Source: Laspinema palackyanum D2a
Lineage (GTDB): Bacteria; Cyanobacteriota; Cyanobacteriia; Cyanobacteriales; Laspinemataceae
Direction of reading: 5' to 3'
Length of the DNA: 64,000 nucleotides
Assembly: GCA_025370845.1 (NCBI GenBank)
Contig: JAMXFF010000001.1
Span: forward strand, 62,001 to 126,000
In this document: positions 1 to 64,000 of the stretch, piece by piece
How the letters are laid out: each line of letters starts with the position of its first letter
Numbering within the stretch: position 1 is the first letter of the stretch
Notes under the pieces: generated by a model
Database searches by the model: none
Told to the model about the DNA's origin: nothing
What the model saw: only the letters and a program-made list of their open reading frames with translations
Translations under genes and position numbers: made by a program

Positions 1-455
1 ATTTGAGGAGAAAAGGTCCCCAAATTGGACCGAGGAATCGCATCAGTGACGGGATATCCGGCAGCTTGCCACCCTTTAAATCCGCCATCTAAAATGGCAA
101 CGCGATCGTGTCCCAGATAGCGCATTAACCACCAGAGTCTGGCAGCAAAGGCAAAGCGGGAATCGTCATAAACCACCAGTAAGACTTCTGGAGAGGTGAC
201 CCCGATCGCCCCTAATTTTTGGGCGAATAGTTCGAGATCCGGGAGGGGATGGCGTCCCCCATGTCGTTGGACTGGGGAAGATAAATCGCGATTCAGGTGC
301 AGATAGTGAGCACCGGGAATATGGTTATGGAGGTACTGGTGTTGTCCCAGTTCAGGATCGGCGAGGGAAAAGCGACAATCGGCGATCGCAATTTGCGGAT
401 CGTCGAGGTGTTGGAATAGCCATTCAGCAGAAACAGTCGGATTCGTCTGAGTCAT
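1..455 (-). CDS. Sulfurtransferase (rhodanese family), C-terminus cut by window edge
   Basis: The minus strand is open from an ATG at 455 to the left edge of the window. The translation begins MTQTNPTVSAEWLFQHLDDP and continues through segments such as IADCRFSL, YLHNHIPGAHYLHLN and DGGFKGWQAAGYPV. These are the hallmarks of the N-terminal rhodanese domain of two-domain sulfurtransferases (thiosulfate or 3-mercaptopyruvate sulfurtransferase, SseA/GlpE superfamily). Such enzymes move sulfane sulfur to cyanide, thioredoxin or other acceptors through a cysteine that sits in the C-terminal domain. That domain lies outside the window, so activity and exact substrate cannot be judged. The gene is unrelated in position to the persulfide dioxygenase pair at 30.2 kb. 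Confidence 0.85.
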   Translation of the reverse strand, partial: MTQTNPTVSAEWLFQHLDDPQIAIADCRFSLADPELGQHQYLHNHIPGAHYLHLNRDLSSPVQRHGGRHPLPDLELFAQKLGAIGVTSPEVLLVVYDDSRFAFAARLWWLMRYLGHDRVAILDGGFKGWQAAGYPVTDAIPRSNLGTFSPQ

Positions 456-990
456 GATCCGGTTTGAGGGTTGAGTCAACTATCTAGGTTAAACGCGATC
501 GGTTTTGATTGGAGGGGGGTGGGGATAACGACTGAAGGCAACAACCGACGGGGGTTTAAACCCCCGTCTAACAGCTAAAGTCGGTTAAAACCGACTAAAA
601 ACACTACCCCGTAAGACTTTCAGCCGGTTTCTAAAAACACCCTCCCATAAGACTTTCAGTCGGTTTTAACCGACTTTAGCTGTTAGGCGGGGGATTTATC
701 CCCCGCCGGTTGTTGCTGTTAGGGCTTAAACCCCCGTTAGTTGTTGCTACTACGAACACCGGAGAACGACTGAAGTCGTGACGTTGAACACCGGAGAACG
801 CCTGAAGGCGTTACTACGAACAATTAAGAACGACTGAAGTCGTTACTACGAACGAAGAGAACGCCTGAAGGCGTTACTACGAACTGGGGGGATTTCATGC
901 TGTGTGGTTTATCCGTCCCCGTTTTGGCGGGAATTGGGTTGGGAAGGTTACGATAGCTAAATCAAAATTCAGTCTAAAGGGTTAGTAGTT
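456..990. repeat. Repeat-rich intergenic region
   Basis: This 535-base gap has no credible gene. From about 538 to 715 it holds a long imperfect inverted repeat. The left arm includes CAACAACCG, a GGGGG/CCCCC palindrome and AGTCGGTTAAAACCGACT; the right arm repeats these in reverse, separated by about 55 bases. From about 745 to 885 four tandem units follow, each with a small hairpin: ACGACT-GA-AGTCGT alternates with ACGCCT-GA-AGGCGT, flanked by GTTACTACGAAC. Relatives of both parts recur elsewhere in the window (36.9-37.3 kb, 56.9 kb, 63.45 kb). Confidence 0.8.
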
Positions 991-1599
991 GTGGAGACTT
1001 GGGCGCGCGATCGCACGAAATTTATCGTTGAACCCATTGCCAAGGGGATTGCCAAACTGGGCATTTCTGCCAATACGATTACACTGTTGAGTCTGTTGTT
1101 GAATATTTTGGCGGCAGGGATGATTGCCAATGATCAACCGTTGTGGGGGGGATTGTTAATGGGATTGATCGCCATGCCCCTCGATGCGATCGATGGGGCC
1201 GTCGCCCGGTTACTCAATCAACAGAATGCATTTGGGGCGTTTTTTGATTCAGTCTTAGACCGATTTTCTGAAGGGGCCATCTTGATTGGCATCACGATTT
1301 TATTGATCCACCGTCAAGAGTACCCCTCGATTCCAATTTGTTTGTTGGCCCTGTTGGGGTCGCAGATGGTCAGTTATACCCGTGCAAGGGCGGAAGGATT
1401 GAAGATTGAGTGCAAGGTGGGGTGGTTTCCTCGACTGCCTCGGGTAATTGTAATGGCGCTAGGGTTAATTGTGGATCAGTTGCTTGTGGCGTTGTCCGTC
1501 CTGGCGATCGCTAGTTTATTGACCAGTTTACAGCGGATTATTCATGTTTATCGGGTTACCCATCCAGTGGAGGATTCATCGAAAATGGGGGTTTCGTAA
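991..1599 (+). CDS. CDP-alcohol phosphatidyltransferase family membrane enzyme
   Basis: A 202-residue integral membrane protein that carries the complete CDP-alcohol phosphotransferase signature: D65, D68, G69, A72, R73, G82, D86 and D90, i.e. D-x2-DG-x2-AR-x8-G-x3-D-x3-D. The aspartates bind two metal ions and drive transfer of a phosphatidyl group from CDP-diacylglycerol to an alcohol. Several hydrophobic segments surround the motif. The start is GTG, preceded by AAAGG. Family members make phosphatidylglycerol phosphate, phosphatidylinositol phosphate or archaetidylinositol phosphate. The closeness of inositol-3-phosphate synthase (2.6-3.75 kb) suggests that inositol phosphate could be the acceptor here, but that is inference from context; ordinary PgsA activity is an alternative. 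Confidence 0.85.
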   Translation: METWARDRTKFIVEPIAKGIAKLGISANTITLLSLLLNILAAGMIANDQPLWGGLLMGLIAMPLDAIDGAVARLLNQQNAFGAFFDSVLDRFSEGAILIGITILLIHRQEYPSIPICLLALLGSQMVSYTRARAEGLKIECKVGWFPRLPRVIVMALGLIVDQLLVALSVLAIASLLTSLQRIIHVYRVTHPVEDSSKMGVS

Positions 1600-1609
1600 G
1601 ATTTGAGGC

Positions 1610-1640
1610 AACCGACCGATCAGCGGATCGGTCGGTTTGT
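1610..1640 (+). terminator. Hairpin terminator after the phosphatidyltransferase
   Basis: A perfect 12-bp stem (AACCGACCGATC pairing with 1626-1637) with a 4-base loop AGCG starts 11 bases after the stop codon. It is followed by a short T-rich tail (TGTTAATT). It lies between convergent genes and may serve both. Confidence 0.7.
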
Positions 1641-1657
1641 TAATTCCCCCCATATTT

Positions 1658-2530
1658 TTAACTCGGCATTGATTCGCCCGTTTGCCACTCCCGGAGGGGA
1701 CCGAAATTTTCGAGTTTGCGGGTGGCAACCTGGGCGGCAAATCTGGCAGCAAGATGACAGGGTTCGCCGGTTAATCGAGAATATAAATAACCGGCGATGT
1801 AGGTATCTCCGCAGCCAGTTGGATCGACGGAGGTAGTAGGAGGAAAGGCGGGAATTGGCTCCAGATTCCCGGATTGATAAACCCAAGAACCTTGACTTCC
1901 TGCGGTGATTAAGACTTCTCGAACTCCCCACTGATTCAAGGCGATCGCCGCCGGTTCTATGGCGGTTTTTCCCGATAGCAGTTGTGCCTCTTGGATATCC
2001 ACTTTTAAAATATCTACTCCAGCCAGTCCGGGTATTTTTTCGGCCCAATCCGTTGCCTGGACCTGGTGCTGAATGACTTGCCGTAAAAATCCTTGTCCAT
2101 CTAAAGAAATTAAGGCATCAGTTGCGAAAACCGCTTGCAGAAATTCCAGGGACATCTCTTGATTGGTGAGTGCGCCTAGATGAAAGATCCGGGATTGAAT
2201 TTGGCCTAAGTCTGAGGGAATGAAGGGGGAAGCAACCGCCTGGACTCTTTGCTTGCGACTATCCAGGCGATCGCGCTGATAACTATTTTCAAACTGGGTA
2301 GTTTCGGGGCTTTCACTCCAAAAGACGGCAATGCCCCGATTTTTTAATTCTTCTAACAGATGACTCCGGTCTGAAGAAGAGGTTTTGGTTAATACTGCCA
2401 CATTTAACCCCAAAGTTTTTAAGGCAATGGCAGTATAAATTGCCGTTCCACCAGCCATTTCTTGGACAATGTTTCCATCAATTTTAATCCGGTCTTGGGT
2501 GACATGGCCGATGATACAAACATCAAACAT
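1658..2530 (-). CDS. PfkB/ribokinase-family carbohydrate kinase
   Basis: A 290-residue protein beginning MFDVCIIGHVTQDRI. It has an N-terminal GG motif (AGGTAIY, about residues 26-32) and the C-terminal PfkB signature DPTGCGDTYIAGY, in which D242 is the expected catalytic base. The family phosphorylates sugars, nucleosides or inositol using ATP. An upstream in-frame start at 2602 would add 24 residues rich in cysteine that are not typical of the family, so the ATG at 2530 is preferred. The gene lies downstream of inositol-3-phosphate synthase on the same strand, separated by a terminator hairpin. PfkB-type myo-inositol kinases are known in archaea, so an inositol-related substrate is possible, but ribose, fructose or adenosine cannot be excluded. 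Confidence 0.8.
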   Translation of the reverse strand: MFDVCIIGHVTQDRIKIDGNIVQEMAGGTAIYTAIALKTLGLNVAVLTKTSSSDRSHLLEELKNRGIAVFWSESPETTQFENSYQRDRLDSRKQRVQAVASPFIPSDLGQIQSRIFHLGALTNQEMSLEFLQAVFATDALISLDGQGFLRQVIQHQVQATDWAEKIPGLAGVDILKVDIQEAQLLSGKTAIEPAAIALNQWGVREVLITAGSQGSWVYQSGNLEPIPAFPPTTSVDPTGCGDTYIAGYLYSRLTGEPCHLAARFAAQVATRKLENFGPLREWQTGESMPS

Positions 2531-2600
2531 TCGACAATTTAAGCAAAATTTGGGGAGACAGGGATGGCAAAGGTTGAGGCTGAAACCGGAGCAATTTTCC

Positions 2601-2636
2601 AAAAATTATCGCCTCACTCGTCAAGAATGAGGCGAT
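2601..2636 (-). terminator. Rho-independent terminator of ino1
   Basis: On the minus strand a 9-bp stem (ATCGCCTCA paired with TGAGGCGAT, 2608-2616 with 2628-2636) and an 11-base loop are followed by AATTTTTGG. It sits just after the stop codon of inositol-3-phosphate synthase and would separate that transcript from the kinase gene. Confidence 0.75.
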
Positions 2637-2646
2637 GGGGAGTGGA

Positions 2647-3750
2647 TTAATACTCTCTAAATCCGTTGATAAATTCCTCGGTCATCCGGTAGGCATCCCC
2701 ATCGGGATATTGCTTAGGCGGATGCTTCATGAAATAGGAAGAGGGAGAAAAGAGGACGCCACCTTTTCCGCGATCGAGGGCCAATTTGCAGCAACGAATC
2801 GCATCGATCGCCACCCCTGCGGAGTTCGGCGAATCCTCGACGGACAGGCGCATTTCAATGTTCATCGGCACATCTCCGAAGAGTTTGCCTTCCACTCGAA
2901 TAAAACAGACTTTATTATCTTTTTGCCAGGGGACGTAATCACTCGGCCCCACATGAATATTTTCATCCTCCAATCTAGTTTCACAAACCGACTGAACCGC
3001 TTCCGTCTTCGATTCTTTTTTAGACTTTAAGCGGGTGCGATTTAACATATTCAAGAAATCCGTATTTCCTGCGGTATTGAGTTGATAAGTCCGTTCGATT
3101 TTGACCCCTCTTTTTTTCGCCAGGTCAGTAATCATCCGGTGAACAATCGTCGCCCCAAGCTGGGATTTAATGTCATCGCCGACGATGGGAATATTGCGGG
3201 ATTCAAATTTATCGGCCCATAACTGATTGCTGGCAATAAAGACCGGAATGCAATTGACAAATGCAACTCCCGCTTCTAAGCAGCATTCTGCATAAAAACT
3301 CGTCGCTTCTTCCGACCCCACCGGGAGATAATTCACGAGGACCTGAGCGCCGGATTCTTTTAAAATAGCAATGACATCATCTCGGGTTGGTTCTGGGGTA
3401 TCGCTGGGGATGAAGGTATATTTATCTGCATAATTGACCAAATGTTCCGAGACCCCATCTAAGATTCTTCCCATACTGACTTTCGTGCCAATTTCGGGAA
3501 TGTCTTCGCAGAAAACCGTCGTACAATTGGGTTCAGCAAAGATAGCTTTAGAGACATCTTGGCCGACTTTTCGGCGGTCGATATCAAAAGCCGCGACTAC
3601 ATCGATATCGTTCGGTTTATACCCGCCAATCTCCCAGTGCATTAACCCGATCGCTTCTTCAGAAGTCTTATCTTTATAAAAGTAAATTCCCTGTACCAAG
3701 GAGCTAGCACAGTTACCAACGCCTACGATCGCTAGTTTAATTTTTTCCAC
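2647..3750 (-). CDS. ino1: Inositol-3-phosphate synthase (actinobacterial-type)
   Basis: A 367-residue protein matching the length of the mycobacterial-type enzyme. It starts with a Rossmann nucleotide-binding motif (KLAIVGVGNCASSLVQG) and contains the conserved stretches VNYLPVGSEEAT, VGDDIKSQLGAT, NTAGNTDFLNM and SPNSAGVAIDAIRCCKLA. The enzyme converts glucose 6-phosphate to 1L-myo-inositol 1-phosphate (inositol 3-phosphate) using NAD+, the first step of inositol synthesis. In cyanobacteria inositol can feed compatible solutes or lipids. The start codon is ATG; a terminator follows directly, so it appears to be monocistronic. Identification is by characteristic motifs and full length. Confidence 0.92.
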   Translation of the reverse strand: MEKIKLAIVGVGNCASSLVQGIYFYKDKTSEEAIGLMHWEIGGYKPNDIDVVAAFDIDRRKVGQDVSKAIFAEPNCTTVFCEDIPEIGTKVSMGRILDGVSEHLVNYADKYTFIPSDTPEPTRDDVIAILKESGAQVLVNYLPVGSEEATSFYAECCLEAGVAFVNCIPVFIASNQLWADKFESRNIPIVGDDIKSQLGATIVHRMITDLAKKRGVKIERTYQLNTAGNTDFLNMLNRTRLKSKKESKTEAVQSVCETRLEDENIHVGPSDYVPWQKDNKVCFIRVEGKLFGDVPMNIEMRLSVEDSPNSAGVAIDAIRCCKLALDRGKGGVLFSPSSYFMKHPPKQYPDGDAYRMTEEFINGFREY

Positions 3751-4222
3751 AATCAGTCCCCGTCTCGCGTACTTGCATTTGTCGAAATTGTCAACGTTAA
3801 CAATAACATAACTAACGGAGGGAAAATCAGGGGGTTAACCGGGCTGCCTCCGAAGTTGTCCCCTCCAAGCGGCTTTGTCTTTATGAGGGGAAGTGCAGTC
3901 CCAGTTGGGTAAACCGGATCCAGAACCCTCGGTAATCAGAGAATAGCCTGTTGCTATTCCCTAAATATTTTAGAGTATTTATGCAAGGGTTGGGGCCTAC
4001 AGAATAATTCTGTAGCGGTTGCCTGAAGGGATTGATGCCCTGAAATATTACAACAACCCCGGGGGGAGTCCCCGTCCGTGGCGATCGCCTCCACTGCCCC
4101 ATCCTGACCCCAAAATACCCCGGATGCAAAAAAGCCTATTGCCCGAAGTTTACCCAAACACCGATACTAAAGACAGCGGTGCTTGTCACCCAATTGCGGC
4201 TTTTTCATGGTTCTACAATTCT
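3751..4222. other. Intergenic region between divergent ino1 and hisC
   Basis: This 472-base stretch separates two divergently transcribed genes and should contain both promoters. I see no gene in it. The reading frame of hisC stays open upstream to 4019, but that segment does not resemble aminotransferase sequence. A perfect 19-base palindrome (CTACAGAAT-A-ATTCTGTAG) lies at 3997-4015 and could be an operator, though it may equally be a repeat remnant. Confidence 0.5.
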
Positions 4223-5374
4223 ATGCTGAGTTTTCTTCGCTCAGATCTAGCTCAACTGATTGCCTATACTCCCCACCCGGGTGGTGCTCTCGATTCCCCT
4301 GGGGGGAAGAAACCTACCCAAATTGATCGGGTGGATACGAATGAAAGTCCCTACGACTTGCCTGCGGCCCTCAAAGAAAAGTTGGCATGGACCTATCAAC
4401 AGGAGATTGAAACGAATCGCTATCCCGATGGAAGTCATGCCTCCTTAAAGCAAGCGATCGCTGAATATGTCAACGAATCAGCCCAACTCCCTGATTCCCC
4501 CATCACCGCCACCCATATTTCCCTCGGCAATGGTTCGGACGAACTGATTCGCTCTTTACTGATTGCCACTTGTTTGGGCGGTGAAGGGTCGATTTTGGTC
4601 GCCCATCCCACTTTTTCCATGTATGGGATTTTAGCCCAAACCCTGGGCATTCCTGTGGTGGAAGTCGGACGCAACGAGACAAATTTTGAAATCGACATCC
4701 CCGCAGCACAGGCAGCGGTTGCCAATACCCAAAATCCGCCCATTCGGGTGGTGTTTGTGGTCCATCCCAACTCCCCCACCGCCAATGCTTTAACCAAGGC
4801 GGAACTGGATTGGATCCGCAGTTTGCCTCCCAATATTTTGGTGGCGATCGATGAGGCGTATTTTGAATTTAGTCAGACGAGTGTGGTGGGTGAGTTACTC
4901 CAGCATCCGAATTGGGTGGTGATGCGGACCTTTTCCAAAGCCTTTCGCTTGGCGGCCCTGCGGGTGGGCTATGCGATCGCCCATCCGGAACTCACGGCGA
5001 CCCTGGAAAAAGTCCGCCTGCCGTACAATCTTCCAGCATTCTCCCAGATTGCCGCATCGATGGCGATCGCCCATCGTCAGGAACTCCTCAGCACTATTCC
5101 CGAAATTTTAACCGAGCGCGATCGCTTCTTGAAAGGATTGCAACCGTTACAAAAATTTCTCCTATGGCCGAGTGCAGCGAATTTTATCTACCTGCGCCCG
5201 AATCTCCAGGACCAAGGGGCGACTGGTCCCACCCTGACTCGGATCACCGAGGAACTCAAGGCCCAAGGGACCCTAATTCGTCACACCGGAGGCGGGTTAA
5301 GAATTACCCTCGGCACACCGGAGGAAAATCACCGCACCTTATCCCGCTTGCAGGAATTCAATTTCGGAGATTAA
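4223..5374 (+). CDS. hisC: Histidinol-phosphate aminotransferase
   Basis: A 383-residue class I/II aminotransferase. It shows NGSDELI near the cofactor-binding region, [13 protein letters not shown], the aspartate motif [10 protein letters not shown], and the PLP lysine in [17 protein letters not shown] (K239), followed by the arginine motif GGGLRITLG near the C-terminus. The pattern is that of HisC, which transfers an amino group between imidazole-acetol phosphate and glutamate in histidine synthesis; some members also act on aromatic keto acids. The start at 4223 ([13 protein letters not shown]) is chosen because the 68 residues that could precede it are low-complexity, proline-rich and unlike the family. 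Confidence 0.9.
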
Positions 5375-5402
5375 ACCCTCCACAACGCCGATTCCAGGGA
5401 CA

Positions 5403-5470
5403 AGAAACCGGGTTTTTAGCCTAAATTTGTTGGGGATTGGCAGAAAGTTGGTCAAAAAACCCGGTTTCTA
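5403..5470. terminator. Inverted repeat between convergent genes (AGAAACCGGGTTT family)
   Basis: The arms AGAAACCGGGTTTTT (5403-5417) and AAAAAACCCGGTTTCT (5455-5470) are complementary and lie just after hisC and just before the end of the convergent gene. They could form a bidirectional terminator. The same AGAAACCGGGTTT word recurs at about 6463, and degenerate forms at 57.89 kb and 57.95 kb, so it is also a dispersed repeat. Confidence 0.5.
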
Positions 5471-5490
5471 ACCCCTACTGTAGCTATGCC

Positions 5491-6087
5491 TTAGACTGCG
5501 GCGACCTTAACCGGGGACTTTTGTTCTAAACGGCGGATGGTCCGCACGGTTTGGGGGAGGACCCCGACCAAGCGGGCGATCGCCTCATCGGGGAGTCGGA
5601 TCACGGTTTCGCGATCGAAATAATGCTGAAACTGAGTCAGCAGCATTTGAGTCCGGTGCAATGACACCGGCTGGACCGTCAGCTGTTCCATTAATCGGAT
5701 CCAATGGCGGCGAATGGCAAATGCCTTTTGCCGTTCTTCATAGCTTTCTGGATAGAGCAACACCAGATCCCCCACGGGAATCGTTTGCTGACACTCAATG
5801 TCAAAAATACCGCCAACGGCGGCCCCGGGACCCACAAACTCCGCATGAAACTGCTTGTAGACAATCAATCCGCAGCGCCGACGACTGTCCACAACAAACA
5901 GTTGACCGCTATTGAGTTGAGTCAAAATTTGAGCACTATGAGCGTATTTAATCAAAGCACGAGAAGGATTGCCCCTCTCTCCCTTGACGAGAGGGCGATC
6001 GGGACAGTCAGACGGAAGGGGACCCAAGGGATTAGATCCTTGGGCCTCTCTAGTTTGGTTCCGGTCCTCATGTTTGTGTTGAGTCAT
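5491..6087 (-). CDS. Conserved cyanobacterial protein with C-terminal helix-turn-helix-like segment
   Basis: A 198-residue soluble protein that I cannot assign to a named family. The central part (about residues 45-130) reads as a compact mixed alpha/beta domain (ILTQLNSGQLFVVD, CGLIVYKQFHAEFV). The C-terminus contains LPDEAIARLVGVLPQTVRTI, which looks like a helix-turn-helix, so a transcription-factor or Crp-like role is possible. Residues about 14-43 have a different composition. The DNA that encodes them contains palindromic repeat-like sequence (CCCAAGG...CCTTGGG and a CTCTC/GAGAG inverted repeat), so this N-terminal stretch may derive from a repeat insertion. ATG start with AAGGG upstream. 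Confidence 0.6.
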   Translation of the reverse strand: MTQHKHEDRNQTREAQGSNPLGPLPSDCPDRPLVKGERGNPSRALIKYAHSAQILTQLNSGQLFVVDSRRRCGLIVYKQFHAEFVGPGAAVGGIFDIECQQTIPVGDLVLLYPESYEERQKAFAIRRHWIRLMEQLTVQPVSLHRTQMLLTQFQHYFDRETVIRLPDEAIARLVGVLPQTVRTIRRLEQKSPVKVAAV

Positions 6088-6574
6088 TTGAGGGTTCCCT
6101 TCTCATGCCGAAAATCACTACATCTAAACCGGGCAACTCATGACTACAAGATGGGGTTAAAAAAGTCCCCAAATTTAAGGAATAAATTTTTGCTCTTGTT
6201 TATCATTCCCTGATTAGACAAATAAACGTGCTTTTCTATTTAAAAGCAGGTTTACCTGTCTCTCAAAAATTTTCATGGATTTAAGAGCAGCGGTCCCCTG
6301 CTTGCAAACAGGCCGGGGAGCGCCGTTTAAGGGAGATAAACCCGGTCCGTTGGACTCCTCAGATAATTTTAAAATTAAGCGAGTCAAGTCCGCCTACTGG
6401 TGGTCAAAAAGAAGGAGTGGAGTTCCTAGGACTTTTGTACTCGATTCAATCCGAATGATTCAGAAACCGGGTTTTTTGCCCCGACTGGTTGCTAATCGGT
6501 ATAGAGTTGGTGACGATACGGGGTATATCTTCTAGATCCTGAGCGGGTCTCCTAGAGGCGGCGATCGCCTTGCT
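6088..6574. other. Intergenic region, no gene seen
   Basis: This stretch of 487 bases lies upstream of the previous minus-strand gene and downstream of the GNAT gene. It contains one AGAAACCGGGTTT-type repeat at about 6462-6478, and otherwise no supported gene or RNA. Open frames here are short and without family character. Confidence 0.5.
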
Positions 6575-7225
6575 TCAACTGCGATCGAGTGCTTTGTGCA
6601 AAAGCATTCGTTTGGGTTGCCCGAAACACCAAGGACCCCACCCCGACTCAATGGAGTGAATTCGATAGCCTTCTTTGTAATAAAGTCGTCTTGCCGGTCG
6701 GTTATTTTCCAGAACGTGCAGGTACAGGTCCTGGAATCCCCAATCGAGGGCGATCGCCTCGCAAGCTTGCAGCAATTGACGAGCTCCCCCCTGGCGGCGA
6801 TAAGCGTCACCAATGGCTAAATTGGACAAGTAAGGAAACTGAGTCATTCCCAAGGTCCAAGGGTTGATACAGCGTAAGGCCATTTCGACTGTGCCAACAA
6901 TCACGCAATTCCCCGATGGGGAGTCTCGGACGGATTCATAGCAGGAGGGCGATTCTGATTGGGGATCGATCGCCACCAAGCAAATACAATGGGACGAGTT
7001 CGATCGCAATCGCACTCGCAAATCTTCATAAATTCCCAGGCGCAAAATGGGATACAGCCAACCCCCAACTCCTTCGCGAGAATGAAAGCTATCGACTAAA
7101 ATCTCGGCGAGGCTGCTGAGATCTTTGGGTTGGGCGGCGCGGATGGAAAAGCCAGATGCACCTCCCGAGGATGGCTCAGAGGCAGGGGGATCTCGATGGG
7201 TTGGGGACGTGAAAGAGGAGTTCAC
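6575..7225 (-). CDS. GNAT-family N-acetyltransferase
   Basis: A 216-residue protein. After a proline/serine-rich lead of about 25 residues, the GNAT fold begins at FSIRAAQPKDLSSLAEI. The acetyl-CoA-binding motif A is visible at residues 135-152 (LSNLAIGDAYRRQGGARQLL), and the following part has the typical LHVLENNRPARRLYYKEGY. The substrate cannot be told; similar cyanobacterial and plastid proteins acetylate protein N-termini or lysines, but that is only family knowledge. The start is GTG at 7225; the direct repeat GTGAACTCCTC around it makes the exact start uncertain. Confidence 0.8.
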   Translation of the reverse strand: MNSSFTSPTHRDPPASEPSSGGASGFSIRAAQPKDLSSLAEILVDSFHSREGVGGWLYPILRLGIYEDLRVRLRSNSSHCICLVAIDPQSESPSCYESVRDSPSGNCVIVGTVEMALRCINPWTLGMTQFPYLSNLAIGDAYRRQGGARQLLQACEAIALDWGFQDLYLHVLENNRPARRLYYKEGYRIHSIESGWGPWCFGQPKRMLLHKALDRS

Positions 7226-7441
7226 GAGGAGTTCACATTAAGGGGGTTGAAAGGGATTGGTTTTGACACGAAGGGAACCCTCTACTCTTATAACATAAGC
7301 TGATAAGGGGGTTCAAATATAAAATAAATATAAAGTAGACAAAAAGCATAAAAACATAAATAATTATTATCAATTATAACATGAGGTTAAATTCTGATGA
7401 ATGCAGATATTTTTCCGTGTGACCCCCAGGAGGTCGGTTCT

Positions 7442-9925
7442 ATGAACCGGACATCGCGGCGAATGGCGATCGCCGAACTCCTGGGGCGACAAACTCCCTT
7501 GCACCTCAAGGATAACGAGGCTGAAAATGCCGCCTGGACTGCTGGTTGGCTGGATTGTTTGGAGTTTTTGGGCCAAATTGACCGAGGGACAGTTGCCCAA
7601 GTCCAGCAACTTTGTTCTGAAAAAAGATTATCCTCTCAAGAAAAGATTTCTGCCTCTATCTGTGGAAATAAAAATCCCGCTGGTGAGGACAACGGGGAAG
7701 CGGAAATTTTTCAATCCTTAACGGCAAGTCCGGGAACAGTGACATCCCCACAAGCGCCCCGGAATCTATCTGAAAACAATCCGGTTGGCGGGGAAAAACT
7801 CCCCCGGGTGGGAGAACAAGTTCTATCGGTACAGCGTTTAAATGCGATCGCCCAGGCTATTCATGGGTCCTTGGATGAAACGGAGATTTATCAGGCGATC
7901 GTCCAGCAAATGGGTGAGGTTTTTGAGGCAGACTGTGGGGGGTTAATTCTCCATGATCTCCAGGGACAAACCTTGATGGAAATGGCGGTTTATGATCGCC
8001 AGCAGGAATCCCCAGAGTCACCCCTGCGCCATCGGGAAATCGGAGTCCCCTTGCAAGTGGAGGGATTGAAAGACTGGAATACTTTACGATCGCAGCAAAG
8101 TCCTTGGGTGGTTGGGGATATCGAAACAGCAGTGATGCCCGAAATAGAGCCATTGCTGTTGCTTGATGCCGGTTTACAGTCTACATTGATGGTGCCCATC
8201 CTCTACCAAAATGAAGCGATCGCCACGGTTTATCTGAGCTACACCCGGGTTGCTCATCGGTGGAGCCCGTCCGAAATGAAATTTGCTCAAATGGTGGCAC
8301 AACAGGCAGCGGTTGCCCTCGTGAATGCAAGGCATTATATCCAAGCCAAAAAACACGCCCAACGGGAACAAGTGCTGAACCGAATTGCCGGACGAATTCG
8401 CACTTCTTTAAATCTTGATCGCACGATTGAGACGGCTTTATCGGAGTTGTTAACCCTGACAAAAGCCGATTTAATATTATTTTCCACTCCGACTTCTTTA
8501 ATTCAAAGTATCCATCACCTCTGCCGATCGCTGCGAATTACTCACCGAGTCTCTCGCCCCAGTCAATCGAGTTTTCTGGAGCAACATCCTCTGGCTATAG
8601 GGATAGAAATCAAGCTCTTTCAGTTTGAGTCGGGTTTGATTGAAACTTTGCTCGGACAAGAAGTGACGGCAGTCGCTAATACTCAAAGTTCGGATTTTGG
8701 AGAACGCGATCGCGCCCTGTTTCAACAGCTACAAATTGGCAGTTTATTAAGTATTCCAATATGGCATCGCGAAACTTTATTAGGTCATGTTTCGGCAATC
8801 AAACCCCAAGCTTATGATTGGCATGAAGATGAAATTTCCGCGATGGAATCGGTTTCCTTGCATCTAGGAATCGCGATTACTCAGGCCCAGTTATATCAAC
8901 GGACCCAGGACCAAGCTCGCCAAGCGCGATCGCAAGCTCAAAAACTTAAAAAAGCCCTGGATGAAAAAACTAAATTAATTGCGTCCCTTCATGACACGCA
9001 ATTTCAACTGGTTCAAAGCGAAAAAATGTCTAGTTTAGGTCAATTAGTAGCCGGGGTTGCCCATGAAATTAATAACCCGATTAATTTTATTTATGGCAAT
9101 CTTCCTCATATTGAAAATTACAGCTACGACCTCGTAGAACTTGTAGAGCGTTATCGGGAACACTTGCACCCCGTTCCCCAATCTATTGCTGAATTTGAAT
9201 CGGAGATTGATGTCAATTTTATTCAGACCGATGTCATAAAAATCCTTCATTCCATGAAGGAAGGATCTGAACGGGTCCGGCAAATTGTTTTGACCTTACG
9301 CAATTTTTCTCGCTTAGATGAAGCGGAATTAAAATGGGCTAATCTGCATGAAGGGATTGATAGTAGCCTGATTTTATTAGCCCATCGTCTCCATGATATC
9401 GAGGTGATTAAATTCTATGGCAATATTCCCCGATTATGTTGCTACCCAGGACAACTGAATCAGGTGTTTATGAATTTGTTTTCCAATGCGATCGATGCCA
9501 TTGACCCGCCGGATCAGGGGTGCAATTCGACCCATTTCCCCGTGAATCATTTGGGCGATCGGCAAATTACCATCACCACGGCAGTGATTGCTCAATCTCA
9601 TTTCCCCTTGGAGAGTCTCCTTCCCAGTCAAACCTCGAACCTCCCCACAGGAGAGTGGGTACAAATTCGGATTCGGGATACAGGTTGTGGCATTCTCCCT
9701 CAACATCAAACCAAAATTTTCGATCCGTTTTTTACCACCAAACCCGTGGGGAGTGGCAAAGGATTAGGCTTATCCATCGCCTATAAAATTATCGTAGACC
9801 GACATCATGGCCGCTTGACTTTTGAAAATCTACCCGAAGGGGGATGTGAATTTATTATTGAATTACCTGTTACTTCTAAAGACCCCATGCAGCCGAGATC
9901 CGCTCAACCTTCCATGACTGTTTAA
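7442..9925 (+). CDS. GAF-domain sensor histidine kinase
   Basis: A soluble histidine kinase of 827 residues from this start. After an N-terminal variable part, two GAF-like sensor domains follow (from VQRLNAIAQAIHGSLDE and from VLNRIAGRIRTSLNLDR). Next comes a coiled-coil linker, the phosphoacceptor box SSLGQLVAGVAHEINNPIN, and a HATPase_c domain with the N box (NQVFMNLFSNAIDAI), IRDTGCGI and FFTTKPVGSGKGLGLSIA. There are no transmembrane segments, so it should sense a cytoplasmic ligand or pigment. The ATG at 7442 is preferred to that at 7397 because AGGAGGT lies seven bases upstream of it. It shares a kinase core with the minus-strand kinase at 14.5-16.8 kb. The partner response regulator is not evident. 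Confidence 0.88.
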   Translation: MNRTSRRMAIAELLGRQTPLHLKDNEAENAAWTAGWLDCLEFLGQIDRGTVAQVQQLCSEKRLSSQEKISASICGNKNPAGEDNGEAEIFQSLTASPGTVTSPQAPRNLSENNPVGGEKLPRVGEQVLSVQRLNAIAQAIHGSLDETEIYQAIVQQMGEVFEADCGGLILHDLQGQTLMEMAVYDRQQESPESPLRHREIGVPLQVEGLKDWNTLRSQQSPWVVGDIETAVMPEIEPLLLLDAGLQSTLMVPILYQNEAIATVYLSYTRVAHRWSPSEMKFAQMVAQQAAVALVNARHYIQAKKHAQREQVLNRIAGRIRTSLNLDRTIETALSELLTLTKADLILFSTPTSLIQSIHHLCRSLRITHRVSRPSQSSFLEQHPLAIGIEIKLFQFESGLIETLLGQEVTAVANTQSSDFGERDRALFQQLQIGSLLSIPIWHRETLLGHVSAIKPQAYDWHEDEISAMESVSLHLGIAITQAQLYQRTQDQARQARSQAQKLKKALDEKTKLIASLHDTQFQLVQSEKMSSLGQLVAGVAHEINNPINFIYGNLPHIENYSYDLVELVERYREHLHPVPQSIAEFESEIDVNFIQTDVIKILHSMKEGSERVRQIVLTLRNFSRLDEAELKWANLHEGIDSSLILLAHRLHDIEVIKFYGNIPRLCCYPGQLNQVFMNLFSNAIDAIDPPDQGCNSTHFPVNHLGDRQITITTAVIAQSHFPLESLLPSQTSNLPTGEWVQIRIRDTGCGILPQHQTKIFDPFFTTKPVGSGKGLGLSIAYKIIVDRHHGRLTFENLPEGGCEFIIELPVTSKDPMQPRSAQPSMTV

Positions 9926-10409
9926 GAGCATTTGTCAGGCAATTGTGTAGGAAAGAACCCGAATTGGGGTTTTTGGCCACAACTATCCGTGCAACGGGGA
10001 CCGTTTAAATTTGGAAATTTCCGTCTCAGGAAACGCTGAGTGGAACGGGAAGGAAGGACCGCGATGGGGAATCGGTGAAATTTCTCATGCAGGATCCGAC
10101 GGTTGCCAGTAGAATATCGTCATTATTACCCATAATTTCGACCCATCCGTGGGGCGATCGCCCTCATCAATTTTTCCATCAGGATGCAACTCAAGGGGTA
10201 AATCTGCCAGGGTGCATGAGGCGAGAGATCGATTACCCCTAACCCCTAACCCATCGGGATCAGGTTGAGTAGTGTACATTCAGAATGACCCCTACTCCAG
10301 AACCTCGGTACAGGTTACGTCAGCCTCTGCGGTTCGGTGACCCTAAAAACCAGTTAAGAGCACAATAAGAAATTGGATATAACTCCCCCTGATTGTAGGA
10401 GAGCGGTGC
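9926..10409. other. Intergenic region, no gene seen
   Basis: These 484 bases lie between two tandem signalling genes. I see no gene. A short direct repeat (CCCCTAACCCCTAACCC) occurs near 10238-10252. GGAG upstream of 10410 provides a ribosome binding site for the next gene. Confidence 0.4.
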
Positions 10410-13400
10410 ATGAGTATCGAAACAGATAATAAGCCGAAACTTCTGGTAGTGGATGACGAACCAGATAACCTCGACTTGCTCTATCGCACCTTTTATCGGG
10501 ACTATCAAGTGCTGACGGCAGAAAATGCCCCACAAGCGTTAGAGCTTCTCGCCAAGGAGGGGGACGTGGCGGTGATTATTTCCGATCAGCGGATGCCGCA
10601 AATGAGTGGGACTGAGTTACTCAGTCTGACAGCGACTCAGTATCCCGATGCTATCCGGATTATCTTGACCGCTTACACCGATGTCGAGGACCTGGTGGAT
10701 GCCATCAATGCGGGAAAGGTTTTTAAATATGTCACCAAACCCTGGGATGCCGATGAACTCAAGGCATTAGTGGCACAAGCATTAGATACCCACAATGTCC
10801 TGAAAGCGCGGACAAGGGAACTGTGCCGCACTCTGCGCCAGGAATCGTTGCTCAATGCCATTACCAACACCATTCGCTCTCGGACGACTGAGGCGCAGAT
10901 TTTGCAGACGATTGTCGATACCCTCGGCCAAATGTTTGAGGTGAGCTACTGCATTCTACGTCCCTACCAGGATGGCCGCTTTATTGATGAATGGTTTATG
11001 TATCAAAAGCGGGAACTCGGCACGATCAAGTCCAATGGTCAAGGGCCAAAACTGCCACTTGCTCCCGCCGGACCCATTTCAGAACCCCAGGGATTGGCAC
11101 AGACGGTCTGGGAAACCCACGATATTGAGGTGATCAATGATGTGGAAACCGATGAACGGTTACAGGGAAAGACGCCTCAACTCCAGCAACGGCGACAGAT
11201 GTTGAAAGCGGCAGATATTCGCTCCTGCTTGGTGGTCCCGCTGATGTTTCGCTTGGAACTGATGGCAGTTTTGGCATTGCACCAATGTGGATCGGGTCGG
11301 GAGTGGCAGGATGATGAGGTGCAACTGGTGTTTATGGTGGCGGATCAGGCGGTGTTGTCCCTGTCCCAGGCGCGCGCTTATGAGCAGGTCCAGGCCCTCG
11401 CCAAGCGCGAGGCCCTGGTGAATACGATTACCACGGCGATTCGGTCGAGTCTGAATCCGAAAGATATTTTTGCGGCGATCGCCCAACAACTCGGCCAAGC
11501 GTTACAGGCGGAGGGTTGTGCCCTGTCCTTATGGACGGTGGAAGATGAATATGTGCAGTGTGTGGGATTATACGATGCGGCCTTACAAGCGGTGGAGGCA
11601 TCGGAGGGAGAACAACTGGAGGATGACGGGATGGAACGGGTTGGGAGATCGGCTCTTGGTGTGGATCCTGCCTTGGAAGTTAAAGGGGAACCTCGTCAGA
11701 ATTCTGTGGAATTGCCCAGATCCGTAGTCCCCATCGCCGGGAATCCGGTGTTGCAAGAACTCCTGACCACTCGTGCTCCGGTGGTGGTGGATGACTTGGA
11801 ACAACAGCCGGAATGGAATGTGATGGATTTACCCCTGCGATCGCCTGCGCGGGCTTTATTGCTCGTTCCTTTAATCTCTGATGGCGAAATTATCGGCAGC
11901 ATTACCCTGCGCCAAGTCCGAGCACCCCGCCGCTGGCATCAGTCGGAAATCGATTTAGCCCAAGCGGTGGCTGCACAAGGGGCGATCGCGGTTCAGCAGT
12001 CTCGTCTCTACCAAAAAACCCGCCAGCAGGCGGAACGACTCCTGGAACTCAACCGCCTGAAAACGGAATTTTTCCAAAATATTTCCCACGAGTTCCGCAC
12101 TCCCTTAACTCTAATGATGGGTCCTTTGGAATCTGCCGTAGAGCATCACCAAGATTTACCCTTGGACCAAGCGGCGATCGCCCTACGCAATACCCGCCGC
12201 CTCCTGCGATTGGTCAATCAACTTCTGGACTTACAACGCCTCGATGCGGGTCGAATGCAGCCGACGTTTCGTCCTTGCGATTTACTCGCCTTTGTCTCCC
12301 AAACCGTGGAAATTTTTCGCCCCTATTGCGAGAAAAAAGGTATAGAAATCACCACGGATTTACAACCTTGTCCTTCGTTATATTTGGACTTGGAAAAATT
12401 TGATAAAGTCCTCTACAATCTCCTCTCCAATGCCATGAAATTTACCGCTTCTGGAGGTAAAATTATGGTCTTTTTAGAACAGGCTGGAGATTATTCTTTA
12501 CTCCAAGTTAAGGATACAGGAATTGGCATCCGCACGGATCAAGTTCCCCACCTATTTGAGCGGTTTCGTCAAGCGGAAGGGTCCGCCAATCGCTCTTATG
12601 AAGGCAGTGGATTAGGGTTGGCCTTAGCGAAAGAATTGGTGGAACTACATGGGGGAACCATCGCCGTTGAGTCTAATTATGGGGAAGGTTCCGTCTTTAT
12701 GGTTTGGTTACCCCTGGGCAATTCTCACTTACCCCCGGACCAAATTATTGAAGTGCCGACGGGGGTAGAACCGGCCCGCGCCTCCGTGGAATTGGCCGAT
12801 GTGCAGATGCAAGAGGATGGGGTCGGGTTTATCGGTCCTGGAGGGATGGTTCAACCGGCACAACCCTCAACGATTCACACCCTCCACCCCACGATTGTGG
12901 TGGTGGATGACAATCCAGATTTACGCAATTATGTCTCCGGGATTCTCACAAAAGAAGGATATCGCGTCATTTTGGCCCGGAATGGGGCGGAAGGATTTGA
13001 TGTGGTGCTCAATCATCGTCCCCAGTTAATTGTTACGGATTTGATGATGCCGTTAGTCTCGGGTTTGGATATGATCCAGATGATTCGAGAGGATGAGTCG
13101 TTACGGGGAACGCCGATTATTTTGCTCACGGCGAAGGTGAATGAGGATACGCGCATTGAAGGGGCGGAAAAGGGGGCGGATGCTTATCTGGCGAAACCGT
13201 TTAACGATCGCGAGTTATTAGCGGAAGTGAGGAATTTACTGGCCCTCAAGGAAAATGAGCGCCGGGTGGCCCAGTTGAATACTTATTTAACGGAGTCAGT
13301 CCTGCGCCGCTTTTTACCCCCGGCGATGGTCCAAAAAGCGGCCTCGGGGGAGTTATCTTTGGATTTACGTCCGGAACCTCGGTTGATTACGATTTTGTTT

Positions 13401-13979
13401 AGCGATATTGTCGGGTTTACTCAGTTGGCGAATACGTTGCGATCGCGTCGGGTGGCGGAGGTGCTGAATCAGTATTTAACGGAAATGACTCAGGCGGTGT
13501 TTGATAATGGCGGGACGGTGGACAAGTTTGTTGGGGATGCGATCGTGGCCATGTTTGGTGCACCGGAGGATTTGACTCCGAATGAACAGGTGAGACGGGC
13601 GATCGCCACCGCCAGACAAATGTTACAAGCGCTTGATCGCTTGAATGAGAACTGGGAACAGCAGGGTTTACCTCGGGTCCAGTTCCGTTGTGGGATTCAT
13701 CAAGGGACTGCGGTGGTGGGGATGTTTGGCGGCAATTTGCGATCGGATTATACGGCGATCGGTCCCAGTGTGAATATTGCCTCCCGGTTACAGGAATCTG
13801 CCGACCCCGGTACAATTCTGGTGTCTGCGGCGGTGGCAGATTATCTCCATGATGATGAAATTGTTAAGTTCGGTTCCCTGCAATTAAAAGGCATTGATGA
13901 AACGGTTTTAACCTTTATGGTTCATCGTCATTCTCGGGGGAATAATGGGGAAGTCTCTCAGGCAGAAGGGTCAAATTAA
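10410..13979 (+). CDS. cyaC: Hybrid two-component adenylate cyclase (REC-GAF-GAF-HK-REC-cyclase), CyaC-like
   Basis: A 1189-residue soluble multidomain protein. An N-terminal receiver (LLVVDDEPDN, phosphoacceptor D59, KPW) is followed by two GAF domains (about 150-315 and 325-535). A histidine kinase core follows with H560 in ISHEFRTPLTLMMG and ATPase motifs DTGIGI and GSGLGLALAKELVELHGG. A second receiver (D877 in VTDLMMP) precedes a class III nucleotide cyclase domain with metal-binding D999 (LFSDIVGFTQL) and D1043 (KFVGDAIVAMFG). This is the architecture known for cyanobacterial CyaC, the main cAMP-forming enzyme of Anabaena and Spirulina. The residue that usually is Asp in the purine pocket is Thr (YTAIG), as in the bicarbonate-responsive class IIIb; response to inorganic carbon is therefore an inference. 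Confidence 0.88.
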   Translation: MSIETDNKPKLLVVDDEPDNLDLLYRTFYRDYQVLTAENAPQALELLAKEGDVAVIISDQRMPQMSGTELLSLTATQYPDAIRIILTAYTDVEDLVDAINAGKVFKYVTKPWDADELKALVAQALDTHNVLKARTRELCRTLRQESLLNAITNTIRSRTTEAQILQTIVDTLGQMFEVSYCILRPYQDGRFIDEWFMYQKRELGTIKSNGQGPKLPLAPAGPISEPQGLAQTVWETHDIEVINDVETDERLQGKTPQLQQRRQMLKAADIRSCLVVPLMFRLELMAVLALHQCGSGREWQDDEVQLVFMVADQAVLSLSQARAYEQVQALAKREALVNTITTAIRSSLNPKDIFAAIAQQLGQALQAEGCALSLWTVEDEYVQCVGLYDAALQAVEASEGEQLEDDGMERVGRSALGVDPALEVKGEPRQNSVELPRSVVPIAGNPVLQELLTTRAPVVVDDLEQQPEWNVMDLPLRSPARALLLVPLISDGEIIGSITLRQVRAPRRWHQSEIDLAQAVAAQGAIAVQQSRLYQKTRQQAERLLELNRLKTEFFQNISHEFRTPLTLMMGPLESAVEHHQDLPLDQAAIALRNTRRLLRLVNQLLDLQRLDAGRMQPTFRPCDLLAFVSQTVEIFRPYCEKKGIEITTDLQPCPSLYLDLEKFDKVLYNLLSNAMKFTASGGKIMVFLEQAGDYSLLQVKDTGIGIRTDQVPHLFERFRQAEGSANRSYEGSGLGLALAKELVELHGGTIAVESNYGEGSVFMVWLPLGNSHLPPDQIIEVPTGVEPARASVELADVQMQEDGVGFIGPGGMVQPAQPSTIHTLHPTIVVVDDNPDLRNYVSGILTKEGYRVILARNGAEGFDVVLNHRPQLIVTDLMMPLVSGLDMIQMIREDESLRGTPIILLTAKVNEDTRIEGAEKGADAYLAKPFNDRELLAEVRNLLALKENERRVAQLNTYLTESVLRRFLPPAMVQKAASGELSLDLRPEPRLITILFSDIVGFTQLANTLRSRRVAEVLNQYLTEMTQAVFDNGGTVDKFVGDAIVAMFGAPEDLTPNEQVRRAIATARQMLQALDRLNENWEQQGLPRVQFRCGIHQGTAVVGMFGGNLRSDYTAIGPSVNIASRLQESADPGTILVSAAVADYLHDDEIVKFGSLQLKGIDETVLTFMVHRHSRGNNGEVSQAEGSN

Positions 13980-14200
13980 TGACGAATCCCTGATTAACAA
14001 GAGGTGATTTAATTTTTAGTAATTTGAAATCATTCGTCCTCATCCATGACTGTGTTTGAAATCACGGTGACCGATGAGGGCGATCGCCTCCTTCTCAAAC
14101 AACTATCACAATGCCTTCGGCCTGAAATCACCCCAATTTTTCCTGAACAGAGGGATAGTGGGAGTATAAGGAAAGAAGAAGCAAATCGGAGGACAAAATT

Positions 14201-14332
14201 ATGTTACCTCGCTATCGGACCCAAACCGCTCAATTCGTCAAAATGGTTTACTCGAAAGTCCAAATTAACGGAAAACTAGAGTTAGTGCCAATGGAATTAT
14301 ATTCTGATGGTTCCCTCAAACGTAGCGCTTAA
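14201..14332 (+). CDS. Small 43-residue protein with strong ribosome binding site
   Basis: A short ORF reads MLPRYRTQTAQFVKMVYSKV and ends SDGSLKRSA. It is preceded by GGAGGA (14188-14193) with seven bases to the ATG, the strongest Shine-Dalgarno arrangement in this region. It is followed about 100 bases later by a clear terminator at 14437-14468. The product is basic in its first half, with alternating hydrophobic and polar residues (KVQINGKLELVPMEL) suggesting a small beta structure. I do not recognise a family. An overlapping frame (14046-14279) has no comparable ribosome binding site and is less likely to be the gene. Confidence 0.55.
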   Translation: MLPRYRTQTAQFVKMVYSKVQINGKLELVPMELYSDGSLKRSA

Positions 14333-14436
14333 TGGTTTCAATTCGCATCATCAAGGGGTTCAATCCAGTCAATCAGGGAAATGCTTAAATGCAGCAGGAA
14401 AAACTAATAAATCGGACAACTGAATATTCCGGAGTG

Positions 14437-14468
14437 AAAAAGGGGTGTTTGAAGAGACACCCCTTTTT
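14437..14468 (+). terminator. Strong intrinsic terminator
   Basis: AAAAAGGGGTGT and ACACCCCTTTTT form a 12-bp stem with an eight-base loop, with A-run and T-run on the two sides. It can work in both directions, ending the small plus-strand gene and the convergent minus-strand kinase gene that stops at 14508. Confidence 0.85.
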
Positions 14469-14507
14469 GATTGAGAGGATGGATCTAGGGTGCTTCCCGT
14501 GCGATCG

Positions 14508-16823
14508 CTAGATTGAAGACTTCACCACTCTCGGAATCTGAACCAGAAACTCAGAGCCCAATCCGGGTGTAGAAACGCAACTTAATTCACCTCCATGTTG
14601 TTGCACAACAATTTTATAGCAAACCGATAATCCTAAACCCGTCCCTGAACCCACGGGTTTTGTTGTAAAAAATGGGTCAAAAACCTTGGAAAGGATAGAT
14701 TCAGATATCCCCACCCCATTGTCTTTAATCCGAATGGCGATCGCCTCATTTCCAACCCTCTCGGTGCGAATCCAAATCGTGGGCACCGAATAACTCACCT
14801 GGGATGAAGGGTGGAGCAAATCGGGACTGGGATTGATAGAATTCCCCTCCCCCAAGCTAGTCACCGTCCATCGGCGTTCCTCTAAAGCATCGATCGCATT
14901 ATTGAGCAGATTGAGAAACACCTGATTCAGTTCAGACGCATAACAATCCACCTCCGGGAGGATTTCATATTCTTTAATCACTTGAATTTTTGGAGCATTA
15001 CGCGGATTATCCAGGCGAGACTGGACCAGCATCAAGGTATTTTCAATCCCGTCCTGGATATTCACCAACTTCAACTCCGACTCATCCAACCGCGAAAAAT
15101 TGCGTAAATTTTCCACAATTTTTTTGATGCGTTGGGCACCCAACCTCATAGACTTGAGAAGTTGGGGTAAGTCTTCCTCTAAGAACTCAATCTCTATCTC
15201 ATCTACCTGTTCTTGAAGAGGGTCCGGTAGAGTTGGATATTCTTCTTGGTAGATATTTAGGACGTTGAGTAAATCTTGAAAGTATTCTTCCAGATGCGTG
15301 ATATTTCCATAAATAAAATTGATCGGGTTATTAATTTCATGAGCCACACCACCAACCATTTGGCCGAGGCTTGACATTTTTTCTGTATGAATTAATTGAG
15401 CTTGGGTCCGTTGCAGTTCAGCCAGAGTTCTTTGTAAATCCAGAGTCCGGGTGGCGACTTTTTCTTCTAAAGTGCGATTATAGTCAGCGATGACCTGTTG
15501 AGCTTGTTTGCGATCGGTAATATCTTGAAACGCCACAATTGCCCCGACTACAGTACGCCTTTCATCAAAAAGAGGGGTACTTGCCACTTCTAAAGACAAA
15601 ATCCGGTCTTTTTGGTGAAGTTCTAAATCATCCACCCGCACCAGTTCTCCAGCCAGCGATCGCATAAAAGGCATTTCTTCAACGGGATAGAGATGACCTG
15701 TACCAGCACGATAAATTTTATAAATAGCAGGGATTTCTTCCGCCGAGAGTATTGCTCCCTGTTTGATATTGAGTAACTGTTCTGCGGTTTTATTCAGGTA
15801 CGTCAGTTCTCCGTCCTGCTTGTAAACCTCCACTCCAACGGGAATGGCTTCTATCAATTGCGCCAAATTGCTTTTGCTCTCTTGCAATTGCCGGTTAGCC
15901 TCCCGGAGTTTGGTTTCAACCGTTTCCCGTTCATCGATGGCAGCAGATAATACCAAGCAAGTAATCGCACAAACGCTCATAAAAGATTGTAACAGCAACA
16001 AAGACTCGTGAGTAGAAGTTTTAACAAATGGACCTACACCCTGAGTCGTACCGAGGATGGCGATGAATGAGACTAAAACAACTAACAGGGTGGCGCTAAA
16101 CTTGCCAAATCGAAAGACTGACCAAATCAGCAAAGGAATCAATGCATACTCAAAAGAATATCCTCCAATAAATGCCATCCAGCTTACTAACAGGACTGAG
16201 CCAAGTAAAGCAATTGTTTCAGCGATTTTACTCCGGGATATTTTCTTGGGAACCGGCGAACACTGCCATGCTAGAAAGGGTGTGGTTAAGAGGAGATAAC
16301 TTAGCACGCTATTAAACCACCAAGTCAACCACATTACCAGATAGTCAGACCCAGACATCAGCCCTCCGAGGTAGAAACCTGTCACCCCAATTGTGGCACT
16401 AATACAGGGGCCAATGGTAATCAACAAAATGAATAGACTGATGTGGTTAATCGAGGTCAGCAGAGCGCGCGAAGGAAGCAATTTGTGAATTAACCAACTG
16501 ATGATCAGCGGCTGAAGCGCATTACCCATCGCCTGACTCACGGAAATTGCTAGGGCCGGAACGAGAGCAAGGGGTGGCGTTAGGGTCAGGAGATCATAGA
16601 GTGCCAATACAAAAGAAGCCCCAAAAATTCCAGGCCAGATGCGATCGCCGCGTAGCAAGACCGCTGCTAATGCAATTCCTGTGGGGGGCCATATCGCAGT
16701 AATATTGCCCGGTAGAGAAACAAACAGCAAGCCAATTTGACCAGACAATCCATAAAGAATTGCCAAAATGACCCACTCAACAACCAGATTACTTGTGATT
16801 CGGAGTCTAAATCTTCGCAGCAT
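14508..16823 (-). CDS. MASE1-type membrane sensor histidine kinase with PAS domain
   Basis: A kinase of 771 residues from this start. The first 290 or so residues hold about eight hydrophobic segments in the pattern of the MASE1 integral membrane sensor domain (GQIGLLFVSLPGNITAIWPP, GDRIWPGIFGASF). A PAS domain follows (LIEAIPVGVEVYKQDGELTY), then a coiled coil and the phosphoacceptor box SSLGQMVGGVAHEINNPIN. The HATPase_c domain has NQVFLNLLNNAIDAL, IRIKDNGVGI and GSGTGLGLSVCYKI. The kinase core is close to that of the 7.4-kb kinase, suggesting local duplication. The ATG at 16823 has GGGA six bases upstream; a TTG eight codons earlier is the less likely start. The ligand is unknown. Confidence 0.87.
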   Translation of the reverse strand: MLRRFRLRITSNLVVEWVILAILYGLSGQIGLLFVSLPGNITAIWPPTGIALAAVLLRGDRIWPGIFGASFVLALYDLLTLTPPLALVPALAISVSQAMGNALQPLIISWLIHKLLPSRALLTSINHISLFILLITIGPCISATIGVTGFYLGGLMSGSDYLVMWLTWWFNSVLSYLLLTTPFLAWQCSPVPKKISRSKIAETIALLGSVLLVSWMAFIGGYSFEYALIPLLIWSVFRFGKFSATLLVVLVSFIAILGTTQGVGPFVKTSTHESLLLLQSFMSVCAITCLVLSAAIDERETVETKLREANRQLQESKSNLAQLIEAIPVGVEVYKQDGELTYLNKTAEQLLNIKQGAILSAEEIPAIYKIYRAGTGHLYPVEEMPFMRSLAGELVRVDDLELHQKDRILSLEVASTPLFDERRTVVGAIVAFQDITDRKQAQQVIADYNRTLEEKVATRTLDLQRTLAELQRTQAQLIHTEKMSSLGQMVGGVAHEINNPINFIYGNITHLEEYFQDLLNVLNIYQEEYPTLPDPLQEQVDEIEIEFLEEDLPQLLKSMRLGAQRIKKIVENLRNFSRLDESELKLVNIQDGIENTLMLVQSRLDNPRNAPKIQVIKEYEILPEVDCYASELNQVFLNLLNNAIDALEERRWTVTSLGEGNSINPSPDLLHPSSQVSYSVPTIWIRTERVGNEAIAIRIKDNGVGISESILSKVFDPFFTTKPVGSGTGLGLSVCYKIVVQQHGGELSCVSTPGLGSEFLVQIPRVVKSSI

Positions 16824-16985
16824 CTTACTTCCCTTGTTTGCGCCCAACCAATATTTCTTATACCATCATTTCCATCCAAATTCTTCAATCTGTAACAAAA
16901 AATAATAAATATTCCAAAAAGATTATATCAACCTCTTGAAACTCGCTCAATTCAACCTAAACCTTAAACTCTAAACATAAAAATA

Positions 16986-17020
16986 GCGAGGAAAATATTT
17001 TAAAACTTTCCTCGCCATTT
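16986..17020 (-). terminator. Terminator of the NmrA-like oxidoreductase gene
   Basis: GCGAGGAAA (16986-16994) and TTTCCTCGC (17007-17015) form a 9-bp hairpin about 50 bases past the stop of the minus-strand gene. On that strand it is followed by TATTTTTATG. Confidence 0.7.
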
Positions 17021-17061
17021 TAGGTGTAACTACAATTCAGAAAAGACTCAAGCTCACTAAA

Positions 17062-17943
17062 TCAACAACTCACATACCGGCGAATAAAACTTTCTAAAGA
17101 CTCCATCTTCATCCCAAAGGTTGACTCTAAAGTGGCGATTTCTTCCGCCGTGCAGAAAAACTCATTAGAAACCAACACACGCAACGTTCCTAGGGATTTC
17201 TGTAAACTGGGATTCACCAATCCCAAGGCATTGCGAACCCCATCAAAAACCATCATCGGTGGATTAATAATCATCGGTTCTCGATTAAAAATGCGGCCAA
17301 AAATCTGGGGAATCTCTACTCGGGAGAGAATTTCTGGCCCTCCCACCGGGAAAATTTGATTTGCTGCCTCCGGGACTAAAACGGAATCCGCTGATATTTT
17401 GGCTAAGTCATCGGTACTCACCGGGGATGTGCGATTTCGCAAGTCCCCCAGACTTAAATAAATCCCCGTTTCTTTGAATCGTTGTGCAAAGGGAATTAAA
17501 GCCGAGTCAAAGGCGGAAGGACGTAAAATGGTGTAAGTCAAGCCACTTTTTTCTAAATATTTTTCGACTTCGCGCTTGGCTTTAAATACTGGGGAATCCA
17601 TATATCCGCGATCGCAACCCAGGACAGAAATCAAGACAAAATGCTCAACTCCCGCTGCTTTCCCGTAATCAATCAGGTCAATATTCGCCCGATAGTCGAT
17701 CGCCTGTGCACCTCCGGTTTCCTTCCCGCCATGAGTGCTGATGATATACTTCACTCCTTCACAGGCTTTTTGTATATCCCGTTCCCGTTTCAAGTCGCCA
17801 ATAAATATCTCAGCGCCTCGATTTTCTAACTCGCTGTAGTCCGAACTCAACCGCACGAAAGCCCGTACAGGGGCTTGTCTAGCAGTCAAAACCCGCACCA
17901 CGCGCCGTCCTAAACTTCCCGTTGCTCCAGTTACTAAGAACAT
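17062..17943 (-). CDS. NAD(P)-binding atypical short-chain dehydrogenase (NmrA/Ycf39-like)
   Basis: A 293-residue protein starting MFLVTGATGSLGRRVVRVL, the glycine-rich NAD(P)-binding motif of atypical SDRs. Further conserved pieces are VKYIISTHG, HFVLISVLGC, LTYTILRPSAFDS and PVSTDDLAKI. The active-site YxxxK of classical SDRs is not obvious. This is the pattern of NmrA-like and Ycf39-like proteins, which in cyanobacteria include photosystem assembly factors and redox-sensing regulators. The sequence does not settle which function applies. It is transcribed alone, with its own terminator. Confidence 0.82.
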   Translation of the reverse strand: MFLVTGATGSLGRRVVRVLTARQAPVRAFVRLSSDYSELENRGAEIFIGDLKRERDIQKACEGVKYIISTHGGKETGGAQAIDYRANIDLIDYGKAAGVEHFVLISVLGCDRGYMDSPVFKAKREVEKYLEKSGLTYTILRPSAFDSALIPFAQRFKETGIYLSLGDLRNRTSPVSTDDLAKISADSVLVPEAANQIFPVGGPEILSRVEIPQIFGRIFNREPMIINPPMMVFDGVRNALGLVNPSLQKSLGTLRVLVSNEFFCTAEEIATLESTFGMKMESLESFIRRYVSC

Positions 17944-18247
17944 CTTTATTTATGGGTAAATGAATCAGTCTCTTGCTTATTTTAACCGATTCTAAAAAAA
18001 AGGGCTAGAGACGGTTTTCCGAAGCATCCAGCCAGGGGAGTAACCCAGTGGGTAAATTGAGATAAAAACCCAATTCGTGAGAATTTTGGGTTAAAAATCT
18101 CGATAGTTTTGACTGTTTCATTGTTCTTGAAGCTATCAAGGGATGAAACCTTTATAGGGCGTCTAAATCATTCGGGCAATGGTTCAGACGCCTAAGAGTC
18201 TTGTAGCACAAACATCTTGCTCGCTTTCTTTATATCCAATTCATTAC
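17944..18247. terminator. Intergenic region with terminator-like hairpin
   Basis: In this 304-base gap, AACCCAATTC (18067-18076) and GAATTTTGGGTT (18081-18092) form an imperfect hairpin. On the minus strand it is followed by TTTTTATC, and it would end the 11-kb gene upstream. No gene is visible in the rest. Confidence 0.5.
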
Positions 18248-21200
18248 TTACCAAGGAGAACCAATTGTTGTGAAAGCAGACCAGTAATAGGGATGGGAAA
18301 GAAGGGTGGTTTGGAGGCCCACCAATTCAGGGGGTAGAGAAATCCCCTCGGATTCTCCTCTGAATCGCAGGATGCCGTTTTCGATTTGCAAATTCCCGCG
18401 AATCATGGCGATTTGCGCTTGGCGCAAGGCTTCGGCTTTTAGGGGTGCGGTGCTTAACTGTTTGTAGAATTCGCTCATTAAGGCTAAGGTTCCTTCATCG
18501 CTGACATACCACAAACTGGCGATCGCTGTTTTCACTCCCGCTTGTAAGGCAAATCCCGCAAAGCCTAATTCGGCTTTTTCATCCCCTAGCGCAGTCCGAC
18601 AGGCAGAGAGCACTAATAACTCCACTTGTGGGTTTTGCCATCCCAGGGTTCGCAGTTGATCCAGACGCAGTTTTTCATCCCATAATTGAATATAGGAATT
18701 ACTCAAAGCACCGGCGCTAAATTCCCCATGAGTCGCCAGATGAATAATCTCATAGGGATAGTCATGGCGCGTTGCCATGAGATTGGCACGGGTAAAGTCA
18801 GCATTCAACAATTGGACACCTTGCCAAAGTTGCTCAGTGATGGTGGAAAGTTCCACCGGGACCGCAGGTAAGGGATTGAGTTCCGTAAAGGTACTGGCTC
18901 CCATTGCTAAGACGCGAGTATTCGCCAGGGAGCGATATCGCATATTGGTTAAGCTGATACTCGGAATCAAAGCAAGGCGGTATTGTTCAACGAGGAACTG
19001 CTCTCCATCATGTAAGGCGGCGATCGGTAAGGCGCGCAGTCCGGAATCCATGCTAAACAGGAGGGTGTCAATGCCTTGTGCCTCTAGTTCAGGTTGGATG
19101 GGTGCAATCAGCCACTGATAGAGTTGTTGTGCCTCCTGTAAATAGTGCTGGGAATGGCGACGATTGGGAGTGGTCAGTTCTCCCCGAAATGCTGTCACGG
19201 CTTTGAGTAGGGTCTCCCGGTCAGTCGCTACGGTGCGACGGATGGGAGCACCATTGGCGGTGATGACAATCAATTCAAGTTGCTCCGGTTGAACCAATGT
19301 ATAAATTATTGCTGGGGTTGAGCCGGTTTCGCGGCTGATGTTACCCAGGCTATCGCGAATCCCTTGGAGACTGGTGGGGACTTCTTGGAAGTCGGAGCCA
19401 AAATAGTCAGCAAATTCTTGCGATCGCATTTCTTCGATGCCACCAACGGCGTCAACGAGGTTCCCGGAGGCCAAGTTCTGGTTGAGATTATAGCGCGCTA
19501 TATCGAGGATTTGAGACGTGGAAACCGGGTTATTGAGAACAGTGGATTGAGGGGTTTGAACGTTGCCTGGGTTGGTAACGATTTCTAGGGGTTTAGAACT
19601 GGGTATCAGGTCTTGAGCGATGTTCCCCTCTGGTATGGCTATGATCGCATCAGATGCCGTTTCAACTTGTGCTATTGAATCGGTCGGTGGGTTCTGATGT
19701 TCCACTACCGCTGCGGGGACTGGGTTCGTCGCCTGGGGTTCAGGGGATTGCACCGGCTGAGATGGCGGTTGCAAGACCTCCCCGGGGGCGATCGCAGGGG
19801 TCACTACAACCGCTGGTGTGGCTGTTTCGGTTTCTGTCTCTATCCCTGCTGCTAACTCTGGGGTCGCCATTGTCGGTTGTGCAGAGGGTTCACCGGATGG
19901 GTTGGTACTGGGTGAATCTGTCCCAGTCTCTTCTGTTGTCTGTACGCTACCTGCTGCCTGGGGTGGCAGATTTGAGGCGGGTTGAATCCGCGTAGATTGC
20001 TGTGGTTGTTCCGGTTCCGGTTCTGGTTCCGGTTCCGGTTCCGGTTCTGGTTCCGGTTCCGGTTTGGCCGTGATCACTCCGGTATTCACCTCACCCGAGG
20101 TGGAGATATTGACCTCACTAGGGCCTCCTAACTCCGAGAGTGCGGTAATATTTCCCGTTGATATGGTTCCGCCTCCGGTACTCACTAAGTTAACTGGACC
20201 TGCTTCTAAATATCCGCTGGTATCTATATTTCCCGTACTCACATTCCGAGCAGCATTAAGGTCAACGGTCCCGCCTGCTCCTTGGGTTGAAGTGGCGATA
20301 ATATTTCCGGTTCTTATATTCCCCAAAATGCTGTTAATCAGTACATTTCCCGCATTTAAAAAGCCGCTGGTGGTAATATCTCCCGTGGTAATATCGCCGT
20401 TGGCTTCTAGCTCAACGTCACCCCCCTCTCCGGTCTCACTACGGGTGGAAAGATCGCCGGTGGTGATCGTTTCTTCTGCACGGAGTCGGATATCGCCACC
20501 GTCCGTGGTCACATCTTGCAAGTTAATGTCTTTTTTCGCCACAACGGTTACGCTTTCTAACGGTTCGTTACTACCGATCGCCCCGCCCACTCTCACGTTA
20601 CCGGCATTAATCAGTAGGCGATAGTTGCCATCAATGGTGCTAGTGGCAGTCACATCTCCATATCCCGTGGCATCGCTGCCGGTGATCACCGCAGTATCCC
20701 GTTGCAAGGAAATTGGTGCATTAATGTTAACATTCCCCTGATTGGTGGTGATATCTCCATTTAGGGCCAGATTTCCACCCCTGACGGTTAATCCCGTTAA
20801 GGCGGTGATATTTCCCAAGGAATTCCCTAACTCCACGTTTCCCCCTGCGTTCAGGGTTAACTGATTCGCGCCATTGACAGTGCCGCTGAGGGTGATATTC
20901 CCTGCATTTTGCGTACTCAGGGTAACGTTGTTGCTGAGTTGGATAGCGTCGCTGTTTAGGGCGATATTGCCATTTTCTGAGGTAATATTTCCCCCTAACT
21001 GGGTTTGGGGAGCAATTAAAGTGAGGGAACCGTTGCCAACCAAGGTGGTGTTGCCAGTGACGGCGATCGCACCGGGTTCCAGAGGAACTTGCACGATAGT
21101 GGGGTCGGGGAGGGTGATGTTAGCGATCGCCACGGTCCCACTGCCATCACTCCGTCCAATGGTCACCCCTGTAAATCCGTCTTGGAGGTTAGCGATATCA

Positions 21201-24200
21201 GCAGCAGTTAGGGTAAATTCGGCATTGGCATTGGCATTGGCATCGCCGATCGCCATACTTTGGGTGGCGTTGGTCGGTTGCAGCACCAAGTTACCCGTCC
21301 CTCGGACAACACCGCCTAAGTTGATATCATTGGCAGTAAGGGTTAAATTTTGCGTGTTGGCGGTGAGGGTGGAACCAAAGGTGAGGGTACCGCTTCCGGC
21401 ATTAAAGTTGCCGCCATTGGCACCGAGTTCGATAGGACTATTCAAAGTGATACCGTTCGTTGTGGCGACTGCACCATTGACGGTGGCGAGATTGCCATTC
21501 AGGGTCAATTGCTGTAAGGGGGAACTGCTACCGACTGCACCCCGCAACTGCACGTTGCCACTGCCGGAATCTAAGGTCAATTCTCCACTACCATCGACTG
21601 CGCTAGTTAGGGTAATATTCCCATTATTGGTAATATTCACCGCATTCTTGATTTCTGTCTGACCTTGGAGATTCACCGGACCCGTTGTATTATCAATACT
21701 AGCAGCATTCAGGGTGAGGGTCGGTGCAGTCAGCGTGAGACCCCCGGTGCTGGTGATTGTCCCATCCACGGCGATCGCACCCGTAGGAGACTGGATTGTA
21801 GTCTGGACTGGGAGAGAGGTACTGCCAATGGTGATATTGCCACTGCCATCGGTTTGTCCAATGGTGACGCTGCGGAATCCACTGCCGAAGTTGGCGAGTT
21901 CCGTAGCAGTTAAATCCAGGCCAGTTGTCGTCTCCGAACCGCCGACTGCAATATTCGTGGAGGGGTTTGCCGGTTGCAGGAACACTTGTCCGCTACCGCT
22001 GAGGCGACCCCCCAAGTCTATCTCACTGCCGGTGAAGATTAAATCCTGGAATTGGGAGGTGAGGGAGGAACTCAAGGCGAGACTGCCGGTGCCTGCATTA
22101 AATGTTCCTCCGCTGTTGCTGACGGTGACAGGACTATCTAACGTGATGCCGTTGGTGGTGGCGACTGCGCCGTTGACAGTTACATTCCCTGCGGTAACCG
22201 TTACCTGTTCTAGGGGAGTGATACTGCCGATCGCACCCCCGAAGGTGACATCACTCGAACCGGCAGTGACATTCAGACTCCCACTGCCATTAATCGCACC
22301 GGACAGGGAAATATTACCCGTGTTGCTGAGATTGACAGAATTGGTAATTTGTGTATTTCCGGTGAGGTTCAGTTCCCCCCCAGTATTACTGAGTCCGCTA
22401 TTCAGATTGAGGGTAGAGGCATTGAGGGTAATCCCGCCATTCCCCGAAACTGCGCCATTCACGGTGATATCACCAGCAGGCGATCGCACCGCAACGGGAT
22501 CATTAAAGCTGGCACTTTCAATCACCACGCTACCGCTGCCATTGGTCCGTCCGATCGCAATACTGCGGAATCCATCCTGTAATTGCGCCAATTCTGCGGC
22601 AGTCATATCTAAACCGGCAGTATTTTCAGTACCCCCGATGGCGATTCCCTGAGAGGGAGTTGCCGGTTGCAACACCAAGGAACCCGTTCCCAGGATGCGA
22701 TCGCCAAAGTTGATTTCATCGCCAGTTAAGGTGAAATCTCCCGTTCCCGCATTCACAGGACGATTGAACGTGAGGGTTGCGGTTCCCGTAGACAAGATAC
22801 TATTGCCACTCACCGTCACCGGGGAGTTAAACGTCAGGGGACTATTTTGAGTATAGATGCCGCCACCGTTGAGGAAGGTTTCCCCTGCCGTAATGTCCAA
22901 TCCTGCCAAGCGAGTCACTCCCCCAGCGACGCCTCCAAACCGGACATCAGCGCTTCCGGCATTCACGGATAAGCTGTTCGCACCATCGATAGTCCCCGTA
23001 AAGGTAACATCACCGCTGTTACTGGTGAGGGTAACATCATTGGGTAATTGCACCCCACCATTGAGGGCGATCGGGCCACCCTCGGTGGTAATATCGGCAT
23101 ACAGATTTGTTGTTTCTGCCTCCAGGGTCACCCCCGCGTTACCTGTTGCCGTCAAAGCACCATTCAGATTCACCACTCCCACCCCGGACCGAATCGTAGT
23201 GGGTTGACCCACAGTGAGAGAATTGACATTAATGGTCCCAGAACCGCTACTTTGTCCCAAGCGAATTTCACTAAATCCCTGTTGAATTAAGTTCAATTCA
23301 GATTGGGTAATATCCAGTGCAGCGGTATTGTTATCCGTTCCCGCAATATTCATCCCTTGGGTAGCGCTTGCCGGTTGAATTTCCAGATAGTGACTCCCAC
23401 TCACCTGCGCGTTTAAATTAATCTCATCTCCAGCTAAAATTAGTCCATGAGTACCCGCAGTGACCGAATCATTAAAGGTTAAAATCCCCCGACCCGTATT
23501 GAAGCTAGAATCCCGGTGTAAAGTGACTGGACTGTTCAAGGTTAAATTACTATTGTCGGTGCGAATCCCCCCTCCCACTTTAATTTCTGCTGCGGTTCCA
23601 AAGGCTAAATTTCCGATAGGTTCAAAGACCCCAACCGGGCGCTGAAAATCAATATATCCCAATCCAGAAGTCAGATGAAGCGTTCGAGTTCCATCAAGAA
23701 GACCTTGAAAGATAATATTCCCGGGTTTAGTTTCTCCGGTACTCAAGGTGATATCAGCACCCAGCAGGACATCTTCCTCAAAAATAATATCCGTTCCGTC
23801 CGTGGTAATATCATTGAGCAAAGTTGTCAGTCCAGCAATGTCCCGAGTTAGGGTGGCATTATCCAGGAGATTAACTGCACCATTGAGAGTCAGGGTTCCC
23901 TCTCCTAGAGGCGATCGCAAGATAACCGGATCGTAAAACGTGACCGTTCCCATATCAATGGCACCGCTACCGGATGCACTGCCGAAGGTAATTGAACCAA
24001 ACCCATTTTGTAACGCCAATAAATCAGTTTGGGTGATGTCTAATTCCCCGATATTGTCAACCTCATACCCAATATTAATCGGTAAACTGGCCGTTGCCGG
24101 TTGTAAAACGATGCTACTGCTGCCGCTAACGCTATTATTCCCTCCCAGCAAGTTAATTTCATCGGCAGTCAGGGTTAAGGGATGATTCCCAGCAGCAAAA

Positions 24201-27200
24201 GTTTTGTTAAATTCAATGGTACCCGTTCCGGCATTGATAACACTGGTTCCGGTTAAGGTTGTCGGCGAATTTAAGGTAATATTGCCATTATTTGTGGTAA
24301 TATTATTGGCAATTTCTGTGTTTCCAGCGGTGACAGAGAGACTGGTGAGCGGAGTAGAACCACCCATTGCACTTCCCAAGGTTAAGTCACCCGAACCCGC
24401 ATTCACCGTCAGAGGATAATTGCCATCCACTGCACCGCCAAAGCTGATATTTCCCCCATTACTATTAACCGTCACACTGTTTCCCAGTTGGACTAAACCA
24501 CTTCCGAAGTCAATGGCATTTCCGGTGGGATTGGTGCCCGTAATATTATGATTCAGATCGGTTTTATAAATCTCCAGAGTGAGGGTGGCATTATCCGTTA
24601 GGGTAATGGGACCATTGGTGGTCAGAGTTCCCACTGCTAAAGGCGATCGCAACGTTACCGGATCTTGGAACGTTACCCCAGGATTCTCAATCGTAATTGC
24701 ACCATTGCCGTTACTACGTCCGATGGTAATCCGGCCAAACCCATTTTGCAACTTACCCAGTTCCGTTTGGGTTATATCGAAGGCGCTAGTCTCCGATGAC
24801 CCACCAATGGCGATCGCGCTGCTGGGGGAATTCGGTTGCAACGTCAGATGATACCCTGTTCCCGTCACACCACTGCCAAAGTTGACCTCATCTGCCGTTA
24901 ATATAGTATCGCCATTCAGGGTAACTCTATTATTAAACGTCAGATTCCCCGCCGTCATATCCCCATTCAGAATCGCACTGCCATTATATGCATAGGTAGT
25001 CAGGTTATAATTGCCACCATTGACACTGCCACTAAAGGTAATATCTTGACCGTTGGTGGTAATCGTTGTATCCCCAATGAGACTGATATTGCTACTATTG
25101 AGGCTAATACTTGCATTATTAGTCCCTGTAATATTGCCTCCCAGAGATAGGGTTCCCCCCTGTAACCTCAGCGGGTCGGCAACTGTTAACGTACCCGTAT
25201 TAATTGGGCCGGTGCTATTAATATAAATCTCACTAAACCCATCCTGCAACCGGGCCATTTCTGCCGTAGTCAAATCTAAAGCATCAGTCGTACCGTATCC
25301 CGTTGCCTCCACCCCCACGGCGATCGCCTGACTGGGAGAGAAAGGTTGCAGCGTTAAACGACCCGTTCCCGTCACGTTCCCACCAAAGTTGAGTTCATTC
25401 CCGGTTAAGATAATATCGCCAATCGTGGTAACATTATCTCCATAGACTTGTCCTGCTGCCCCAGTGGTGGTAACATTGCCATTGAGTTCAGTTGTCCCAC
25501 CTGCATTGGTGGTCAAACTGCCAGCATTGACACTTCCAGCAAATCGAGTGAGTCCGCTACTATTGAGCGTCAAATTCCCAGTTCCCGAGACCGTTCCCCC
25601 AAAGTTAAGCGCGCTGCCGGTTAAGATAATATCGCCAGTGGTGGTAACATTATCTCCATAGACTTGTCCTGTTGCCCCGGTGGTGGTAACATTGCCGTTG
25701 AGTTGGGTTGTGCCACCGGCATTGGTGGTCAAACTGGCCGCAGAAATTGGCCCTCCAAAAGTCGTGATGCCGGTACTATTTGCGGTTAAGTCAACAACAG
25801 GGTTCACACTGCCAATAGCTCCAGTGATGCTAATATTCCCAGTGCCGCTATTTAAAGTTAAGGATTGATCAGTGAAGGATTGTTTGCCATCCACAAGTCC
25901 AGTCACGGTAATCGGTGCATTCCCTGTCGAAAGGACAATCGGACTAATCGGACTACTCAGGATGACATTTCCTTGGATGGCGATCGGTTGATTTGAGGTG
26001 GACATCCCAGGTATAGCTATATCAATTTGTGGAGCGGTTAAATTTATCCGACCCCCATCACCAGAACCTGTAGCACCTGTACTATTGGTGCCAATCCCCC
26101 AGTTAATAGAACTAAAAAACCTAATTTGATTTCCTGCCTCAATCTGGACAGAGCCACCATTCCCAGCCTGTCTATCCCGAGAATGACTATCGGTAGCAAT
26201 ATAATCTGTAAAAACACTACCATTTGGTGCTTTTAAAACAACATTACCCGCATTCGCAGAATTTCCTCCATAAGAGAGAGACGAAGTGCGTATCATCGAT
26301 GGTATGCTAATATCACCACCTGAAGTAGTGAGATTAATTCCACCCCCATCATTACTACCTGCACTTGACAAGTCTGAATAAGAGCCAATGTCAAAAGCGC
26401 TGGTCGTAATTCCTTGTGTAGCAGTTAAGGTAACTGAACCCCCGTTTCCAGATGACCCATAATGTGCAGCCGCTCTCGTATTAAAATGACCCGCTTCAAT
26501 ACGGCCATTCGTCGTAGAAACCGAGATGTCTCCACCATTACCCACCTGACCCTTATAGTGGTCAGCATAGCCATCAGAGGCACTAGAAGTGTTAAAATCA
26601 CCTACTATAATATTAGCTATAGTATTCGTGCTACTCGTCGTAGCACTTAAGGTCACTTGCCCGCCATTTCCTGCGGCTAGAGCAGTATATCGGGAAGCCC
26701 TAGTAGTAAGATTGCCGGTTTGAATGCCGCCATTCGTTGCTGTTAGAGTAATTGACCCTCCATTAATGGCCCCAGTAAACAAATCCCCAGTGGTTATACT
26801 CGCCCCTGAAATAGAGAGGTTTCTCCCTGGGGCAGAAATTGGCCCTTCAAAGGTCGTGATGCCGGTACTATTTACCGTTAAGTCACCAATAGGGTTCACA
26901 CTGCCAATAGCTCCGGTAATGCTAATATTCCCAGTGCCGCTATTTAAAGTTAAGGGGTGATTGCCATCGACAAGTCCAGTCACGGTAATCGGTGCACTTC
27001 CTGTCGCCAGAGTAATCGGACTATTCAGGGTGACATTTCCTTGGATGGCGATCGGTTGATTCGTTGTGTATAAACCCGGTTTTGTATTAATATCAAATAG
27101 AGTTGCCTCGATGCCAAGTAGAGATGATAGCTCAATTTGTGGAGCGGTTAAAGTTATAGGACCCCCATTACTAGAACCTGTCGCACCTCCACTGTCAGTG

Positions 27201-29338
27201 CCAATCCCCACCCAATAGGGATCAAGGTTAGTAATACTAAATAGATTTCCTGCCTCAATGTTGACCGAGCCACCATTCCCGGCAGCAGTTCCGCTCCAAG
27301 AACGACTGGCAGTAGAAATAGCATGAGTATAAATAGAACCATTTGGTGCTTGTAAAACAATATTGCCCCCATTAGCAGAAGTTCTATTTGAAATAGACGC
27401 AGAATGGATTGTGAATGGTATTTGAATGTCACCACTGGAAGTAATTATCGTAATGTTTCCCCCATTACTACTATTTGCAGTTCCTATTGACTCGGAGGTA
27501 CTCTGAATCCAGCCAGTCGTAGTAATTCCTGCTGTAGCATTTAAGGTAATTGCACCCCCATTTCCAGCTACGCCGCTAGAGGCATAGGCTGTTGTAACAA
27601 GATTGCCGGTTTGAATGCTGCCATTCGTTGCTGTTAGATTAATTGACCCCCCATTAATGGCCCCCGTAGTCAGAGTTCCAGTGGTTATACTCGCCCCTGA
27701 AATAGAAAGGTTTCTCCCTGGTGCAAAGATTGTATCGTTTGTATCATTCATGACAAACGCACCGTCGTAATTGTTGTCAGCGTTAGCAGTAAAGGTTATT
27801 GAACCCGTTCCTGCCTGAAAAGTGAGCTGACCATCAACCAAGTCTTCAATAATAATATCATGCGCCGCTTCTAGCTTAACATTTGCACTTCCCGGCAAAC
27901 TCTCTAAAGCCCCTTCTGAAATGGTGTAATATACACTTGCATCATCCGCTTCAAGAAGCACACCTTGTGCTTGTCCCCATGGAACATTAGCATCAAGTTT
28001 GCTATCATGTGTTGCCCCACTGCCACTGGCAATGGTAATATTGTAAGGGTCCAGGAGTAACGTGCCCATACTCCCATTTGGCGCACTTAAATCCACCAAC
28101 CCGCGAAAAATCAGGTGGTTTTTACCCGATACTTCTATAAACCCGCCATTTTGCGGTTCATTCCCTGGTTCAACCCCTCCTCGGGCGTTGATTGTACCAT
28201 GAAATGCGGCTGTATCATCCGCCCAAATAATCACTCGTCCCCCGTCTCCCTGGGACAAGGCATTTGCAGAAATTATCGAATCCTGAGTCACAACCGTATT
28301 CGAGGCATTGGGAACTGGCCCTTTTCCCTGATATTCTCCCCCAATCAGGACTGTCCCACCGCCATTTATCCCCGAGGCGTCAATATTCCCATCAACTACG
28401 GCAACTCGCTCTCCCAATACCTGGATAATGCCGCCTGTTTCTCCCACTGTATCAATCTCACCGGAAGCTATGGCATCTCCCGGTTGTATGGGAATTTGCT
28501 GTTGAGAACCTGTCAGGGTAATACTGCCATCGGGATTCACCTCCACTTGCGTTGCATGACTCACGCCACTCCCTGTCAGCAGTTCCGGTAAACTTAGCGG
28601 AGTCAGTTGGGAAGTTAAAGCGGTTGTGCCAGAGGGGGTCAAGTCTAAACTCAGCAAATGGTTCTCTTGAGAAATGCGAACTCGACTCTCTCCCGGTACT
28701 GCCGCAATCGTGATATTTCCCCCTGGCGCAGAGAGGGTCCCGGCATTTAACACCGTCCCTCCCAACAGGGTTAAGTCATGACTACCTGATAAAGTTAAGT
28801 TTCCTAAATTAGCGATCGCCCCCGGTTGGGTGATATCAAAAGCAAATTGACTGGGAGTTCCGACTAAATTCGCCCAATTATTCTCGCCTACTGCATTAAA
28901 CCAATCGTTCCCAAATCCGATACCCGTAGCACTCGTCGCAGTAAACGAAGCAGGTACATTTAACGCCGCATTCGGTCCAAAAAGAATCCCCGCAGGATTC
29001 ATCAGAAATAAGTTAGAATTGCCGCCAGAGACTTGAATTAAGCCATTAATAATCGAGGCATTCCCCCCGGTGACTCGTCCGAGGATATTCTGAATCTCTG
29101 GGGAAGAGAGAAAATTCGCCACTTGACCCGCATCCAGGCCAAATTGTTCAAAACTATGGAATAAATTGCTGTTATCCGGGGAGAGAGTACCGCCAGTAAT
29201 ATTAAACTGATTTCCCTCAAAGGTGACTTCAGTTCCAGTCCCATCGGGGGTAGACGTAATCGGTTGAGCGAGGATTGCCGGTGCATGAAAGACCGATACC
29301 ACTGCCAATCCTACTAGGAAACCATTCAGTTTGTTCAT
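18248..29338 (-). CDS. Giant secreted TPS-domain (filamentous haemagglutinin-like) protein with C-terminal CHAT protease domain
   Basis: A single frame of 3696 residues. It begins with a signal peptide (hydrophobic core, probable cleavage after AILA). The two-partner secretion domain follows, with NPAGILFGPNAALNVPASF and the SIINGLIQVSGGNSNLFLMN motif. The middle is a very long beta-helix-type region rich in Gly, Thr, Asn and Ser. Part of it consists of seven related units marked by LQP, ALDLT-like, LQDGF and IG..GSG. A Pro-Glu repeat and a Pro/Thr-rich linker lead to the last 360 residues, which form a CHAT (caspase-like) domain with H3537 (HLATHGEF) and C3580 (LLVLSACRTALG). TPS passengers are exported by a TpsB porin, which is not in the window. 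The fusion suggests a surface adhesin carrying a peptidase; the target is unknown. AGAGG precedes the ATG. Confidence 0.9.
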   Translation of the reverse strand: MNKLNGFLVGLAVVSVFHAPAILAQPITSTPDGTGTEVTFEGNQFNITGGTLSPDNSNLFHSFEQFGLDAGQVANFLSSPEIQNILGRVTGGNASIINGLIQVSGGNSNLFLMNPAGILFGPNAALNVPASFTATSATGIGFGNDWFNAVGENNWANLVGTPSQFAFDITQPGAIANLGNLTLSGSHDLTLLGGTVLNAGTLSAPGGNITIAAVPGESRVRISQENHLLSLDLTPSGTTALTSQLTPLSLPELLTGSGVSHATQVEVNPDGSITLTGSQQQIPIQPGDAIASGEIDTVGETGGIIQVLGERVAVVDGNIDASGINGGGTVLIGGEYQGKGPVPNASNTVVTQDSIISANALSQGDGGRVIIWADDTAAFHGTINARGGVEPGNEPQNGGFIEVSGKNHLIFRGLVDLSAPNGSMGTLLLDPYNITIASGSGATHDSKLDANVPWGQAQGVLLEADDASVYYTISEGALESLPGSANVKLEAAHDIIIEDLVDGQLTFQAGTGSITFTANADNNYDGAFVMNDTNDTIFAPGRNLSISGASITTGTLTTGAINGGSINLTATNGSIQTGNLVTTAYASSGVAGNGGAITLNATAGITTTGWIQSTSESIGTANSSNGGNITIITSSGDIQIPFTIHSASISNRTSANGGNIVLQAPNGSIYTHAISTASRSWSGTAAGNGGSVNIEAGNLFSITNLDPYWVGIGTDSGGATGSSNGGPITLTAPQIELSSLLGIEATLFDINTKPGLYTTNQPIAIQGNVTLNSPITLATGSAPITVTGLVDGNHPLTLNSGTGNISITGAIGSVNPIGDLTVNSTGITTFEGPISAPGRNLSISGASITTGDLFTGAINGGSITLTATNGGIQTGNLTTRASRYTALAAGNGGQVTLSATTSSTNTIANIIVGDFNTSSASDGYADHYKGQVGNGGDISVSTTNGRIEAGHFNTRAAAHYGSSGNGGSVTLTATQGITTSAFDIGSYSDLSSAGSNDGGGINLTTSGGDISIPSMIRTSSLSYGGNSANAGNVVLKAPNGSVFTDYIATDSHSRDRQAGNGGSVQIEAGNQIRFFSSINWGIGTNSTGATGSGDGGRINLTAPQIDIAIPGMSTSNQPIAIQGNVILSSPISPIVLSTGNAPITVTGLVDGKQSFTDQSLTLNSGTGNISITGAIGSVNPVVDLTANSTGITTFGGPISAASLTTNAGGTTQLNGNVTTTGATGQVYGDNVTTTGDIILTGSALNFGGTVSGTGNLTLNSSGLTRFAGSVNAGSLTTNAGGTTELNGNVTTTGAAGQVYGDNVTTIGDIILTGNELNFGGNVTGTGRLTLQPFSPSQAIAVGVEATGYGTTDALDLTTAEMARLQDGFSEIYINSTGPINTGTLTVADPLRLQGGTLSLGGNITGTNNASISLNSSNISLIGDTTITTNGQDITFSGSVNGGNYNLTTYAYNGSAILNGDMTAGNLTFNNRVTLNGDTILTADEVNFGSGVTGTGYHLTLQPNSPSSAIAIGGSSETSAFDITQTELGKLQNGFGRITIGRSNGNGAITIENPGVTFQDPVTLRSPLAVGTLTTNGPITLTDNATLTLEIYKTDLNHNITGTNPTGNAIDFGSGLVQLGNSVTVNSNGGNISFGGAVDGNYPLTVNAGSGDLTLGSAMGGSTPLTSLSVTAGNTEIANNITTNNGNITLNSPTTLTGTSVINAGTGTIEFNKTFAAGNHPLTLTADEINLLGGNNSVSGSSSIVLQPATASLPINIGYEVDNIGELDITQTDLLALQNGFGSITFGSASGSGAIDMGTVTFYDPVILRSPLGEGTLTLNGAVNLLDNATLTRDIAGLTTLLNDITTDGTDIIFEEDVLLGADITLSTGETKPGNIIFQGLLDGTRTLHLTSGLGYIDFQRPVGVFEPIGNLAFGTAAEIKVGGGIRTDNSNLTLNSPVTLHRDSSFNTGRGILTFNDSVTAGTHGLILAGDEINLNAQVSGSHYLEIQPASATQGMNIAGTDNNTAALDITQSELNLIQQGFSEIRLGQSSGSGTINVNSLTVGQPTTIRSGVGVVNLNGALTATGNAGVTLEAETTNLYADITTEGGPIALNGGVQLPNDVTLTSNSGDVTFTGTIDGANSLSVNAGSADVRFGGVAGGVTRLAGLDITAGETFLNGGGIYTQNSPLTFNSPVTVSGNSILSTGTATLTFNRPVNAGTGDFTLTGDEINFGDRILGTGSLVLQPATPSQGIAIGGTENTAGLDMTAAELAQLQDGFRSIAIGRTNGSGSVVIESASFNDPVAVRSPAGDITVNGAVSGNGGITLNASTLNLNSGLSNTGGELNLTGNTQITNSVNLSNTGNISLSGAINGSGSLNVTAGSSDVTFGGAIGSITPLEQVTVTAGNVTVNGAVATTNGITLDSPVTVSNSGGTFNAGTGSLALSSSLTSQFQDLIFTGSEIDLGGRLSGSGQVFLQPANPSTNIAVGGSETTTGLDLTATELANFGSGFRSVTIGQTDGSGNITIGSTSLPVQTTIQSPTGAIAVDGTITSTGGLTLTAPTLTLNAASIDNTTGPVNLQGQTEIKNAVNITNNGNITLTSAVDGSGELTLDSGSGNVQLRGAVGSSSPLQQLTLNGNLATVNGAVATTNGITLNSPIELGANGGNFNAGSGTLTFGSTLTANTQNLTLTANDINLGGVVRGTGNLVLQPTNATQSMAIGDANANANAEFTLTAADIANLQDGFTGVTIGRSDGSGTVAIANITLPDPTIVQVPLEPGAIAVTGNTTLVGNGSLTLIAPQTQLGGNITSENGNIALNSDAIQLSNNVTLSTQNAGNITLSGTVNGANQLTLNAGGNVELGNSLGNITALTGLTVRGGNLALNGDITTNQGNVNINAPISLQRDTAVITGSDATGYGDVTATSTIDGNYRLLINAGNVRVGGAIGSNEPLESVTVVAKKDINLQDVTTDGGDIRLRAEETITTGDLSTRSETGEGGDVELEANGDITTGDITTSGFLNAGNVLINSILGNIRTGNIIATSTQGAGGTVDLNAARNVSTGNIDTSGYLEAGPVNLVSTGGGTISTGNITALSELGGPSEVNISTSGEVNTGVITAKPEPEPEPEPEPEPEPEPEQPQQSTRIQPASNLPPQAAGSVQTTEETGTDSPSTNPSGEPSAQPTMATPELAAGIETETETATPAVVVTPAIAPGEVLQPPSQPVQSPEPQATNPVPAAVVEHQNPPTDSIAQVETASDAIIAIPEGNIAQDLIPSSKPLEIVTNPGNVQTPQSTVLNNPVSTSQILDIARYNLNQNLASGNLVDAVGGIEEMRSQEFADYFGSDFQEVPTSLQGIRDSLGNISRETGSTPAIIYTLVQPEQLELIVITANGAPIRRTVATDRETLLKAVTAFRGELTTPNRRHSQHYLQEAQQLYQWLIAPIQPELEAQGIDTLLFSMDSGLRALPIAALHDGEQFLVEQYRLALIPSISLTNMRYRSLANTRVLAMGASTFTELNPLPAVPVELSTITEQLWQGVQLLNADFTRANLMATRHDYPYEIIHLATHGEFSAGALSNSYIQLWDEKLRLDQLRTLGWQNPQVELLVLSACRTALGDEKAELGFAGFALQAGVKTAIASLWYVSDEGTLALMSEFYKQLSTAPLKAEALRQAQIAMIRGNLQIENGILRFRGESEGISLPPELVGLQTTLLSHPYYWSAFTTIGSPW
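20011..20064. repeat. In-frame hexamer repeat encoding Pro-Glu
   Basis: A run of GGTTCC/GGTTCT hexamers within the giant TPS-CHAT gene encodes about nine Pro-Glu pairs on the minus strand. The six-base period keeps the frame, so copy number can change without breaking the protein. It marks the start of the linker to the CHAT region. Confidence 0.85.
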
Positions 29339-30195
29339 ATTACCTCTAGGCTGGGTTAAATCGATGGAAATGATGCCCCACGATACCCCTCTAGCCGATT
29401 AGCGCCGGATCAATACCATTAGAAATCACCTGAAAACCGGATTTATTGTGTTAAATAATCCAGGGAGCGCTTCTAAGTCGCTAAGGGGTGTCACTCCTTT
29501 CTACAGTCACCCTTGAATCTTGGACACCTGCGAATTTAAACGGTTCGCTTCCACAGCAAATGAGATTCTCTGTTTCAACCGATTTGACAAGGGGAACCGG
29601 AGTGGGAAGCTCTTTCCCTCACCTGCCAATTCAGGAGTTCAGTTCAGTGAGACTGCCTATAAAACTGCTTACTTTCATCATACTGCTATTTGCGGCAACA
29701 TGGAGCGCTACAAATACTTAAGAAAAGTGGAAGTTTTCCCGGTTATTACCCTCCTTTTTTTTCTAAGGGTTTTTCAGGATTTACCCCAAGTTCAGGTTGA
29801 TACTCCATCCGGTATTCAAAGGGATAGAACAAGAAGCGCAATGCAATAACGGTCAGGCTCCAAGGACCTGATTCGTAGCCTGGAGGCGATCGGGCTATAC
29901 GACGCCTGCTATTCGATAAAAACGACTTTTTGACTCGGTGTAGGATGCAGGTTGTTACAGACTAGATTTGGTGCGGAACAGGAGGCAGAGCCTCCAATTG
30001 GGCATTCCTAGGCAGAGACTGGGAACGAGGAGATCGGGAGCAAGATGCTCTCAATTGGGGTAAATTTTTGATTCATTTTCAGGCAGTAATTCATACTTTA
30101 GTTAGATTCTATATCTACGGAACTCTGACTATTTATAGAGATTTTAATGACTGATAGAGGGATAGGATGGGGAGTGAAGTTATTCGGAAAGTGTT
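29339..30195. other. Intergenic region between divergent genes
   Basis: An 857-base gap between the giant minus-strand gene and the plus-strand phosphatase-like gene. It should hold both promoters. The open frames at 29488-29721 and 29520-29849 overlap each other and have no family character or ribosome binding site, so I do not call them. A palindrome GGAGGCAGAGCCTCC lies at 29981-29995, followed by GGCAGAGACTGGGAACGAG (30011-30029), resembling dispersed repeats seen in other cyanobacterial genomes. Confidence 0.5.
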
Positions 30196-30648
30196 ATGCA
30201 AAATGTGAAGAAACTTCGCGATGATTTAGCTATTGCGATGAATCAATTAAGTGGAGAACAAGTGCAGCAAGCATCTCAGGAAGGATTTAAGTCAATTTTG
30301 AACTTGCGATCGCCTCAAGAAGAAGGATTTTCCAACGAGGAACAGCAGCAGGCAGAATCTGCCGGACTGCACTATGTGAATCTTCCTGTTAAACCGGATG
30401 CAATGGATGCTCAACTCGCCGATCGCGTCCTTCAGGAAATTGACCAACTGCCCAAACCCGCCCTGATTCACTGCAAAAGTGGGATGCGTTCTGGGGCAAT
30501 GACATTGATGTATATTGCCACCCAAGAAGGCATCAGCGCTGAACAAGCAATGGCAATGGGGAAACAAAATGATTTTGATTGTGATGATCATCCCCAAATG
30601 AAGCAGTTTTTTGAGCATTATATCTCAACCCATGCTCAAGCCAGTTAA
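30196..30648 (+). CDS. DUF442/beta-lactamase-hydrolase-like phosphatase-fold protein
   Basis: A 150-residue protein with the P-loop motif ALIHCKSGMRSGAM, in which C93 and R98 match the conserved cysteine and arginine of the DUF442 (BLH, dual-specificity-phosphatase-like) family. The N-terminal half includes FKSILNLRSPQEE, typical of that family. These proteins are usually found next to or fused with persulfide dioxygenases and rhodaneses, where they are thought to take part in sulfur trafficking rather than phosphate release. Here it precedes such an enzyme by 26 bases on the same strand, supporting an operon. Confidence 0.85.
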   Translation: MQNVKKLRDDLAIAMNQLSGEQVQQASQEGFKSILNLRSPQEEGFSNEEQQQAESAGLHYVNLPVKPDAMDAQLADRVLQEIDQLPKPALIHCKSGMRSGAMTLMYIATQEGISAEQAMAMGKQNDFDCDDHPQMKQFFEHYISTHAQAS

Positions 30649-30674
30649 GGATGAATTGTGGAGATTAAACAACA

Positions 30675-32090
30675 ATGGCATTAGTTTTAGAACAAATTAA
30701 CGTAGAAGGATTAGCCCAGTTATCCTACATTGTCGGTGACGATAAGGCAGGACTGGCGGTGATTATTGACCCTCGGCGAGACATCGATATTTATTTACAG
30801 CGAGCCCGAGACTTGAGGGTAAAAATTATCGGCAGTATCGAAACCCATATTCATGCGGATTTTGTCTCCGGTTCTCATGAATTAAAAGCCCGGATGAATG
30901 TACCTATTTATGGCGCAAAAACCGACAACTATCAGTTTGAATTAAATCAGCTACAGGAGGGGGATGAGGTCAAAGTTGGCAGTGTAACCCTGCGGGCGGT
31001 TCATACTCCGGGACATACTCCCGAACATATTTCTCTGCTGATTTATGATTCAAAACAGGGGAAAGAGCCATTTGGTTTATTCACCGGGGATACACTGTTT
31101 AATCTGGATGTAGGACGTCCTGATTTGTTAGGCGGTGGCAGCGAGAAGCAGTTAGCCAAACAGTTGTATCACAGTCTGTTTGAGAAGATATTGCCTTTAG
31201 GCGATCGCCTGGAGGTTTACCCCTGTCATGGTGCTGGTTCTTCTTGTGGCAAGTCCATTGGCGATCGGCGACAAAGCACAATTGGTAATGAGCGCCTGTT
31301 TAACCCGGCATTAAAAGAGCGATCGCCTGAAGAGTTTGTGGAGTGGATTCTCAGTGAAATGCCTGAACCTCCCCGCCATTATACTCGACTCAAAAAAGTC
31401 AATGGCAAAGGCGCACCGATTAAAGGCTGTCCTCCCACCCTGCAACCGCTGACCCCGACAGCATTTCAGGAGAAAATGCAGGAAGAAAATACTGTGATCA
31501 TTGATGCGCGATCGATTCTCGCCTTTGGCGGGGGACATATTCCCGGTGCGATTAATATTGCCTTAAGTCCGCCATTTCCCAACTGGGTGGGTTGGATGAT
31601 TGACCCAAAACAATCCCTGTTGGTAGTGGTGGAAAGCGAACGGGATGTCCAACTCGTTGCCGAACAACTCTTCCGCATTGGCTATGATAATTTAGCTGGT
31701 TATTTGCATGATGGAATGACCAGTTGGCAGAATGCAGGATTACCCCTGAAACACCTCGGAGAATGGACGGTTCAAGAGTTAAATCAGCACAAAGATGAAC
31801 CGAATGTCACGATTCTCGATGTGCGAGGGGATGATGAATATCAACAAGGGTATATTCCCGGTGCCCAACATATTTTTGTGGCTCACCTGGAAGAAAACCT
31901 GGCTCAGTTAGATAAAAATCAGGCGATCGCCACCTACTGTGGCAGTGGTTACCGCGCCTCGATTGCCGCGAGTTTATTACAAAAACACGGGTTTGAAACT
32001 ACCATCAATATACCCGGTTCCTGGAAAGCCTGGAAAGCGGCTAAATTGCCTATCCAACATCCTGAAAAATCCGAGTTAGTCTCTGCTTAG
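30675..32090 (+). CDS. Persulfide dioxygenase-rhodanese fusion (CstB/ETHE1-like)
   Basis: A 471-residue protein with three parts. An N-terminal metallo-beta-lactamase domain (about 1-250) has H58, H60 and D62 in THIHADFVSG, then VHTPGHTPEHIS and LFTGDTLFNLDVGRPD. Two rhodanese domains follow (about 265-360 and 370-465). Only the second has the active cysteine (C422 in IATYCGSGYRAS); the first has VESER at the equivalent place and should be inactive, as known for CstB-type proteins. The family oxidises persulfides (glutathione or CoA persulfide) with O2 to sulfite and may form thiosulfate. With the preceding DUF442 gene it forms a likely sulfide-detoxification operon. No regulator is next to it. 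Confidence 0.87.
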   Translation: MALVLEQINVEGLAQLSYIVGDDKAGLAVIIDPRRDIDIYLQRARDLRVKIIGSIETHIHADFVSGSHELKARMNVPIYGAKTDNYQFELNQLQEGDEVKVGSVTLRAVHTPGHTPEHISLLIYDSKQGKEPFGLFTGDTLFNLDVGRPDLLGGGSEKQLAKQLYHSLFEKILPLGDRLEVYPCHGAGSSCGKSIGDRRQSTIGNERLFNPALKERSPEEFVEWILSEMPEPPRHYTRLKKVNGKGAPIKGCPPTLQPLTPTAFQEKMQEENTVIIDARSILAFGGGHIPGAINIALSPPFPNWVGWMIDPKQSLLVVVESERDVQLVAEQLFRIGYDNLAGYLHDGMTSWQNAGLPLKHLGEWTVQELNQHKDEPNVTILDVRGDDEYQQGYIPGAQHIFVAHLEENLAQLDKNQAIATYCGSGYRASIAASLLQKHGFETTINIPGSWKAWKAAKLPIQHPEKSELVSA

Positions 32091-32099
32091 TTAGTAATT

Positions 32100-32124
32100 G
32101 TAGGGTGGGCAATGCCCACCCTAC
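32100..32124. repeat. Palindrome after the persulfide dioxygenase gene
   Basis: GTAGGGTGGGCA and TGCCCACCCTAC with one central base form a perfect 25-base palindrome ten bases after the stop codon. There is no T-run, so it is more likely a dispersed repeat than a classic terminator. Confidence 0.6.
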
Positions 32125-32125
32125 T

Positions 32126-32166
32126 CCGGTCCCCTCCCCTTGGCAAGGGGAGGGTTAGGGTGGGGT
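32126..32166 (+). repeat. REP-like 41-bp element, copy 1
   Basis: The element runs CCGGT, then a perfect palindrome (CCCTCCCCTTG-G-CAAGGGGAGGG), then GTTAGGGTGGGGT. Other copies lie at 32306-32346 (-), 32388-32428 (-), 41620-41660 (+), 62088-62128 (+), 62227-62267 (+) and 62398-62438 (-). Copy 1 is followed directly by a 32-base palindrome at 32166-32197. Confidence 0.9.
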
Positions 32167-32197
32167 CCTCTTGACGCGCCCTGGCGCGTCAAGAGGA
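32166..32197. repeat. Perfect 32-base palindrome next to REP-like element
   Basis: TCCTCTTGACGCGCC and GGCGCGTCAAGAGGA flank a two-base centre. Part of this arm (TCAAGAGGA) also flanks the element copy at 62398, so it may be a variable end of the same repeat. Confidence 0.8.
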
Positions 32198-32305
32198 ATG
32201 AGTGGGTTGAGAGTTCACGCGAAAGCGCGTAGAAAGAGGTTTCTCCAGGCTCTATACAGGTGCTTAAACCGTTAATAGTGAGGTGGCGATCGCCACCTCA
32301 CTATG

Positions 32306-32346
32306 ACCCCACCCTAACCCTCCCCTTGCCAAGGGGAGGGGACCGG
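32306..32346 (-). repeat. REP-like 41-bp element, copy 2
   Basis: Reverse orientation of the element at 32126-32166, with identical core. It is followed 41 bases later by a further copy in the same orientation. Confidence 0.9.
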
Positions 32347-32387
32347 AGGTAGAATGACGCGCAGTGGGTGTTCGCCACCTCACTATG

Positions 32388-32428
32388 ACCCCACCCTAAC
32401 CCTCCCCTTGCCAAGGGGAGGGGACCGG
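32388..32428 (-). repeat. REP-like 41-bp element, copy 3, overlapping a gene end
   Basis: Same orientation and core as copy 2. The small minus-strand gene at 32396-32605 reads into this copy and uses its sequence for its last residues (PSPWQGEG) and its stop codon. Confidence 0.85.
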
Positions 32429-32605
32429 AATGGTTTGCATCTTTTCGGCAACTCTAATTTCAGCTAAACGTTTCTCATATTTTTGGTCTATCTCCAACGT
32501 TAAATCAGCTAACTCTTTCATCTGTTGCTCGGTAATTTTAGCCAATTCTAGCAGTTCGGTCATTTTGGCTAATTCATTGTCACTCATCGATAAGGAATGG
32601 CTCAT
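32396..32605 (-). CDS. Small coiled-coil-like protein with repeat-derived C-terminus
   Basis: A 69-residue protein starting MSHSLSMSDNELAKMTELLE. GGAGG lies seven bases upstream of the ATG at 32605, which decides this start over a codon 10 residues upstream. The sequence is highly charged and helical, with heptad-like spacing (LAKITEQQMKELADLTLEI), so a short coiled coil is likely. The last eight residues, PSPWQGEG, are encoded by a REP-like element. The original C-terminus may have been replaced when the element arrived. I do not recognise the family. Confidence 0.6.
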   Translation of the reverse strand: MSHSLSMSDNELAKMTELLELAKITEQQMKELADLTLEIDQKYEKRLAEIRVAEKMQTIPVPSPWQGEG

Positions 32606-32673
32606 CTCTAAACCTCCGAATGATTTTAAACCCATCTAGTCGGGTGGTCATTGCCAACCCGACCAGCCTAAAT

Positions 32674-33456
32674 TTACCCTAATTCTAAAATAACTGGGGT
32701 GTGGTCACTGGGTTTGGGTAACTTCCTGGGTTCGGTGTCAATCGTACAACCGATCGCCCGTTCTTTCAGCTTTGGGGTAACATAATGATGATCGATGCGC
32801 CAGCCGCGATTTCGGGCGAATGCACCGGCGCGATAATCCCACCAACTAAACTGTCCCGGTTCTTGATTAAAGAGGCGGAAGGCATCGGTTAATCCCAGTT
32901 CTAAAATGTTAGTTAATGCGGCCCGTTCCTCGGGGGAGGCCATGATATCATTCGGGGTGGTTTTTCGATGAATATCTATCGCTTCTAAGGCAATATTAAA
33001 GTCACCACAGATACATAATTTATCGGTTTTGTCAAGGATTATTTTTAGATAATCTTGCAGGGTTTTCAGCCAGGTTAGTTTATAACTATATTTATCGCTG
33101 CCGACGGATGAACCATTCGGGACATAGAGATTGAGGATGCGAATATCTCCGAAAACTCCGGTAATGACGCGCTTTTGTTGGTCTAATTCGGCGACTTCTG
33201 GACCGAGGATGGGGGTGAAACCGATGCTGACGTCAGTGAGGGGAATTTTACTGAATAAAGCAACCCCGTTGTAGGATTTTTGGCCGGAAATATAAAGGTG
33301 ATAGCCTAATGCTTCTAAAGGCGATCGCGGAAAATCCGCATCCACTACCTTTGTTTCCTGCAAGCACAATACCTCAACGGGGTTGGTCTGTAACCAGTCG
33401 GTTACCTGTTCTAATCGAGTTCTAATCGAGTTGACGTTCCAAGTGGCAATCTTCAT
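32674..33456 (-). CDS. xthA: Exodeoxyribonuclease III
   Basis: A 260-residue enzyme of the exonuclease III/AP endonuclease family, full length. The motifs are in order: MKIATWNVNSIRTRL, the metal-binding Glu in VLCLQETKV, ILNLYVPNGSS, the catalytic Asp/Asn pair in ICGDFNIA, RGWRIDHHYVT, and the catalytic His in SDHTPVI. It cleaves DNA at abasic sites and degrades 3' ends in base excision repair. It starts with ATG and stands alone on the minus strand. Confidence 0.94.
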   Translation of the reverse strand: MKIATWNVNSIRTRLEQVTDWLQTNPVEVLCLQETKVVDADFPRSPLEALGYHLYISGQKSYNGVALFSKIPLTDVSIGFTPILGPEVAELDQQKRVITGVFGDIRILNLYVPNGSSVGSDKYSYKLTWLKTLQDYLKIILDKTDKLCICGDFNIALEAIDIHRKTTPNDIMASPEERAALTNILELGLTDAFRLFNQEPGQFSWWDYRAGAFARNRGWRIDHHYVTPKLKERAIGCTIDTEPRKLPKPSDHTPVILELG

Positions 33457-33541
33457 GAGTTAGGAATTAAGAATTAGGGGTTAATTATACCGCGTTTTGT
33501 CTCATTAGACCGCTTCCCAAATACTGGGGAGATCCCCCCAA

Positions 33542-33566
33542 CCCCCCTTAAAAAGGGGGGCTTTTT
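33542..33566 (+). repeat. C/G-rich hairpin with T-tail between minus-strand genes
   Basis: CCCCCCTT and AAGGGGGG form an 8-bp stem with a three-base loop, followed by CTTTTT on the plus strand. The genes on both sides run on the minus strand, so it is in the wrong orientation to end them and is probably a dispersed cyanobacterial repeat. Confidence 0.5.
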
Positions 33567-33612
33567 AGAAGTTGGCAAGAAGTCTATTCTTTACCCCCTA
33601 ACTCATAGGGAT

Positions 33613-35259
33613 TTAGATAGTGCAGTTCAATCCACCTGCTTTTTGACTGAAGCGGATATTTTCGCTATAGTCAACGGGACAGTCAATCACCGCTGGCACA
33701 TCTTGGGCGAGGGCTTCTTTCAAGGTAGGAATTAAATCCGCTGCGGATTCAATGCGATAGCCTTTTAATCCCATACTTTCTGCAAATTTCACAAAGTCGG
33801 GATTGGTGAATTTGATGAAGGCCGATTCGCCATAGTGGTTCTGTTGTTTCCACTCGATTAGTCCATATCCGCCATCGTTAAAGATGATGGTTACGAAGGG
33901 GGTGCCGACGCGCAGGGCGGTTTCTAATTCTTGGCAGTTCATCATGAATCCGCCATCGCCAGTTACGGCTACAATTTTGCGATCGGGATAGACTAATTTA
34001 GCCGCTAATGCGCCGGGAATGGCAATTCCCATAGCAGCAAATCCATTGGAAATTAAACAGGTATTGGGCCGATCGCAATGGTAGTGACGGGCAATCCACA
34101 TCTTATGCGCGCCCACATCAGAGATGACAATATCATCCGGTCCCATCACCTGACGCAAATCATAAATCAGTTTTTGCGGTTTAATAGGAAATCCATCATC
34201 TGTAGCATACTGCTCATAATCGGCGCGAATATCGGCACGAAGTTCGCAGGCGTGAGGGGTGGGTTTACTCTGGCGATCGGCGCGATGCAAAATTTCCATC
34301 AACGAGTCAGAAATATCCCCCACCACTTCCACAATCGGGATATAACTACTATCAATTTCCGAAGGCGCGGCATTAATATGAATGATGGGAATTTTCCCCT
34401 CGGGATTCCATTTTTTCGGGGAATACTCAATCAAATCATAGCCCACGGCAATCACCAAGTCCGTTTGCTCAAATGCACAGGTAATATAATCCCGCTGTTG
34501 CAATCCCGTTGTCCATAAAGCAAGGGGATGAGTATAGGGAATGACGCCTTTCCCCATAAAGGTATTGGTCACTGGAATATGCAGGCGAGTGGCAAATTCT
34601 GTTAACACTGACCCGGCATGAGCGCGAATTGCTCCATTTCCGACTAAAATTAGGGGATTATTTGCCCGAGAAATGGCGGCAGCGGCTTCATTTAATCCTT
34701 GATAAGAGGCATAGCTTTTTTCTTGCTTATCTTTTCTCAAGGGTTCACCGACAACCGGCATGGCGGCAATATTTTCCGGTAAGTCGATGTGAACCGCCCC
34801 AGGTTTTTCTGTTTGGGCTCGTTTAAAAGCTTTGCGAACAATTTCCGGGGTGATGCTGGGACGGACAATTTGCGCGTTCCATTTGGTGACGGGTTCAAAC
34901 ATTGCCACCAAGTCTAAATATTGATGGGATTCAATATGCATCCGATCAGTTCCGACTTGTCCGGTAATGGCGACGAGGGGAGCACCATCTAAGTTAGCAT
35001 CGGCGACCCCTGTCATCAAGTTTGTGGCACCGGGACCCAAGGTGGAAAGGCAGACTCCGGCTTTTCCGGTCAACCGTCCGTAAACATCGGCCATGAATGC
35101 CGCGCCTTGTTCGTGACGGGTGGTAATAAATTGAATAGAAGAGTTACTCAGCGCTTTTAAAACAGCGAGGTTTTCTTCTCCAGGAAGTCCAAAAATGTAT
35201 TGGACGCCTTCATTTTCCAGACAATGAACTAAGAGTTCGGCGGTGTTAAGTTCACCCAT
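33613..35259 (-). CDS. Thiamine-diphosphate enzyme, probable 2-oxoglutarate decarboxylase
   Basis: A 548-residue protein of the acetolactate synthase-like ThDP family. It has the catalytic Glu (E50, in ITTRHEQGAAF), LSTLGPGATNLMTG, and the ThDP/Mg motif GDGGFMMNCQELETA ending near FNDGGYGLIEW. By sequence alone it would be called acetolactate synthase. However, the gene next to it encodes a succinic semialdehyde dehydrogenase. That arrangement is known from Synechococcus sp. PCC 7002, where the pair converts 2-oxoglutarate via succinic semialdehyde to succinate and closes the TCA cycle. No small regulatory ALS subunit is adjacent. The 2-oxoglutarate role is therefore strongly favoured by context. 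Confidence 0.85.
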   Translation of the reverse strand: MGELNTAELLVHCLENEGVQYIFGLPGEENLAVLKALSNSSIQFITTRHEQGAAFMADVYGRLTGKAGVCLSTLGPGATNLMTGVADANLDGAPLVAITGQVGTDRMHIESHQYLDLVAMFEPVTKWNAQIVRPSITPEIVRKAFKRAQTEKPGAVHIDLPENIAAMPVVGEPLRKDKQEKSYASYQGLNEAAAAISRANNPLILVGNGAIRAHAGSVLTEFATRLHIPVTNTFMGKGVIPYTHPLALWTTGLQQRDYITCAFEQTDLVIAVGYDLIEYSPKKWNPEGKIPIIHINAAPSEIDSSYIPIVEVVGDISDSLMEILHRADRQSKPTPHACELRADIRADYEQYATDDGFPIKPQKLIYDLRQVMGPDDIVISDVGAHKMWIARHYHCDRPNTCLISNGFAAMGIAIPGALAAKLVYPDRKIVAVTGDGGFMMNCQELETALRVGTPFVTIIFNDGGYGLIEWKQQNHYGESAFIKFTNPDFVKFAESMGLKGYRIESAADLIPTLKEALAQDVPAVIDCPVDYSENIRFSQKAGGLNCTI

Positions 35260-35383
35260 AATCTTGTGTTACCTCAGAGAAATGTGGGGTTGATGACGGT
35301 GGGAAAAGTGAGAACCTGCGAGGATTGTCGAGGGGTTCGGTAAGTTAGGAACCGCTGACAATCGGTCAGGGTAATGTTAGGGT

Positions 35384-36751
35384 TTATTTAACCCAAACGC
35401 TTTTGATGTTCACGAATTCGTGAATGCCTTGAATGCTTAATTCGCGTCCATATCCGGACCGTTTGATGCCACCAAAGGGCAGGCGCGGGTCGGATTTGAC
35501 TAAGCCATTAATAAAGACGGCACCGGCTTCGAGTTCTTCGATAAAGCGATCGCGTTCTTGGGGTTCGTTCGTCCAAGCAGAAGCACCCAACCCAAAGGGA
35601 ATATCGTTCGCCCGGGCGATCGCTTCGTCAATATTGGCAACTCGAAATAATAGGGCCACGGGTCCAAAAAATTCTTCCCGTTCTGCCGGTATTCCGAGGG
35701 GAATATCGGTGATTAGCGTTGGCGGATAGAAGTTTCCGGGACGATCAATTAAAGGAATGCCCCCAGTCGCTGCTTTTGCTCCATTTTCCACACAAGCTAA
35801 CACTTGTTGGTGTAATTCCTCTAGGATTGAGCGAGTTGCCAGAGGTCCGATATCCGTTGCCGGATCCATTGGGTCTCCTACCCGTAATGCTTTGAAATGC
35901 TCAATCAAGCGTTGCTCAAATTCATCGGCGATCGCTTCTTCGACAATGAAGCGTTTGGCTGCGATACAAGACTGTCCATTATTAATCATCCGCGCTTTGG
36001 TCGCCGTTGCTGCGGCAACTTCCAGATCCGCGCTCTTCATTACAATAAACGGATCACTCCCTCCTAATTCTAGGACAGTTTTCTTGATATATTTCCCGGC
36101 TTTTTCCGCTAAACTGGAACCGGCAAACTCGGATCCGGTCAAAGCTGCCGCCTGGACGCGATCATCGGCGATCACGTTCCCTACTTTGTCAGCACCTATT
36201 AACAAAGTTTGGAACACCCCCTCGGGAAATCCCGCTTCGGCAAAAATCTCCTCAATGGCAAGGGCGCATTGCGGCACATTAGAAGCGTGTTTGAGTAGAC
36301 CCACATTCCCCGCCATCAGTGCCGGTGCCGCAAACCGAAATACTTGCCAAAAAGGAAAATTCCAGGGCATCACTGCTAAAACAGGGCCGAGGGGTTGGTA
36401 GCGCACAAAGCTGGTACTGGCGTCGGTTTTTCCGGGAACATCTGCAAGGAATTGGGCGGCATTCTCGGCATAATACCGACAACCCAAGGCACTTTTTTCC
36501 ACCTCTGCGATCGCCGAAGCGAGGGTTTTACCCATTTCCAGGGTCATGATTTTCCCGTACTGCTCTTTATTGTTTTCCAAAATATCCGCTGCGGCATTCA
36601 TCCATACCGCCCGTTGGGAAAGAGGAATCCGCCGATATTTTTCAAAAGCCTGTTGCGCTTTTTCCAGTTTAGCCTGGACTTCAGCATCGGTTAGGGCCGT
36701 AAAGGTTTGTATCGTTTCTCCCGTCACCGGGTTGATACTGGCAATAGCCAC
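35384..36751 (-). CDS. gabD: Succinic semialdehyde dehydrogenase
   Basis: A 455-residue aldehyde dehydrogenase. Visible motifs are AVMPWNFPFWQVFRFAAPAL, the general-base Glu in VLELGGSDPFIV, the catalytic Cys in NNGQSCIAAKRF, EEFFGPVA and LPFGGIKRSGYGREL. The length matches the short-form succinic semialdehyde dehydrogenases of cyanobacteria. It lies upstream of the ThDP enzyme on the same strand (gap about 120 bases), and together they form the cyanobacterial bypass from 2-oxoglutarate to succinate. The start is GTG at 36751, with GGAG upstream. Confidence 0.9.
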   Translation of the reverse strand: MAIASINPVTGETIQTFTALTDAEVQAKLEKAQQAFEKYRRIPLSQRAVWMNAAADILENNKEQYGKIMTLEMGKTLASAIAEVEKSALGCRYYAENAAQFLADVPGKTDASTSFVRYQPLGPVLAVMPWNFPFWQVFRFAAPALMAGNVGLLKHASNVPQCALAIEEIFAEAGFPEGVFQTLLIGADKVGNVIADDRVQAAALTGSEFAGSSLAEKAGKYIKKTVLELGGSDPFIVMKSADLEVAAATATKARMINNGQSCIAAKRFIVEEAIADEFEQRLIEHFKALRVGDPMDPATDIGPLATRSILEELHQQVLACVENGAKAATGGIPLIDRPGNFYPPTLITDIPLGIPAEREEFFGPVALLFRVANIDEAIARANDIPFGLGASAWTNEPQERDRFIEELEAGAVFINGLVKSDPRLPFGGIKRSGYGRELSIQGIHEFVNIKSVWVK

Positions 36752-37287
36752 GATCTCATCTCCAATTTACATAATGATTCTTGCCTAGACAACAAGGTGT
36801 TGAGGCTAGATTGGTGGCATTGTTATTTTGTCAAATTTTGTGGAGTTCAAATGTTAAATTTCACGTCGATTTTTGTCTTTAATCTCAGGGGGAGCAAAAG
36901 TCGTCAATTGAGTCTCCATCTGTTACAAAATCCTGACATTGGAAGGTAATAACCGGCAGAACCGGCGGGGGGAACCGGCAGGGGGAACCGGCAGGGGTTA
37001 AAACGATTGGCGGCCTAATAGCTAAAGTCGGTTAAAACCGACTACAAACACTACGCAATAAGGCTTTCAGTCAGTTTCAAGCGACATCTTGCACCCCTAG
37101 CAACACTGGCGGGGAATAAATCGATTGGCGGCCTGTAGGGGCGCTTCGAGAAGCGCCCCTACATCGGTCAAACCGGGCTAAAAACACCCCAGGACAAGGC
37201 TTTCAGTCGGTTTTAACCGACTTGAGCTGTTAGGCGGGGGATTTATCCCCCGCCGGTTGTTGCTACCTACCCACCGGGTGTTCCGGC
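36752..37287. repeat. Repeat-rich intergenic region with second MITE-like copy
   Basis: This 536-base gap contains tandem GAACCGGCAGGGG units (about 36955-36998). From about 37000 to 37263 there is an inverted-repeat structure related to that at 538-715: AAAGTCGGTTAAAACCGACT on the left, and AGTCGGTTTTAACCGACT plus a GGCGGGGG/CCCCCGCC palindrome and GGTTGTTG on the right. In its centre lies a 13-bp-stem hairpin (37134-37163; TGTAGGGGCGCTT with its complement around CGAG), which looks like a nested insertion. There is no gene. Confidence 0.75.
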
Positions 37288-38247
37288 TTAAATCCCTTGC
37301 CTTTTGGCCTCCACCATCTGTCTAACCACCTCGGGCATTTTTGACCGCGCCTCCCATCCTAGCTTGGCTTTCGCCTTGCCCGGATTGCCTCGCCCCACAG
37401 CAATATCCGTGGGTCGATATAAACTGGTGTCAATATTGACCCACTCTTGCCAATCCAGTCCCACACTCTTAAAGGCGATCGCCACAAAATCCTCTAACCG
37501 ATGGGTTTCCCCCGTGGCAATCACATAATCATCTGGTTCCGGATGTTGCAACATCAAATACATCGCCTCCACATATTCCGGCGCGTAACCCCAGTCCCGT
37601 TGTACGGAAATATTCCCGAGATTCACTTTTTCCCGACTCCCCCCGGCAATCCGGCAGGCAGCGGCAATAATTTTTTGCGTGACAAACCGTTCGGGTCTCA
37701 GGGGCGATTCATGGTTATACAAAATTCCAGAACAGGCAAATAATCCATAAGCTTCCCGGTAGTTGGCGACTTCCCAAAAGGCGGTAGCTTTGGCGACGGC
37801 GTAGGGACTGCGGGGCCGAAATGGGGTGGTTTCATCCGCCGCGCGATCGCCCGTATCTCCAAAACATTCGCTGGACCCTGCATTATAAAATTTAATCGTT
37901 TTTCCCGTAAACCGAATCGCTTCCAGCAAGTTCAGCGTCCCAGTGGCAATACTTTCTAAAGTTTCCACAGGTTGCTCGAAGGATAGCCCGACGGAACTTT
38001 GTCCCGCTAGATTGTACACCTCATCGGGCTCAATTTTTGTCAAAATTTGTAACACACTGCGAAAGTCATTTAGGGACATGGATTCTAACTTGACTTGTTC
38101 GCGAATGCCTAAGCGGGTCAGATTGCGAAACGATGACATTTGCGCGTCTCGGGAGGTGCCACAAACCGTATAGCCTTTGGAGAGGAGTAATTGAGCTAGA
38201 TAGGCTCCATCTTGACCGGAAATTCCACAAATGAGCGCTTTTTTCAT
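37288..38247 (-). CDS. gmd: GDP-mannose 4,6-dehydratase
   Basis: A 319-residue extended SDR. The N-terminal nucleotide-binding motif GISGQDGAYLAQLL (from residue 8) is characteristic of GMD. Further matches are DEVYNLAGQSSVG, the catalytic SSECFGD and YAVAK (Tyr/Lys), LYNHESPLRPERFVT and VQRDWGYAPEYVEAM. It converts GDP-mannose to GDP-4-keto-6-deoxymannose, the precursor of GDP-fucose, GDP-rhamnose or related sugars for surface polysaccharide. No fucose or rhamnose synthase is adjacent. Confidence 0.92.
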   Translation of the reverse strand: MKKALICGISGQDGAYLAQLLLSKGYTVCGTSRDAQMSSFRNLTRLGIREQVKLESMSLNDFRSVLQILTKIEPDEVYNLAGQSSVGLSFEQPVETLESIATGTLNLLEAIRFTGKTIKFYNAGSSECFGDTGDRAADETTPFRPRSPYAVAKATAFWEVANYREAYGLFACSGILYNHESPLRPERFVTQKIIAAACRIAGGSREKVNLGNISVQRDWGYAPEYVEAMYLMLQHPEPDDYVIATGETHRLEDFVAIAFKSVGLDWQEWVNIDTSLYRPTDIAVGRGNPGKAKAKLGWEARSKMPEVVRQMVEAKRQGI

Positions 38248-38419
38248 AAATGAGTTCGTTGTCTATATGTTTACCATTTTAAGAGTTGCGACTCTTTCCA
38301 AGATAACTTAGATCCGTTGTAGCATTCTTTCTGGGAGGGATTGCCCTTCACTCGGGGTTAAATTCCCGGTACCCTGGAGATTTAACCTCGATAAAGAATA
38401 ATCACCCCGAGTTAAGACG

Positions 38420-39355
38420 ATGCCCTATTTAACGGATCCCACGGATATTAAAGATGCGATCGCCACCTGTACCCAAGTCGAACGCCTTTGGGTGGATACA
38501 GAAGTGGCAGATTATCGAACCAAAAATCCCCGACTTTCTCTGATTCAGATTTTGCCCGACTTCACTGGAGATTTCCCCAATTCCCTAGAACTGTTAATGA
38601 ACCGGGTTTATCTCTTAGATGTTCTGAATCGCCCCCAATTAACGGCCGAATTTATCAACACCATTATGGCTGACCCGGCCATTGAAAAAGTGTTTCACAA
38701 TGCCAGTTATGATTTGAGGTTTTTAGGAAAAGCCCAAGCCCGAAATGTAACTTGTACCTTACTTTTGGCGAAAAGCTTGCCATTGTTTATGTTGGAAACC
38801 TCCAATTTTCAACTTAAAACTTTAGCTTGTGAATTGTGCGATTTACCCCATCCGGATAGTTCAGAGCAACAAAGTGACTGGGGAAGACGACCGCTAAGTG
38901 AGACTCAAATCCGATATGCCACCCTCGATCCAATTTATTTAGCTTATGTGCATCGCCGTCTGATGGAGATTGAACGCATGACTCAGCGCGATCCAGCAAC
39001 GGATAACGTCAAGGTTCTGGCGGCAGAATATACGCGATTAAAGCATGAAGCAGCGCTACTAGAGTCAGAATTGAGTTATGTGGAAAAGCGCCTCAAATTG
39101 GCGATGCAAGCTCAACGGATTACGCAAATGCATCGGGTTAAATTCTCCAGTTATGAGCGATCGACGTATAAAACACCGTTTTCAGAATTGGCGAAACTGG
39201 TGCAGGAGGAACAGCTAGATTTTGATTGTGTTGTGACCCTGACGAAGGAAATGCGGACTCAGTTAGATGCCGTCAGCGATCGCCTCCCCATGTCTGTGGA
39301 AACCTCAGAAACCTTGCAGTTAAAAATCCTTCCACCGGAGGAGGAGCAATTGTAG
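38420..39355 (+). CDS. RNase D-like DEDD 3'-5' exonuclease
   Basis: A 311-residue protein. The first 190 residues form a DEDDy exonuclease domain: D26 and E28 in LWVDTEVADY, the second Asp in VFHNASYDLRFLG, and the Tyr/Asp pair in SETQIRYATLD. The HRDC domains of classical RNase D are absent. Instead, the C-terminal 120 residues are helical and charged (LKHEAALLESELSYVEKRLK), suggesting a coiled coil. The exonuclease domain is very similar to the N-terminus of the fusion protein encoded at 42307-44898, so the two are paralogues. RNA or DNA ends are possible substrates. Confidence 0.82.
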   Translation: MPYLTDPTDIKDAIATCTQVERLWVDTEVADYRTKNPRLSLIQILPDFTGDFPNSLELLMNRVYLLDVLNRPQLTAEFINTIMADPAIEKVFHNASYDLRFLGKAQARNVTCTLLLAKSLPLFMLETSNFQLKTLACELCDLPHPDSSEQQSDWGRRPLSETQIRYATLDPIYLAYVHRRLMEIERMTQRDPATDNVKVLAAEYTRLKHEAALLESELSYVEKRLKLAMQAQRITQMHRVKFSSYERSTYKTPFSELAKLVQEEQLDFDCVVTLTKEMRTQLDAVSDRLPMSVETSETLQLKILPPEEEQL

Positions 39356-39372
39356 CCCACCGGACTCCTCCA

Positions 39373-39408
39373 AACTGTAGGGTTGATGCGCGACTCAACC
39401 CTACAGTT
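39373..39408 (+). terminator. Hairpin after the RNase D-like gene
   Basis: AACTGTAGGGTTGA and its complement (39395-39408) form a perfect 14-bp stem around an eight-base loop, starting 17 bases after the stop codon. There is no strong T-run, so it may be a repeat that also serves as terminator. Confidence 0.55.
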
Positions 39409-39548
39409 AGCAATTGTAGAGTAGGAAAAAAGCCCACCCTACGCCCACTCTCCTGTCCATTAGTGCTGAAAAACTGTGAAAAATTGCGATCGCCTTTCCA
39501 ATCTAACGCACCCGACTGGGATATCCCGTTGTGTTAAAAACTGGCCCT

Positions 39549-41198
39549 TTAACCCACCCAATTTAATTCTCCTGGTGAAGAATTCACCCCCTCTATCATG
39601 GGCCAATTCCCGCCAGTCAAAAGGAGATCTGACCCGTTAACTGTTGGTAAAGGTGGAGTTCCACTGGAGGATGGAGGAGGACTCCAGAAAAAAACATCAG
39701 GGCATCTCGGCTGCTGCGCTAGAGGTGCTGGTGGAACACAAAGTGAGCTAGGAGGTAGCGGGGGTCCACCTAGAGTCTCGTACCTATACTGCAGAGTATA
39801 GGGAGTCGGATTTTCCAGAGCATCAGACGCTTCCACCACCAAAACGAGGTCCGATGGAGCAATTCCTAATCCAGTTAATTGTTCCAAAGAAACCGATAGG
39901 GTTTGGTTATTGGGGTTGGTAGCATTCGATCCTGCCAGTACCGTAAATGCTTCCGGAGGCAAAATCGTTCTATCCAGCGGTTGACCGATTCGATTTAATA
40001 ACTCTGAGTCTGACGATCGCTCCCGTAAATCGGACTCGTCAAAGGTAAATGGTTCTCGTCGCAAAGATTCCGGTAAAAACCCAGGATTAACTCCAATAAT
40101 TTTGACATTAATTCCATCCCCCAATTTGGGAAAGTTAAAGATTGCATCAGGCAAATATTCAATCCGGTAATAATCCACCGAGTCTTGCGGTGAAATAATT
40201 CCAACTGTACTGGAAGAAGAGGGGTAGGTTCTGCGAAAATTTAATGGAAATTCCGCCAAAAATGGGGCGGTAGCCAGGTTATTTTTTAAGCGTTCTTCTT
40301 CCCCAATCAATTCAGTTTCTTGACGGTTTTCAAATTTTCCGGCAGAGATAAAGTGCTCGACAGCCTGAGTGTTGTTGAATCCTGCTTGTTGTAAATCCGG
40401 GTTGGTCGATAAATAAGTAACTACATCAAAATAAGGGGATGCCATCCGCCCTTCATTTACACCTATTTGTTCAAAATGAGTAAATAATTCAGTGTTAGTT
40501 AAATGTGCCAAATCGGGGTATCGTTCCCGATAAAAAATTTGAGAATAAACATCAGCAAAACTCCAGTTTGCTTCCCGAGTCGATGGAACAACCAAATTAA
40601 CGCTTTCCCCACTTGGTTTCTGAACGACAGGCCGCTCCTTTTCATTAATGCCAAACCGAATAAAATGTTCAACAGCTTGTTGATTTGTAAATCCAAGTTC
40701 CTGTAAATCTGGCGAGTTTTGTAGATAAAAACTAGCATTAAAAGAGGGAGAGGCTTGTCGGCCTTCATGGACTCCCCAGACAATAAAATGGTGAAATAAT
40801 TCCTCGTTACTGAATTGAGATAAATCAGAATAATTTTCCCGATAATACTGAAAGTCGAAGTATTTAATACGAACCGGGTTGGAGCAGGAATCTCCTACAT
40901 TAATTAATTGCTCATTATCAAGTCTCAGGGCGCGACCTTCGTTAATTCCGAAGTCACGCAAATGTTCAAAAGCGATTTGGAGCTGCTGAGATGGATATAT
41001 GGTTATCCGCTTTGGGTAAATGTCACAGTTCCACTCTCCATAAGTTTCTAGCATTTGGGTGGTGATCCAGGGAGAAAATACTCGCCCTTCTGCCAAGCCA
41101 AAGGTGACCAAATGTTCTAAAGCCTGTTCATCGCTCAATCCCCCTAAATCTGGATTATGGCCACGATAATAGTTCGGATCGAATATCTCTAAGGCCAT
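39549..41198 (-). CDS. NPDL-repeat protein
   Basis: A 549-residue protein built from about six repeats of 35-50 residues in its first 290 residues. Each repeat combines an aromatic start (FDPNYYRGHNPDL, FNASFYLQNSPDL, FDVVTYLSTNPDL) with an end of the type EHFIRFGINEGR. Such repeats are common in cyanobacterial secreted or surface proteins, often near haemolysin-type or glycosyltransferase domains, but no function is established. The C-terminal 250 residues contain a beta-rich segment and end in Pro/Ser-rich sequence. I see no signal peptide. AGGAAAA lies seven bases before the ATG. Confidence 0.6.
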   Translation of the reverse strand: MALEIFDPNYYRGHNPDLGGLSDEQALEHLVTFGLAEGRVFSPWITTQMLETYGEWNCDIYPKRITIYPSQQLQIAFEHLRDFGINEGRALRLDNEQLINVGDSCSNPVRIKYFDFQYYRENYSDLSQFSNEELFHHFIVWGVHEGRQASPSFNASFYLQNSPDLQELGFTNQQAVEHFIRFGINEKERPVVQKPSGESVNLVVPSTREANWSFADVYSQIFYRERYPDLAHLTNTELFTHFEQIGVNEGRMASPYFDVVTYLSTNPDLQQAGFNNTQAVEHFISAGKFENRQETELIGEEERLKNNLATAPFLAEFPLNFRRTYPSSSSTVGIISPQDSVDYYRIEYLPDAIFNFPKLGDGINVKIIGVNPGFLPESLRREPFTFDESDLRERSSDSELLNRIGQPLDRTILPPEAFTVLAGSNATNPNNQTLSVSLEQLTGLGIAPSDLVLVVEASDALENPTPYTLQYRYETLGGPPLPPSSLCVPPAPLAQQPRCPDVFFWSPPPSSSGTPPLPTVNGSDLLLTGGNWPMIEGVNSSPGELNWVG

Positions 41199-41803
41199 AA
41201 TAATTTTCCTGAAGTTTACCCTGCTACCCTAACTGATAAATTTAGTTTCGTCAAACTTGAAGCAACTTGCTAGAACTGTTCCCTCTTCCATCCCCCAAAC
41301 TGACAAGGGGCTTGCTCTGCTTTTCTTCCCCCCAACTGGTTTTATGAGTCTAAGCGATATGACATCCGCAACATACTTGCGATCGCTCCTCACTGGCGCG
41401 AATGGTATTGAATCTGAGGGGTAATTTAAAAGTACAATCACTCCTAACTATCGTTCCTAACTGCGCTGGCTTTTCTTCACCTCACCCCCAAAATATCCTC
41501 CACTCCAACGGGTTTTTAAACCGGGTTGGCGTGACAAAGTGACAACTTCTCTGCCGCTTTCTGCTTCCTTTTTGCGGAGGTCTTCAAATAGGGCATTCAA
41601 ATCGTAATTGACGGCACCTCCGGTCCCCTCCCCTTGGCAAGGGGAGGGTTAGGGTGGGGTCCTCCTCTGTAAGCAACCACCAAGGACAAGGGACCAACGA
41701 CCAAGGACCAACCACCAATGACCAATGACCAACGACAAAAACCATTGCAGAATTCTGAGAAATACTGTAAACTTTTGTAAATACCACCCAGGAGGAAGCC
41801 AAA
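41199..41803. repeat. Intergenic region with REP-like element and heptamer repeats
   Basis: A 605-base gap without a credible gene. It contains REP-like copy 4 at 41620-41660. From about 41673 to 41741 there is a run of degenerate heptamers (GACCAAC, GACCAAG, AATGACC and similar), of the short tandemly repeated type known from filamentous cyanobacteria. GGAGGA at 41791-41796 is the ribosome binding site of the next gene. Confidence 0.75.
41620..41660 (+). repeat. REP-like 41-bp element, copy 4
   Basis: Isolated copy in the gap before the HHL1-like gene, same orientation as copy 1, followed by CCTCCTCTG and heptamer repeats. Confidence 0.88.
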
Positions 41804-42244
41804 GTGACGACACAACAGGGATTTGGGAAAGTGCAACCGCGCAAGAAAACCGGCAAAGGCACCGCCAAGCGGGAAGAGGCTGCACAGAAGTATGAGAAAA
41901 TGAAAGAAGGGGAAATGCCCGAATTTCATATTTTCATGCGGATACAAGGCAAAAAAAACTGGTTTCCCGTGGGTTCATTGATGGTGAATCGGACCAGTAA
42001 GATTAATCAAGCGATTTTTGACACCGAGGAAGAGTTGCGAGAAGGCGGATTTCGGTTGTTTCCCATTCTGCGAAAAAATCAACAGAATTTGGAATATGGG
42101 TATCGCTTAAAAGGAAAAGAATATGCGGAAGACCCCATCGAATTGGCGGTCCGTCCTCCAGAAAAACAGCCGAATTTTATCCAAGGTGCGATCGCCAAGT
42201 TGAAAGAGAGTTTTTCCGGAAACCGCAACTCAGAGGCCAGTTGA
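41804..42244 (+). CDS. HHL1-like protein
   Basis: A 146-residue soluble protein. The first 35 residues are basic and flexible. The core reads MPEFHIFMRIQGKKNWFPVG, then FDTEEELREGGFRLFP and LEYGYRLKGKEYAEDP. From memory this matches the conserved cyanobacterial and plant HHL1 family; the Arabidopsis member is a thylakoid protein needed for photosystem II protection under high light. No transmembrane segment is visible here. The start is GTG at 41804 with GGAGGA seven bases upstream. The assignment rests on recalled family character, not a search. Confidence 0.6.
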   Translation: MTTQQGFGKVQPRKKTGKGTAKREEAAQKYEKMKEGEMPEFHIFMRIQGKKNWFPVGSLMVNRTSKINQAIFDTEEELREGGFRLFPILRKNQQNLEYGYRLKGKEYAEDPIELAVRPPEKQPNFIQGAIAKLKESFSGNRNSEAS

Positions 42245-42267
42245 AAGGCGTTCAGGCAATTGAAGTA

Positions 42268-42299
42268 GGATGGGGTTTTCCTACGGAATATCCCCATCC
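42268..42299. terminator. Hairpin between convergent genes
   Basis: GGATGGGG (42268-42275) pairs with CCCCATCC (42292-42299) between the end of the HHL1-like gene and the end of the exonuclease-FtsK gene. The stem is short and the loop large, so the call is tentative. Confidence 0.35.
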
Positions 42300-42306
42300 C
42301 TACCGA

Positions 42307-44898
42307 TTAGGATAAATCAATCCTGGAAGCAAATAAGCTTTGCAATCGATGTAGCTGGGAACCCATTTGATAGAGTAAATCTCCTTTACCCAAAAGATAA
42401 GCAGCGGAGGTTTCTTGTCCGCCTAAAATAATGCTGGAGTCGGCTTCACTGGCAGTTCGCAGGGCAATTCTTCCGGGCAAATTTGAGCGAATAATCGGTG
42501 TAACCACCTTAGCTTCTGGGCGTTGGGTGGCAATAATCAGATGAATTCCTGCTGCTCTTGCCATTGCGCCGAGTCGTTTAATGCTGAGTTCGAGGTCCGT
42601 GCGAATTTCTTTTTCTGCCATAAAGTCGGCATATTCATCAAAAATGCAGACAATCCGGGGTAAGGGATTTTGGGCTTTGCGGTTATAGGAGGTAATATCA
42701 TTACAGCCTGCGGATTCAAATTTGCGATAGCGAGTTTCCATGTCACAGACGAGTTCCGCCATCAGGGCGATCGCCTGTTCGCTTTCTTTGACAATCGGTG
42801 ACAGCAACCAGGGCATTCCTTCAAATTCAGGAAAGGTCACACGCTTGGGGTCTACTAAGGCAATTTTCAGGTGACTGGGTTGATTGCGGTGGAGAAGACT
42901 CAACAGCAGCGATCGCAAAAATTCACTTTTTCCGCTTCCCGTTGTACCGCCTACCAAAAAGTGGCAGGTATTGGGGTCCGATAAATCCGCTTCTATTAAG
43001 TTGCCATCTAAATCAATGCCAACGGCAATTTTTACCGGAGCATCCGCTGGATTTTGTTGGCGATGAATGTAATGGGAAAATTCCGCAGTTTGGCGATCGC
43101 CTCGGGGTAAATCCACACTCACATATCCCGCTTGGGGGGCAATTAAAGGAGCAACAGGAATCCCTAATTGCACCTGCAAATCCGCTGATAATTTTAAAAT
43201 CGAGGCGACTTTTATTCCCGGCGCGGGTTTGAGTTTGACCCGGATAAAAGCCGGACCAATGGCTGCGCCTAAGTAATCCACATTAATTTTAAAAGATTTG
43301 AGCGTATCCGTCAATTGCTGCCCGATCGCATCTGCATTTTGGGTGGGTTTGGGGACGGGAGTTTGGGGCGGAGTCAGGGGGGGTTTTAGGGCGGGGGGAG
43401 GAGAGTTGAGGGGAGGCGAATCCACGGCAACGGGACTGGATTCAAAAAATGTTTGACACTTCTGCTGTTGCGGACATATTTCGCATAAGTGAGCTTGGGG
43501 AGTGGGCGGGGGTGGATTGGGATGGGAGGGTTCCCAGCGCAACCAGTCCCGCATTTGTTGGAGTTTATGGGGAATCAGTTGATGCACTGTGGGTTCTAAT
43601 TCTTCCCAAGTATAGCGATATTCTTTAAATTCCGGTAAAACACAGTAAACCGCTGAATCCACCGGGCAGTTTCTCTGTTGCTTGAGCATATAACTATACA
43701 AGGCAACCTGGGCGAGTTGAGCGCTCAGATCTGCCGTTTGATAGGTTTTATACTCCACGGCACAGAGGCGATCGCCTTGCCCATGCATAATCAGATTATC
43801 CACCTGTCCTTTCACCAATTGCCGAGTGCGATCGGGTAAATCGAATTGATAATTAAGGCTAAATTCCCGGGCAATAAAAGTTTTCGCCAGCACAGAATCC
43901 GCCGAATAAAATTGACGATTCGTGACTAATAATTCCGCATATCGTTGGATTAGTCCTTTTAATCCCAGCCAAATTTGGTTGAGGGCCGGTAGTTTATGCG
44001 GATCCGCTTGCATCGTGGATTGGAGATAGGGATAAAACCGCAAATCATAAAAGCGGTTTTGCATTTGTTGGGCGAGGGTGTTGGCATTCAGTTTAGGCGG
44101 GGAATCCGTGAGAAACTCGGTAAATTCTGGCGCTTCTAAGATTAAGGAAACAAATTGCTTGGCGAGTTCGTGGAACGGGTTACCAATGCCGAAAGTATTG
44201 GGGGTGGGAATAAACATCGTCATCTTCCCAAACTTCTGTCCGAGATAAAATAACCGGGGACATTCAAATGCCACGCGCACATTAGTCGCCGTCAAAGATT
44301 TGGGGTCAGAGGATTCTGATTTAGGCATAGTGACAATCGGGGGGATTGGGGAGGGCTTAGGTTCAGTAAATTGTCTTAATTTTAGATAAACTTGGGCTAA
44401 ATAGACCGTATCCATCTTGGCATATCTTAATTGCCGTTGACTGAGGGGGCGCTGTCCCCAGTCGCTGGATTGTTCTTCGGTATGGATATCAGAAAATTGG
44501 CAGAGTTCGGCGGCGAGGGTTTTGAGTTTTAAGTTGGAAACCCCGAGGCGATCGCGTTTCAATTGTCTGGCCCATTTTAAGGTACAGGTGACATTCTGGG
44601 ACTGAGATTTTCCCAAAAATTTTAAATCATAACTAGCATTATGAAAGACTTTTTCAATGTTAGGATTAGCCATGATTTTGCCAATAAAATCCTGGACTAA
44701 TTCCCGTTTCTCCAACACATCCAGAATATAGGCAAACTCTCCAGTACAGTCCGTTTCCTGGGCCAGAACTTGAATCAGAGAAAGTCTCGGAACAGGAGTA
44801 TGCCAATCCGCGACTTCCGTATCAATCCACAGAATCGGATGAGCAGTGAATTGGGCAATGGCAGATTGAATCTCAGCGGTTCGAGTCAAATAGAACAT
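42307..44898 (-). CDS. Exonuclease / Cas4-like nuclease / FtsK translocase fusion
   Basis: An 863-residue protein with three enzymatic parts. Residues 1-180 are a DEDDy exonuclease (D26, E28; N87 and D91 in HNASYD; Y159 and D163). Residues about 203-485 are a RecB/Cas4-type nuclease: D367, E382 and K384 (VDNLIM, VEYKTYQ), the QxxxY motif at 397-401, and four cysteines for an Fe-S cluster, C213 plus C472-x2-C475-x5-C481. After a Pro-rich linker, residues about 525-863 are FtsK-like: the beta domain (IRVKLKPAPGIKVASI, VSVDLPRGDRQT) and motor with Walker A GGTTGSGKS (650-658) and Walker B CIFDEYADF. The DNA-reading gamma domain and membrane segments of housekeeping FtsK are absent. It follows ATPase 1 by 101 bases and probably shares its transcript. 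It looks like a DNA-pumping nuclease; target unknown. Confidence 0.85.
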   Translation of the reverse strand: MFYLTRTAEIQSAIAQFTAHPILWIDTEVADWHTPVPRLSLIQVLAQETDCTGEFAYILDVLEKRELVQDFIGKIMANPNIEKVFHNASYDLKFLGKSQSQNVTCTLKWARQLKRDRLGVSNLKLKTLAAELCQFSDIHTEEQSSDWGQRPLSQRQLRYAKMDTVYLAQVYLKLRQFTEPKPSPIPPIVTMPKSESSDPKSLTATNVRVAFECPRLFYLGQKFGKMTMFIPTPNTFGIGNPFHELAKQFVSLILEAPEFTEFLTDSPPKLNANTLAQQMQNRFYDLRFYPYLQSTMQADPHKLPALNQIWLGLKGLIQRYAELLVTNRQFYSADSVLAKTFIAREFSLNYQFDLPDRTRQLVKGQVDNLIMHGQGDRLCAVEYKTYQTADLSAQLAQVALYSYMLKQQRNCPVDSAVYCVLPEFKEYRYTWEELEPTVHQLIPHKLQQMRDWLRWEPSHPNPPPPTPQAHLCEICPQQQKCQTFFESSPVAVDSPPLNSPPPALKPPLTPPQTPVPKPTQNADAIGQQLTDTLKSFKINVDYLGAAIGPAFIRVKLKPAPGIKVASILKLSADLQVQLGIPVAPLIAPQAGYVSVDLPRGDRQTAEFSHYIHRQQNPADAPVKIAVGIDLDGNLIEADLSDPNTCHFLVGGTTGSGKSEFLRSLLLSLLHRNQPSHLKIALVDPKRVTFPEFEGMPWLLSPIVKESEQAIALMAELVCDMETRYRKFESAGCNDITSYNRKAQNPLPRIVCIFDEYADFMAEKEIRTDLELSIKRLGAMARAAGIHLIIATQRPEAKVVTPIIRSNLPGRIALRTASEADSSIILGGQETSAAYLLGKGDLLYQMGSQLHRLQSLFASRIDLS

Positions 44899-44999
44899 TA
44901 GCTAATCGGGTGAAGGTGGGTGACGGGTTTCCCTCAAAGGGTGTTGAAAGCCACTACAAAGAACAATTCTAGGCTATTTAATCGGCAATCGGTTTGGGC

Positions 45000-47015
45000 C
45001 TAGACTTGCGGCACCCGAGAGATGAATTGGCTCTTGGGATCGTTTAGGGGACCGATTAAATCAATTTTTCTTTCCTGAATCAGTTCATCAATCAATTGAT
45101 TGAGTCGTTCTGGAGAAATCGTATCAAACTTAGCATGAGCATTGTCTATCGCCGTCTCTCGTCCTAGCAAATGTTGATTAATGACCATATTTAAAATAAA
45201 GTCTTTGGCGTCTAAATTTTGGGGGGCAGCCTCTGGTTGACTTGGGTCAGAATCAGTTTTCGGAGTAGCAGGAACAATGCCTAAATCTTGCAATAAGATA
45301 CATCCATGCAAAATCTCCGTTTCTCGGATTAGTTCCTGCAACCGGGTCAGGGAGATCTCTTGATCCGCAATTACCAATTCTCCCGCGAGGGCTTCTTTAA
45401 CTAGGGTGTAATAAGTGGCGAGATAGTGCAGGGAGTCGAGATGGGGGGTGATATGACGATGGGGAGACCCCGTAAACAGTTCTTTAAACAGTTTATATCC
45501 TTTGAGTTTAGATTCTCCCACTTTTTCAGCGCGGATTAAATAAACCGGAGTTTTCGGATGCTGTTCTATGATGCGACGACAGGCATCCATCACAAAGAAA
45601 AAAGTTTTCATGTTCGGGTCTTCACTCCAAACCACCCCAATCGATTCCGATTCCCCACTGAGTTGATAGGAAAAGGAATAACTGGCTAATTTGTCGCTCA
45701 GTAAAAATTTCGGGGCAACGGGTAAGCGCAATGCCTCCATCGCCGTTTGTAACATTTGAATCCGCTCCGGTGCTGAAAAGTAACTAATTTTAGCCACTTT
45801 TTTGTGAGTCTTTTTAAACTCTTCAACCCAGAGTAATTTCAAGCCGGAACCATAATCTGCCGGGGGGGCCGGTTGCCCAATTTTATAGGTTTCAATCAGT
45901 TGCCGACCCAGGTGCAACACTGAGCGAGGAGTAGTCTTACTCCCACTGGGAAATTTTTCTTCTAAGTCTTGGCGAGTTAAGGGATAAATTGGCGAAAGGG
46001 GTTGAATGCTAACTTGTTGATGCAGGGGATAAAGACGATTTGCCCAGATGGCTTCGGCTTCATCCAAACCAATTCGTTTGAGAAAAATAAATTTATGAAT
46101 TCCCGCTCTATCAGAGTTTTGAATTCGTTGTACTAAAGTTTTCCAACTATTTTTCACCATGTTAATAATAATTAAAAAATTTGTGATTCCCTCCAGATGG
46201 AGTCGAGTATTCAGACTCAACAAAGGTTGCAAATTCAAAGACCCTCCCGACCCCATGCCTACCAACTCCACATTATCTAAACATAAAACAATGGGTTGAG
46301 TTTCCGTAGATATTTTTCCCAAATTCGCTAAGATTTCCCAAGCGGCTTCTTCACTTTCGATGGAACGTTTTAATTTCAGGTCTTGGAGAGAATCTTCACT
46401 TAAATCATCCCCGCGCAACCACTCGCAGGCGGTGGGATAGAGTTCCGGGTTGGTGAGATCATACAAAATCCCAAAAAAACTATCCGCTTGGGCAATTCCG
46501 AGGGATTGATAGGTTTTTTTGAGGTGGGTGATAAATTTTTTACGATTACTTTGGAGTAAGGTCCAGACTTGATCATCAAAAATTCGCTGTTTTAGGGAAC
46601 GATTGGTGAAGGCAGACAAACTTTTGAGCCAAAGCATGAGTTGGGAATCGGTTTCCCCTTCTGGAACCTGCATGAGACTATCAACAGTGTGGCGCAGGAG
46701 ATGCCGTCTCATCCATTCATGGTCAGACCAAGGGGGAATGTAGGCAAAAAAGGCTTTAGGTTTCAAAGTCTTTTTGAGGCGACCTAAGAGATAACTTTTG
46801 CCCGAACCCGAATCCCCCAATAGCATAATCGTCCGGCTATGATGGTCCTGGGCCATTTGGTCCACCAAGGTTTCAATCTCAACCATTGCCTCTTTGTGAA
46901 TCGAATCGACGGTGAGTGATGCTTCTTGGTTTTCTCTCCAAAAGTTTCCCGTTTTAAATGAAATCGGGTCGAAGGGGTTAACCGATCTTTGAATAATTGT
47001 CTCTATAGATACCAT
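45000..47015 (-). CDS. Large P-loop ATPase, family copy 1
   Basis: A 671-residue protein that I cannot place in a named family. It opens with SVNPFDPISFKTGNFW, shared almost unchanged with the genes at 50.5 and 52.7 kb. Walker A is GDSGSGKS (67-74) and Walker B is PIVLCLDNVE (241-250), followed by an arginine-containing sensor-like region. This order suits an AAA+ or STAND type ATPase. The C-terminal 70 residues (LLGRETAIDNAHAKFDTISPERLNQLIDELIQE) read as a winged helix. The middle of about 200 residues (YSFSYQLSGESESIGVVW, VYLIRAEKVG) may be a further domain. It lies 57 bases after the small winged-helix partner and upstream of the exonuclease-FtsK fusion. Confidence 0.75.
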   Translation of the reverse strand: MVSIETIIQRSVNPFDPISFKTGNFWRENQEASLTVDSIHKEAMVEIETLVDQMAQDHHSRTIMLLGDSGSGKSYLLGRLKKTLKPKAFFAYIPPWSDHEWMRRHLLRHTVDSLMQVPEGETDSQLMLWLKSLSAFTNRSLKQRIFDDQVWTLLQSNRKKFITHLKKTYQSLGIAQADSFFGILYDLTNPELYPTACEWLRGDDLSEDSLQDLKLKRSIESEEAAWEILANLGKISTETQPIVLCLDNVELVGMGSGGSLNLQPLLSLNTRLHLEGITNFLIIINMVKNSWKTLVQRIQNSDRAGIHKFIFLKRIGLDEAEAIWANRLYPLHQQVSIQPLSPIYPLTRQDLEEKFPSGSKTTPRSVLHLGRQLIETYKIGQPAPPADYGSGLKLLWVEEFKKTHKKVAKISYFSAPERIQMLQTAMEALRLPVAPKFLLSDKLASYSFSYQLSGESESIGVVWSEDPNMKTFFFVMDACRRIIEQHPKTPVYLIRAEKVGESKLKGYKLFKELFTGSPHRHITPHLDSLHYLATYYTLVKEALAGELVIADQEISLTRLQELIRETEILHGCILLQDLGIVPATPKTDSDPSQPEAAPQNLDAKDFILNMVINQHLLGRETAIDNAHAKFDTISPERLNQLIDELIQERKIDLIGPLNDPKSQFISRVPQV

Positions 47016-47072
47016 GCCTGAAATTACCTAATGCGAAGGGGTACAAATGCCAACAAGTAAGACCGTCAAAGA

Positions 47073-47909
47073 CTAGAAATATGTGATAAAAAATAGCGGG
47101 CATCCGATATCTTGGTGAATGCCTGCGTTGATTTGTTCATCACTGTAGGGGTTTGTGTCCACTAAAGAACTCAACTCAATTTTATCGTCGCCTTCCAATC
47201 GATAGAGGGCTTGATCCAATTCCGGGCGGGATAGAGGGGGTTGAAGTTTCTGGCGCAGGTGAAAAATGGGTAAATAATTGTCCGTTGCTAATTCTTGGTC
47301 TAAAGCCCGAATCAGTTGCAAAATATCTTCATCACTGGGCTTTTTCGTCGGGACTGGGACGGCAGTTTCTGATGCAGGAGAAGTCTGGGGTAAAGCGGCT
47401 TTTTCTGATGGGTAAACTTTGCGGAGGAACCGGAGATAGTCCGTCAGCATTTTGAGGGTAATAGTAGAGGTACTGTTAGACTCCAACTCATCGCGTAAAA
47501 ATTCTTTTCCTCGTTCCGTCAGCCAAACTTCTTTAAATTTCTTATCAATGATTTTAATAAATCCCCGGGCGGCTAAACTTTGAATGACCGCTTGTCGCTG
47601 ATCCGCAGCAACCCCCGTTTGTCCGGGGGAAATGCTGCCTTTAGCTGTAGCTTTTAGGACTTTTAATTCTTGTTCAGAGATTGGCAAGGTAGTGGGGTCG
47701 GCTTGAAGTAGGGATTTTCCCGGAGGGGCGATCGCCAATTTTTGGATTTCTTCCGTACAATCAACTAGCCCGCGTTCAATCAGTTGACGACCGATGCGAT
47801 CGCGTTCTGAGGCTTTCATTTTCGGGGTAGGCTCAACTTTGGTAATGGAGGTCCGATAATCCGGAACTCCCAATAACTTCAACAGAAATTTGAGTTCTTT
47901 TACATCCAT
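47073..47909 (-). CDS. Winged-helix-like partner protein, copy 1
   Basis: A 278-residue protein starting MDVKELKFLLKLLGVPDYR. Its paralogue at 54845-55699 begins in the same way (MEVQELKFLLDLLGFPDYR), which decides the start at 47909 over a codon 16 residues upstream. Several helix-rich segments look like tandem winged helices (VIQSLAARGFIKIIDKKFKEV, WLTERGKEFLRDE). The C-terminal domain NYLPIFHLRQKLQPPLSRPE is nearly the same in both copies. It has no catalytic motif that I can see. In both places it is the first gene before a member of the same ATPase family, so it is probably an adaptor or DNA-binding partner of the ATPase. Confidence 0.7.
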   Translation of the reverse strand: MDVKELKFLLKLLGVPDYRTSITKVEPTPKMKASERDRIGRQLIERGLVDCTEEIQKLAIAPPGKSLLQADPTTLPISEQELKVLKATAKGSISPGQTGVAADQRQAVIQSLAARGFIKIIDKKFKEVWLTERGKEFLRDELESNSTSTITLKMLTDYLRFLRKVYPSEKAALPQTSPASETAVPVPTKKPSDEDILQLIRALDQELATDNYLPIFHLRQKLQPPLSRPELDQALYRLEGDDKIELSSLVDTNPYSDEQINAGIHQDIGCPLFFITYF

Positions 47910-47957
47910 AAGTTCACCCGTCCCTTGCCCAGAATAACAACTACCTAAATTTATCAT

Positions 47958-48184
47958 GGCGCGATTTGACCCCGGATGCTTGTTTTTTTTACAAAACTTT
48001 AGAAATTGGCAAGGGTCCTGTCCCGAGTCTTGTTTTAAAATCCGCTAACGGGTGGAGTCTTCAACAGAACAAAGTCTATCCCTGGAGTTTGTTAATAAAT
48101 ATTAAGCGATCGGTCGGACTTCACCGGGAATCAGGTAAGATATAAAACAATTCCATAAGGTACCGGATTACCCGGGTAAACCCC
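47958..48184. promoter_or_regulatory. Divergent promoter region between partner 1 and the ParA fusion
   Basis: About 230 AT-rich bases separate the divergent starts at 47909 and 48185. It contains an octo-T run near 47983-47990 and TTAATAAATATTAAGCGATC near 48090-48109. Both transcription units of the locus would start here, which allows shared control; no specific operator is identified. Confidence 0.45.
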
Positions 48185-49666
48185 TTGAGTTTCCATCCAG
48201 ACCTTTGCCGAAACGAGAGCGAAGTCGAAAGTAAACTAATCGTCAGTTACTTGTTGCCAGCATTAGGGTACACCCCCGAAAGTTGGCATCAAGAAGTTGC
48301 CTTTATTTCCATTCGGTTAGGTTTCTTAGCCTTCAATAGCCCAGCCATCCCCTTCGTCCTCGATGCGAATTCGCCCATGAGGGTTCTCATAGAGGCCAAA
48401 AGTCCCAAACAAAACCTAGACAGACACCGGAGAAAGTTTAAGCGCTATTTAACGAAATTACAGGTTAAATATGGAGTCCTCACGAATGGCAATGAAATGC
48501 GGATTTATGAACGAGTGGGGGAAGCAATTGATCTGGTTTTTCAATGTTTGGGACAAGAAATTGAGGTCAGAATTGAAGAAATAAATGCCTTGATTGGCAA
48601 AGATAGCAGTAAACCTAGACAAACCCTAGCTTCAACGGCTACAGACTCTAATTCCCCTCAAATTAACGCCGAGTCAATTCCTGAGCAAGCATCTGAAAAA
48701 ATCCCTTTTTCCATCCCGTTTCCCGAGGAATTATTTCCAGAAACTCCCATTGATACCGAACCCGTGGTTGAGCCAAATTCTAATACCAAGAGGAAATCTA
48801 CGTTGAAAGTAATTGCTGTTTATCATAACAAAGGCGGCGTTGGAAAAACGACGGTTGCAGTCAACTTAGCTGCCGCCCTCAGAAAAAAGGGGAAAAAGGT
48901 TCTGTTAGTTGATATAGATGCTCAATCTAATTCAACTTTTGCGACAGGATTAATGAAGTTTTTCTTTGAAGAAGATGATAATTTAATGGCTAACAATATT
49001 TACCATCTTTTGGAAACAGGAGATTTTTCTTTTGTACCCGACGTTTCTCGAAAATCAGAGGGTTTTAATAATCCAGAAATTGAGGTAATACCTTCTCATA
49101 TTACCCTAATTGAAGGGCAATTTAAATTGAATACAATAGGGGCCAGCAAAACTCGGTTGGTTACCAAGTTAAGCCGAGTAGAAAAAGAATATGATTTTGT
49201 AATTATAGATACCCCTCCCTCGCGGGATTTATATGCAGAAGTAGCATTGATTGCTGCGGATCATCTGATTATTCCGTCTGATTTGAAACCTTTTGCTAAC
49301 CAAGGGTTACCCAGTGTTCTTCAGTTTATCAGCCAAGTTAATGAGTTTCGAGAGATGATTGGAAAAGAACCACTTAATATTTTGGGAGTCTTACCTTCTA
49401 AAATTTCACCGAACCCCAAATTTTTGCAATATACTTTTCCCAAACAAACAAGTGTTATTTCTGCACGGTATCACCTGAATCTAATGGAAACAATTATTTA
49501 TGAACGAACAATCCTTTCCCAATGTACTAATTATACGGTTCCAATGGGAGACTTAGACGTACCTGAACCTAAATCAATATTGGAATATGCACCTGATTCT
49601 TTATCATCGGGTGAATTTGAAGCCTTAGCCCTAGAAGTATTAACAAAAACAGGAATAAACCGATGA
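48185..49666 (+). CDS. HsdR_N-type nuclease domain fused to ParA-family ATPase
   Basis: A 493-residue protein. Residues 1-140 resemble the N-terminal nuclease domain of type I restriction R subunits: ESEVESKLIVSYLLPALGY at the start, D60, then E70 and K72 in VLIEAKSP, and VKYGVLTNGNEMRIYE. After a Pro/Glu-rich linker, residues 205-490 form a ParA/MinD-type ATPase with the deviant Walker A KGGVGKTT (216-223), VLLVDIDAQSNS and FVIIDTPPS. The start is TTG; no other start fits because a stop codon lies 13 codons upstream and the nuclease domain needs the N-terminus. Its stop overlaps the next gene (ATGA). A nuclease-like domain on a ParA is unusual and suggests DNA surveillance or targeted segregation. 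Confidence 0.8.
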   Translation: MSFHPDLCRNESEVESKLIVSYLLPALGYTPESWHQEVAFISIRLGFLAFNSPAIPFVLDANSPMRVLIEAKSPKQNLDRHRRKFKRYLTKLQVKYGVLTNGNEMRIYERVGEAIDLVFQCLGQEIEVRIEEINALIGKDSSKPRQTLASTATDSNSPQINAESIPEQASEKIPFSIPFPEELFPETPIDTEPVVEPNSNTKRKSTLKVIAVYHNKGGVGKTTVAVNLAAALRKKGKKVLLVDIDAQSNSTFATGLMKFFFEEDDNLMANNIYHLLETGDFSFVPDVSRKSEGFNNPEIEVIPSHITLIEGQFKLNTIGASKTRLVTKLSRVEKEYDFVIIDTPPSRDLYAEVALIAADHLIIPSDLKPFANQGLPSVLQFISQVNEFREMIGKEPLNILGVLPSKISPNPKFLQYTFPKQTSVISARYHLNLMETIIYERTILSQCTNYTVPMGDLDVPEPKSILEYAPDSLSSGEFEALALEVLTKTGINR

Positions 49667-50457
49667 TTTCTTTTTCCCTGGTAGATGTCAAAAGTATCGC
49701 TTCAACGGTGTCTCGATCAACTTTCCCGGAAACAGCCTTAGATAGCCTTTCCGATCTAATGTTAGAATGTGATGGACTTCTAAGACCTTTAGTCTTAAAA
49801 AGGACGGGAGTCGAAAGTTATACCGTAGTTGATGGGCATTTAGAATACTACGCTGCGGTTAGAGCTAGAGAAAAAAATCCTCGGAAAGGAGAAATGGTTT
49901 ATGCCTTTGTTTTTGCACCAAAAAATGAAGAAATTATCCTCAAGCAAACGGAGTTATTAAAGAGTTTTGGAGAATCCAAGTCCAATCAAGGGGTTAAAGA
50001 GTCACCCGTTCAAGCAACAATTCAACCTAATCAGGAAGTTCTTAAAGATTTACCCGTTCAAACGTCCATTCAACCGGATTTAGAAGCCCGATTCCTGAAT
50101 ATTGAAGTTAGAATTGACACTCGCCTCAATGAATTAAAAGCTGAATATTCTCAGAATCTTCAGAGAATTGAGGAAATGTTAGACCAAAAGGTAGAGGAAA
50201 GGGTCAAAGATATTGAAAGTCGGAATCCCAAACCTGCTCCTTTATTAGAATCTCTGAATAACTTAGAGTTGCCTGAACCCCAACTGTATTCGCGGTTGAG
50301 AAAGGCTGGAATCAATAAAAATATCATCGATAATATCATCAAAGAGCGAAACACAACGCCATTTGAACCCTTTGTCAATTTTGAAGACGTGATAGCCCGC
50401 ATTGATAAATTAGGTGATAAAACCATGATTAAAATGATTGATGGCTGGCAAAGGTAA
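49663..50457 (+). CDS. ParB-like protein with coiled coil
   Basis: A 264-residue protein translated from an ATG that overlaps the ParA stop codon. Residues about 35-75 (LLRPLVLKRTG, YTVVDGHLEYYAAVRAREKN) match the ParB/sulfiredoxin-type N-terminal fold. However, the CTP-binding GERR box of true ParB is replaced by DGHLEY, so CTPase activity is doubtful. A coiled coil follows (LNELKAEYSQNLQRIEEMLD). The C-terminus (LYSRLRKAGINKNIIDNII) could be a helix-hairpin-helix DNA-binding module. The partner ParA fusion suggests a centromere-binding or adaptor role. Confidence 0.7.
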   Translation: MISFSLVDVKSIASTVSRSTFPETALDSLSDLMLECDGLLRPLVLKRTGVESYTVVDGHLEYYAAVRAREKNPRKGEMVYAFVFAPKNEEIILKQTELLKSFGESKSNQGVKESPVQATIQPNQEVLKDLPVQTSIQPDLEARFLNIEVRIDTRLNELKAEYSQNLQRIEEMLDQKVEERVKDIESRNPKPAPLLESLNNLELPEPQLYSRLRKAGINKNIIDNIIKERNTTPFEPFVNFEDVIARIDKLGDKTMIKMIDGWQR

Positions 50458-50486
50458 GCCTATCTTGACCCTCTAATTTTTCAAAG

Positions 50487-50510
50487 AGTGGCAGGGTTTA
50501 AACTGCCACT
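50487..50510. terminator. Hairpin between convergent genes
   Basis: AGTGGCAG and CTGCCACT form an 8-bp stem with an 8-base loop between the ends of the ParB-like gene and ATPase copy 3. A T-run follows on the plus strand (GTTTTTAG). Probably a bidirectional terminator. Confidence 0.5.
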
Positions 50511-50514
50511 ATGT

Positions 50515-52566
50515 CTAGTTTTTAGCCTTCTTTCCCAAGGCTTCTAACACACAAACTAACTGGGCGGATTCGGGGACGGTTTCATCTAAAATAAATAGCT
50601 TATTTTCGGTGCAAAGCTGAAAGATTAACTCTTTCACTTGGTACTCTTGGACATCGGTAAATTGGTCTAAGGTATTCTGAATTAACACAGTTCGGCCCAT
50701 GATTTGCTGAGTGCGAACTAAGGCGAGTAGATACTCTTTGGCTTGCTTTAAGGCTTTGCTGCGATCGCCTGCGGGTCCGAGTTGTTTGGGTTTATTATCA
50801 CTGACTCCGATAATCCGGGTATATCCGGCAAACACCCCCAAGGTTTGTAACACCGGACATTCTTCTAAAATTTGGGCATGGCGAATCATTTCTTGTAATT
50901 CTTTTAAGTTCGGCGTGAGACTTCCCACGACTAATTCACTGGCACAAGCGGCGTTGACTAAGCTATGATAGGTTACCAAATAATGCACCGATACCATATC
51001 CGGCAAAATGTGGCGATGGGGATGTCCGGTAAAAATTTGGGAGTAGAGTTTATTTCCCAGGTTTTTGCGCGTTCCTAAGCGTTCAGCGCGAATTAAATAG
51101 AGGGTTTTGCAACGTTGCATAGTCAGGGCTTTTTCGCAGGCTTTCATGATATGATAAAAGCTAACTAGATTGGGGTCTTCTGTCCAGACAATCCCAATTC
51201 TTCCCAGTTGTGCGGGGAGGTGATAGCTGAGGGAATAACTGCCGTAGGTGGGACTGGGTAAGAGTTTTTGTTGAATCCCACTCACATTTAATGCTTCTAG
51301 GGCTTCTCGGACCATTTGCATCAATTCGGGGGCAGAAAATTGGCGCAGGCGGGTGATTTTATCCTGGGTTTTATTAAATTCCTTGACCCAAACGAGGTGA
51401 AAGGCGGCAGTGACTTCGTTGGGGGAAGGTGAGATGACAGTTTCGGTTTTTGTTCCCTCCTGCTGTTTTGCCTCTTGAAACAGTTGTCTTCCCAGGAGGA
51501 GGGTAAACCGAGGTAAGGTTTTCCCGCCGGGGAATTTTGCCTCTAAATCTTGTTCGGTGATGGGATAGATGGGGGATGGGGGGGGAGTTTGGGAGAGTTG
51601 GTGTAAGGGATACAATCGCATCGCCAATAATCCGGCAGATTGATTGAGGTCGATCGCACTCAGGCGGATTTTTGTATCAATTCGGGCTAAATCCGCCGGT
51701 TGTATCCGTTTATAGTTTTGCTGCCAGGTATTGGTAATGATACTAATAATAATAACAAAATTTTTGAGTTTTTGGTTATGAATAATAGAATTAACATTAA
51801 ATAATGCCTGTAAATTAATTAATCCATCAATTCCTCGGTCAATATTATCTAAATTATCAAAACATAAAACCATCGGCTGAGTTGCCGAGGCAATTTTGCC
51901 AAAGTTTGATAAAACTTGCTGGGCGGCATTTTCGGAATCAATGGACCGTTTGACCCGCAACAGTTTTAAACTCGCTTCGTCCAAATCATCCCCTTTCAGC
52001 CATTCACAAGCGAGGGGATATAATTTGGGATTAGTTAAGTCATAGAGAACGCCAAAAAACTCATTGGCGTTATAGATTCCAGCGGGATAGGTTCCTTTTA
52101 ATTTGCGGATAAACAGTTGCCGTTCTCCGAATACCCGTTTCATGAGACTTCTATCTTGAAATACGGCTAATTCTTTTAACCAGAGTAACAGTTGGGATTC
52201 GGTTTGACCCTGGGGAACATACATCAAACTATCCAAGGTATTGCGGAGGGTATGCCGCCAAATAAAGTCACTTTCCGGCCAAGGTCCAATATAGGAAAAA
52301 AATGCTTTGGAATTGAGGGTACTTTTAATCCGTCCTAAGAGATAACTTTTTCCCGATCCCGAATCTCCCGAGAGGAGAATTGTCCGGGTCCGATGGTCTT
52401 GGGTGACGTTATCAACGACGGAGGTAATTTCCGTTAAGACTTCTTGATGAATGGAATCGACGGTAAAGGCCGAGTTTTGGTCTTCTTGCCAAAAATTGCC
52501 CGGTCTAAAGGTGGTGGAATCGAAGGGGTTAACGGATTCTTGAATAATGCGGTCAATAGATGCCAC
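50515..52566 (-). CDS. Large P-loop ATPase, family copy 3
   Basis: A 683-residue paralogue of the ATPases at 45.0 and 52.7 kb, with the shared opening SVNPFDSTTFRPGNFW, Walker A GDSGSGKSYLLG, Walker B PMVLCFDNLDNI and the conserved NEFFGVLYDLTNPKLYPLAC. The start is GTG at 52566, with GAGGAG six bases upstream, and aligns with the N-terminus of the other two. A TTG further upstream would add 28 unrelated residues. It is the second ATPase in the 55.7-to-50.5-kb operon, 90 bases after copy 2. It is closer to copy 2 than to copy 1, so copies 2 and 3 probably arose by a later tandem duplication. Function unknown. Confidence 0.75.
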   Translation of the reverse strand: MASIDRIIQESVNPFDSTTFRPGNFWQEDQNSAFTVDSIHQEVLTEITSVVDNVTQDHRTRTILLSGDSGSGKSYLLGRIKSTLNSKAFFSYIGPWPESDFIWRHTLRNTLDSLMYVPQGQTESQLLLWLKELAVFQDRSLMKRVFGERQLFIRKLKGTYPAGIYNANEFFGVLYDLTNPKLYPLACEWLKGDDLDEASLKLLRVKRSIDSENAAQQVLSNFGKIASATQPMVLCFDNLDNIDRGIDGLINLQALFNVNSIIHNQKLKNFVIIISIITNTWQQNYKRIQPADLARIDTKIRLSAIDLNQSAGLLAMRLYPLHQLSQTPPPSPIYPITEQDLEAKFPGGKTLPRFTLLLGRQLFQEAKQQEGTKTETVISPSPNEVTAAFHLVWVKEFNKTQDKITRLRQFSAPELMQMVREALEALNVSGIQQKLLPSPTYGSYSLSYHLPAQLGRIGIVWTEDPNLVSFYHIMKACEKALTMQRCKTLYLIRAERLGTRKNLGNKLYSQIFTGHPHRHILPDMVSVHYLVTYHSLVNAACASELVVGSLTPNLKELQEMIRHAQILEECPVLQTLGVFAGYTRIIGVSDNKPKQLGPAGDRSKALKQAKEYLLALVRTQQIMGRTVLIQNTLDQFTDVQEYQVKELIFQLCTENKLFILDETVPESAQLVCVLEALGKKAKN

Positions 52567-52656
52567 GGCGGACTCCTCAGTGAGAGAATACAGGGTGTAA
52601 TTAGGGTGTAATTTCGTCCAGAGGCGATCGCAGTCTTCAGGCGATCGCAATTGGAG

Positions 52657-54747
52657 TTATCGCTTCGAGTTGACCAAATAGACTAACTGATCTTCCAGTT
52701 TTGCATCAGGATTGAGGATGGCAACTTCCGGATGATTTTCGCACAGATGTTCAATTAAATGGTGCACTTGGGATTCGTTAATATGGGAAAATTGTGAAAT
52801 CGCTTCTTGAGATAACCGTTGGCGGGCCATACATTGTTGATTGATAGCCCGATTTAACAGAAAATCCTCCACAGGTTGCCACAATTCCCGCGTTGCTTCG
52901 CCGATGGGGAGACTCGGGACTAATTCTAATTCTTGCAGTAGGGGACAGTATTGCAAAATTTTGGATTCCCGAATCAGGGTTTGCAATTCGGTTAAATTGG
53001 GGGTGGCATTGCCAACAATTAAATCTCCGCCACAGGCATCATTGACTAAGCTGTGATAAGTGACTAAATAATGAACCGACAGTAAGTCGGGTTTGAGATG
53101 CTGATGACGAGACTTCCGGTAAATATCGCTATAGATTCTATATCCGGTATTGTTGGGATTGCCGATGCTTTCTTCGCGGATTAGGTGCAATTTGTGGCAT
53201 TGTTTCGCCGCGATCGCCTCTTGGCAGACTTTCATAAAATTGCAAAACTTCGTTAAATTGGCATCTTCACTCCAGGCAACCCCAACGGTTTCCGAAGTTC
53301 CCGGAAATTGATAGCTTAGGGAATAACTGCTATAAGTGCGACTATCCAGAAAGCGTAGCTTAACTTCTTGGACAGATAATGCTTCTAATGCTTCCCCTAG
53401 CATGGCGATTAATTCTGGGGAAGAAAACTGTCTGATTCGGGAAATTCTCTCCTGAGTTTGCGTAAATTTCCGCAACCATAACAACTTGAACGCTGCCAGC
53501 AAATCTGCTTTGGGTTCAGCAGTTGGAGGTAAACTGGGCGCTTCTGAAACATCGATCGCAGGTTCAGAGGAATGGGAGGTTTCCCGATCCATAACCTGGG
53601 TATATTCTACATCAATATACTCAACGCGATCGCGCATTAATTCTAACTTGTGGTCCTGAAATAACTGCCGTCCCAACATCAGGACATTTCGGGGACGAGT
53701 TTTCCCTCCAGGAAACTTATCCTCCAACTTTTCTCGGGTGAGGGGATACAAATTAGAAGGGGGTTGGGTGGCAGATTGACGATGCAAAATGGACAAACGA
53801 CTCGCCCAAAGCGCCTCCCCTTGATACAGACTAATTTGTTTGAGTTGAACGATCGCATCCAGTCGGTCCCTATCCGTTGCTTGGATGCGAAACGCATTTT
53901 GTTTCCAGGTATCGGTAATGATGCTAATCATCACCAGAAAGTTTTTTAATTTTTGGGTGTGAATGAGGGAATTGACACTAAATAAACTGGGTAAATCAAT
54001 GGACCCATCGGCTAATCGGGCAATATTATCTAATTGGTCAAAACAGAGAACAATCGGGAGAGTTTCAGCGGCAATTCTGCCAAAGTTGGCGAGAATTTTT
54101 TGGGCTGCATCTTCGCTGTCGATGGAATGTTGCACCCGGAGGATTTTTAGACTTTCTTCATCTAAATCATCCCCGCGTAACCATTCGCAGGCGAGACTAG
54201 AAAATTTAGGATTGGTCAAGTCATAGAGAACGCCAAAGAACTCATTGGCGTTATAAATTCCCGTGGGATAGTTATCTCTCAGATTCCGGATAAATACCTG
54301 GCGATCGCCACGAATCATATCCATGAGACTGCGATGTTCAAATTCCGATAACCCTTTCAACCACAAAATCAATTGGGAATCTTCTTCTCCCTCGGGAACT
54401 TCCAGTAAACTATCCACGGTGTACCGGAGAATATGCCGCCAAATATAGTCACTGGCGGTAAAGGGTTCGATATAAACAAAAAAGGCTTTGCGGTTGAGAA
54501 TTCGCTTGATTCTGCCTAATAAATAAGACTTGCCGGACCCGGTTTCACCTTCTAATAAAACAGTGCGAGTGCGATGGTCCTCGGCCACCTGATTGAGTAA
54601 GGTTTCGACTTGGGAAATAGCCTCTTGGTGGATAGAATCCACTGTAAAAGCAGGATTTTGTTTTTCTTGCCAAAAATTGCCAGACCAAAAGGTTTCGGCA
54701 TCAAAAGGATTCGGTTCACGTTGAATGATTTGTTCGAGTGTTGCCAT
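52657..54747 (-). CDS. Large P-loop ATPase, family copy 2
   Basis: A 696-residue member of the same family: PNPFDAETFWSGNFW, Walker A GETGSGKSYLLG, Walker B PIVLCFDQLDNIA, NEFFGVLYDLTNPKFSSLAC and WLRGDDLDEESLKILRV. A stretch near residue 390 (YIDVEYTQVMDRETSHSSEP) is an insertion missing from the other two copies. The C-terminal winged-helix-like end is present (ISQFSHINESQVHHLIEHLC). It follows the second partner gene by 97 bases; that gap contains a short run of heptamer repeats. No family name can be given from the sequence. Confidence 0.75.
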   Translation of the reverse strand: MATLEQIIQREPNPFDAETFWSGNFWQEKQNPAFTVDSIHQEAISQVETLLNQVAEDHRTRTVLLEGETGSGKSYLLGRIKRILNRKAFFVYIEPFTASDYIWRHILRYTVDSLLEVPEGEEDSQLILWLKGLSEFEHRSLMDMIRGDRQVFIRNLRDNYPTGIYNANEFFGVLYDLTNPKFSSLACEWLRGDDLDEESLKILRVQHSIDSEDAAQKILANFGRIAAETLPIVLCFDQLDNIARLADGSIDLPSLFSVNSLIHTQKLKNFLVMISIITDTWKQNAFRIQATDRDRLDAIVQLKQISLYQGEALWASRLSILHRQSATQPPSNLYPLTREKLEDKFPGGKTRPRNVLMLGRQLFQDHKLELMRDRVEYIDVEYTQVMDRETSHSSEPAIDVSEAPSLPPTAEPKADLLAAFKLLWLRKFTQTQERISRIRQFSSPELIAMLGEALEALSVQEVKLRFLDSRTYSSYSLSYQFPGTSETVGVAWSEDANLTKFCNFMKVCQEAIAAKQCHKLHLIREESIGNPNNTGYRIYSDIYRKSRHQHLKPDLLSVHYLVTYHSLVNDACGGDLIVGNATPNLTELQTLIRESKILQYCPLLQELELVPSLPIGEATRELWQPVEDFLLNRAINQQCMARQRLSQEAISQFSHINESQVHHLIEHLCENHPEVAILNPDAKLEDQLVYLVNSKR

Positions 54748-54764
54748 AAGAGTTTCTTTGGTAA

Positions 54765-54806
54765 GTGGTCATTGGTCATTAGTCATTGGTTGTTGGTCAT
54801 TAGGGG
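54765..54806. repeat. Heptamer tandem repeats between partner 2 and ATPase 2
   Basis: Units such as GGTCATT, AGTCATT and GGTTGTT occur in a row in the gap between two genes of the same operon. This is the same repeat class as at 41.7, 57.0 and 63.55 kb, here read from the other strand. Confidence 0.7.
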
Positions 54807-54844
54807 TGGTTTTTATGGGTTATGTCTGATGACCTATCTTTAAT

Positions 54845-55699
54845 TTATTGAGTTACAATAATAAAAAACAAAGGTCCGCCGATATCTTGGGGAATCCCCA
54901 ATTCTATTTGGTCCGGACTGTAAGAAATGGCCTCTTGTAAAGAACTTAACTCAATGCGATCATTCCGTTGTAAGCGATAGAGTGTGCGGTCAAACTCTTC
55001 TCGGGAGAAAGGGGGTTGTAACTTTTTGCGTAAATGAAAAATCGGCAAATAGTTATCCGTTGCTAATTCCCGGTCTAACTGCTGAATAAGGCGCACAATC
55101 TCATCATCGGATAACGGTTTAGGTGCAATCACCTCCGATGATGGCGGAGGGGTTGTTGCTGGGGATGAATGGGAGGAAACAGACTCTTCTGGCGATCGCA
55201 ATGATTTCCGCAAGAAGCGCAAATAATTCGTCAGCATATCCAAACTAACGACAGGTAACGTTCCACTGGGATTGTACTCTTCCCGGAGATATTCCTGTCC
55301 TCGGGCTGTCAACCAGACCTCGGTAATTTGGGTTTTTTCCGCCTTAATTAATCCCTTTTCTGCTAACCCTTGAATGACAGATTGCCCGGTTGCTGCCTCT
55401 AGGTTGGTTTGTGCTGGAGTGATGGTAGACTCAGCACAAGCCGTTAGAATGGCTACTTCTGCCTCAGCGATCGGCAAGCGGGTGGGGTCGAGTTGCAGCA
55501 GCGACTTTCCTGCGGGAGAAATCGCAAAGGCCAAAATCTCCTCCGCATATCCGACTAACTGGCGATCGGCGAGTGTACGACAGAGACTATCGCGTTCTGC
55601 CGCCTTGGTTTTCGGATTCGGTTTAATCTGGGTGATGGCGGCCCGATAATCGGGAAACCCTAGTAAATCTAGCAGAAACTTGAGCTCCTGCACTTCCAT
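54845..55699 (-). CDS. Winged-helix-like partner protein, copy 2
   Basis: A 284-residue paralogue of the protein at 47073-47909. Both share the N-terminal ELKFLL, PDYR and K-A-x-ERD pattern, the middle GKSLLQ-DPT-LPI segment, a region of winged-helix appearance (WLTARGQEYLREEY), and the nearly identical C-terminal DNYLPIFHLRKKLQPPFSRE with RIELSSL. AGGGGGAG lies just before the ATG. It heads an operon with ATPases 2 and 3. The repeated order, partner first and ATPase second, in two places argues that the two proteins work together. Confidence 0.7.
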   Translation of the reverse strand: MEVQELKFLLDLLGFPDYRAAITQIKPNPKTKAAERDSLCRTLADRQLVGYAEEILAFAISPAGKSLLQLDPTRLPIAEAEVAILTACAESTITPAQTNLEAATGQSVIQGLAEKGLIKAEKTQITEVWLTARGQEYLREEYNPSGTLPVVSLDMLTNYLRFLRKSLRSPEESVSSHSSPATTPPPSSEVIAPKPLSDDEIVRLIQQLDRELATDNYLPIFHLRKKLQPPFSREEFDRTLYRLQRNDRIELSSLQEAISYSPDQIELGIPQDIGGPLFFIIVTQ

Positions 55700-55972
55700 G
55701 TGCTCCCCCTAACTGGATTGGCAACGACAATAAAGGACAATACGTCTAATACCAGTTTAAATTGCAGGGAGACCCAGAGAACTCCCAGAATTGCCTTGGC
55801 GATCGCCTCCCAGGGGACATCGCCGCCTGGAACCCTTACCCATCAATCATCCCATCGAAACGGGCGATCATTGTAAACCCGACCCGAAGTCGGCGATCGC
55901 CCCCTCTTGTCCAATTTTTCAGCATTTACACTAAAATACCAGTAATAGCAGCTTGTTTTAAGGGTTTCCTTC

Positions 55973-56845
55973 ATGAATATGGACTTTAATTTCCTGGATT
56001 TTATTTGGGTTTTTTTCTTACTCGCCTCCTTGCAACCTCTCTGGCAAAAACGTCAAATTGAAACCCGTCGCTATCAGGCCCTATCCGAATTTGAACGGCA
56101 ACGAAATAGCCGCGTGATTCTCCTGATTCACCGCCAAGAATCCATTAGTTTGTTAGGGATTCCTTTGTCCCGCTATATCAGTATTGAAGACTCAGAACAA
56201 ATTCTGAGGGCGATTCGTCTGACTCCCCCCAATGTTCCCATTGATTTAATCTTACATACTCCAGGCGGACTGGTTTTAGCAACCGAACAAATTGCCCGGG
56301 CTTTAATTCGTCATCAGGGAAAAGTCACTGTATTTGTTCCCCATTATGCCATGAGTGGGGGGACGATGCTGGCCCTAGCATCCGATGAAATTGTCATGGA
56401 TGAAAATGCCGTCCTCGGTCCCGTTGACCCGCAGCTAGGAACCTCTCCCGCAGCGAGTATTCTCAAAGTTTTAGAAGAAAAGCCGATGTCAGAAATTGAC
56501 GACCAAACCCTGATTATGGCGGATATTGCCCGCAAGGCGATCGCCCAAGTTCAGCGGTTTGTTCGCACCCTCTTAGAAGACAATATTCCCGTGCAAAAAA
56601 TTAACCCGCAAGATATTGATACCATCATTGATAAACTAACCACAGGTCAAGTCACCCATGATTATCCCATTACCGTAGAAGAAGCAACAGAAATGGGTTT
56701 ACCCATCACCGTAGGGTTACCCCATTCTATCTATGAGTTAATGGATTTATATCCCCAAGCTAAAGTAGCCCGTCCCACGGTTCAGTATATTCCAATGCCC
56801 TATCAAAATCGTCCTATCTTGCCGGAAGGGAAGGGGAAGGGATGA
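55973..56845 (+). CDS. Membrane-anchored SDH-type (Clp/SppA-fold) serine protease
   Basis: A 290-residue protein. A single N-terminal transmembrane segment (FLDFIWVFFLLASLQPLW) is followed by a ClpP/SppA-like fold: IDLILHTPGGLVLATEQIA forms the oxyanion region, and the nucleophile is S128 in VPHYAMSGGTMLALASDEI. VLGPVDPQLG follows. This matches the serine dehydrogenase proteinase family (PF01972), thought to degrade membrane or misfolded proteins; its substrates in cyanobacteria are not known. The C-terminal LPEGKGKG is encoded by the start of a G-rich tandem repeat that continues past the stop codon. Confidence 0.85.
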   Translation: MNMDFNFLDFIWVFFLLASLQPLWQKRQIETRRYQALSEFERQRNSRVILLIHRQESISLLGIPLSRYISIEDSEQILRAIRLTPPNVPIDLILHTPGGLVLATEQIARALIRHQGKVTVFVPHYAMSGGTMLALASDEIVMDENAVLGPVDPQLGTSPAASILKVLEEKPMSEIDDQTLIMADIARKAIAQVQRFVRTLLEDNIPVQKINPQDIDTIIDKLTTGQVTHDYPITVEEATEMGLPITVGLPHSIYELMDLYPQAKVARPTVQYIPMPYQNRPILPEGKGKG

Positions 56846-56909
56846 TGGGGAGGATGGGGATGATGGGGAGGATGGGGAAGATAGGGGAAATGGGGAAGAT
56901 AGGGGAAAT
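56826..56909 (+). repeat. G-rich tandem repeat at protease gene end
   Basis: Imperfect repeats of GATGGGGAG and AGATAGGGGAAATG run from the last codons of the protease gene through the following spacer. Strand bias is strong (almost no C), so the plus strand could form G-rich structures. Confidence 0.7.
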
Positions 56910-56933
56910 GTTCGTAGTAACGACTTCAGTCGT
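56910..56933 (-). repeat. Compensatory-hairpin repeat, single unit
   Basis: On the minus strand this reads ACGACTGAAGTCGTTACTAC, the same unit as the tandem hairpins at 745-885. It lies between the protease and the SDR gene. Confidence 0.75.
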
Positions 56934-56969
56934 TTCCCCTCCCCTTATCCATCAATCATCACTCTACTC

Positions 56970-57018
56970 ACCAACAACAAACAACAAACAACAAACAACA
57001 AACAACAAACAACAAATG
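56970..57018 (+). repeat. Heptamer tandem repeat running into a start codon
   Basis: About six copies of ACAACAA precede the ATG of the SDR gene directly, with the last unit merging into AACAAATGACC. No Shine-Dalgarno sequence is present between the repeat and the start. Confidence 0.85.
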
Positions 57019-57807
57019 ACCAAAAGTAGAGTTGCCGGAAAAGTGGCTTGGGTTACGGGTGGGGGTTCGGGAATTGGACGGGCAACGGCCATGATTTTGG
57101 GACAAGAAGGTGCAAAAGTTGCTGTCACCGATATTGATGGAGAAAAAGCGGCTCAAACCGCGTCCGAACTGCGGGAACAAGGATGTCAAACTCTGTCGTT
57201 TCAACTGGATGTTACCGATGAAAATCAGTGGCAACAGGGCTTGAGTTTAGTATTAGCAGAATGGGGGAAACTGGATATTTTAGTCAATAATGCAGGAATC
57301 TCACTAGCCCAGTCTATTACTGATATGAACTTAGCCCAATGGCGGCAAGTGATGTCCGTGAATTTAGATGGCGTATTTTTGGGGACAAAATATGGGATAA
57401 TCGGCATGAAGCAGGGCAAGGGTGGCAGCATTATTAATGTTTCCTCAGCCTCGGGACTGAAAGCTGCACCCGGGGCATCAGCCTATTCTACCAGTAAAGC
57501 CGGAGTGCGCTTATTTTCCAAATGTGCTGCTTTAGAAGCGGCTCAAACTGAACCCCGGATTCGGGTGAATACCGTCCTACCCGGTGGCGTCATGACACCG
57601 ATGTGGTCGAGGATGGAAGGTTGGGAAAACTGGAAAGAACAAGCAGGAACCGAAGCAGAATTATGGAATAAATTAGCCGAAAATACCCCCTTAAAACGGT
57701 TTGCAAAGCCCGAAGAAGTTGCTTTAGCCATTCTGTATTTAGCCTCCGATGAATCCCAATTTGTAACCGGGGCTGAATTAGTGATTGATGGAGGATTTAC
57801 GGCCTAA
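57016..57807 (+). CDS. Short-chain dehydrogenase/reductase
   Basis: A 263-residue classical SDR with the cofactor motif WVTGGGSGIGRATA, structural ILVNNAG, catalytic Ser in INVSSASGLKA, and Tyr/Lys in YSTSKAGVRL, ending ASDESQFVTGAELVIDGGFT. The Asp after the second beta strand (VTDIDGEKA) indicates NAD(H) preference. The substrate cannot be named; relatives act on sugars, steroids or 3-oxoacyl compounds. The start at 57016 is chosen because the classical motif begins ten residues later; an open frame upstream is only heptamer and purine repeat. Confidence 0.9.
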   Translation: MTKSRVAGKVAWVTGGGSGIGRATAMILGQEGAKVAVTDIDGEKAAQTASELREQGCQTLSFQLDVTDENQWQQGLSLVLAEWGKLDILVNNAGISLAQSITDMNLAQWRQVMSVNLDGVFLGTKYGIIGMKQGKGGSIINVSSASGLKAAPGASAYSTSKAGVRLFSKCAALEAAQTEPRIRVNTVLPGGVMTPMWSRMEGWENWKEQAGTEAELWNKLAENTPLKRFAKPEEVALAILYLASDESQFVTGAELVIDGGFTA

Positions 57808-58243
57808 TTGAGGGGAAAACTTTATCAGCCTGTATAGAAAGGGTCAAGGGGTTGCTTTGCCTAGTCCAGGGGGACAAGATTCGATGAACCGGACAAGAAA
57901 CCGGGGTTATATCCTAGAGGGGTTAGGGACTGCTACAGATTTTGTCAAGAAACCCAGTTGTCTTGGCGATAAAATACCCCCGGACTCGGATAGGGAGGTG
58001 CAATCAGTGGGATAATTCCAGAAGCGTCTTTTTAGAGAGAATATTCAGGGTCATTCGGGAAGTGTCCCAACGGGAATGATTTAGACTCGATATAGCAAAC
58101 CAATCGGTTTGATGGCGATGCAGTTCCATCACCGGCATTGATAGCCGAATTTAAGGAGAAACCGGATAGAAGGAGAAGCGGGAATCACCTATGTTATCGT
58201 TTGATTATTATAGTAGTTTACCGGATTAAGGGCTCATGATTGT
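57808..58243. other. Intergenic region, no gene seen
   Basis: A 436-base gap. Two AGAAACC-type repeats lie at about 57892-57905 (AAGAAACCGGGG) and 57949-57962 (AAGAAACCCAGTTG). The remainder shows no gene or clear RNA. The promoter of the glycosyltransferase gene should be in the AT-rich part near 58195-58235. Confidence 0.45.
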
Positions 58244-59491
58244 ATGAAAATTTTAATGATATCTTGCACCTTTCCTTATCCACCCACACTCGGGGGAACC
58301 CATGTGAGGACCTTTAACTTAATGAAATATCTGAGTCAGCACCATCATGTCATCTTAGTGACGCAGCGATCGCCCGATGTCACCGATGCGGAAGTGGAAC
58401 GGTTGCGGGATTGGGTGCAAGATGTGGCGATTTTCCCCCCTCCGGGTGCAAGTGCAGGACAAGGCAGTTTAGGAAAAGTGAAGCGCTTTGCCAAATTTCT
58501 GAGTCAAGGAACACCGCCAAACGTCCTGTCCCGGTACTCGCCAAAAATGCAGCATTGGGTGGATCATTATGTGGAATCAGTGATGGCTAAAGGTCAGAAT
58601 TCAGAATTTGCCATTACCTGCGAGCATAGTGTGAACGAGATTTATGTCCGTCCCGAGTGGTCCAAAGCGATCGCCAGTGTGGTAGATATCCATAGTTCGG
58701 TGTATGGAACCTGTCGGCAACTTCTGGAAACCAACACCTCAGAAAATACCCTACGCGATCGCCTGCAACTCCCCCTCTTGCAAAAGTATGAACAACGCTA
58801 CTGTTCTAAATTCTCCGGGGTTGTCGTCACCACAACAGACGACCAACAGCAAATCAAAGACTTAAATCCCGATGCCAAAATTTCCGTTATCCCCAATGGC
58901 GTAGATTTAGAAATGTTTCCCGTTCGCGAGATGGACCCTGGGGGACATCGCCTCGCCTTTGTGGGGGCGATGGATATCTTAGCCAATATTGATGCCGTCC
59001 GATTTTTAGCCTTAGAAGTCTTTCCCTTAATCCGCCTGCGGTATCCTGATGCTACCCTGGCCCTCGTGGGCTCCCGACCCGTGGCCGAAGTCCAGGAGTT
59101 AGCAAACCAACCCGGAGTGACCGTGACAGGTCAGGTCCCATCGATCGCCGAATATTTGCACCAAGCGACCGTCTGCGTGATTCCCATGCGAACCGGATAT
59201 GGTATTAAAAATAAAACCCTAGAAGCAATGGCCGCAGGAACCCCCGTGGTTGCCAGCGATCGCGGATTAGAAGGGTTAACCGTGGATGGACCCAACGTCC
59301 CCTTACGCGCATTACGCGCCAAGGAAGTCAACGAATATGTGACTGAAATCGGGCGTTTATTTGAAGATCGACGTCTGCGAGACCAATTATCCGTGAATGC
59401 CCGACGACTGGTAGAACGGGATTATACCTGGGAAGTAGCAGGAAGTCGCTACTCCAGCTTATTAAGCGAGTTATCCGCCAGCAAATCCTGA
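58244..59491 (+). CDS. Family 4 glycosyltransferase
   Basis: A 415-residue GT-B fold protein starting MKILMISCTFPYPPTLGG, followed by HVRTFNLMKYLSQHHHVILV. The C-terminal nucleotide-sugar domain has ISVIPNGVDLEMFP, RLAFVGAMD and the E-x7-E motif (EAMAAGTPVVASDRGLEGL). It resembles the PEP-CTERM/exopolysaccharide-associated sugar transferases. It would add a sugar to a lipid-linked or surface glycan; the donor is unknown. It stands alone, although GDP-mannose dehydratase (37.3 kb) shows that surface sugar synthesis is encoded nearby. Confidence 0.88.
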   Translation: MKILMISCTFPYPPTLGGTHVRTFNLMKYLSQHHHVILVTQRSPDVTDAEVERLRDWVQDVAIFPPPGASAGQGSLGKVKRFAKFLSQGTPPNVLSRYSPKMQHWVDHYVESVMAKGQNSEFAITCEHSVNEIYVRPEWSKAIASVVDIHSSVYGTCRQLLETNTSENTLRDRLQLPLLQKYEQRYCSKFSGVVVTTTDDQQQIKDLNPDAKISVIPNGVDLEMFPVREMDPGGHRLAFVGAMDILANIDAVRFLALEVFPLIRLRYPDATLALVGSRPVAEVQELANQPGVTVTGQVPSIAEYLHQATVCVIPMRTGYGIKNKTLEAMAAGTPVVASDRGLEGLTVDGPNVPLRALRAKEVNEYVTEIGRLFEDRRLRDQLSVNARRLVERDYTWEVAGSRYSSLLSELSASKS

Positions 59492-59570
59492 TAGGATAGC
59501 AACACCTTCAATTCAGATTGGGTCGAGCCAGCGTCCTAGAAATTTATCCCCCTTACCTTTGAGATCTCGG

Positions 59571-62036
59571 ATGAACAACCCTATTCGCAAGCGAGCACCC
59601 GTGAGTCCGGCCACCGCGAACCGGCGGCCACCGCGCAAACCCGTGCCTCCATCGCCTGCTGCGAAATCGCGAACGCGACGCGATGGCAGCGATCGGGTGT
59701 CGCCGCCTCGGAAAACGCCGCCAGTCAGCCGATCGCGAGGGGGTCGCCCCCCGGATCCCAAACCGGGGAATGGATTGAGTGCGATCGCCGCCATCACCGG
59801 CAGTACCACCTTATTCTTTTGCGGCGCATGGTTGAGCGTTCGCCTGATTGTTGATCCCGCCTCCATCAACTGGGTCCAATCCTGGTTACCTGCCGCTTCT
59901 CAAGTCCCGATCGCCAACAAAGAAGCCCCCCAAACCCTCCAGGAGATCACCGACCAAATTCGCGAAGCGGGACTGATTCCCGCAGCCACCCTCCCCCTGG
60001 ATTCTCCACCCCAAGACTCAAACCCAACCCCCTCCAAAGCCCAACAGCAACTGCTGATGCCGGTGATGGTGGAAATCCCCTGTTCAGGGACTCCCGAAGC
60101 CAATGCCTCCGGTTGTCAAGCCGTAGCCGAACTGCGAGTCTATCGCCCGGTCTTCAATCCCAACAATCCCAGTGATCCCCAGCCTTACTATCAACTCCTC
60201 AACAAGCTAGAAATCACCGGACCCGACCCATCCGCCATCGTTCCCACCTTAACCGACAGCGAAGCCGCCACCCTGAGCACGGGCCCGCAACCCCTGACCC
60301 GGTTGGACCCCTTTGAACAGGCCCCAGAACTGGGAAATTGGTTTAACTTACACAGCGATCGCACCTTCGGCAAGCGCAACATCGCTTATGGGAAAATCAT
60401 TCACTACAACCCCGAAACCTTTCACATCAGCGAAATGACCGAATGGGTCAGTCCCGAAGGTCATCTCCCTGAATGGCAGGATATCAGTGGAGGCGGGGAC
60501 CCGGAACTGGTGATCAATCGCACCCTCGGCATGGAACCCCAGTTCCAAATCTATCAAATCAAACCCATCCAATTTTTCCTCAATCCCATCCGCCTAGAGG
60601 AAATCTCCCTCGTGGAACCCTTCCTCAATTCCCGCGCCTACCGAGATGCCATTTTGCTGGCCAGAAGTGGCTTATGGTCTGCCGCCTGGGAATTAATGGC
60701 CTCCCTCAAACAAGACAGTTCCGGTTCAATCTGGCCCCAAGCCGCCCAAGCCCAACTGGATGTGCTGCGGTATCATGCCCAAATCACCCAAACCCAAGCC
60801 AACGCCACCGGCATGGAACCCTCCCAGCAAATCCTCACCGCCTTGATGGATGGCAACTGGAAAAAAGCCTTAGAGGTGTATGAGTTACAGCTAAAACTCG
60901 GGGATGAAATGGCAAGCTTGCTCACCGATGAGAAATTTGCCTTATGGAATCGCATCGAAACCGCAGTTCAAGTTAACCCGGGCCAAGCCGATGCCAAAGC
61001 CTGGGGGGCATTGGTTTTAGCCGCCCGCTACAATGACAGCGAAGCCGTTGCCTGGTTTGAAGAACAAGGGCAAAACACGGCCCAACTGCGCGATCGCATT
61101 TATAATTTGCTCGATGCCCGGGCTAATGCCAGTACCTACTCCGAAAAACTCAAAACCCATAAAAGTCAAATCATCGGGACTGCCTCCATGCTGTCCCAAG
61201 TTAATCCCCAGGACTGGCTTCGCCCCCAAGGCAGCCCAGCCTTAGAACTGCAATCGGGACAAGTCTGGTATCAAGTGCAGGTGAGTGGGTTTAACGACTC
61301 CCGTCGCTGGCGACAGACCCCCTTCAAAGATATTAATCTGCCCAAATCCGCCTTGGGAAATCATCTGTGGAAAGAGTTGGGATTGCACAACGACCCCCAG
61401 ATTCAAATCGGCGTTTGGATGCCGAATGGAGAGCAAAAAACCACCGTAGGCACCGTCAAGGGATTGCGGTTAGTCGGAGGGGACTTACTCCTACTGACCA
61501 CCAGCAATGCCATTCCCACCCCAGAAATTGGGTCAGGGGTGTCTAAACCCTTGAGTTTGACCGAGGCTGCCTTACAATGGCGATCGCCCACACCCCAAAC
61601 CCTCAAACAATTGCAACAGGATGATCCGGAATGGGTCGAGATGCTACTGCCTTCCTTGTGGCAGGAGTTGCAAACCACCGGCCAGGTCCCCCAAGGCCCA
61701 GTTCCCTCCCAGGAACAAATGCTCACCCAACTTGGAGGATGGTTCGTGCAATCCACGGACCTCACGGGCAACAACTGGCCCGACGCCGTGATTACCTTGC
61801 GGAGTGATGCCTTAGTGCCATCTCCCGGATTCTCCCATGCTGCTTACCGGACCCGGACTTTAATTTTTGATGACCAAGGGGCGCTGATTTACAGTGAACT
61901 CTCCACCGCAGACAGCCAAGCGATCGCAGGCATTGCCGATCTACCCACTGGCGGACTCCCCGTCTTAGTGGTAGAAGGAAGCAATGGGTATAACTTGCAG
62001 CGTTGGTCCAGCGATCGCCAGCGGTTTGAGTTTTAA
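59571..62036 (+). CDS. Large cyanobacterial protein with single membrane span, unknown function
   Basis: About 821 residues. The first 65 are very basic and Pro/Arg-rich (KRAPVSPATANRRPPRKPVP); a hydrophobic segment follows (GLSAIAAITGSTTLFFCGAW), then a long region outside the membrane. The latter has a middle helical part that may be TPR-like (DAILLARSGLWSAAWELM, WKKALEVYELQLKLGDEM) and a C-terminal beta-rich part ending NLQRWSSDRQRFEF. I do not recognise a domain. The ATG at 59571 is preferred to a TTG four codons earlier. The last codons are part of a 139-base tandem duplication that continues downstream. Confidence 0.65.
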   Translation: MNNPIRKRAPVSPATANRRPPRKPVPPSPAAKSRTRRDGSDRVSPPRKTPPVSRSRGGRPPDPKPGNGLSAIAAITGSTTLFFCGAWLSVRLIVDPASINWVQSWLPAASQVPIANKEAPQTLQEITDQIREAGLIPAATLPLDSPPQDSNPTPSKAQQQLLMPVMVEIPCSGTPEANASGCQAVAELRVYRPVFNPNNPSDPQPYYQLLNKLEITGPDPSAIVPTLTDSEAATLSTGPQPLTRLDPFEQAPELGNWFNLHSDRTFGKRNIAYGKIIHYNPETFHISEMTEWVSPEGHLPEWQDISGGGDPELVINRTLGMEPQFQIYQIKPIQFFLNPIRLEEISLVEPFLNSRAYRDAILLARSGLWSAAWELMASLKQDSSGSIWPQAAQAQLDVLRYHAQITQTQANATGMEPSQQILTALMDGNWKKALEVYELQLKLGDEMASLLTDEKFALWNRIETAVQVNPGQADAKAWGALVLAARYNDSEAVAWFEEQGQNTAQLRDRIYNLLDARANASTYSEKLKTHKSQIIGTASMLSQVNPQDWLRPQGSPALELQSGQVWYQVQVSGFNDSRRWRQTPFKDINLPKSALGNHLWKELGLHNDPQIQIGVWMPNGEQKTTVGTVKGLRLVGGDLLLLTTSNAIPTPEIGSGVSKPLSLTEAALQWRSPTPQTLKQLQQDDPEWVEMLLPSLWQELQTTGQVPQGPVPSQEQMLTQLGGWFVQSTDLTGNNWPDAVITLRSDALVPSPGFSHAAYRTRTLIFDDQGALIYSELSTADSQAIAGIADLPTGGLPVLVVEGSNGYNLQRWSSDRQRFEF

Positions 62037-62087
62037 CCGAACCATCCCAGTCTGACAAGAGTAGGTTTTTTACCCTTAACTCCTCCT

Positions 62088-62128
62088 CCGGTCCCCTCCC
62101 CTTGGCAAGGGGAGGGTTAGGGTGGGGT
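62088..62128 (+). repeat. REP-like 41-bp element, copy 5
   Basis: First copy within the 139-base tandem duplication, about 50 bases after the stop codon of the large membrane protein gene. Confidence 0.88.
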
Positions 62129-62226
62129 TCTTCTTACAGCGTTGGTCCAGCGATCGCCAGCGGTTTGAGTTTTAACCGAACCATTCCAGTCTGACAAGAG
62201 TAAGTTTGTTACGCTTAACTCCTCCT

Positions 62227-62267
62227 CTTGTCCCCTCCCCTTGGCAAGGGGAGGGTTAGGGTGGGGT
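62227..62267 (+). repeat. REP-like 41-bp element, copy 6
   Basis: Second copy within the 139-base tandem duplication; its first bases are CTTGT instead of CCGGT, and the core is otherwise the same. Confidence 0.85.
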
Positions 62268-62397
62268 TCTTCTTCGGAAATCCCTATGTCAAGCACTCCC
62301 ATGAGGCGATTCCCTACGGGATAGCTCCGCTTACCGCGCCTGTATAAAGGCTGGTCCCACCTCTTTCTTCTCGATCTAGCTTGGTCACGTCAAGAGG

Positions 62398-62438
62398 ACC
62401 CCACCCTAACCCTCCCCTTGCCAAGGGGAGGGGACCGG
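62398..62438 (-). repeat. REP-like 41-bp element, copy 7
   Basis: Reverse-oriented copy between the tandem duplication and the ABC permease gene, flanked by CACGTCAAGAGG, which resembles the palindrome arm beside copy 1. The rest of the 62037-62525 gap has no gene. Confidence 0.85.
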
Positions 62439-62525
62439 AAGTGATTTTAAATTTGAGGGAAATCCCCCTAAACTTAGAAAACCCACCCATTCCAGTTTCC
62501 TTCCCTTACCCATCCACTCCCCTTC

Positions 62526-63407
62526 ATGACTACCCAGAAACTTCGACTTCCTCGATTCATGCGATCGTCCCACGGTCCCAACTTATCCATGCAAATGATG
62601 GGAGTGGGATTAGCAATTACCTTGATGTTCGTATTAATTGCCCTATTCTCTCCCCTGTTAATCTCCTGGGGATGGCTAACGGACCCCACGGAATTTCTCA
62701 GTCATCCCATGCATGACGCGCCCTCTTGGGACCATTGGTTTGGCACCAATCGCCTCGGATATGATGTGTTCAGCCGGACCTTGATGGGGTCTCGCGTCGC
62801 ATGGCAAGTCGTGATTTTAGCCACCGCCTTAAGTATGGCGATCGGGGTTCCCCTGGGATTAGTCAGTGGCTATCTAGGGGGCAAATTAGACCGGACCCTC
62901 TTATTCTTAATGGACACAATCTACACCTTGCCCGGATTGTTGCTGTCAATTACCTTAGCTTTTGTCGTCGGCAGAGGCATCTTTAACGCCGCGATCGCCC
63001 TGAGTATTGCCTACGTTCCCCAGTATTACCGCGTCGTCCGCAATCACACCGTCAGCGTCAAAACCGAACTGTTTATCGAAGCGGCCCAGGCAATGGGGGC
63101 CTCTACCTGGCGCGTCCTCTCCCGCTACCTGTTTTTAAACGTGATTCAAAGCGTCCCGGTCCTCTTTACCCTCAATGCTGCTGATGCCATCTTAATCCTG
63201 GGCGGATTAGGATTCCTGGGATTGGGACTGCCTGAACAAGTCCCAGAATGGGGAAATGACCTCCGCCAAGCCCTCGATGCCTTACCCACCGGCATTTGGT
63301 GGACTGCCTTTTTCCCCGGCTGTACCATGACTTTAATGGTCGTCGGATTGTCTCTCTTGGGAGAAGGATTAAACGAATTTGTTAATCCCAAAATGCGGCA
63401 AGAATAG
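62526..63407 (+). CDS. ABC transporter permease, DppC/OppC type
   Basis: A 293-residue membrane protein with about six transmembrane segments. The N-terminus matches the OppC-N domain, and HWFGTNRLGYDVFSRTLMGSR is the typical start of the second part. The EAA loop that contacts the ATPase is EAAQAMGASTWRVLSRYLF, and the C-terminal GLSLLGEGLNEFVNPKMR is characteristic. It would form the inner-membrane channel for peptides, nickel or similar solutes, with a DppB-type permease, ATPases and a binding protein. None of these is adjacent in the window. No clear ribosome binding site. Confidence 0.9.
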   Translation: MTTQKLRLPRFMRSSHGPNLSMQMMGVGLAITLMFVLIALFSPLLISWGWLTDPTEFLSHPMHDAPSWDHWFGTNRLGYDVFSRTLMGSRVAWQVVILATALSMAIGVPLGLVSGYLGGKLDRTLLFLMDTIYTLPGLLLSITLAFVVGRGIFNAAIALSIAYVPQYYRVVRNHTVSVKTELFIEAAQAMGASTWRVLSRYLFLNVIQSVPVLFTLNAADAILILGGLGFLGLGLPEQVPEWGNDLRQALDALPTGIWWTAFFPGCTMTLMVVGLSLLGEGLNEFVNPKMRQE

Positions 63408-63454
63408 CCCGATTTTTCGGCTAAGGGAACTCCCTAAAATAAACCCCCCAAAGC

Positions 63455-63520
63455 GTTCGTAGTGACTCCTTTAGGAGTCATTTTAAAGAAACCCCTGAAG
63501 GGGTTACTACAAACGTTTGG
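63455..63520. repeat. Compensatory-hairpin repeats, two units
   Basis: GTTCGTAGTG with ACTCCT-TT-AGGAGT, then ACCCCT-GA-AGGGGT with TTACTACAAACG. These units share the flanks of the hairpins at 745-885 but have different, still complementary, stems. Confidence 0.75.
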
Positions 63521-63550
63521 ATGATTTATATTTTGCAATCGCCGAACAAG

Positions 63551-63596
63551 AACTAATGACTAAGGACTAAGGACAAATAACAAATGACCAATGACA
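63551..63596 (+). repeat. Heptamer tandem repeat overlapping a start codon
   Basis: AATGACT, AAGGACT, AAGGACA, AATAACA, AATGACC and AATGACA follow one another. The ATG of the ROK gene lies within the fifth unit, so its first codons (MTND) are repeat sequence. Confidence 0.8.
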
Positions 63597-64000
63597 ATAC
63601 CCCCTTCGTTATAGGAATTGATTTAGGCGGGACGGCGATTAAATTAGGACGATTTGAGTTAGATGGGACCTGTAATGAGTCTTGGTCTATAGATACCCCC
63701 AAACCAGCGACACCAGAGGCAGTGTTACAAGTAATTGTGGAAGCCATTGCTCAAGTGGACCCGAACAATCAATGTCGGGCAATCGGGGTGGGGACACCGG
63801 GTCCTGTGGATGCCACGGGTCAAATTGCCAAAGTTGCCATTAATTTGGATGGATGGCAAGATGTCCCCCTGGGTTCATGGTTATCCCAAAAAACCGGCAA
63901 ACCTGTGATTCTGGCCAATGATGCCAACTGCGCCGGATTGGGAGAAGCTTGGTTAGGGTCCGGGCGTCAGTTTCGCAATCTGATTTTGCTCACCCTGGGG
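63584..64000 (+). CDS. ROK-family sugar kinase, C-terminus cut by window edge
   Basis: The frame opens at ATG 63584 and continues to the right edge (139 codons seen). The N-terminal phosphate motif FVIGIDLGGTAIKLGRFEL, AIGVGTPGPVD and VILANDANCAGLGEAWLG are the ROK/glucokinase pattern; the Asp in ANDANC is the catalytic base. It would phosphorylate glucose or a related hexose with ATP, or polyphosphate in some members. The zinc-binding cysteines typical of ROK proteins lie beyond the window. Confidence 0.88.
   Translation, partial: MTNDNTPFVIGIDLGGTAIKLGRFELDGTCNESWSIDTPKPATPEAVLQVIVEAIAQVDPNNQCRAIGVGTPGPVDATGQIAKVAINLDGWQDVPLGSWLSQKTGKPVILANDANCAGLGEAWLGSGRQFRNLILLTLG

Follow-up and report, generated by a model that had tools for sequence, protein, structure and literature searches.

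What a locus that sets a DNA-pumping nuclease and several ATPases around a ParA/ParB pair does in a filamentous cyanobacterium, and whether it is a kind of system described before, is the question raised by the window, a 64,000-nt stretch of DNA from Laspinema palackyanum D2a. An earlier note had proposed a candidate undescribed system, unmatched to BREX, Wadjet, Dnd, DISARM, Zorya, or Tn7-like systems. The reading preferred here, held at a probability of about 60%, is that the first ATPase module (module I) represents, in cyanobacteria, the Orc/Cdc6 type of the predicted "HerA/FtsK capture" anti-invader systems, that the ParA/ParB genes form a separate nuclease module largely alternative to it, and that the second ATPase module (module II) is a related recogniser lacking an effector. 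Module I is not undescribed, because the class, with nearly the same domain set, is predicted in the relevant passages of Rakesh, Aravind, and Krishnan (NAR 2024; PMC10853773), where the anti-invader function is likewise a prediction.

Organization of the locus

The gene order, the strands, and the placement of an HsdR_N-ParA fusion and a ParB-like gene between the two modules were confirmed as originally observed, with all eight genes found at or near the positions first described (Table 1). This order recurs in many genomes with conserved catalytic residues, so the arrangement is unlikely to reflect chance, and the genes are neighbours well beyond the genome in which they were noticed. The open reading frame of PartA opens at 47957, and the start at 47909 used by relatives is the more likely one because they align from residue 17; the start of ATPb is uncertain (TTG at 52650, or about 52575).

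Table 1. Features of the locus, with positions in the window and the basis of each assignment
Feature	Position	Strand	Basis
Module I: PartA, ATPa, and FtsK-nuclease	42307-47909	minus	
Effector of module I: DEDDy exonuclease, Fe-S RecB, and FtsK	42307-44898	minus	Pfam, PADLOC, PDB match, conserved residues
ATPa: putative Orc/Cdc6-like AAA+ ATPase with C-terminal winged helix	45000-47015	minus	Pfam, Foldseek, alignment
PartA: winged-helix partner, module I	47073-47909	minus	ORF, comparison with relatives
HsdR_N (PD-(D/E)XK)-ParA fusion	48185-49666	plus	Pfam, residue comparison
ParB-like protein	49663-50457	plus	Pfam, weak domain matches
Module II: partner-ATPase-ATPase	50515-55699	minus	
ATPb: second putative Orc/Cdc6-like ATPase, module II	50515-52650	minus	Pfam, alignment
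ATPc: first putative Orc/Cdc6-like ATPase, module II	52657-54747	minus	Pfam, alignment
PartB: winged-helix partner, module II	54845-55699	minus	Relatives, alignment
Presence/absence segment, the module I unit	42220-48080		blastn against congeners L135, L136, L137

The effector of module I

The effector combines a DEDDy 3′-5′ exonuclease (residues ~1-180), an Fe-S RecB/Cas4-like nuclease (~200-490), and an FtsK alpha domain with its motor (~515-863). Pfam matches include DNA_pol_A_exo1 (2.5e-26), FtsK_alpha (PF17854, 4.4e-11), and FtsK_SpoIIIE (PF01580, 7.6e-39), and among PDB sequences the protein matches DNA translocase FtsK (2iuu_A, 1e-54). The RecB part has zero Pfam matches in the window protein and is recognized by PADLOC Cas4 models at 1.5e-7, with relatives matching Pfam PDDEXK_1. 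Cys213, Cys472, Cys475, Cys481, and the Walker A and B motifs are invariant in all 21 aligned effector rows, as is RecB Glu382, and Asp367 and Lys384 are each kept in 20 of the 21; judged from these residues, the nuclease is predicted to be active. Variants in relatives include RecB plus FtsK without DEDD, RecB alone, and a split RecB accompanied by a kinase, and the RecB reading frame is intact in G456.

Cellular FtsK is a core gene whose product has a membrane domain, an alpha-beta motor, and a gamma domain, whereas the Pfam matches of the window effector cover alpha and motor only, with neither a gamma nor a membrane domain among them, and the gene is absent in congeners. It is also not a second copy of cellular FtsK, because in the window's genome, rated 99.99% complete, it is the sole PF01580 protein at E 0.001. 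The plasmid FtsK of Anabaena was considered as a relative and rejected: plasmid FtsKs of related Nostocales match only residues ~523-861 at 36-40%, and it is therefore probably a different protein, pCC7120beta itself not being among the best 40 of 390 plasmid records listed.

ATPases and winged-helix partners

Pfam AAA_16 scores above its cut-off in two of the three ATPases, ATPb and ATPc, and below it in ATPa (9e-7). The best Foldseek matches of ATPa are chains of the origin recognition complex and Cdc6/Orc1 (probability up to 1.0, query TM-score ~0.2), with HslU chains also among the matches, and a search of PDB sequences with only the ATPase as query gave zero matches at E up to 1. ATPa is provisionally assigned from its model as an Orc/CDC6-clade AAA+ ATPase with a C-terminal winged helix-turn-helix (wHTH). 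Within it, residues 446-495 form a strand-strand-helix-strand stretch, mostly below pLDDT 50; visual inspection of the alignment showed no ExK there. Residues 598-670 at the C-terminus are confidently modelled in a protein of low mean pLDDT overall. AlphaFold models of the ATPase and of the partner, each built on shallow alignments, reached mean pLDDT values of 41 and 44 (partner 41), and because both are low, the Orc/Cdc6 matches and an inserted, inactive REase domain are put forward tentatively. Walker B reads D-N or D-Q instead of D-E in 35 of 39 aligned ATPase members; hydrolysis may therefore be slow or absent.

The partners gave weak winged-helix matches only, in PartA at two places, and one weak PADLOC match (MkoB, 1e-4). 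Partner and ATPase show rapid exchange. Between G149 and G153, two genomes of one genus, identity is 91% for ParA, 90% for the FtsK-nuclease, 80% for the partner, and 49% for the ATPase, with the partner falling to 52% in the last segment compared, a pattern that indicates from alignment a swap of the ATPase together with the partner C-terminus between close relatives. Viral carriage of the ATPase was rejected, as no relative was among the 254 pattern matches that viral contigs gave; the partner query met viral contigs with its C-terminal part only, inside long proteins of two contigs, and had zero matches in phage records.

Distribution and mobility of module I

Module I is a recurrent, patchily distributed, accessory gene set, and the predicted co-occurrence of partner, ATPase, and nuclease-FtsK was borne out. 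With "strong" defined by the authors' own threshold, and weak rows dropped (including G087, with RecB at 6.5e-5 and neither an ATPase nor a partner row), the RecB part was found in 21 of 194 cyanobacterial genomes, all 21 of which also had a strong ATPase and partner, adjacent to it in 19; strong ATPase and partner occurred together in 24 of the 194. The raw tallies at E 0.001 were 42/194 for the ATPase, 31/194 for the partner, and 22/194 for the RecB part. Within the order, a RecB-part match at 1e-10 was absent from 262 of 388 genomes and present in 126, some of the latter being RecB-only proteins or remnants.

Three congeners (G241, G295, G345) lack module I at the syntenic site, where blastn of the window against L135, L136, and L137 shows 102-104 bp in place of 42220 to ~48080, with a right border at 48081 or 48088. 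The cassette without DEDD is carried on the Pseudanabaena conjugative plasmid NC_019690.1, where the effector is annotated as "DNA translocase FtsK". In family f6 most copies of the cassette occupy a single conserved position on the chromosome, next to ParA, and this suggests that inheritance is largely vertical in that family. The expected location in defence islands was not borne out, as PADLOC families are not over-represented in the flanks at 1e-15 (84 families matched in flanks vs 135 in controls; the scan covered 140 of the 148 ORFs in flanks and 144 of the 150 in controls).

The HsdR_N-ParA/ParB-like pair and its link to module I

The fusion protein matches AAA_31/ParA at 7e-52 and HSDR_N_2 at 1e-5, barely over the cut-off. 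In the window its HsdR_N catalytic Asp46 is replaced by Gly with the ExK kept, and the ParA Walker A is intact. The ParB-like protein matches ParB_N (0.004) and a C-terminal HhH (HHH_6, 0.0065), both under curated cut-offs, with a coiled region between them and no HTH by Pfam. The ParA-binding motif LG-R/K-GL, quoted in a passage of PMC12704722, was not seen by eye in its N-terminus. A plasmid-partition role for the pair was rejected, since 72,556 plasmid records gave zero matches (E limit 1e-30 with the ParA fusion as query and 1e-3 with ParB) and the window has 0 matches to the parS consensus at up to 3 mismatches.

The pair is non-randomly tied to module I, in line with the connection first proposed. 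The RecB part and the ParB-like pair occur together in 25 of 388 genomes vs 55.9 expected, a depletion by a Fisher test that ignores kinship, and in at least 14 of those 25 the two lie within ~6 kb. Beside the FtsK-nuclease, 1 of 7 genomes keeps HsdR_N of the ParA fusion intact, vs 40 of 45 in which no RecB-FtsK fusion was detected, a comparison chosen after the pattern was seen, whose second class could still include a separate FtsK in RecB-only genomes, and whose tally leaves out G206 and G501 (both genes present) and L125 and L128 (gene cut by contig ends) and counts loci on the G283 and G306 contigs once. A single-protein search of genome contigs found two loci on those same contigs, the match to G283 being identical over 16,000 bases and, for G306, the first 5,000 bases of L140 being found in L007.

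The convergent arrangement of cassette and pair recurs in families f1, f6, and f7. Among mapped loci the sandwich of module I, pair, and module II occurs in the window's genus only; sister-genus genomes G196, G228, and G329 have the two modules side by side with the pair absent, and of the 172 genomes that carry the ParB-like gene, 147 lack a RecB-part match. What stands of the original interpretation is thus a real, recurrent, patchy system tied to the pair; its standing as undescribed, and the idea of one fixed device with two modules around the pair, do not.

Proposed function and alternatives

In the preferred reading, PartA and ATPa would probably recognise the target DNA, or close around it, and load the effector. 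The FtsK motor would then reel the DNA in past both nuclease domains, Fe-S RecB and DEDDy, which would degrade it; mobile-looking module I would thus probably destroy invading DNA. The HsdR_N-ParA/ParB module, bearing a nuclease and of partition type, may carry out a related task at these loci, and the pair and the FtsK-nuclease would therefore be largely alternatives. Module II, with a partner, two ATPases, and no nuclease, may be a related recogniser, one that has no effector of its own. The reciprocal distribution suggests that the pair and the FtsK arm are interchangeable nucleases of one surveillance machinery. A doubtful extension is that this machinery takes swappable arms from DNA-segregation machines, either FtsK-DEDDy-RecB or HsdR_N-ParA/ParB, such that, once a locus gains the FtsK arm, the nuclease joined to ParA would be superfluous or damaging and its active site would be lost, with ParA/ParB kept for targeting or positioning.

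Cassette and pair might instead merely share an insertion hot spot, both using the site beside a lone ParA, and most genomes with the ParB-like gene do lack the RecB part; the recurring convergent arrangement, the genome-wide depletion, and the concentration of HsdR_N lesions, in which the active site or the domain is lost, beside the FtsK-nuclease speak against this reading, which is somewhat unlikely. The role in chromosome or plasmid maintenance raised by the earlier note, in which the effector takes the place of FtsK in cyanobacteria and, together with ParA/ParB-like partners, resolves or clears DNA during division, is unlikely, since module I is missing from congeners. It would suit the sole PF01580 protein of the genome, the f6 cassette adjoining a conserved chromosomal ParA, and a review that, in its pertinent part, names Anabaena alone as having an FtsK homologue, on a plasmid, apart from relatives of the HerA clade. 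Against it stand also the many genomes of the order without the RecB part, the conjugative-plasmid copy, and an effector with two nuclease domains and no membrane or gamma domain by Pfam.

Equally improbable is a machine for DNA-end processing or repair, like AddAB or archaeal HerA-NurA: the joining of a Cas4/AddB-type Fe-S RecB nuclease to a translocase and a 3′-5′ exonuclease would fit, but patchy presence, a specific winged-helix partner, ATPase exchange between close relatives, and plasmid carriage are unusual for core repair. Quite unlikely, finally, is a restriction arm reading phosphorothioate marks, as DndFGH or SspFGH. The trio logic is the same (ATPase, wHTH protein, FtsK-ended effector), the best PADLOC match of the motor is SspH (4.6e-69, C-terminal part only), ATPase relatives weakly match SspF (4/39, best 3.1e-5) and DndF (up to 3/39, best 3e-5), and DndB/C/D-like genes occur in the same genome; yet these lie on contig C54, not on that of module I, and the match to DndF and the partner give little sign of such kinship, as detailed below.

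If the preferred reading is right, the predicted anti-invader class gains a test case of only three genes (6 kb) that is naturally present in some members of one genus and absent from others, and the reciprocal pattern suggests that partition proteins serve as restriction machinery in cyanobacteria. The annotation "DNA translocase FtsK" in cyanobacteria, as on the Pseudanabaena plasmid, may then mark a defence nuclease and not a divisome protein.

Comparison with known systems

SspFGH, as described in part of PMC8092258, comprises a Walker-A protein, a second gene, and a large protein with an FtsK-like C-terminus, and in this three-gene layout resembles module I; the effector domains differ. 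DndFGH consists, in the account of PMC10853773, of a P-loop protein, a multi-wHTH protein, and a nuclease-HerA/FtsK protein. Unlike it, the window ATPases match DndF over the P-loop only, and by PADLOC the window partner has no match to DndG or SspG at E up to 1, no window protein matches DndH, and none of the 33 window proteins scanned is an ssp or dnd modification gene product. No homologues of DndF/SspF and DndG/SspG are thus recognized in the window, and any kinship would be remote. BREX shares an Orc/Cdc6-like AAA+ ATPase, a chain of the BrxC-BrxB-PglZ complex standing at Foldseek rank 17; the 33 proteins include no core BREX genes by PADLOC, only a BrxH match to exonuclease parts. ParABS has the same order of a ParA ATPase gene followed by a ParB_N-fold gene, and the window pair differs from it in the HsdR_N fusion, the ParB-like protein without HTH by Pfam, and the lack of parS within the window.

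HerA/FtsK capture systems, as set out in the corresponding passages of PMC10853773, share with module I a REase-type nuclease, an FtsK motor with FtsK-alpha, in some a 3′-5′ exonuclease-FtsK fusion, provisionally an Orc/Cdc6-type ATPase, and perhaps a rapidly evolving multi-wHTH partner; their Orc/Cdc6 type has an inactive REase between AAA+ and wHTH, with a 2-4 wHTH partner in a subset. Unlike the systems so described, the window places an Fe-S RecB nuclease within the FtsK protein and carries a second, partner-ATPase-ATPase module. The main text of that paper has 0 occurrences of cyanobacter* and Cas4, and its section 22 mentions no ParA/ParB partner. Judged by its domains, module I is not of a new kind and is filed under HerA/FtsK capture systems, Orc/Cdc6 type; the new part is its link to HsdR_N-ParA/ParB.

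Gene content of the locus

The locus lies on contig 44 of G000, a 7.4-Mb Laspinema-type cyanobacterial genome whose nearest named records are Laspinema olomoucense D3b and Oscillatoria sp. HE19RPO 681. Pfam searches resolve three gene groups in the region: module I, module II, and a pair encoding an HsdR_N-ParA fusion and a ParB-like protein. The gene-by-gene picture in the earlier note, of two minus-strand ATPase modules with the plus-strand pair between them, holds.

Positions of the genes and regions discussed (window coordinates unless a contig or record is named)
Feature	Position	Strand	Content
Open frame	18248-29338	minus	Single frame of 3696 codons, among the ORFs of the PADLOC scan
RNase D-like gene	38420-39355		Stand-alone, 3 kb from the FtsK-nuclease
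Segment lacking in G241, G295 and G345	42220 to 48080 or 48087		102-104 bp instead
Module I	42307-47909	minus	PartA (winged-helix partner), ATPa (Orc/Cdc6-like ATPase), effector
Module I effector		minus	863 residues; DEDDy exonuclease, Cas4/AddB-like RecB nuclease, FtsK alpha and motor part
HsdR_N-ParA fusion	48185-49666	plus	Between modules I and II
ParB-like gene	49663-50457	plus	Between modules I and II
Module II	50515-55699	minus	PartB, ATPc, ATPb
Chromosomal ParA of G000	contig 44, 177248-178126		About 70 kb from the locus
DndD-, DndC- and DndB-like genes; second PbeC/DndD-like gene	contig 54 of G000, about 46686-51865 (L170) and 57941-60010 (L171)		
Distant relative of the window ATPases	contig 54 of G000, 73986-75053		26% identity
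Long viral protein, IMG/VR contig L067	1073-4081	plus	At least two copies of the partner's C-terminal winged-helix domain
Long viral protein, IMG/VR contig L068	5341-15419	plus	Partner's C-terminal winged-helix domain

Module I as a conserved cassette

Partner, ATPase and nuclease-FtsK form a real system. Strong matches, at thresholds set by the analyst, were found in 194 cyanobacterial genomes for the ATPase in 25, the partner in 25 and the RecB nuclease region of the effector (RecB part) in 21; raw tallies at E 0.001 were 42, 31 and 22. All 21 genomes of this sample with a strong RecB part also have ATPase and partner, and the three genes adjoin in 19 of them, window included (G131 has a small ORF separating ATPase and FtsK, and a contig end cuts the partner in G155); the nuclease-FtsK of G051 and G101 lies apart from the other two genes, though on the same contig. 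At 1e-10 the RecB part occurs in 126 of 388 genomes of the order, and the Pseudanabaena conjugative plasmid pPSE7367.01 carries the cassette without the exonuclease.

Within the window's genus, the RecB part is present in four of eight genomes (G000, G269, G283 and G306) and was not found in G241, G295, G345 or the less complete G354. G241, G295 and G345 are missing the segment that holds module I and retain the flanking genes on both sides. The RNase D-like gene is kept in all six mapped congener loci, including the three without module I.

An alignment of 21 nuclease-FtsK proteins retains RecB Cys213, Cys472, Cys475, Cys481 and Glu382 and the FtsK Walker residues in every row, the four cysteines being the quartet expected for an Fe-S RecB nuclease. 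Asp367 and Lys384 of RecB are present in 20 rows, L058 (from G131) being the exception, and DEDDy residues 26, 28, 91, 159 and 163 are conserved wherever a row covers the region (19 or 20 of 21; L044 from G159 and the shortened L060 from G121 do not cover it whole). Four features are common to all 39 ATPase rows: the motif NPF at the N-terminus, the Lys of the P-loop, an Asp in Walker B and, close to where the AAA+ part ends, an Arg. Just four rows have Glu after the Walker B Asp; the others have Gln or Asn. The ATPase model has a confident C-terminal winged helix, with most of the remainder at low confidence; with this weak model as query, Foldseek placed chains of the origin recognition complex and of Cdc6/Orc1 at the top, HslU chains next and, at rank 17, a chain from a BrxC-BrxB-PglZ complex.

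The effector changes between loci while partner and ATPase stay. Its forms include exonuclease-RecB-FtsK, RecB-FtsK without exonuclease (G159 and the plasmid) and RecB alone downstream of partner and ATPase (G386, G438, G444, G456 and G431). RecB is split off in G131, where the FtsK protein bears a kinase together with decayed remains of RecB, and in G426, which has a separate kinase-protease gene and an ATPase in two frames. In G219 and G206 the effector is preceded by added TPR or DUF4145 domains. The partner-ATPase pairs of G193 and G042 are very distant relatives, and a DUF1802 protein comes after them. The rule has exceptions, since G273 and G388 encode an exonuclease-RecB protein without FtsK, partner and ATPase being absent from the mapped stretch. 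G149 and G153, both from one other genus, are 91% identical in ParA and 90% in nuclease-FtsK but only 49% in the ATPase, and their partners, 80% identical overall, fall to 72% and 52% in the last two segments compared. It therefore appears that the ATPase was exchanged together with the tail of the partner, which suggests that the two touch each other.

Module II lacks a nuclease and has two ATPases, which families f1 and f2 share as an orthologous pair; the two ATPase clades have tree support of 100/100 and 100/97.

The HsdR_N-ParA/ParB pair

HsdR_N-ParA and ParB are an independent two-gene unit. Traced through its ParB-like gene, the pair occurs in 172 of the 388 genomes of the order, and no match was found among 72,556 plasmid records. 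It is rarer where the RecB part occurs, with 25 of 388 genomes holding both against 55.9 expected (Fisher p 7e-12) and, hand-counted by genus, 21 against 29.2 (p 0.008), kinship being ignored in both tests. In at least 14 of these 25 genomes no more than about 6 kb separates the two, and in nine they are farther apart or on different contigs; the distance counts leave out G206 and G501, where both genes are present with no position listed. In 11 of the 14 maps (G273, G388 and G296 deviate) the ParB gene and the last gene of a module converge, 3' end to 3' end, and two of the maps (G296 and G479) show a broken RecB or FtsK gene. An FtsK remnant adjoins the pair in G024.

Cassette and pair share a single site, for the most part in family f6, next to a chromosomal ParA that 60 of 194 genomes have at E 1e-50, among them 57 of the 63 from the same order. 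In G000 this ParA is about 70 kb from the locus on contig 44; it is in other families that cassette or pair adjoins it. By position, nuclease-FtsK lies within about 5 kb of this ParA in 10 genomes of the 194-genome sample and the ParB-like gene in eight, and no genome of the sample has both there; outside it, all three occur together in G433 and G491.

Contig ends cut two of 59 loci; in the other 57 the HsdR_N active site (Asp46, Glu70 and Lys72) was scored. Beside an FtsK-nuclease it is intact in one of seven (G283): Asp46 is Gly in G000, G269 and G306; Glu70 is Lys and Lys72 is Thr in G255, a distant copy with no ParB match; the fusion is split into two frames, motif retained, in G433; and G491 is without the domain. 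The three Gly cases are probably one shared event, giving about four separate losses; congeners G295 and G345, both without module I, retain Asp46. With the FtsK-nuclease elsewhere in the genome, HsdR_N is intact in three of five; it is truncated in G282, and in G121 the gene adjoining ParB lacks it, a second, broken HsdR_N-ParA with the motif lying about 3 kb away. Genomes without a detected RecB-FtsK fusion have it intact in 40 of 45 and absent in five. Lesions with an adjacent FtsK-nuclease versus none give p 1.4e-4, in a comparison chosen after the pattern was noticed.

Two divergent allele types of the pair occupy the same congener site (window 48185-50457), their ParA fusions being about 63% and 83-85% identical to the window and the neighbouring genes about 88-99%. 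Judged by these identities, the pair looks as if swapped by recombination among congeners.

Function

Defence is the likeliest purpose of module I, given that it is accessory in its distribution, occurs on a plasmid and undergoes cassette exchange, and given the published context. A PADLOC test for defence families in the cassette flanks was, however, negative. In the rest of the window, a PADLOC scan of 23 further long ORFs gave matches at 1e-10 solely to Pycsar cyclase models (2.7e-30), one kinase model (PD-T4-6) and PDC-M43B. Cyclase domains of this sort are common in cyanobacteria. A housekeeping FtsK role might be read from the effector being the sole PF01580 (FtsK/SpoIIIE) protein found in G000, a genome rated 99.99% complete, but it is unlikely because congeners exist without the cassette. 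A phosphorothioate link is conceivable, as DndB/C/D-like genes lie on another contig of G000; a distant relative of the window ATPases is also on that contig. The long viral proteins with the partner's winged-helix domain look like tail tape-measure proteins, and these copies possibly mimic the host partner.

Relation to known systems

The pair is not a usual ParABS system, as no HTH was found in the ParB-like protein and no parS within the window. For module I, which the earlier note had placed in a candidate undescribed system, the closest description is that of the 'HerA/FtsK capture' anti-invader systems predicted in 2024 (PMC10853773). Neither cyanobacter* nor Cas4 has a match in that paper's main text, and those of its ParB passages that were examined concern DndB. 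Judged by titles and abstracts, no earlier paper found in a search of mainly open-access literature names this form of the system in cyanobacteria or the link to HsdR_N-ParA/ParB. The predicted class has an Orc/CDC6 ATPase with an inactive REase inserted before the wHTH, an active REase, a HerA/FtsK motor (FtsK-alpha in one set), a rapidly evolving multi-wHTH protein and a 3'-5' exonuclease sometimes fused to FtsK (PMC10853773). Apart from the inserted inactive REase and the partner's exact wHTH number, in which it may or may not agree, module I matches these points and is therefore filed as a variant of this predicted class.
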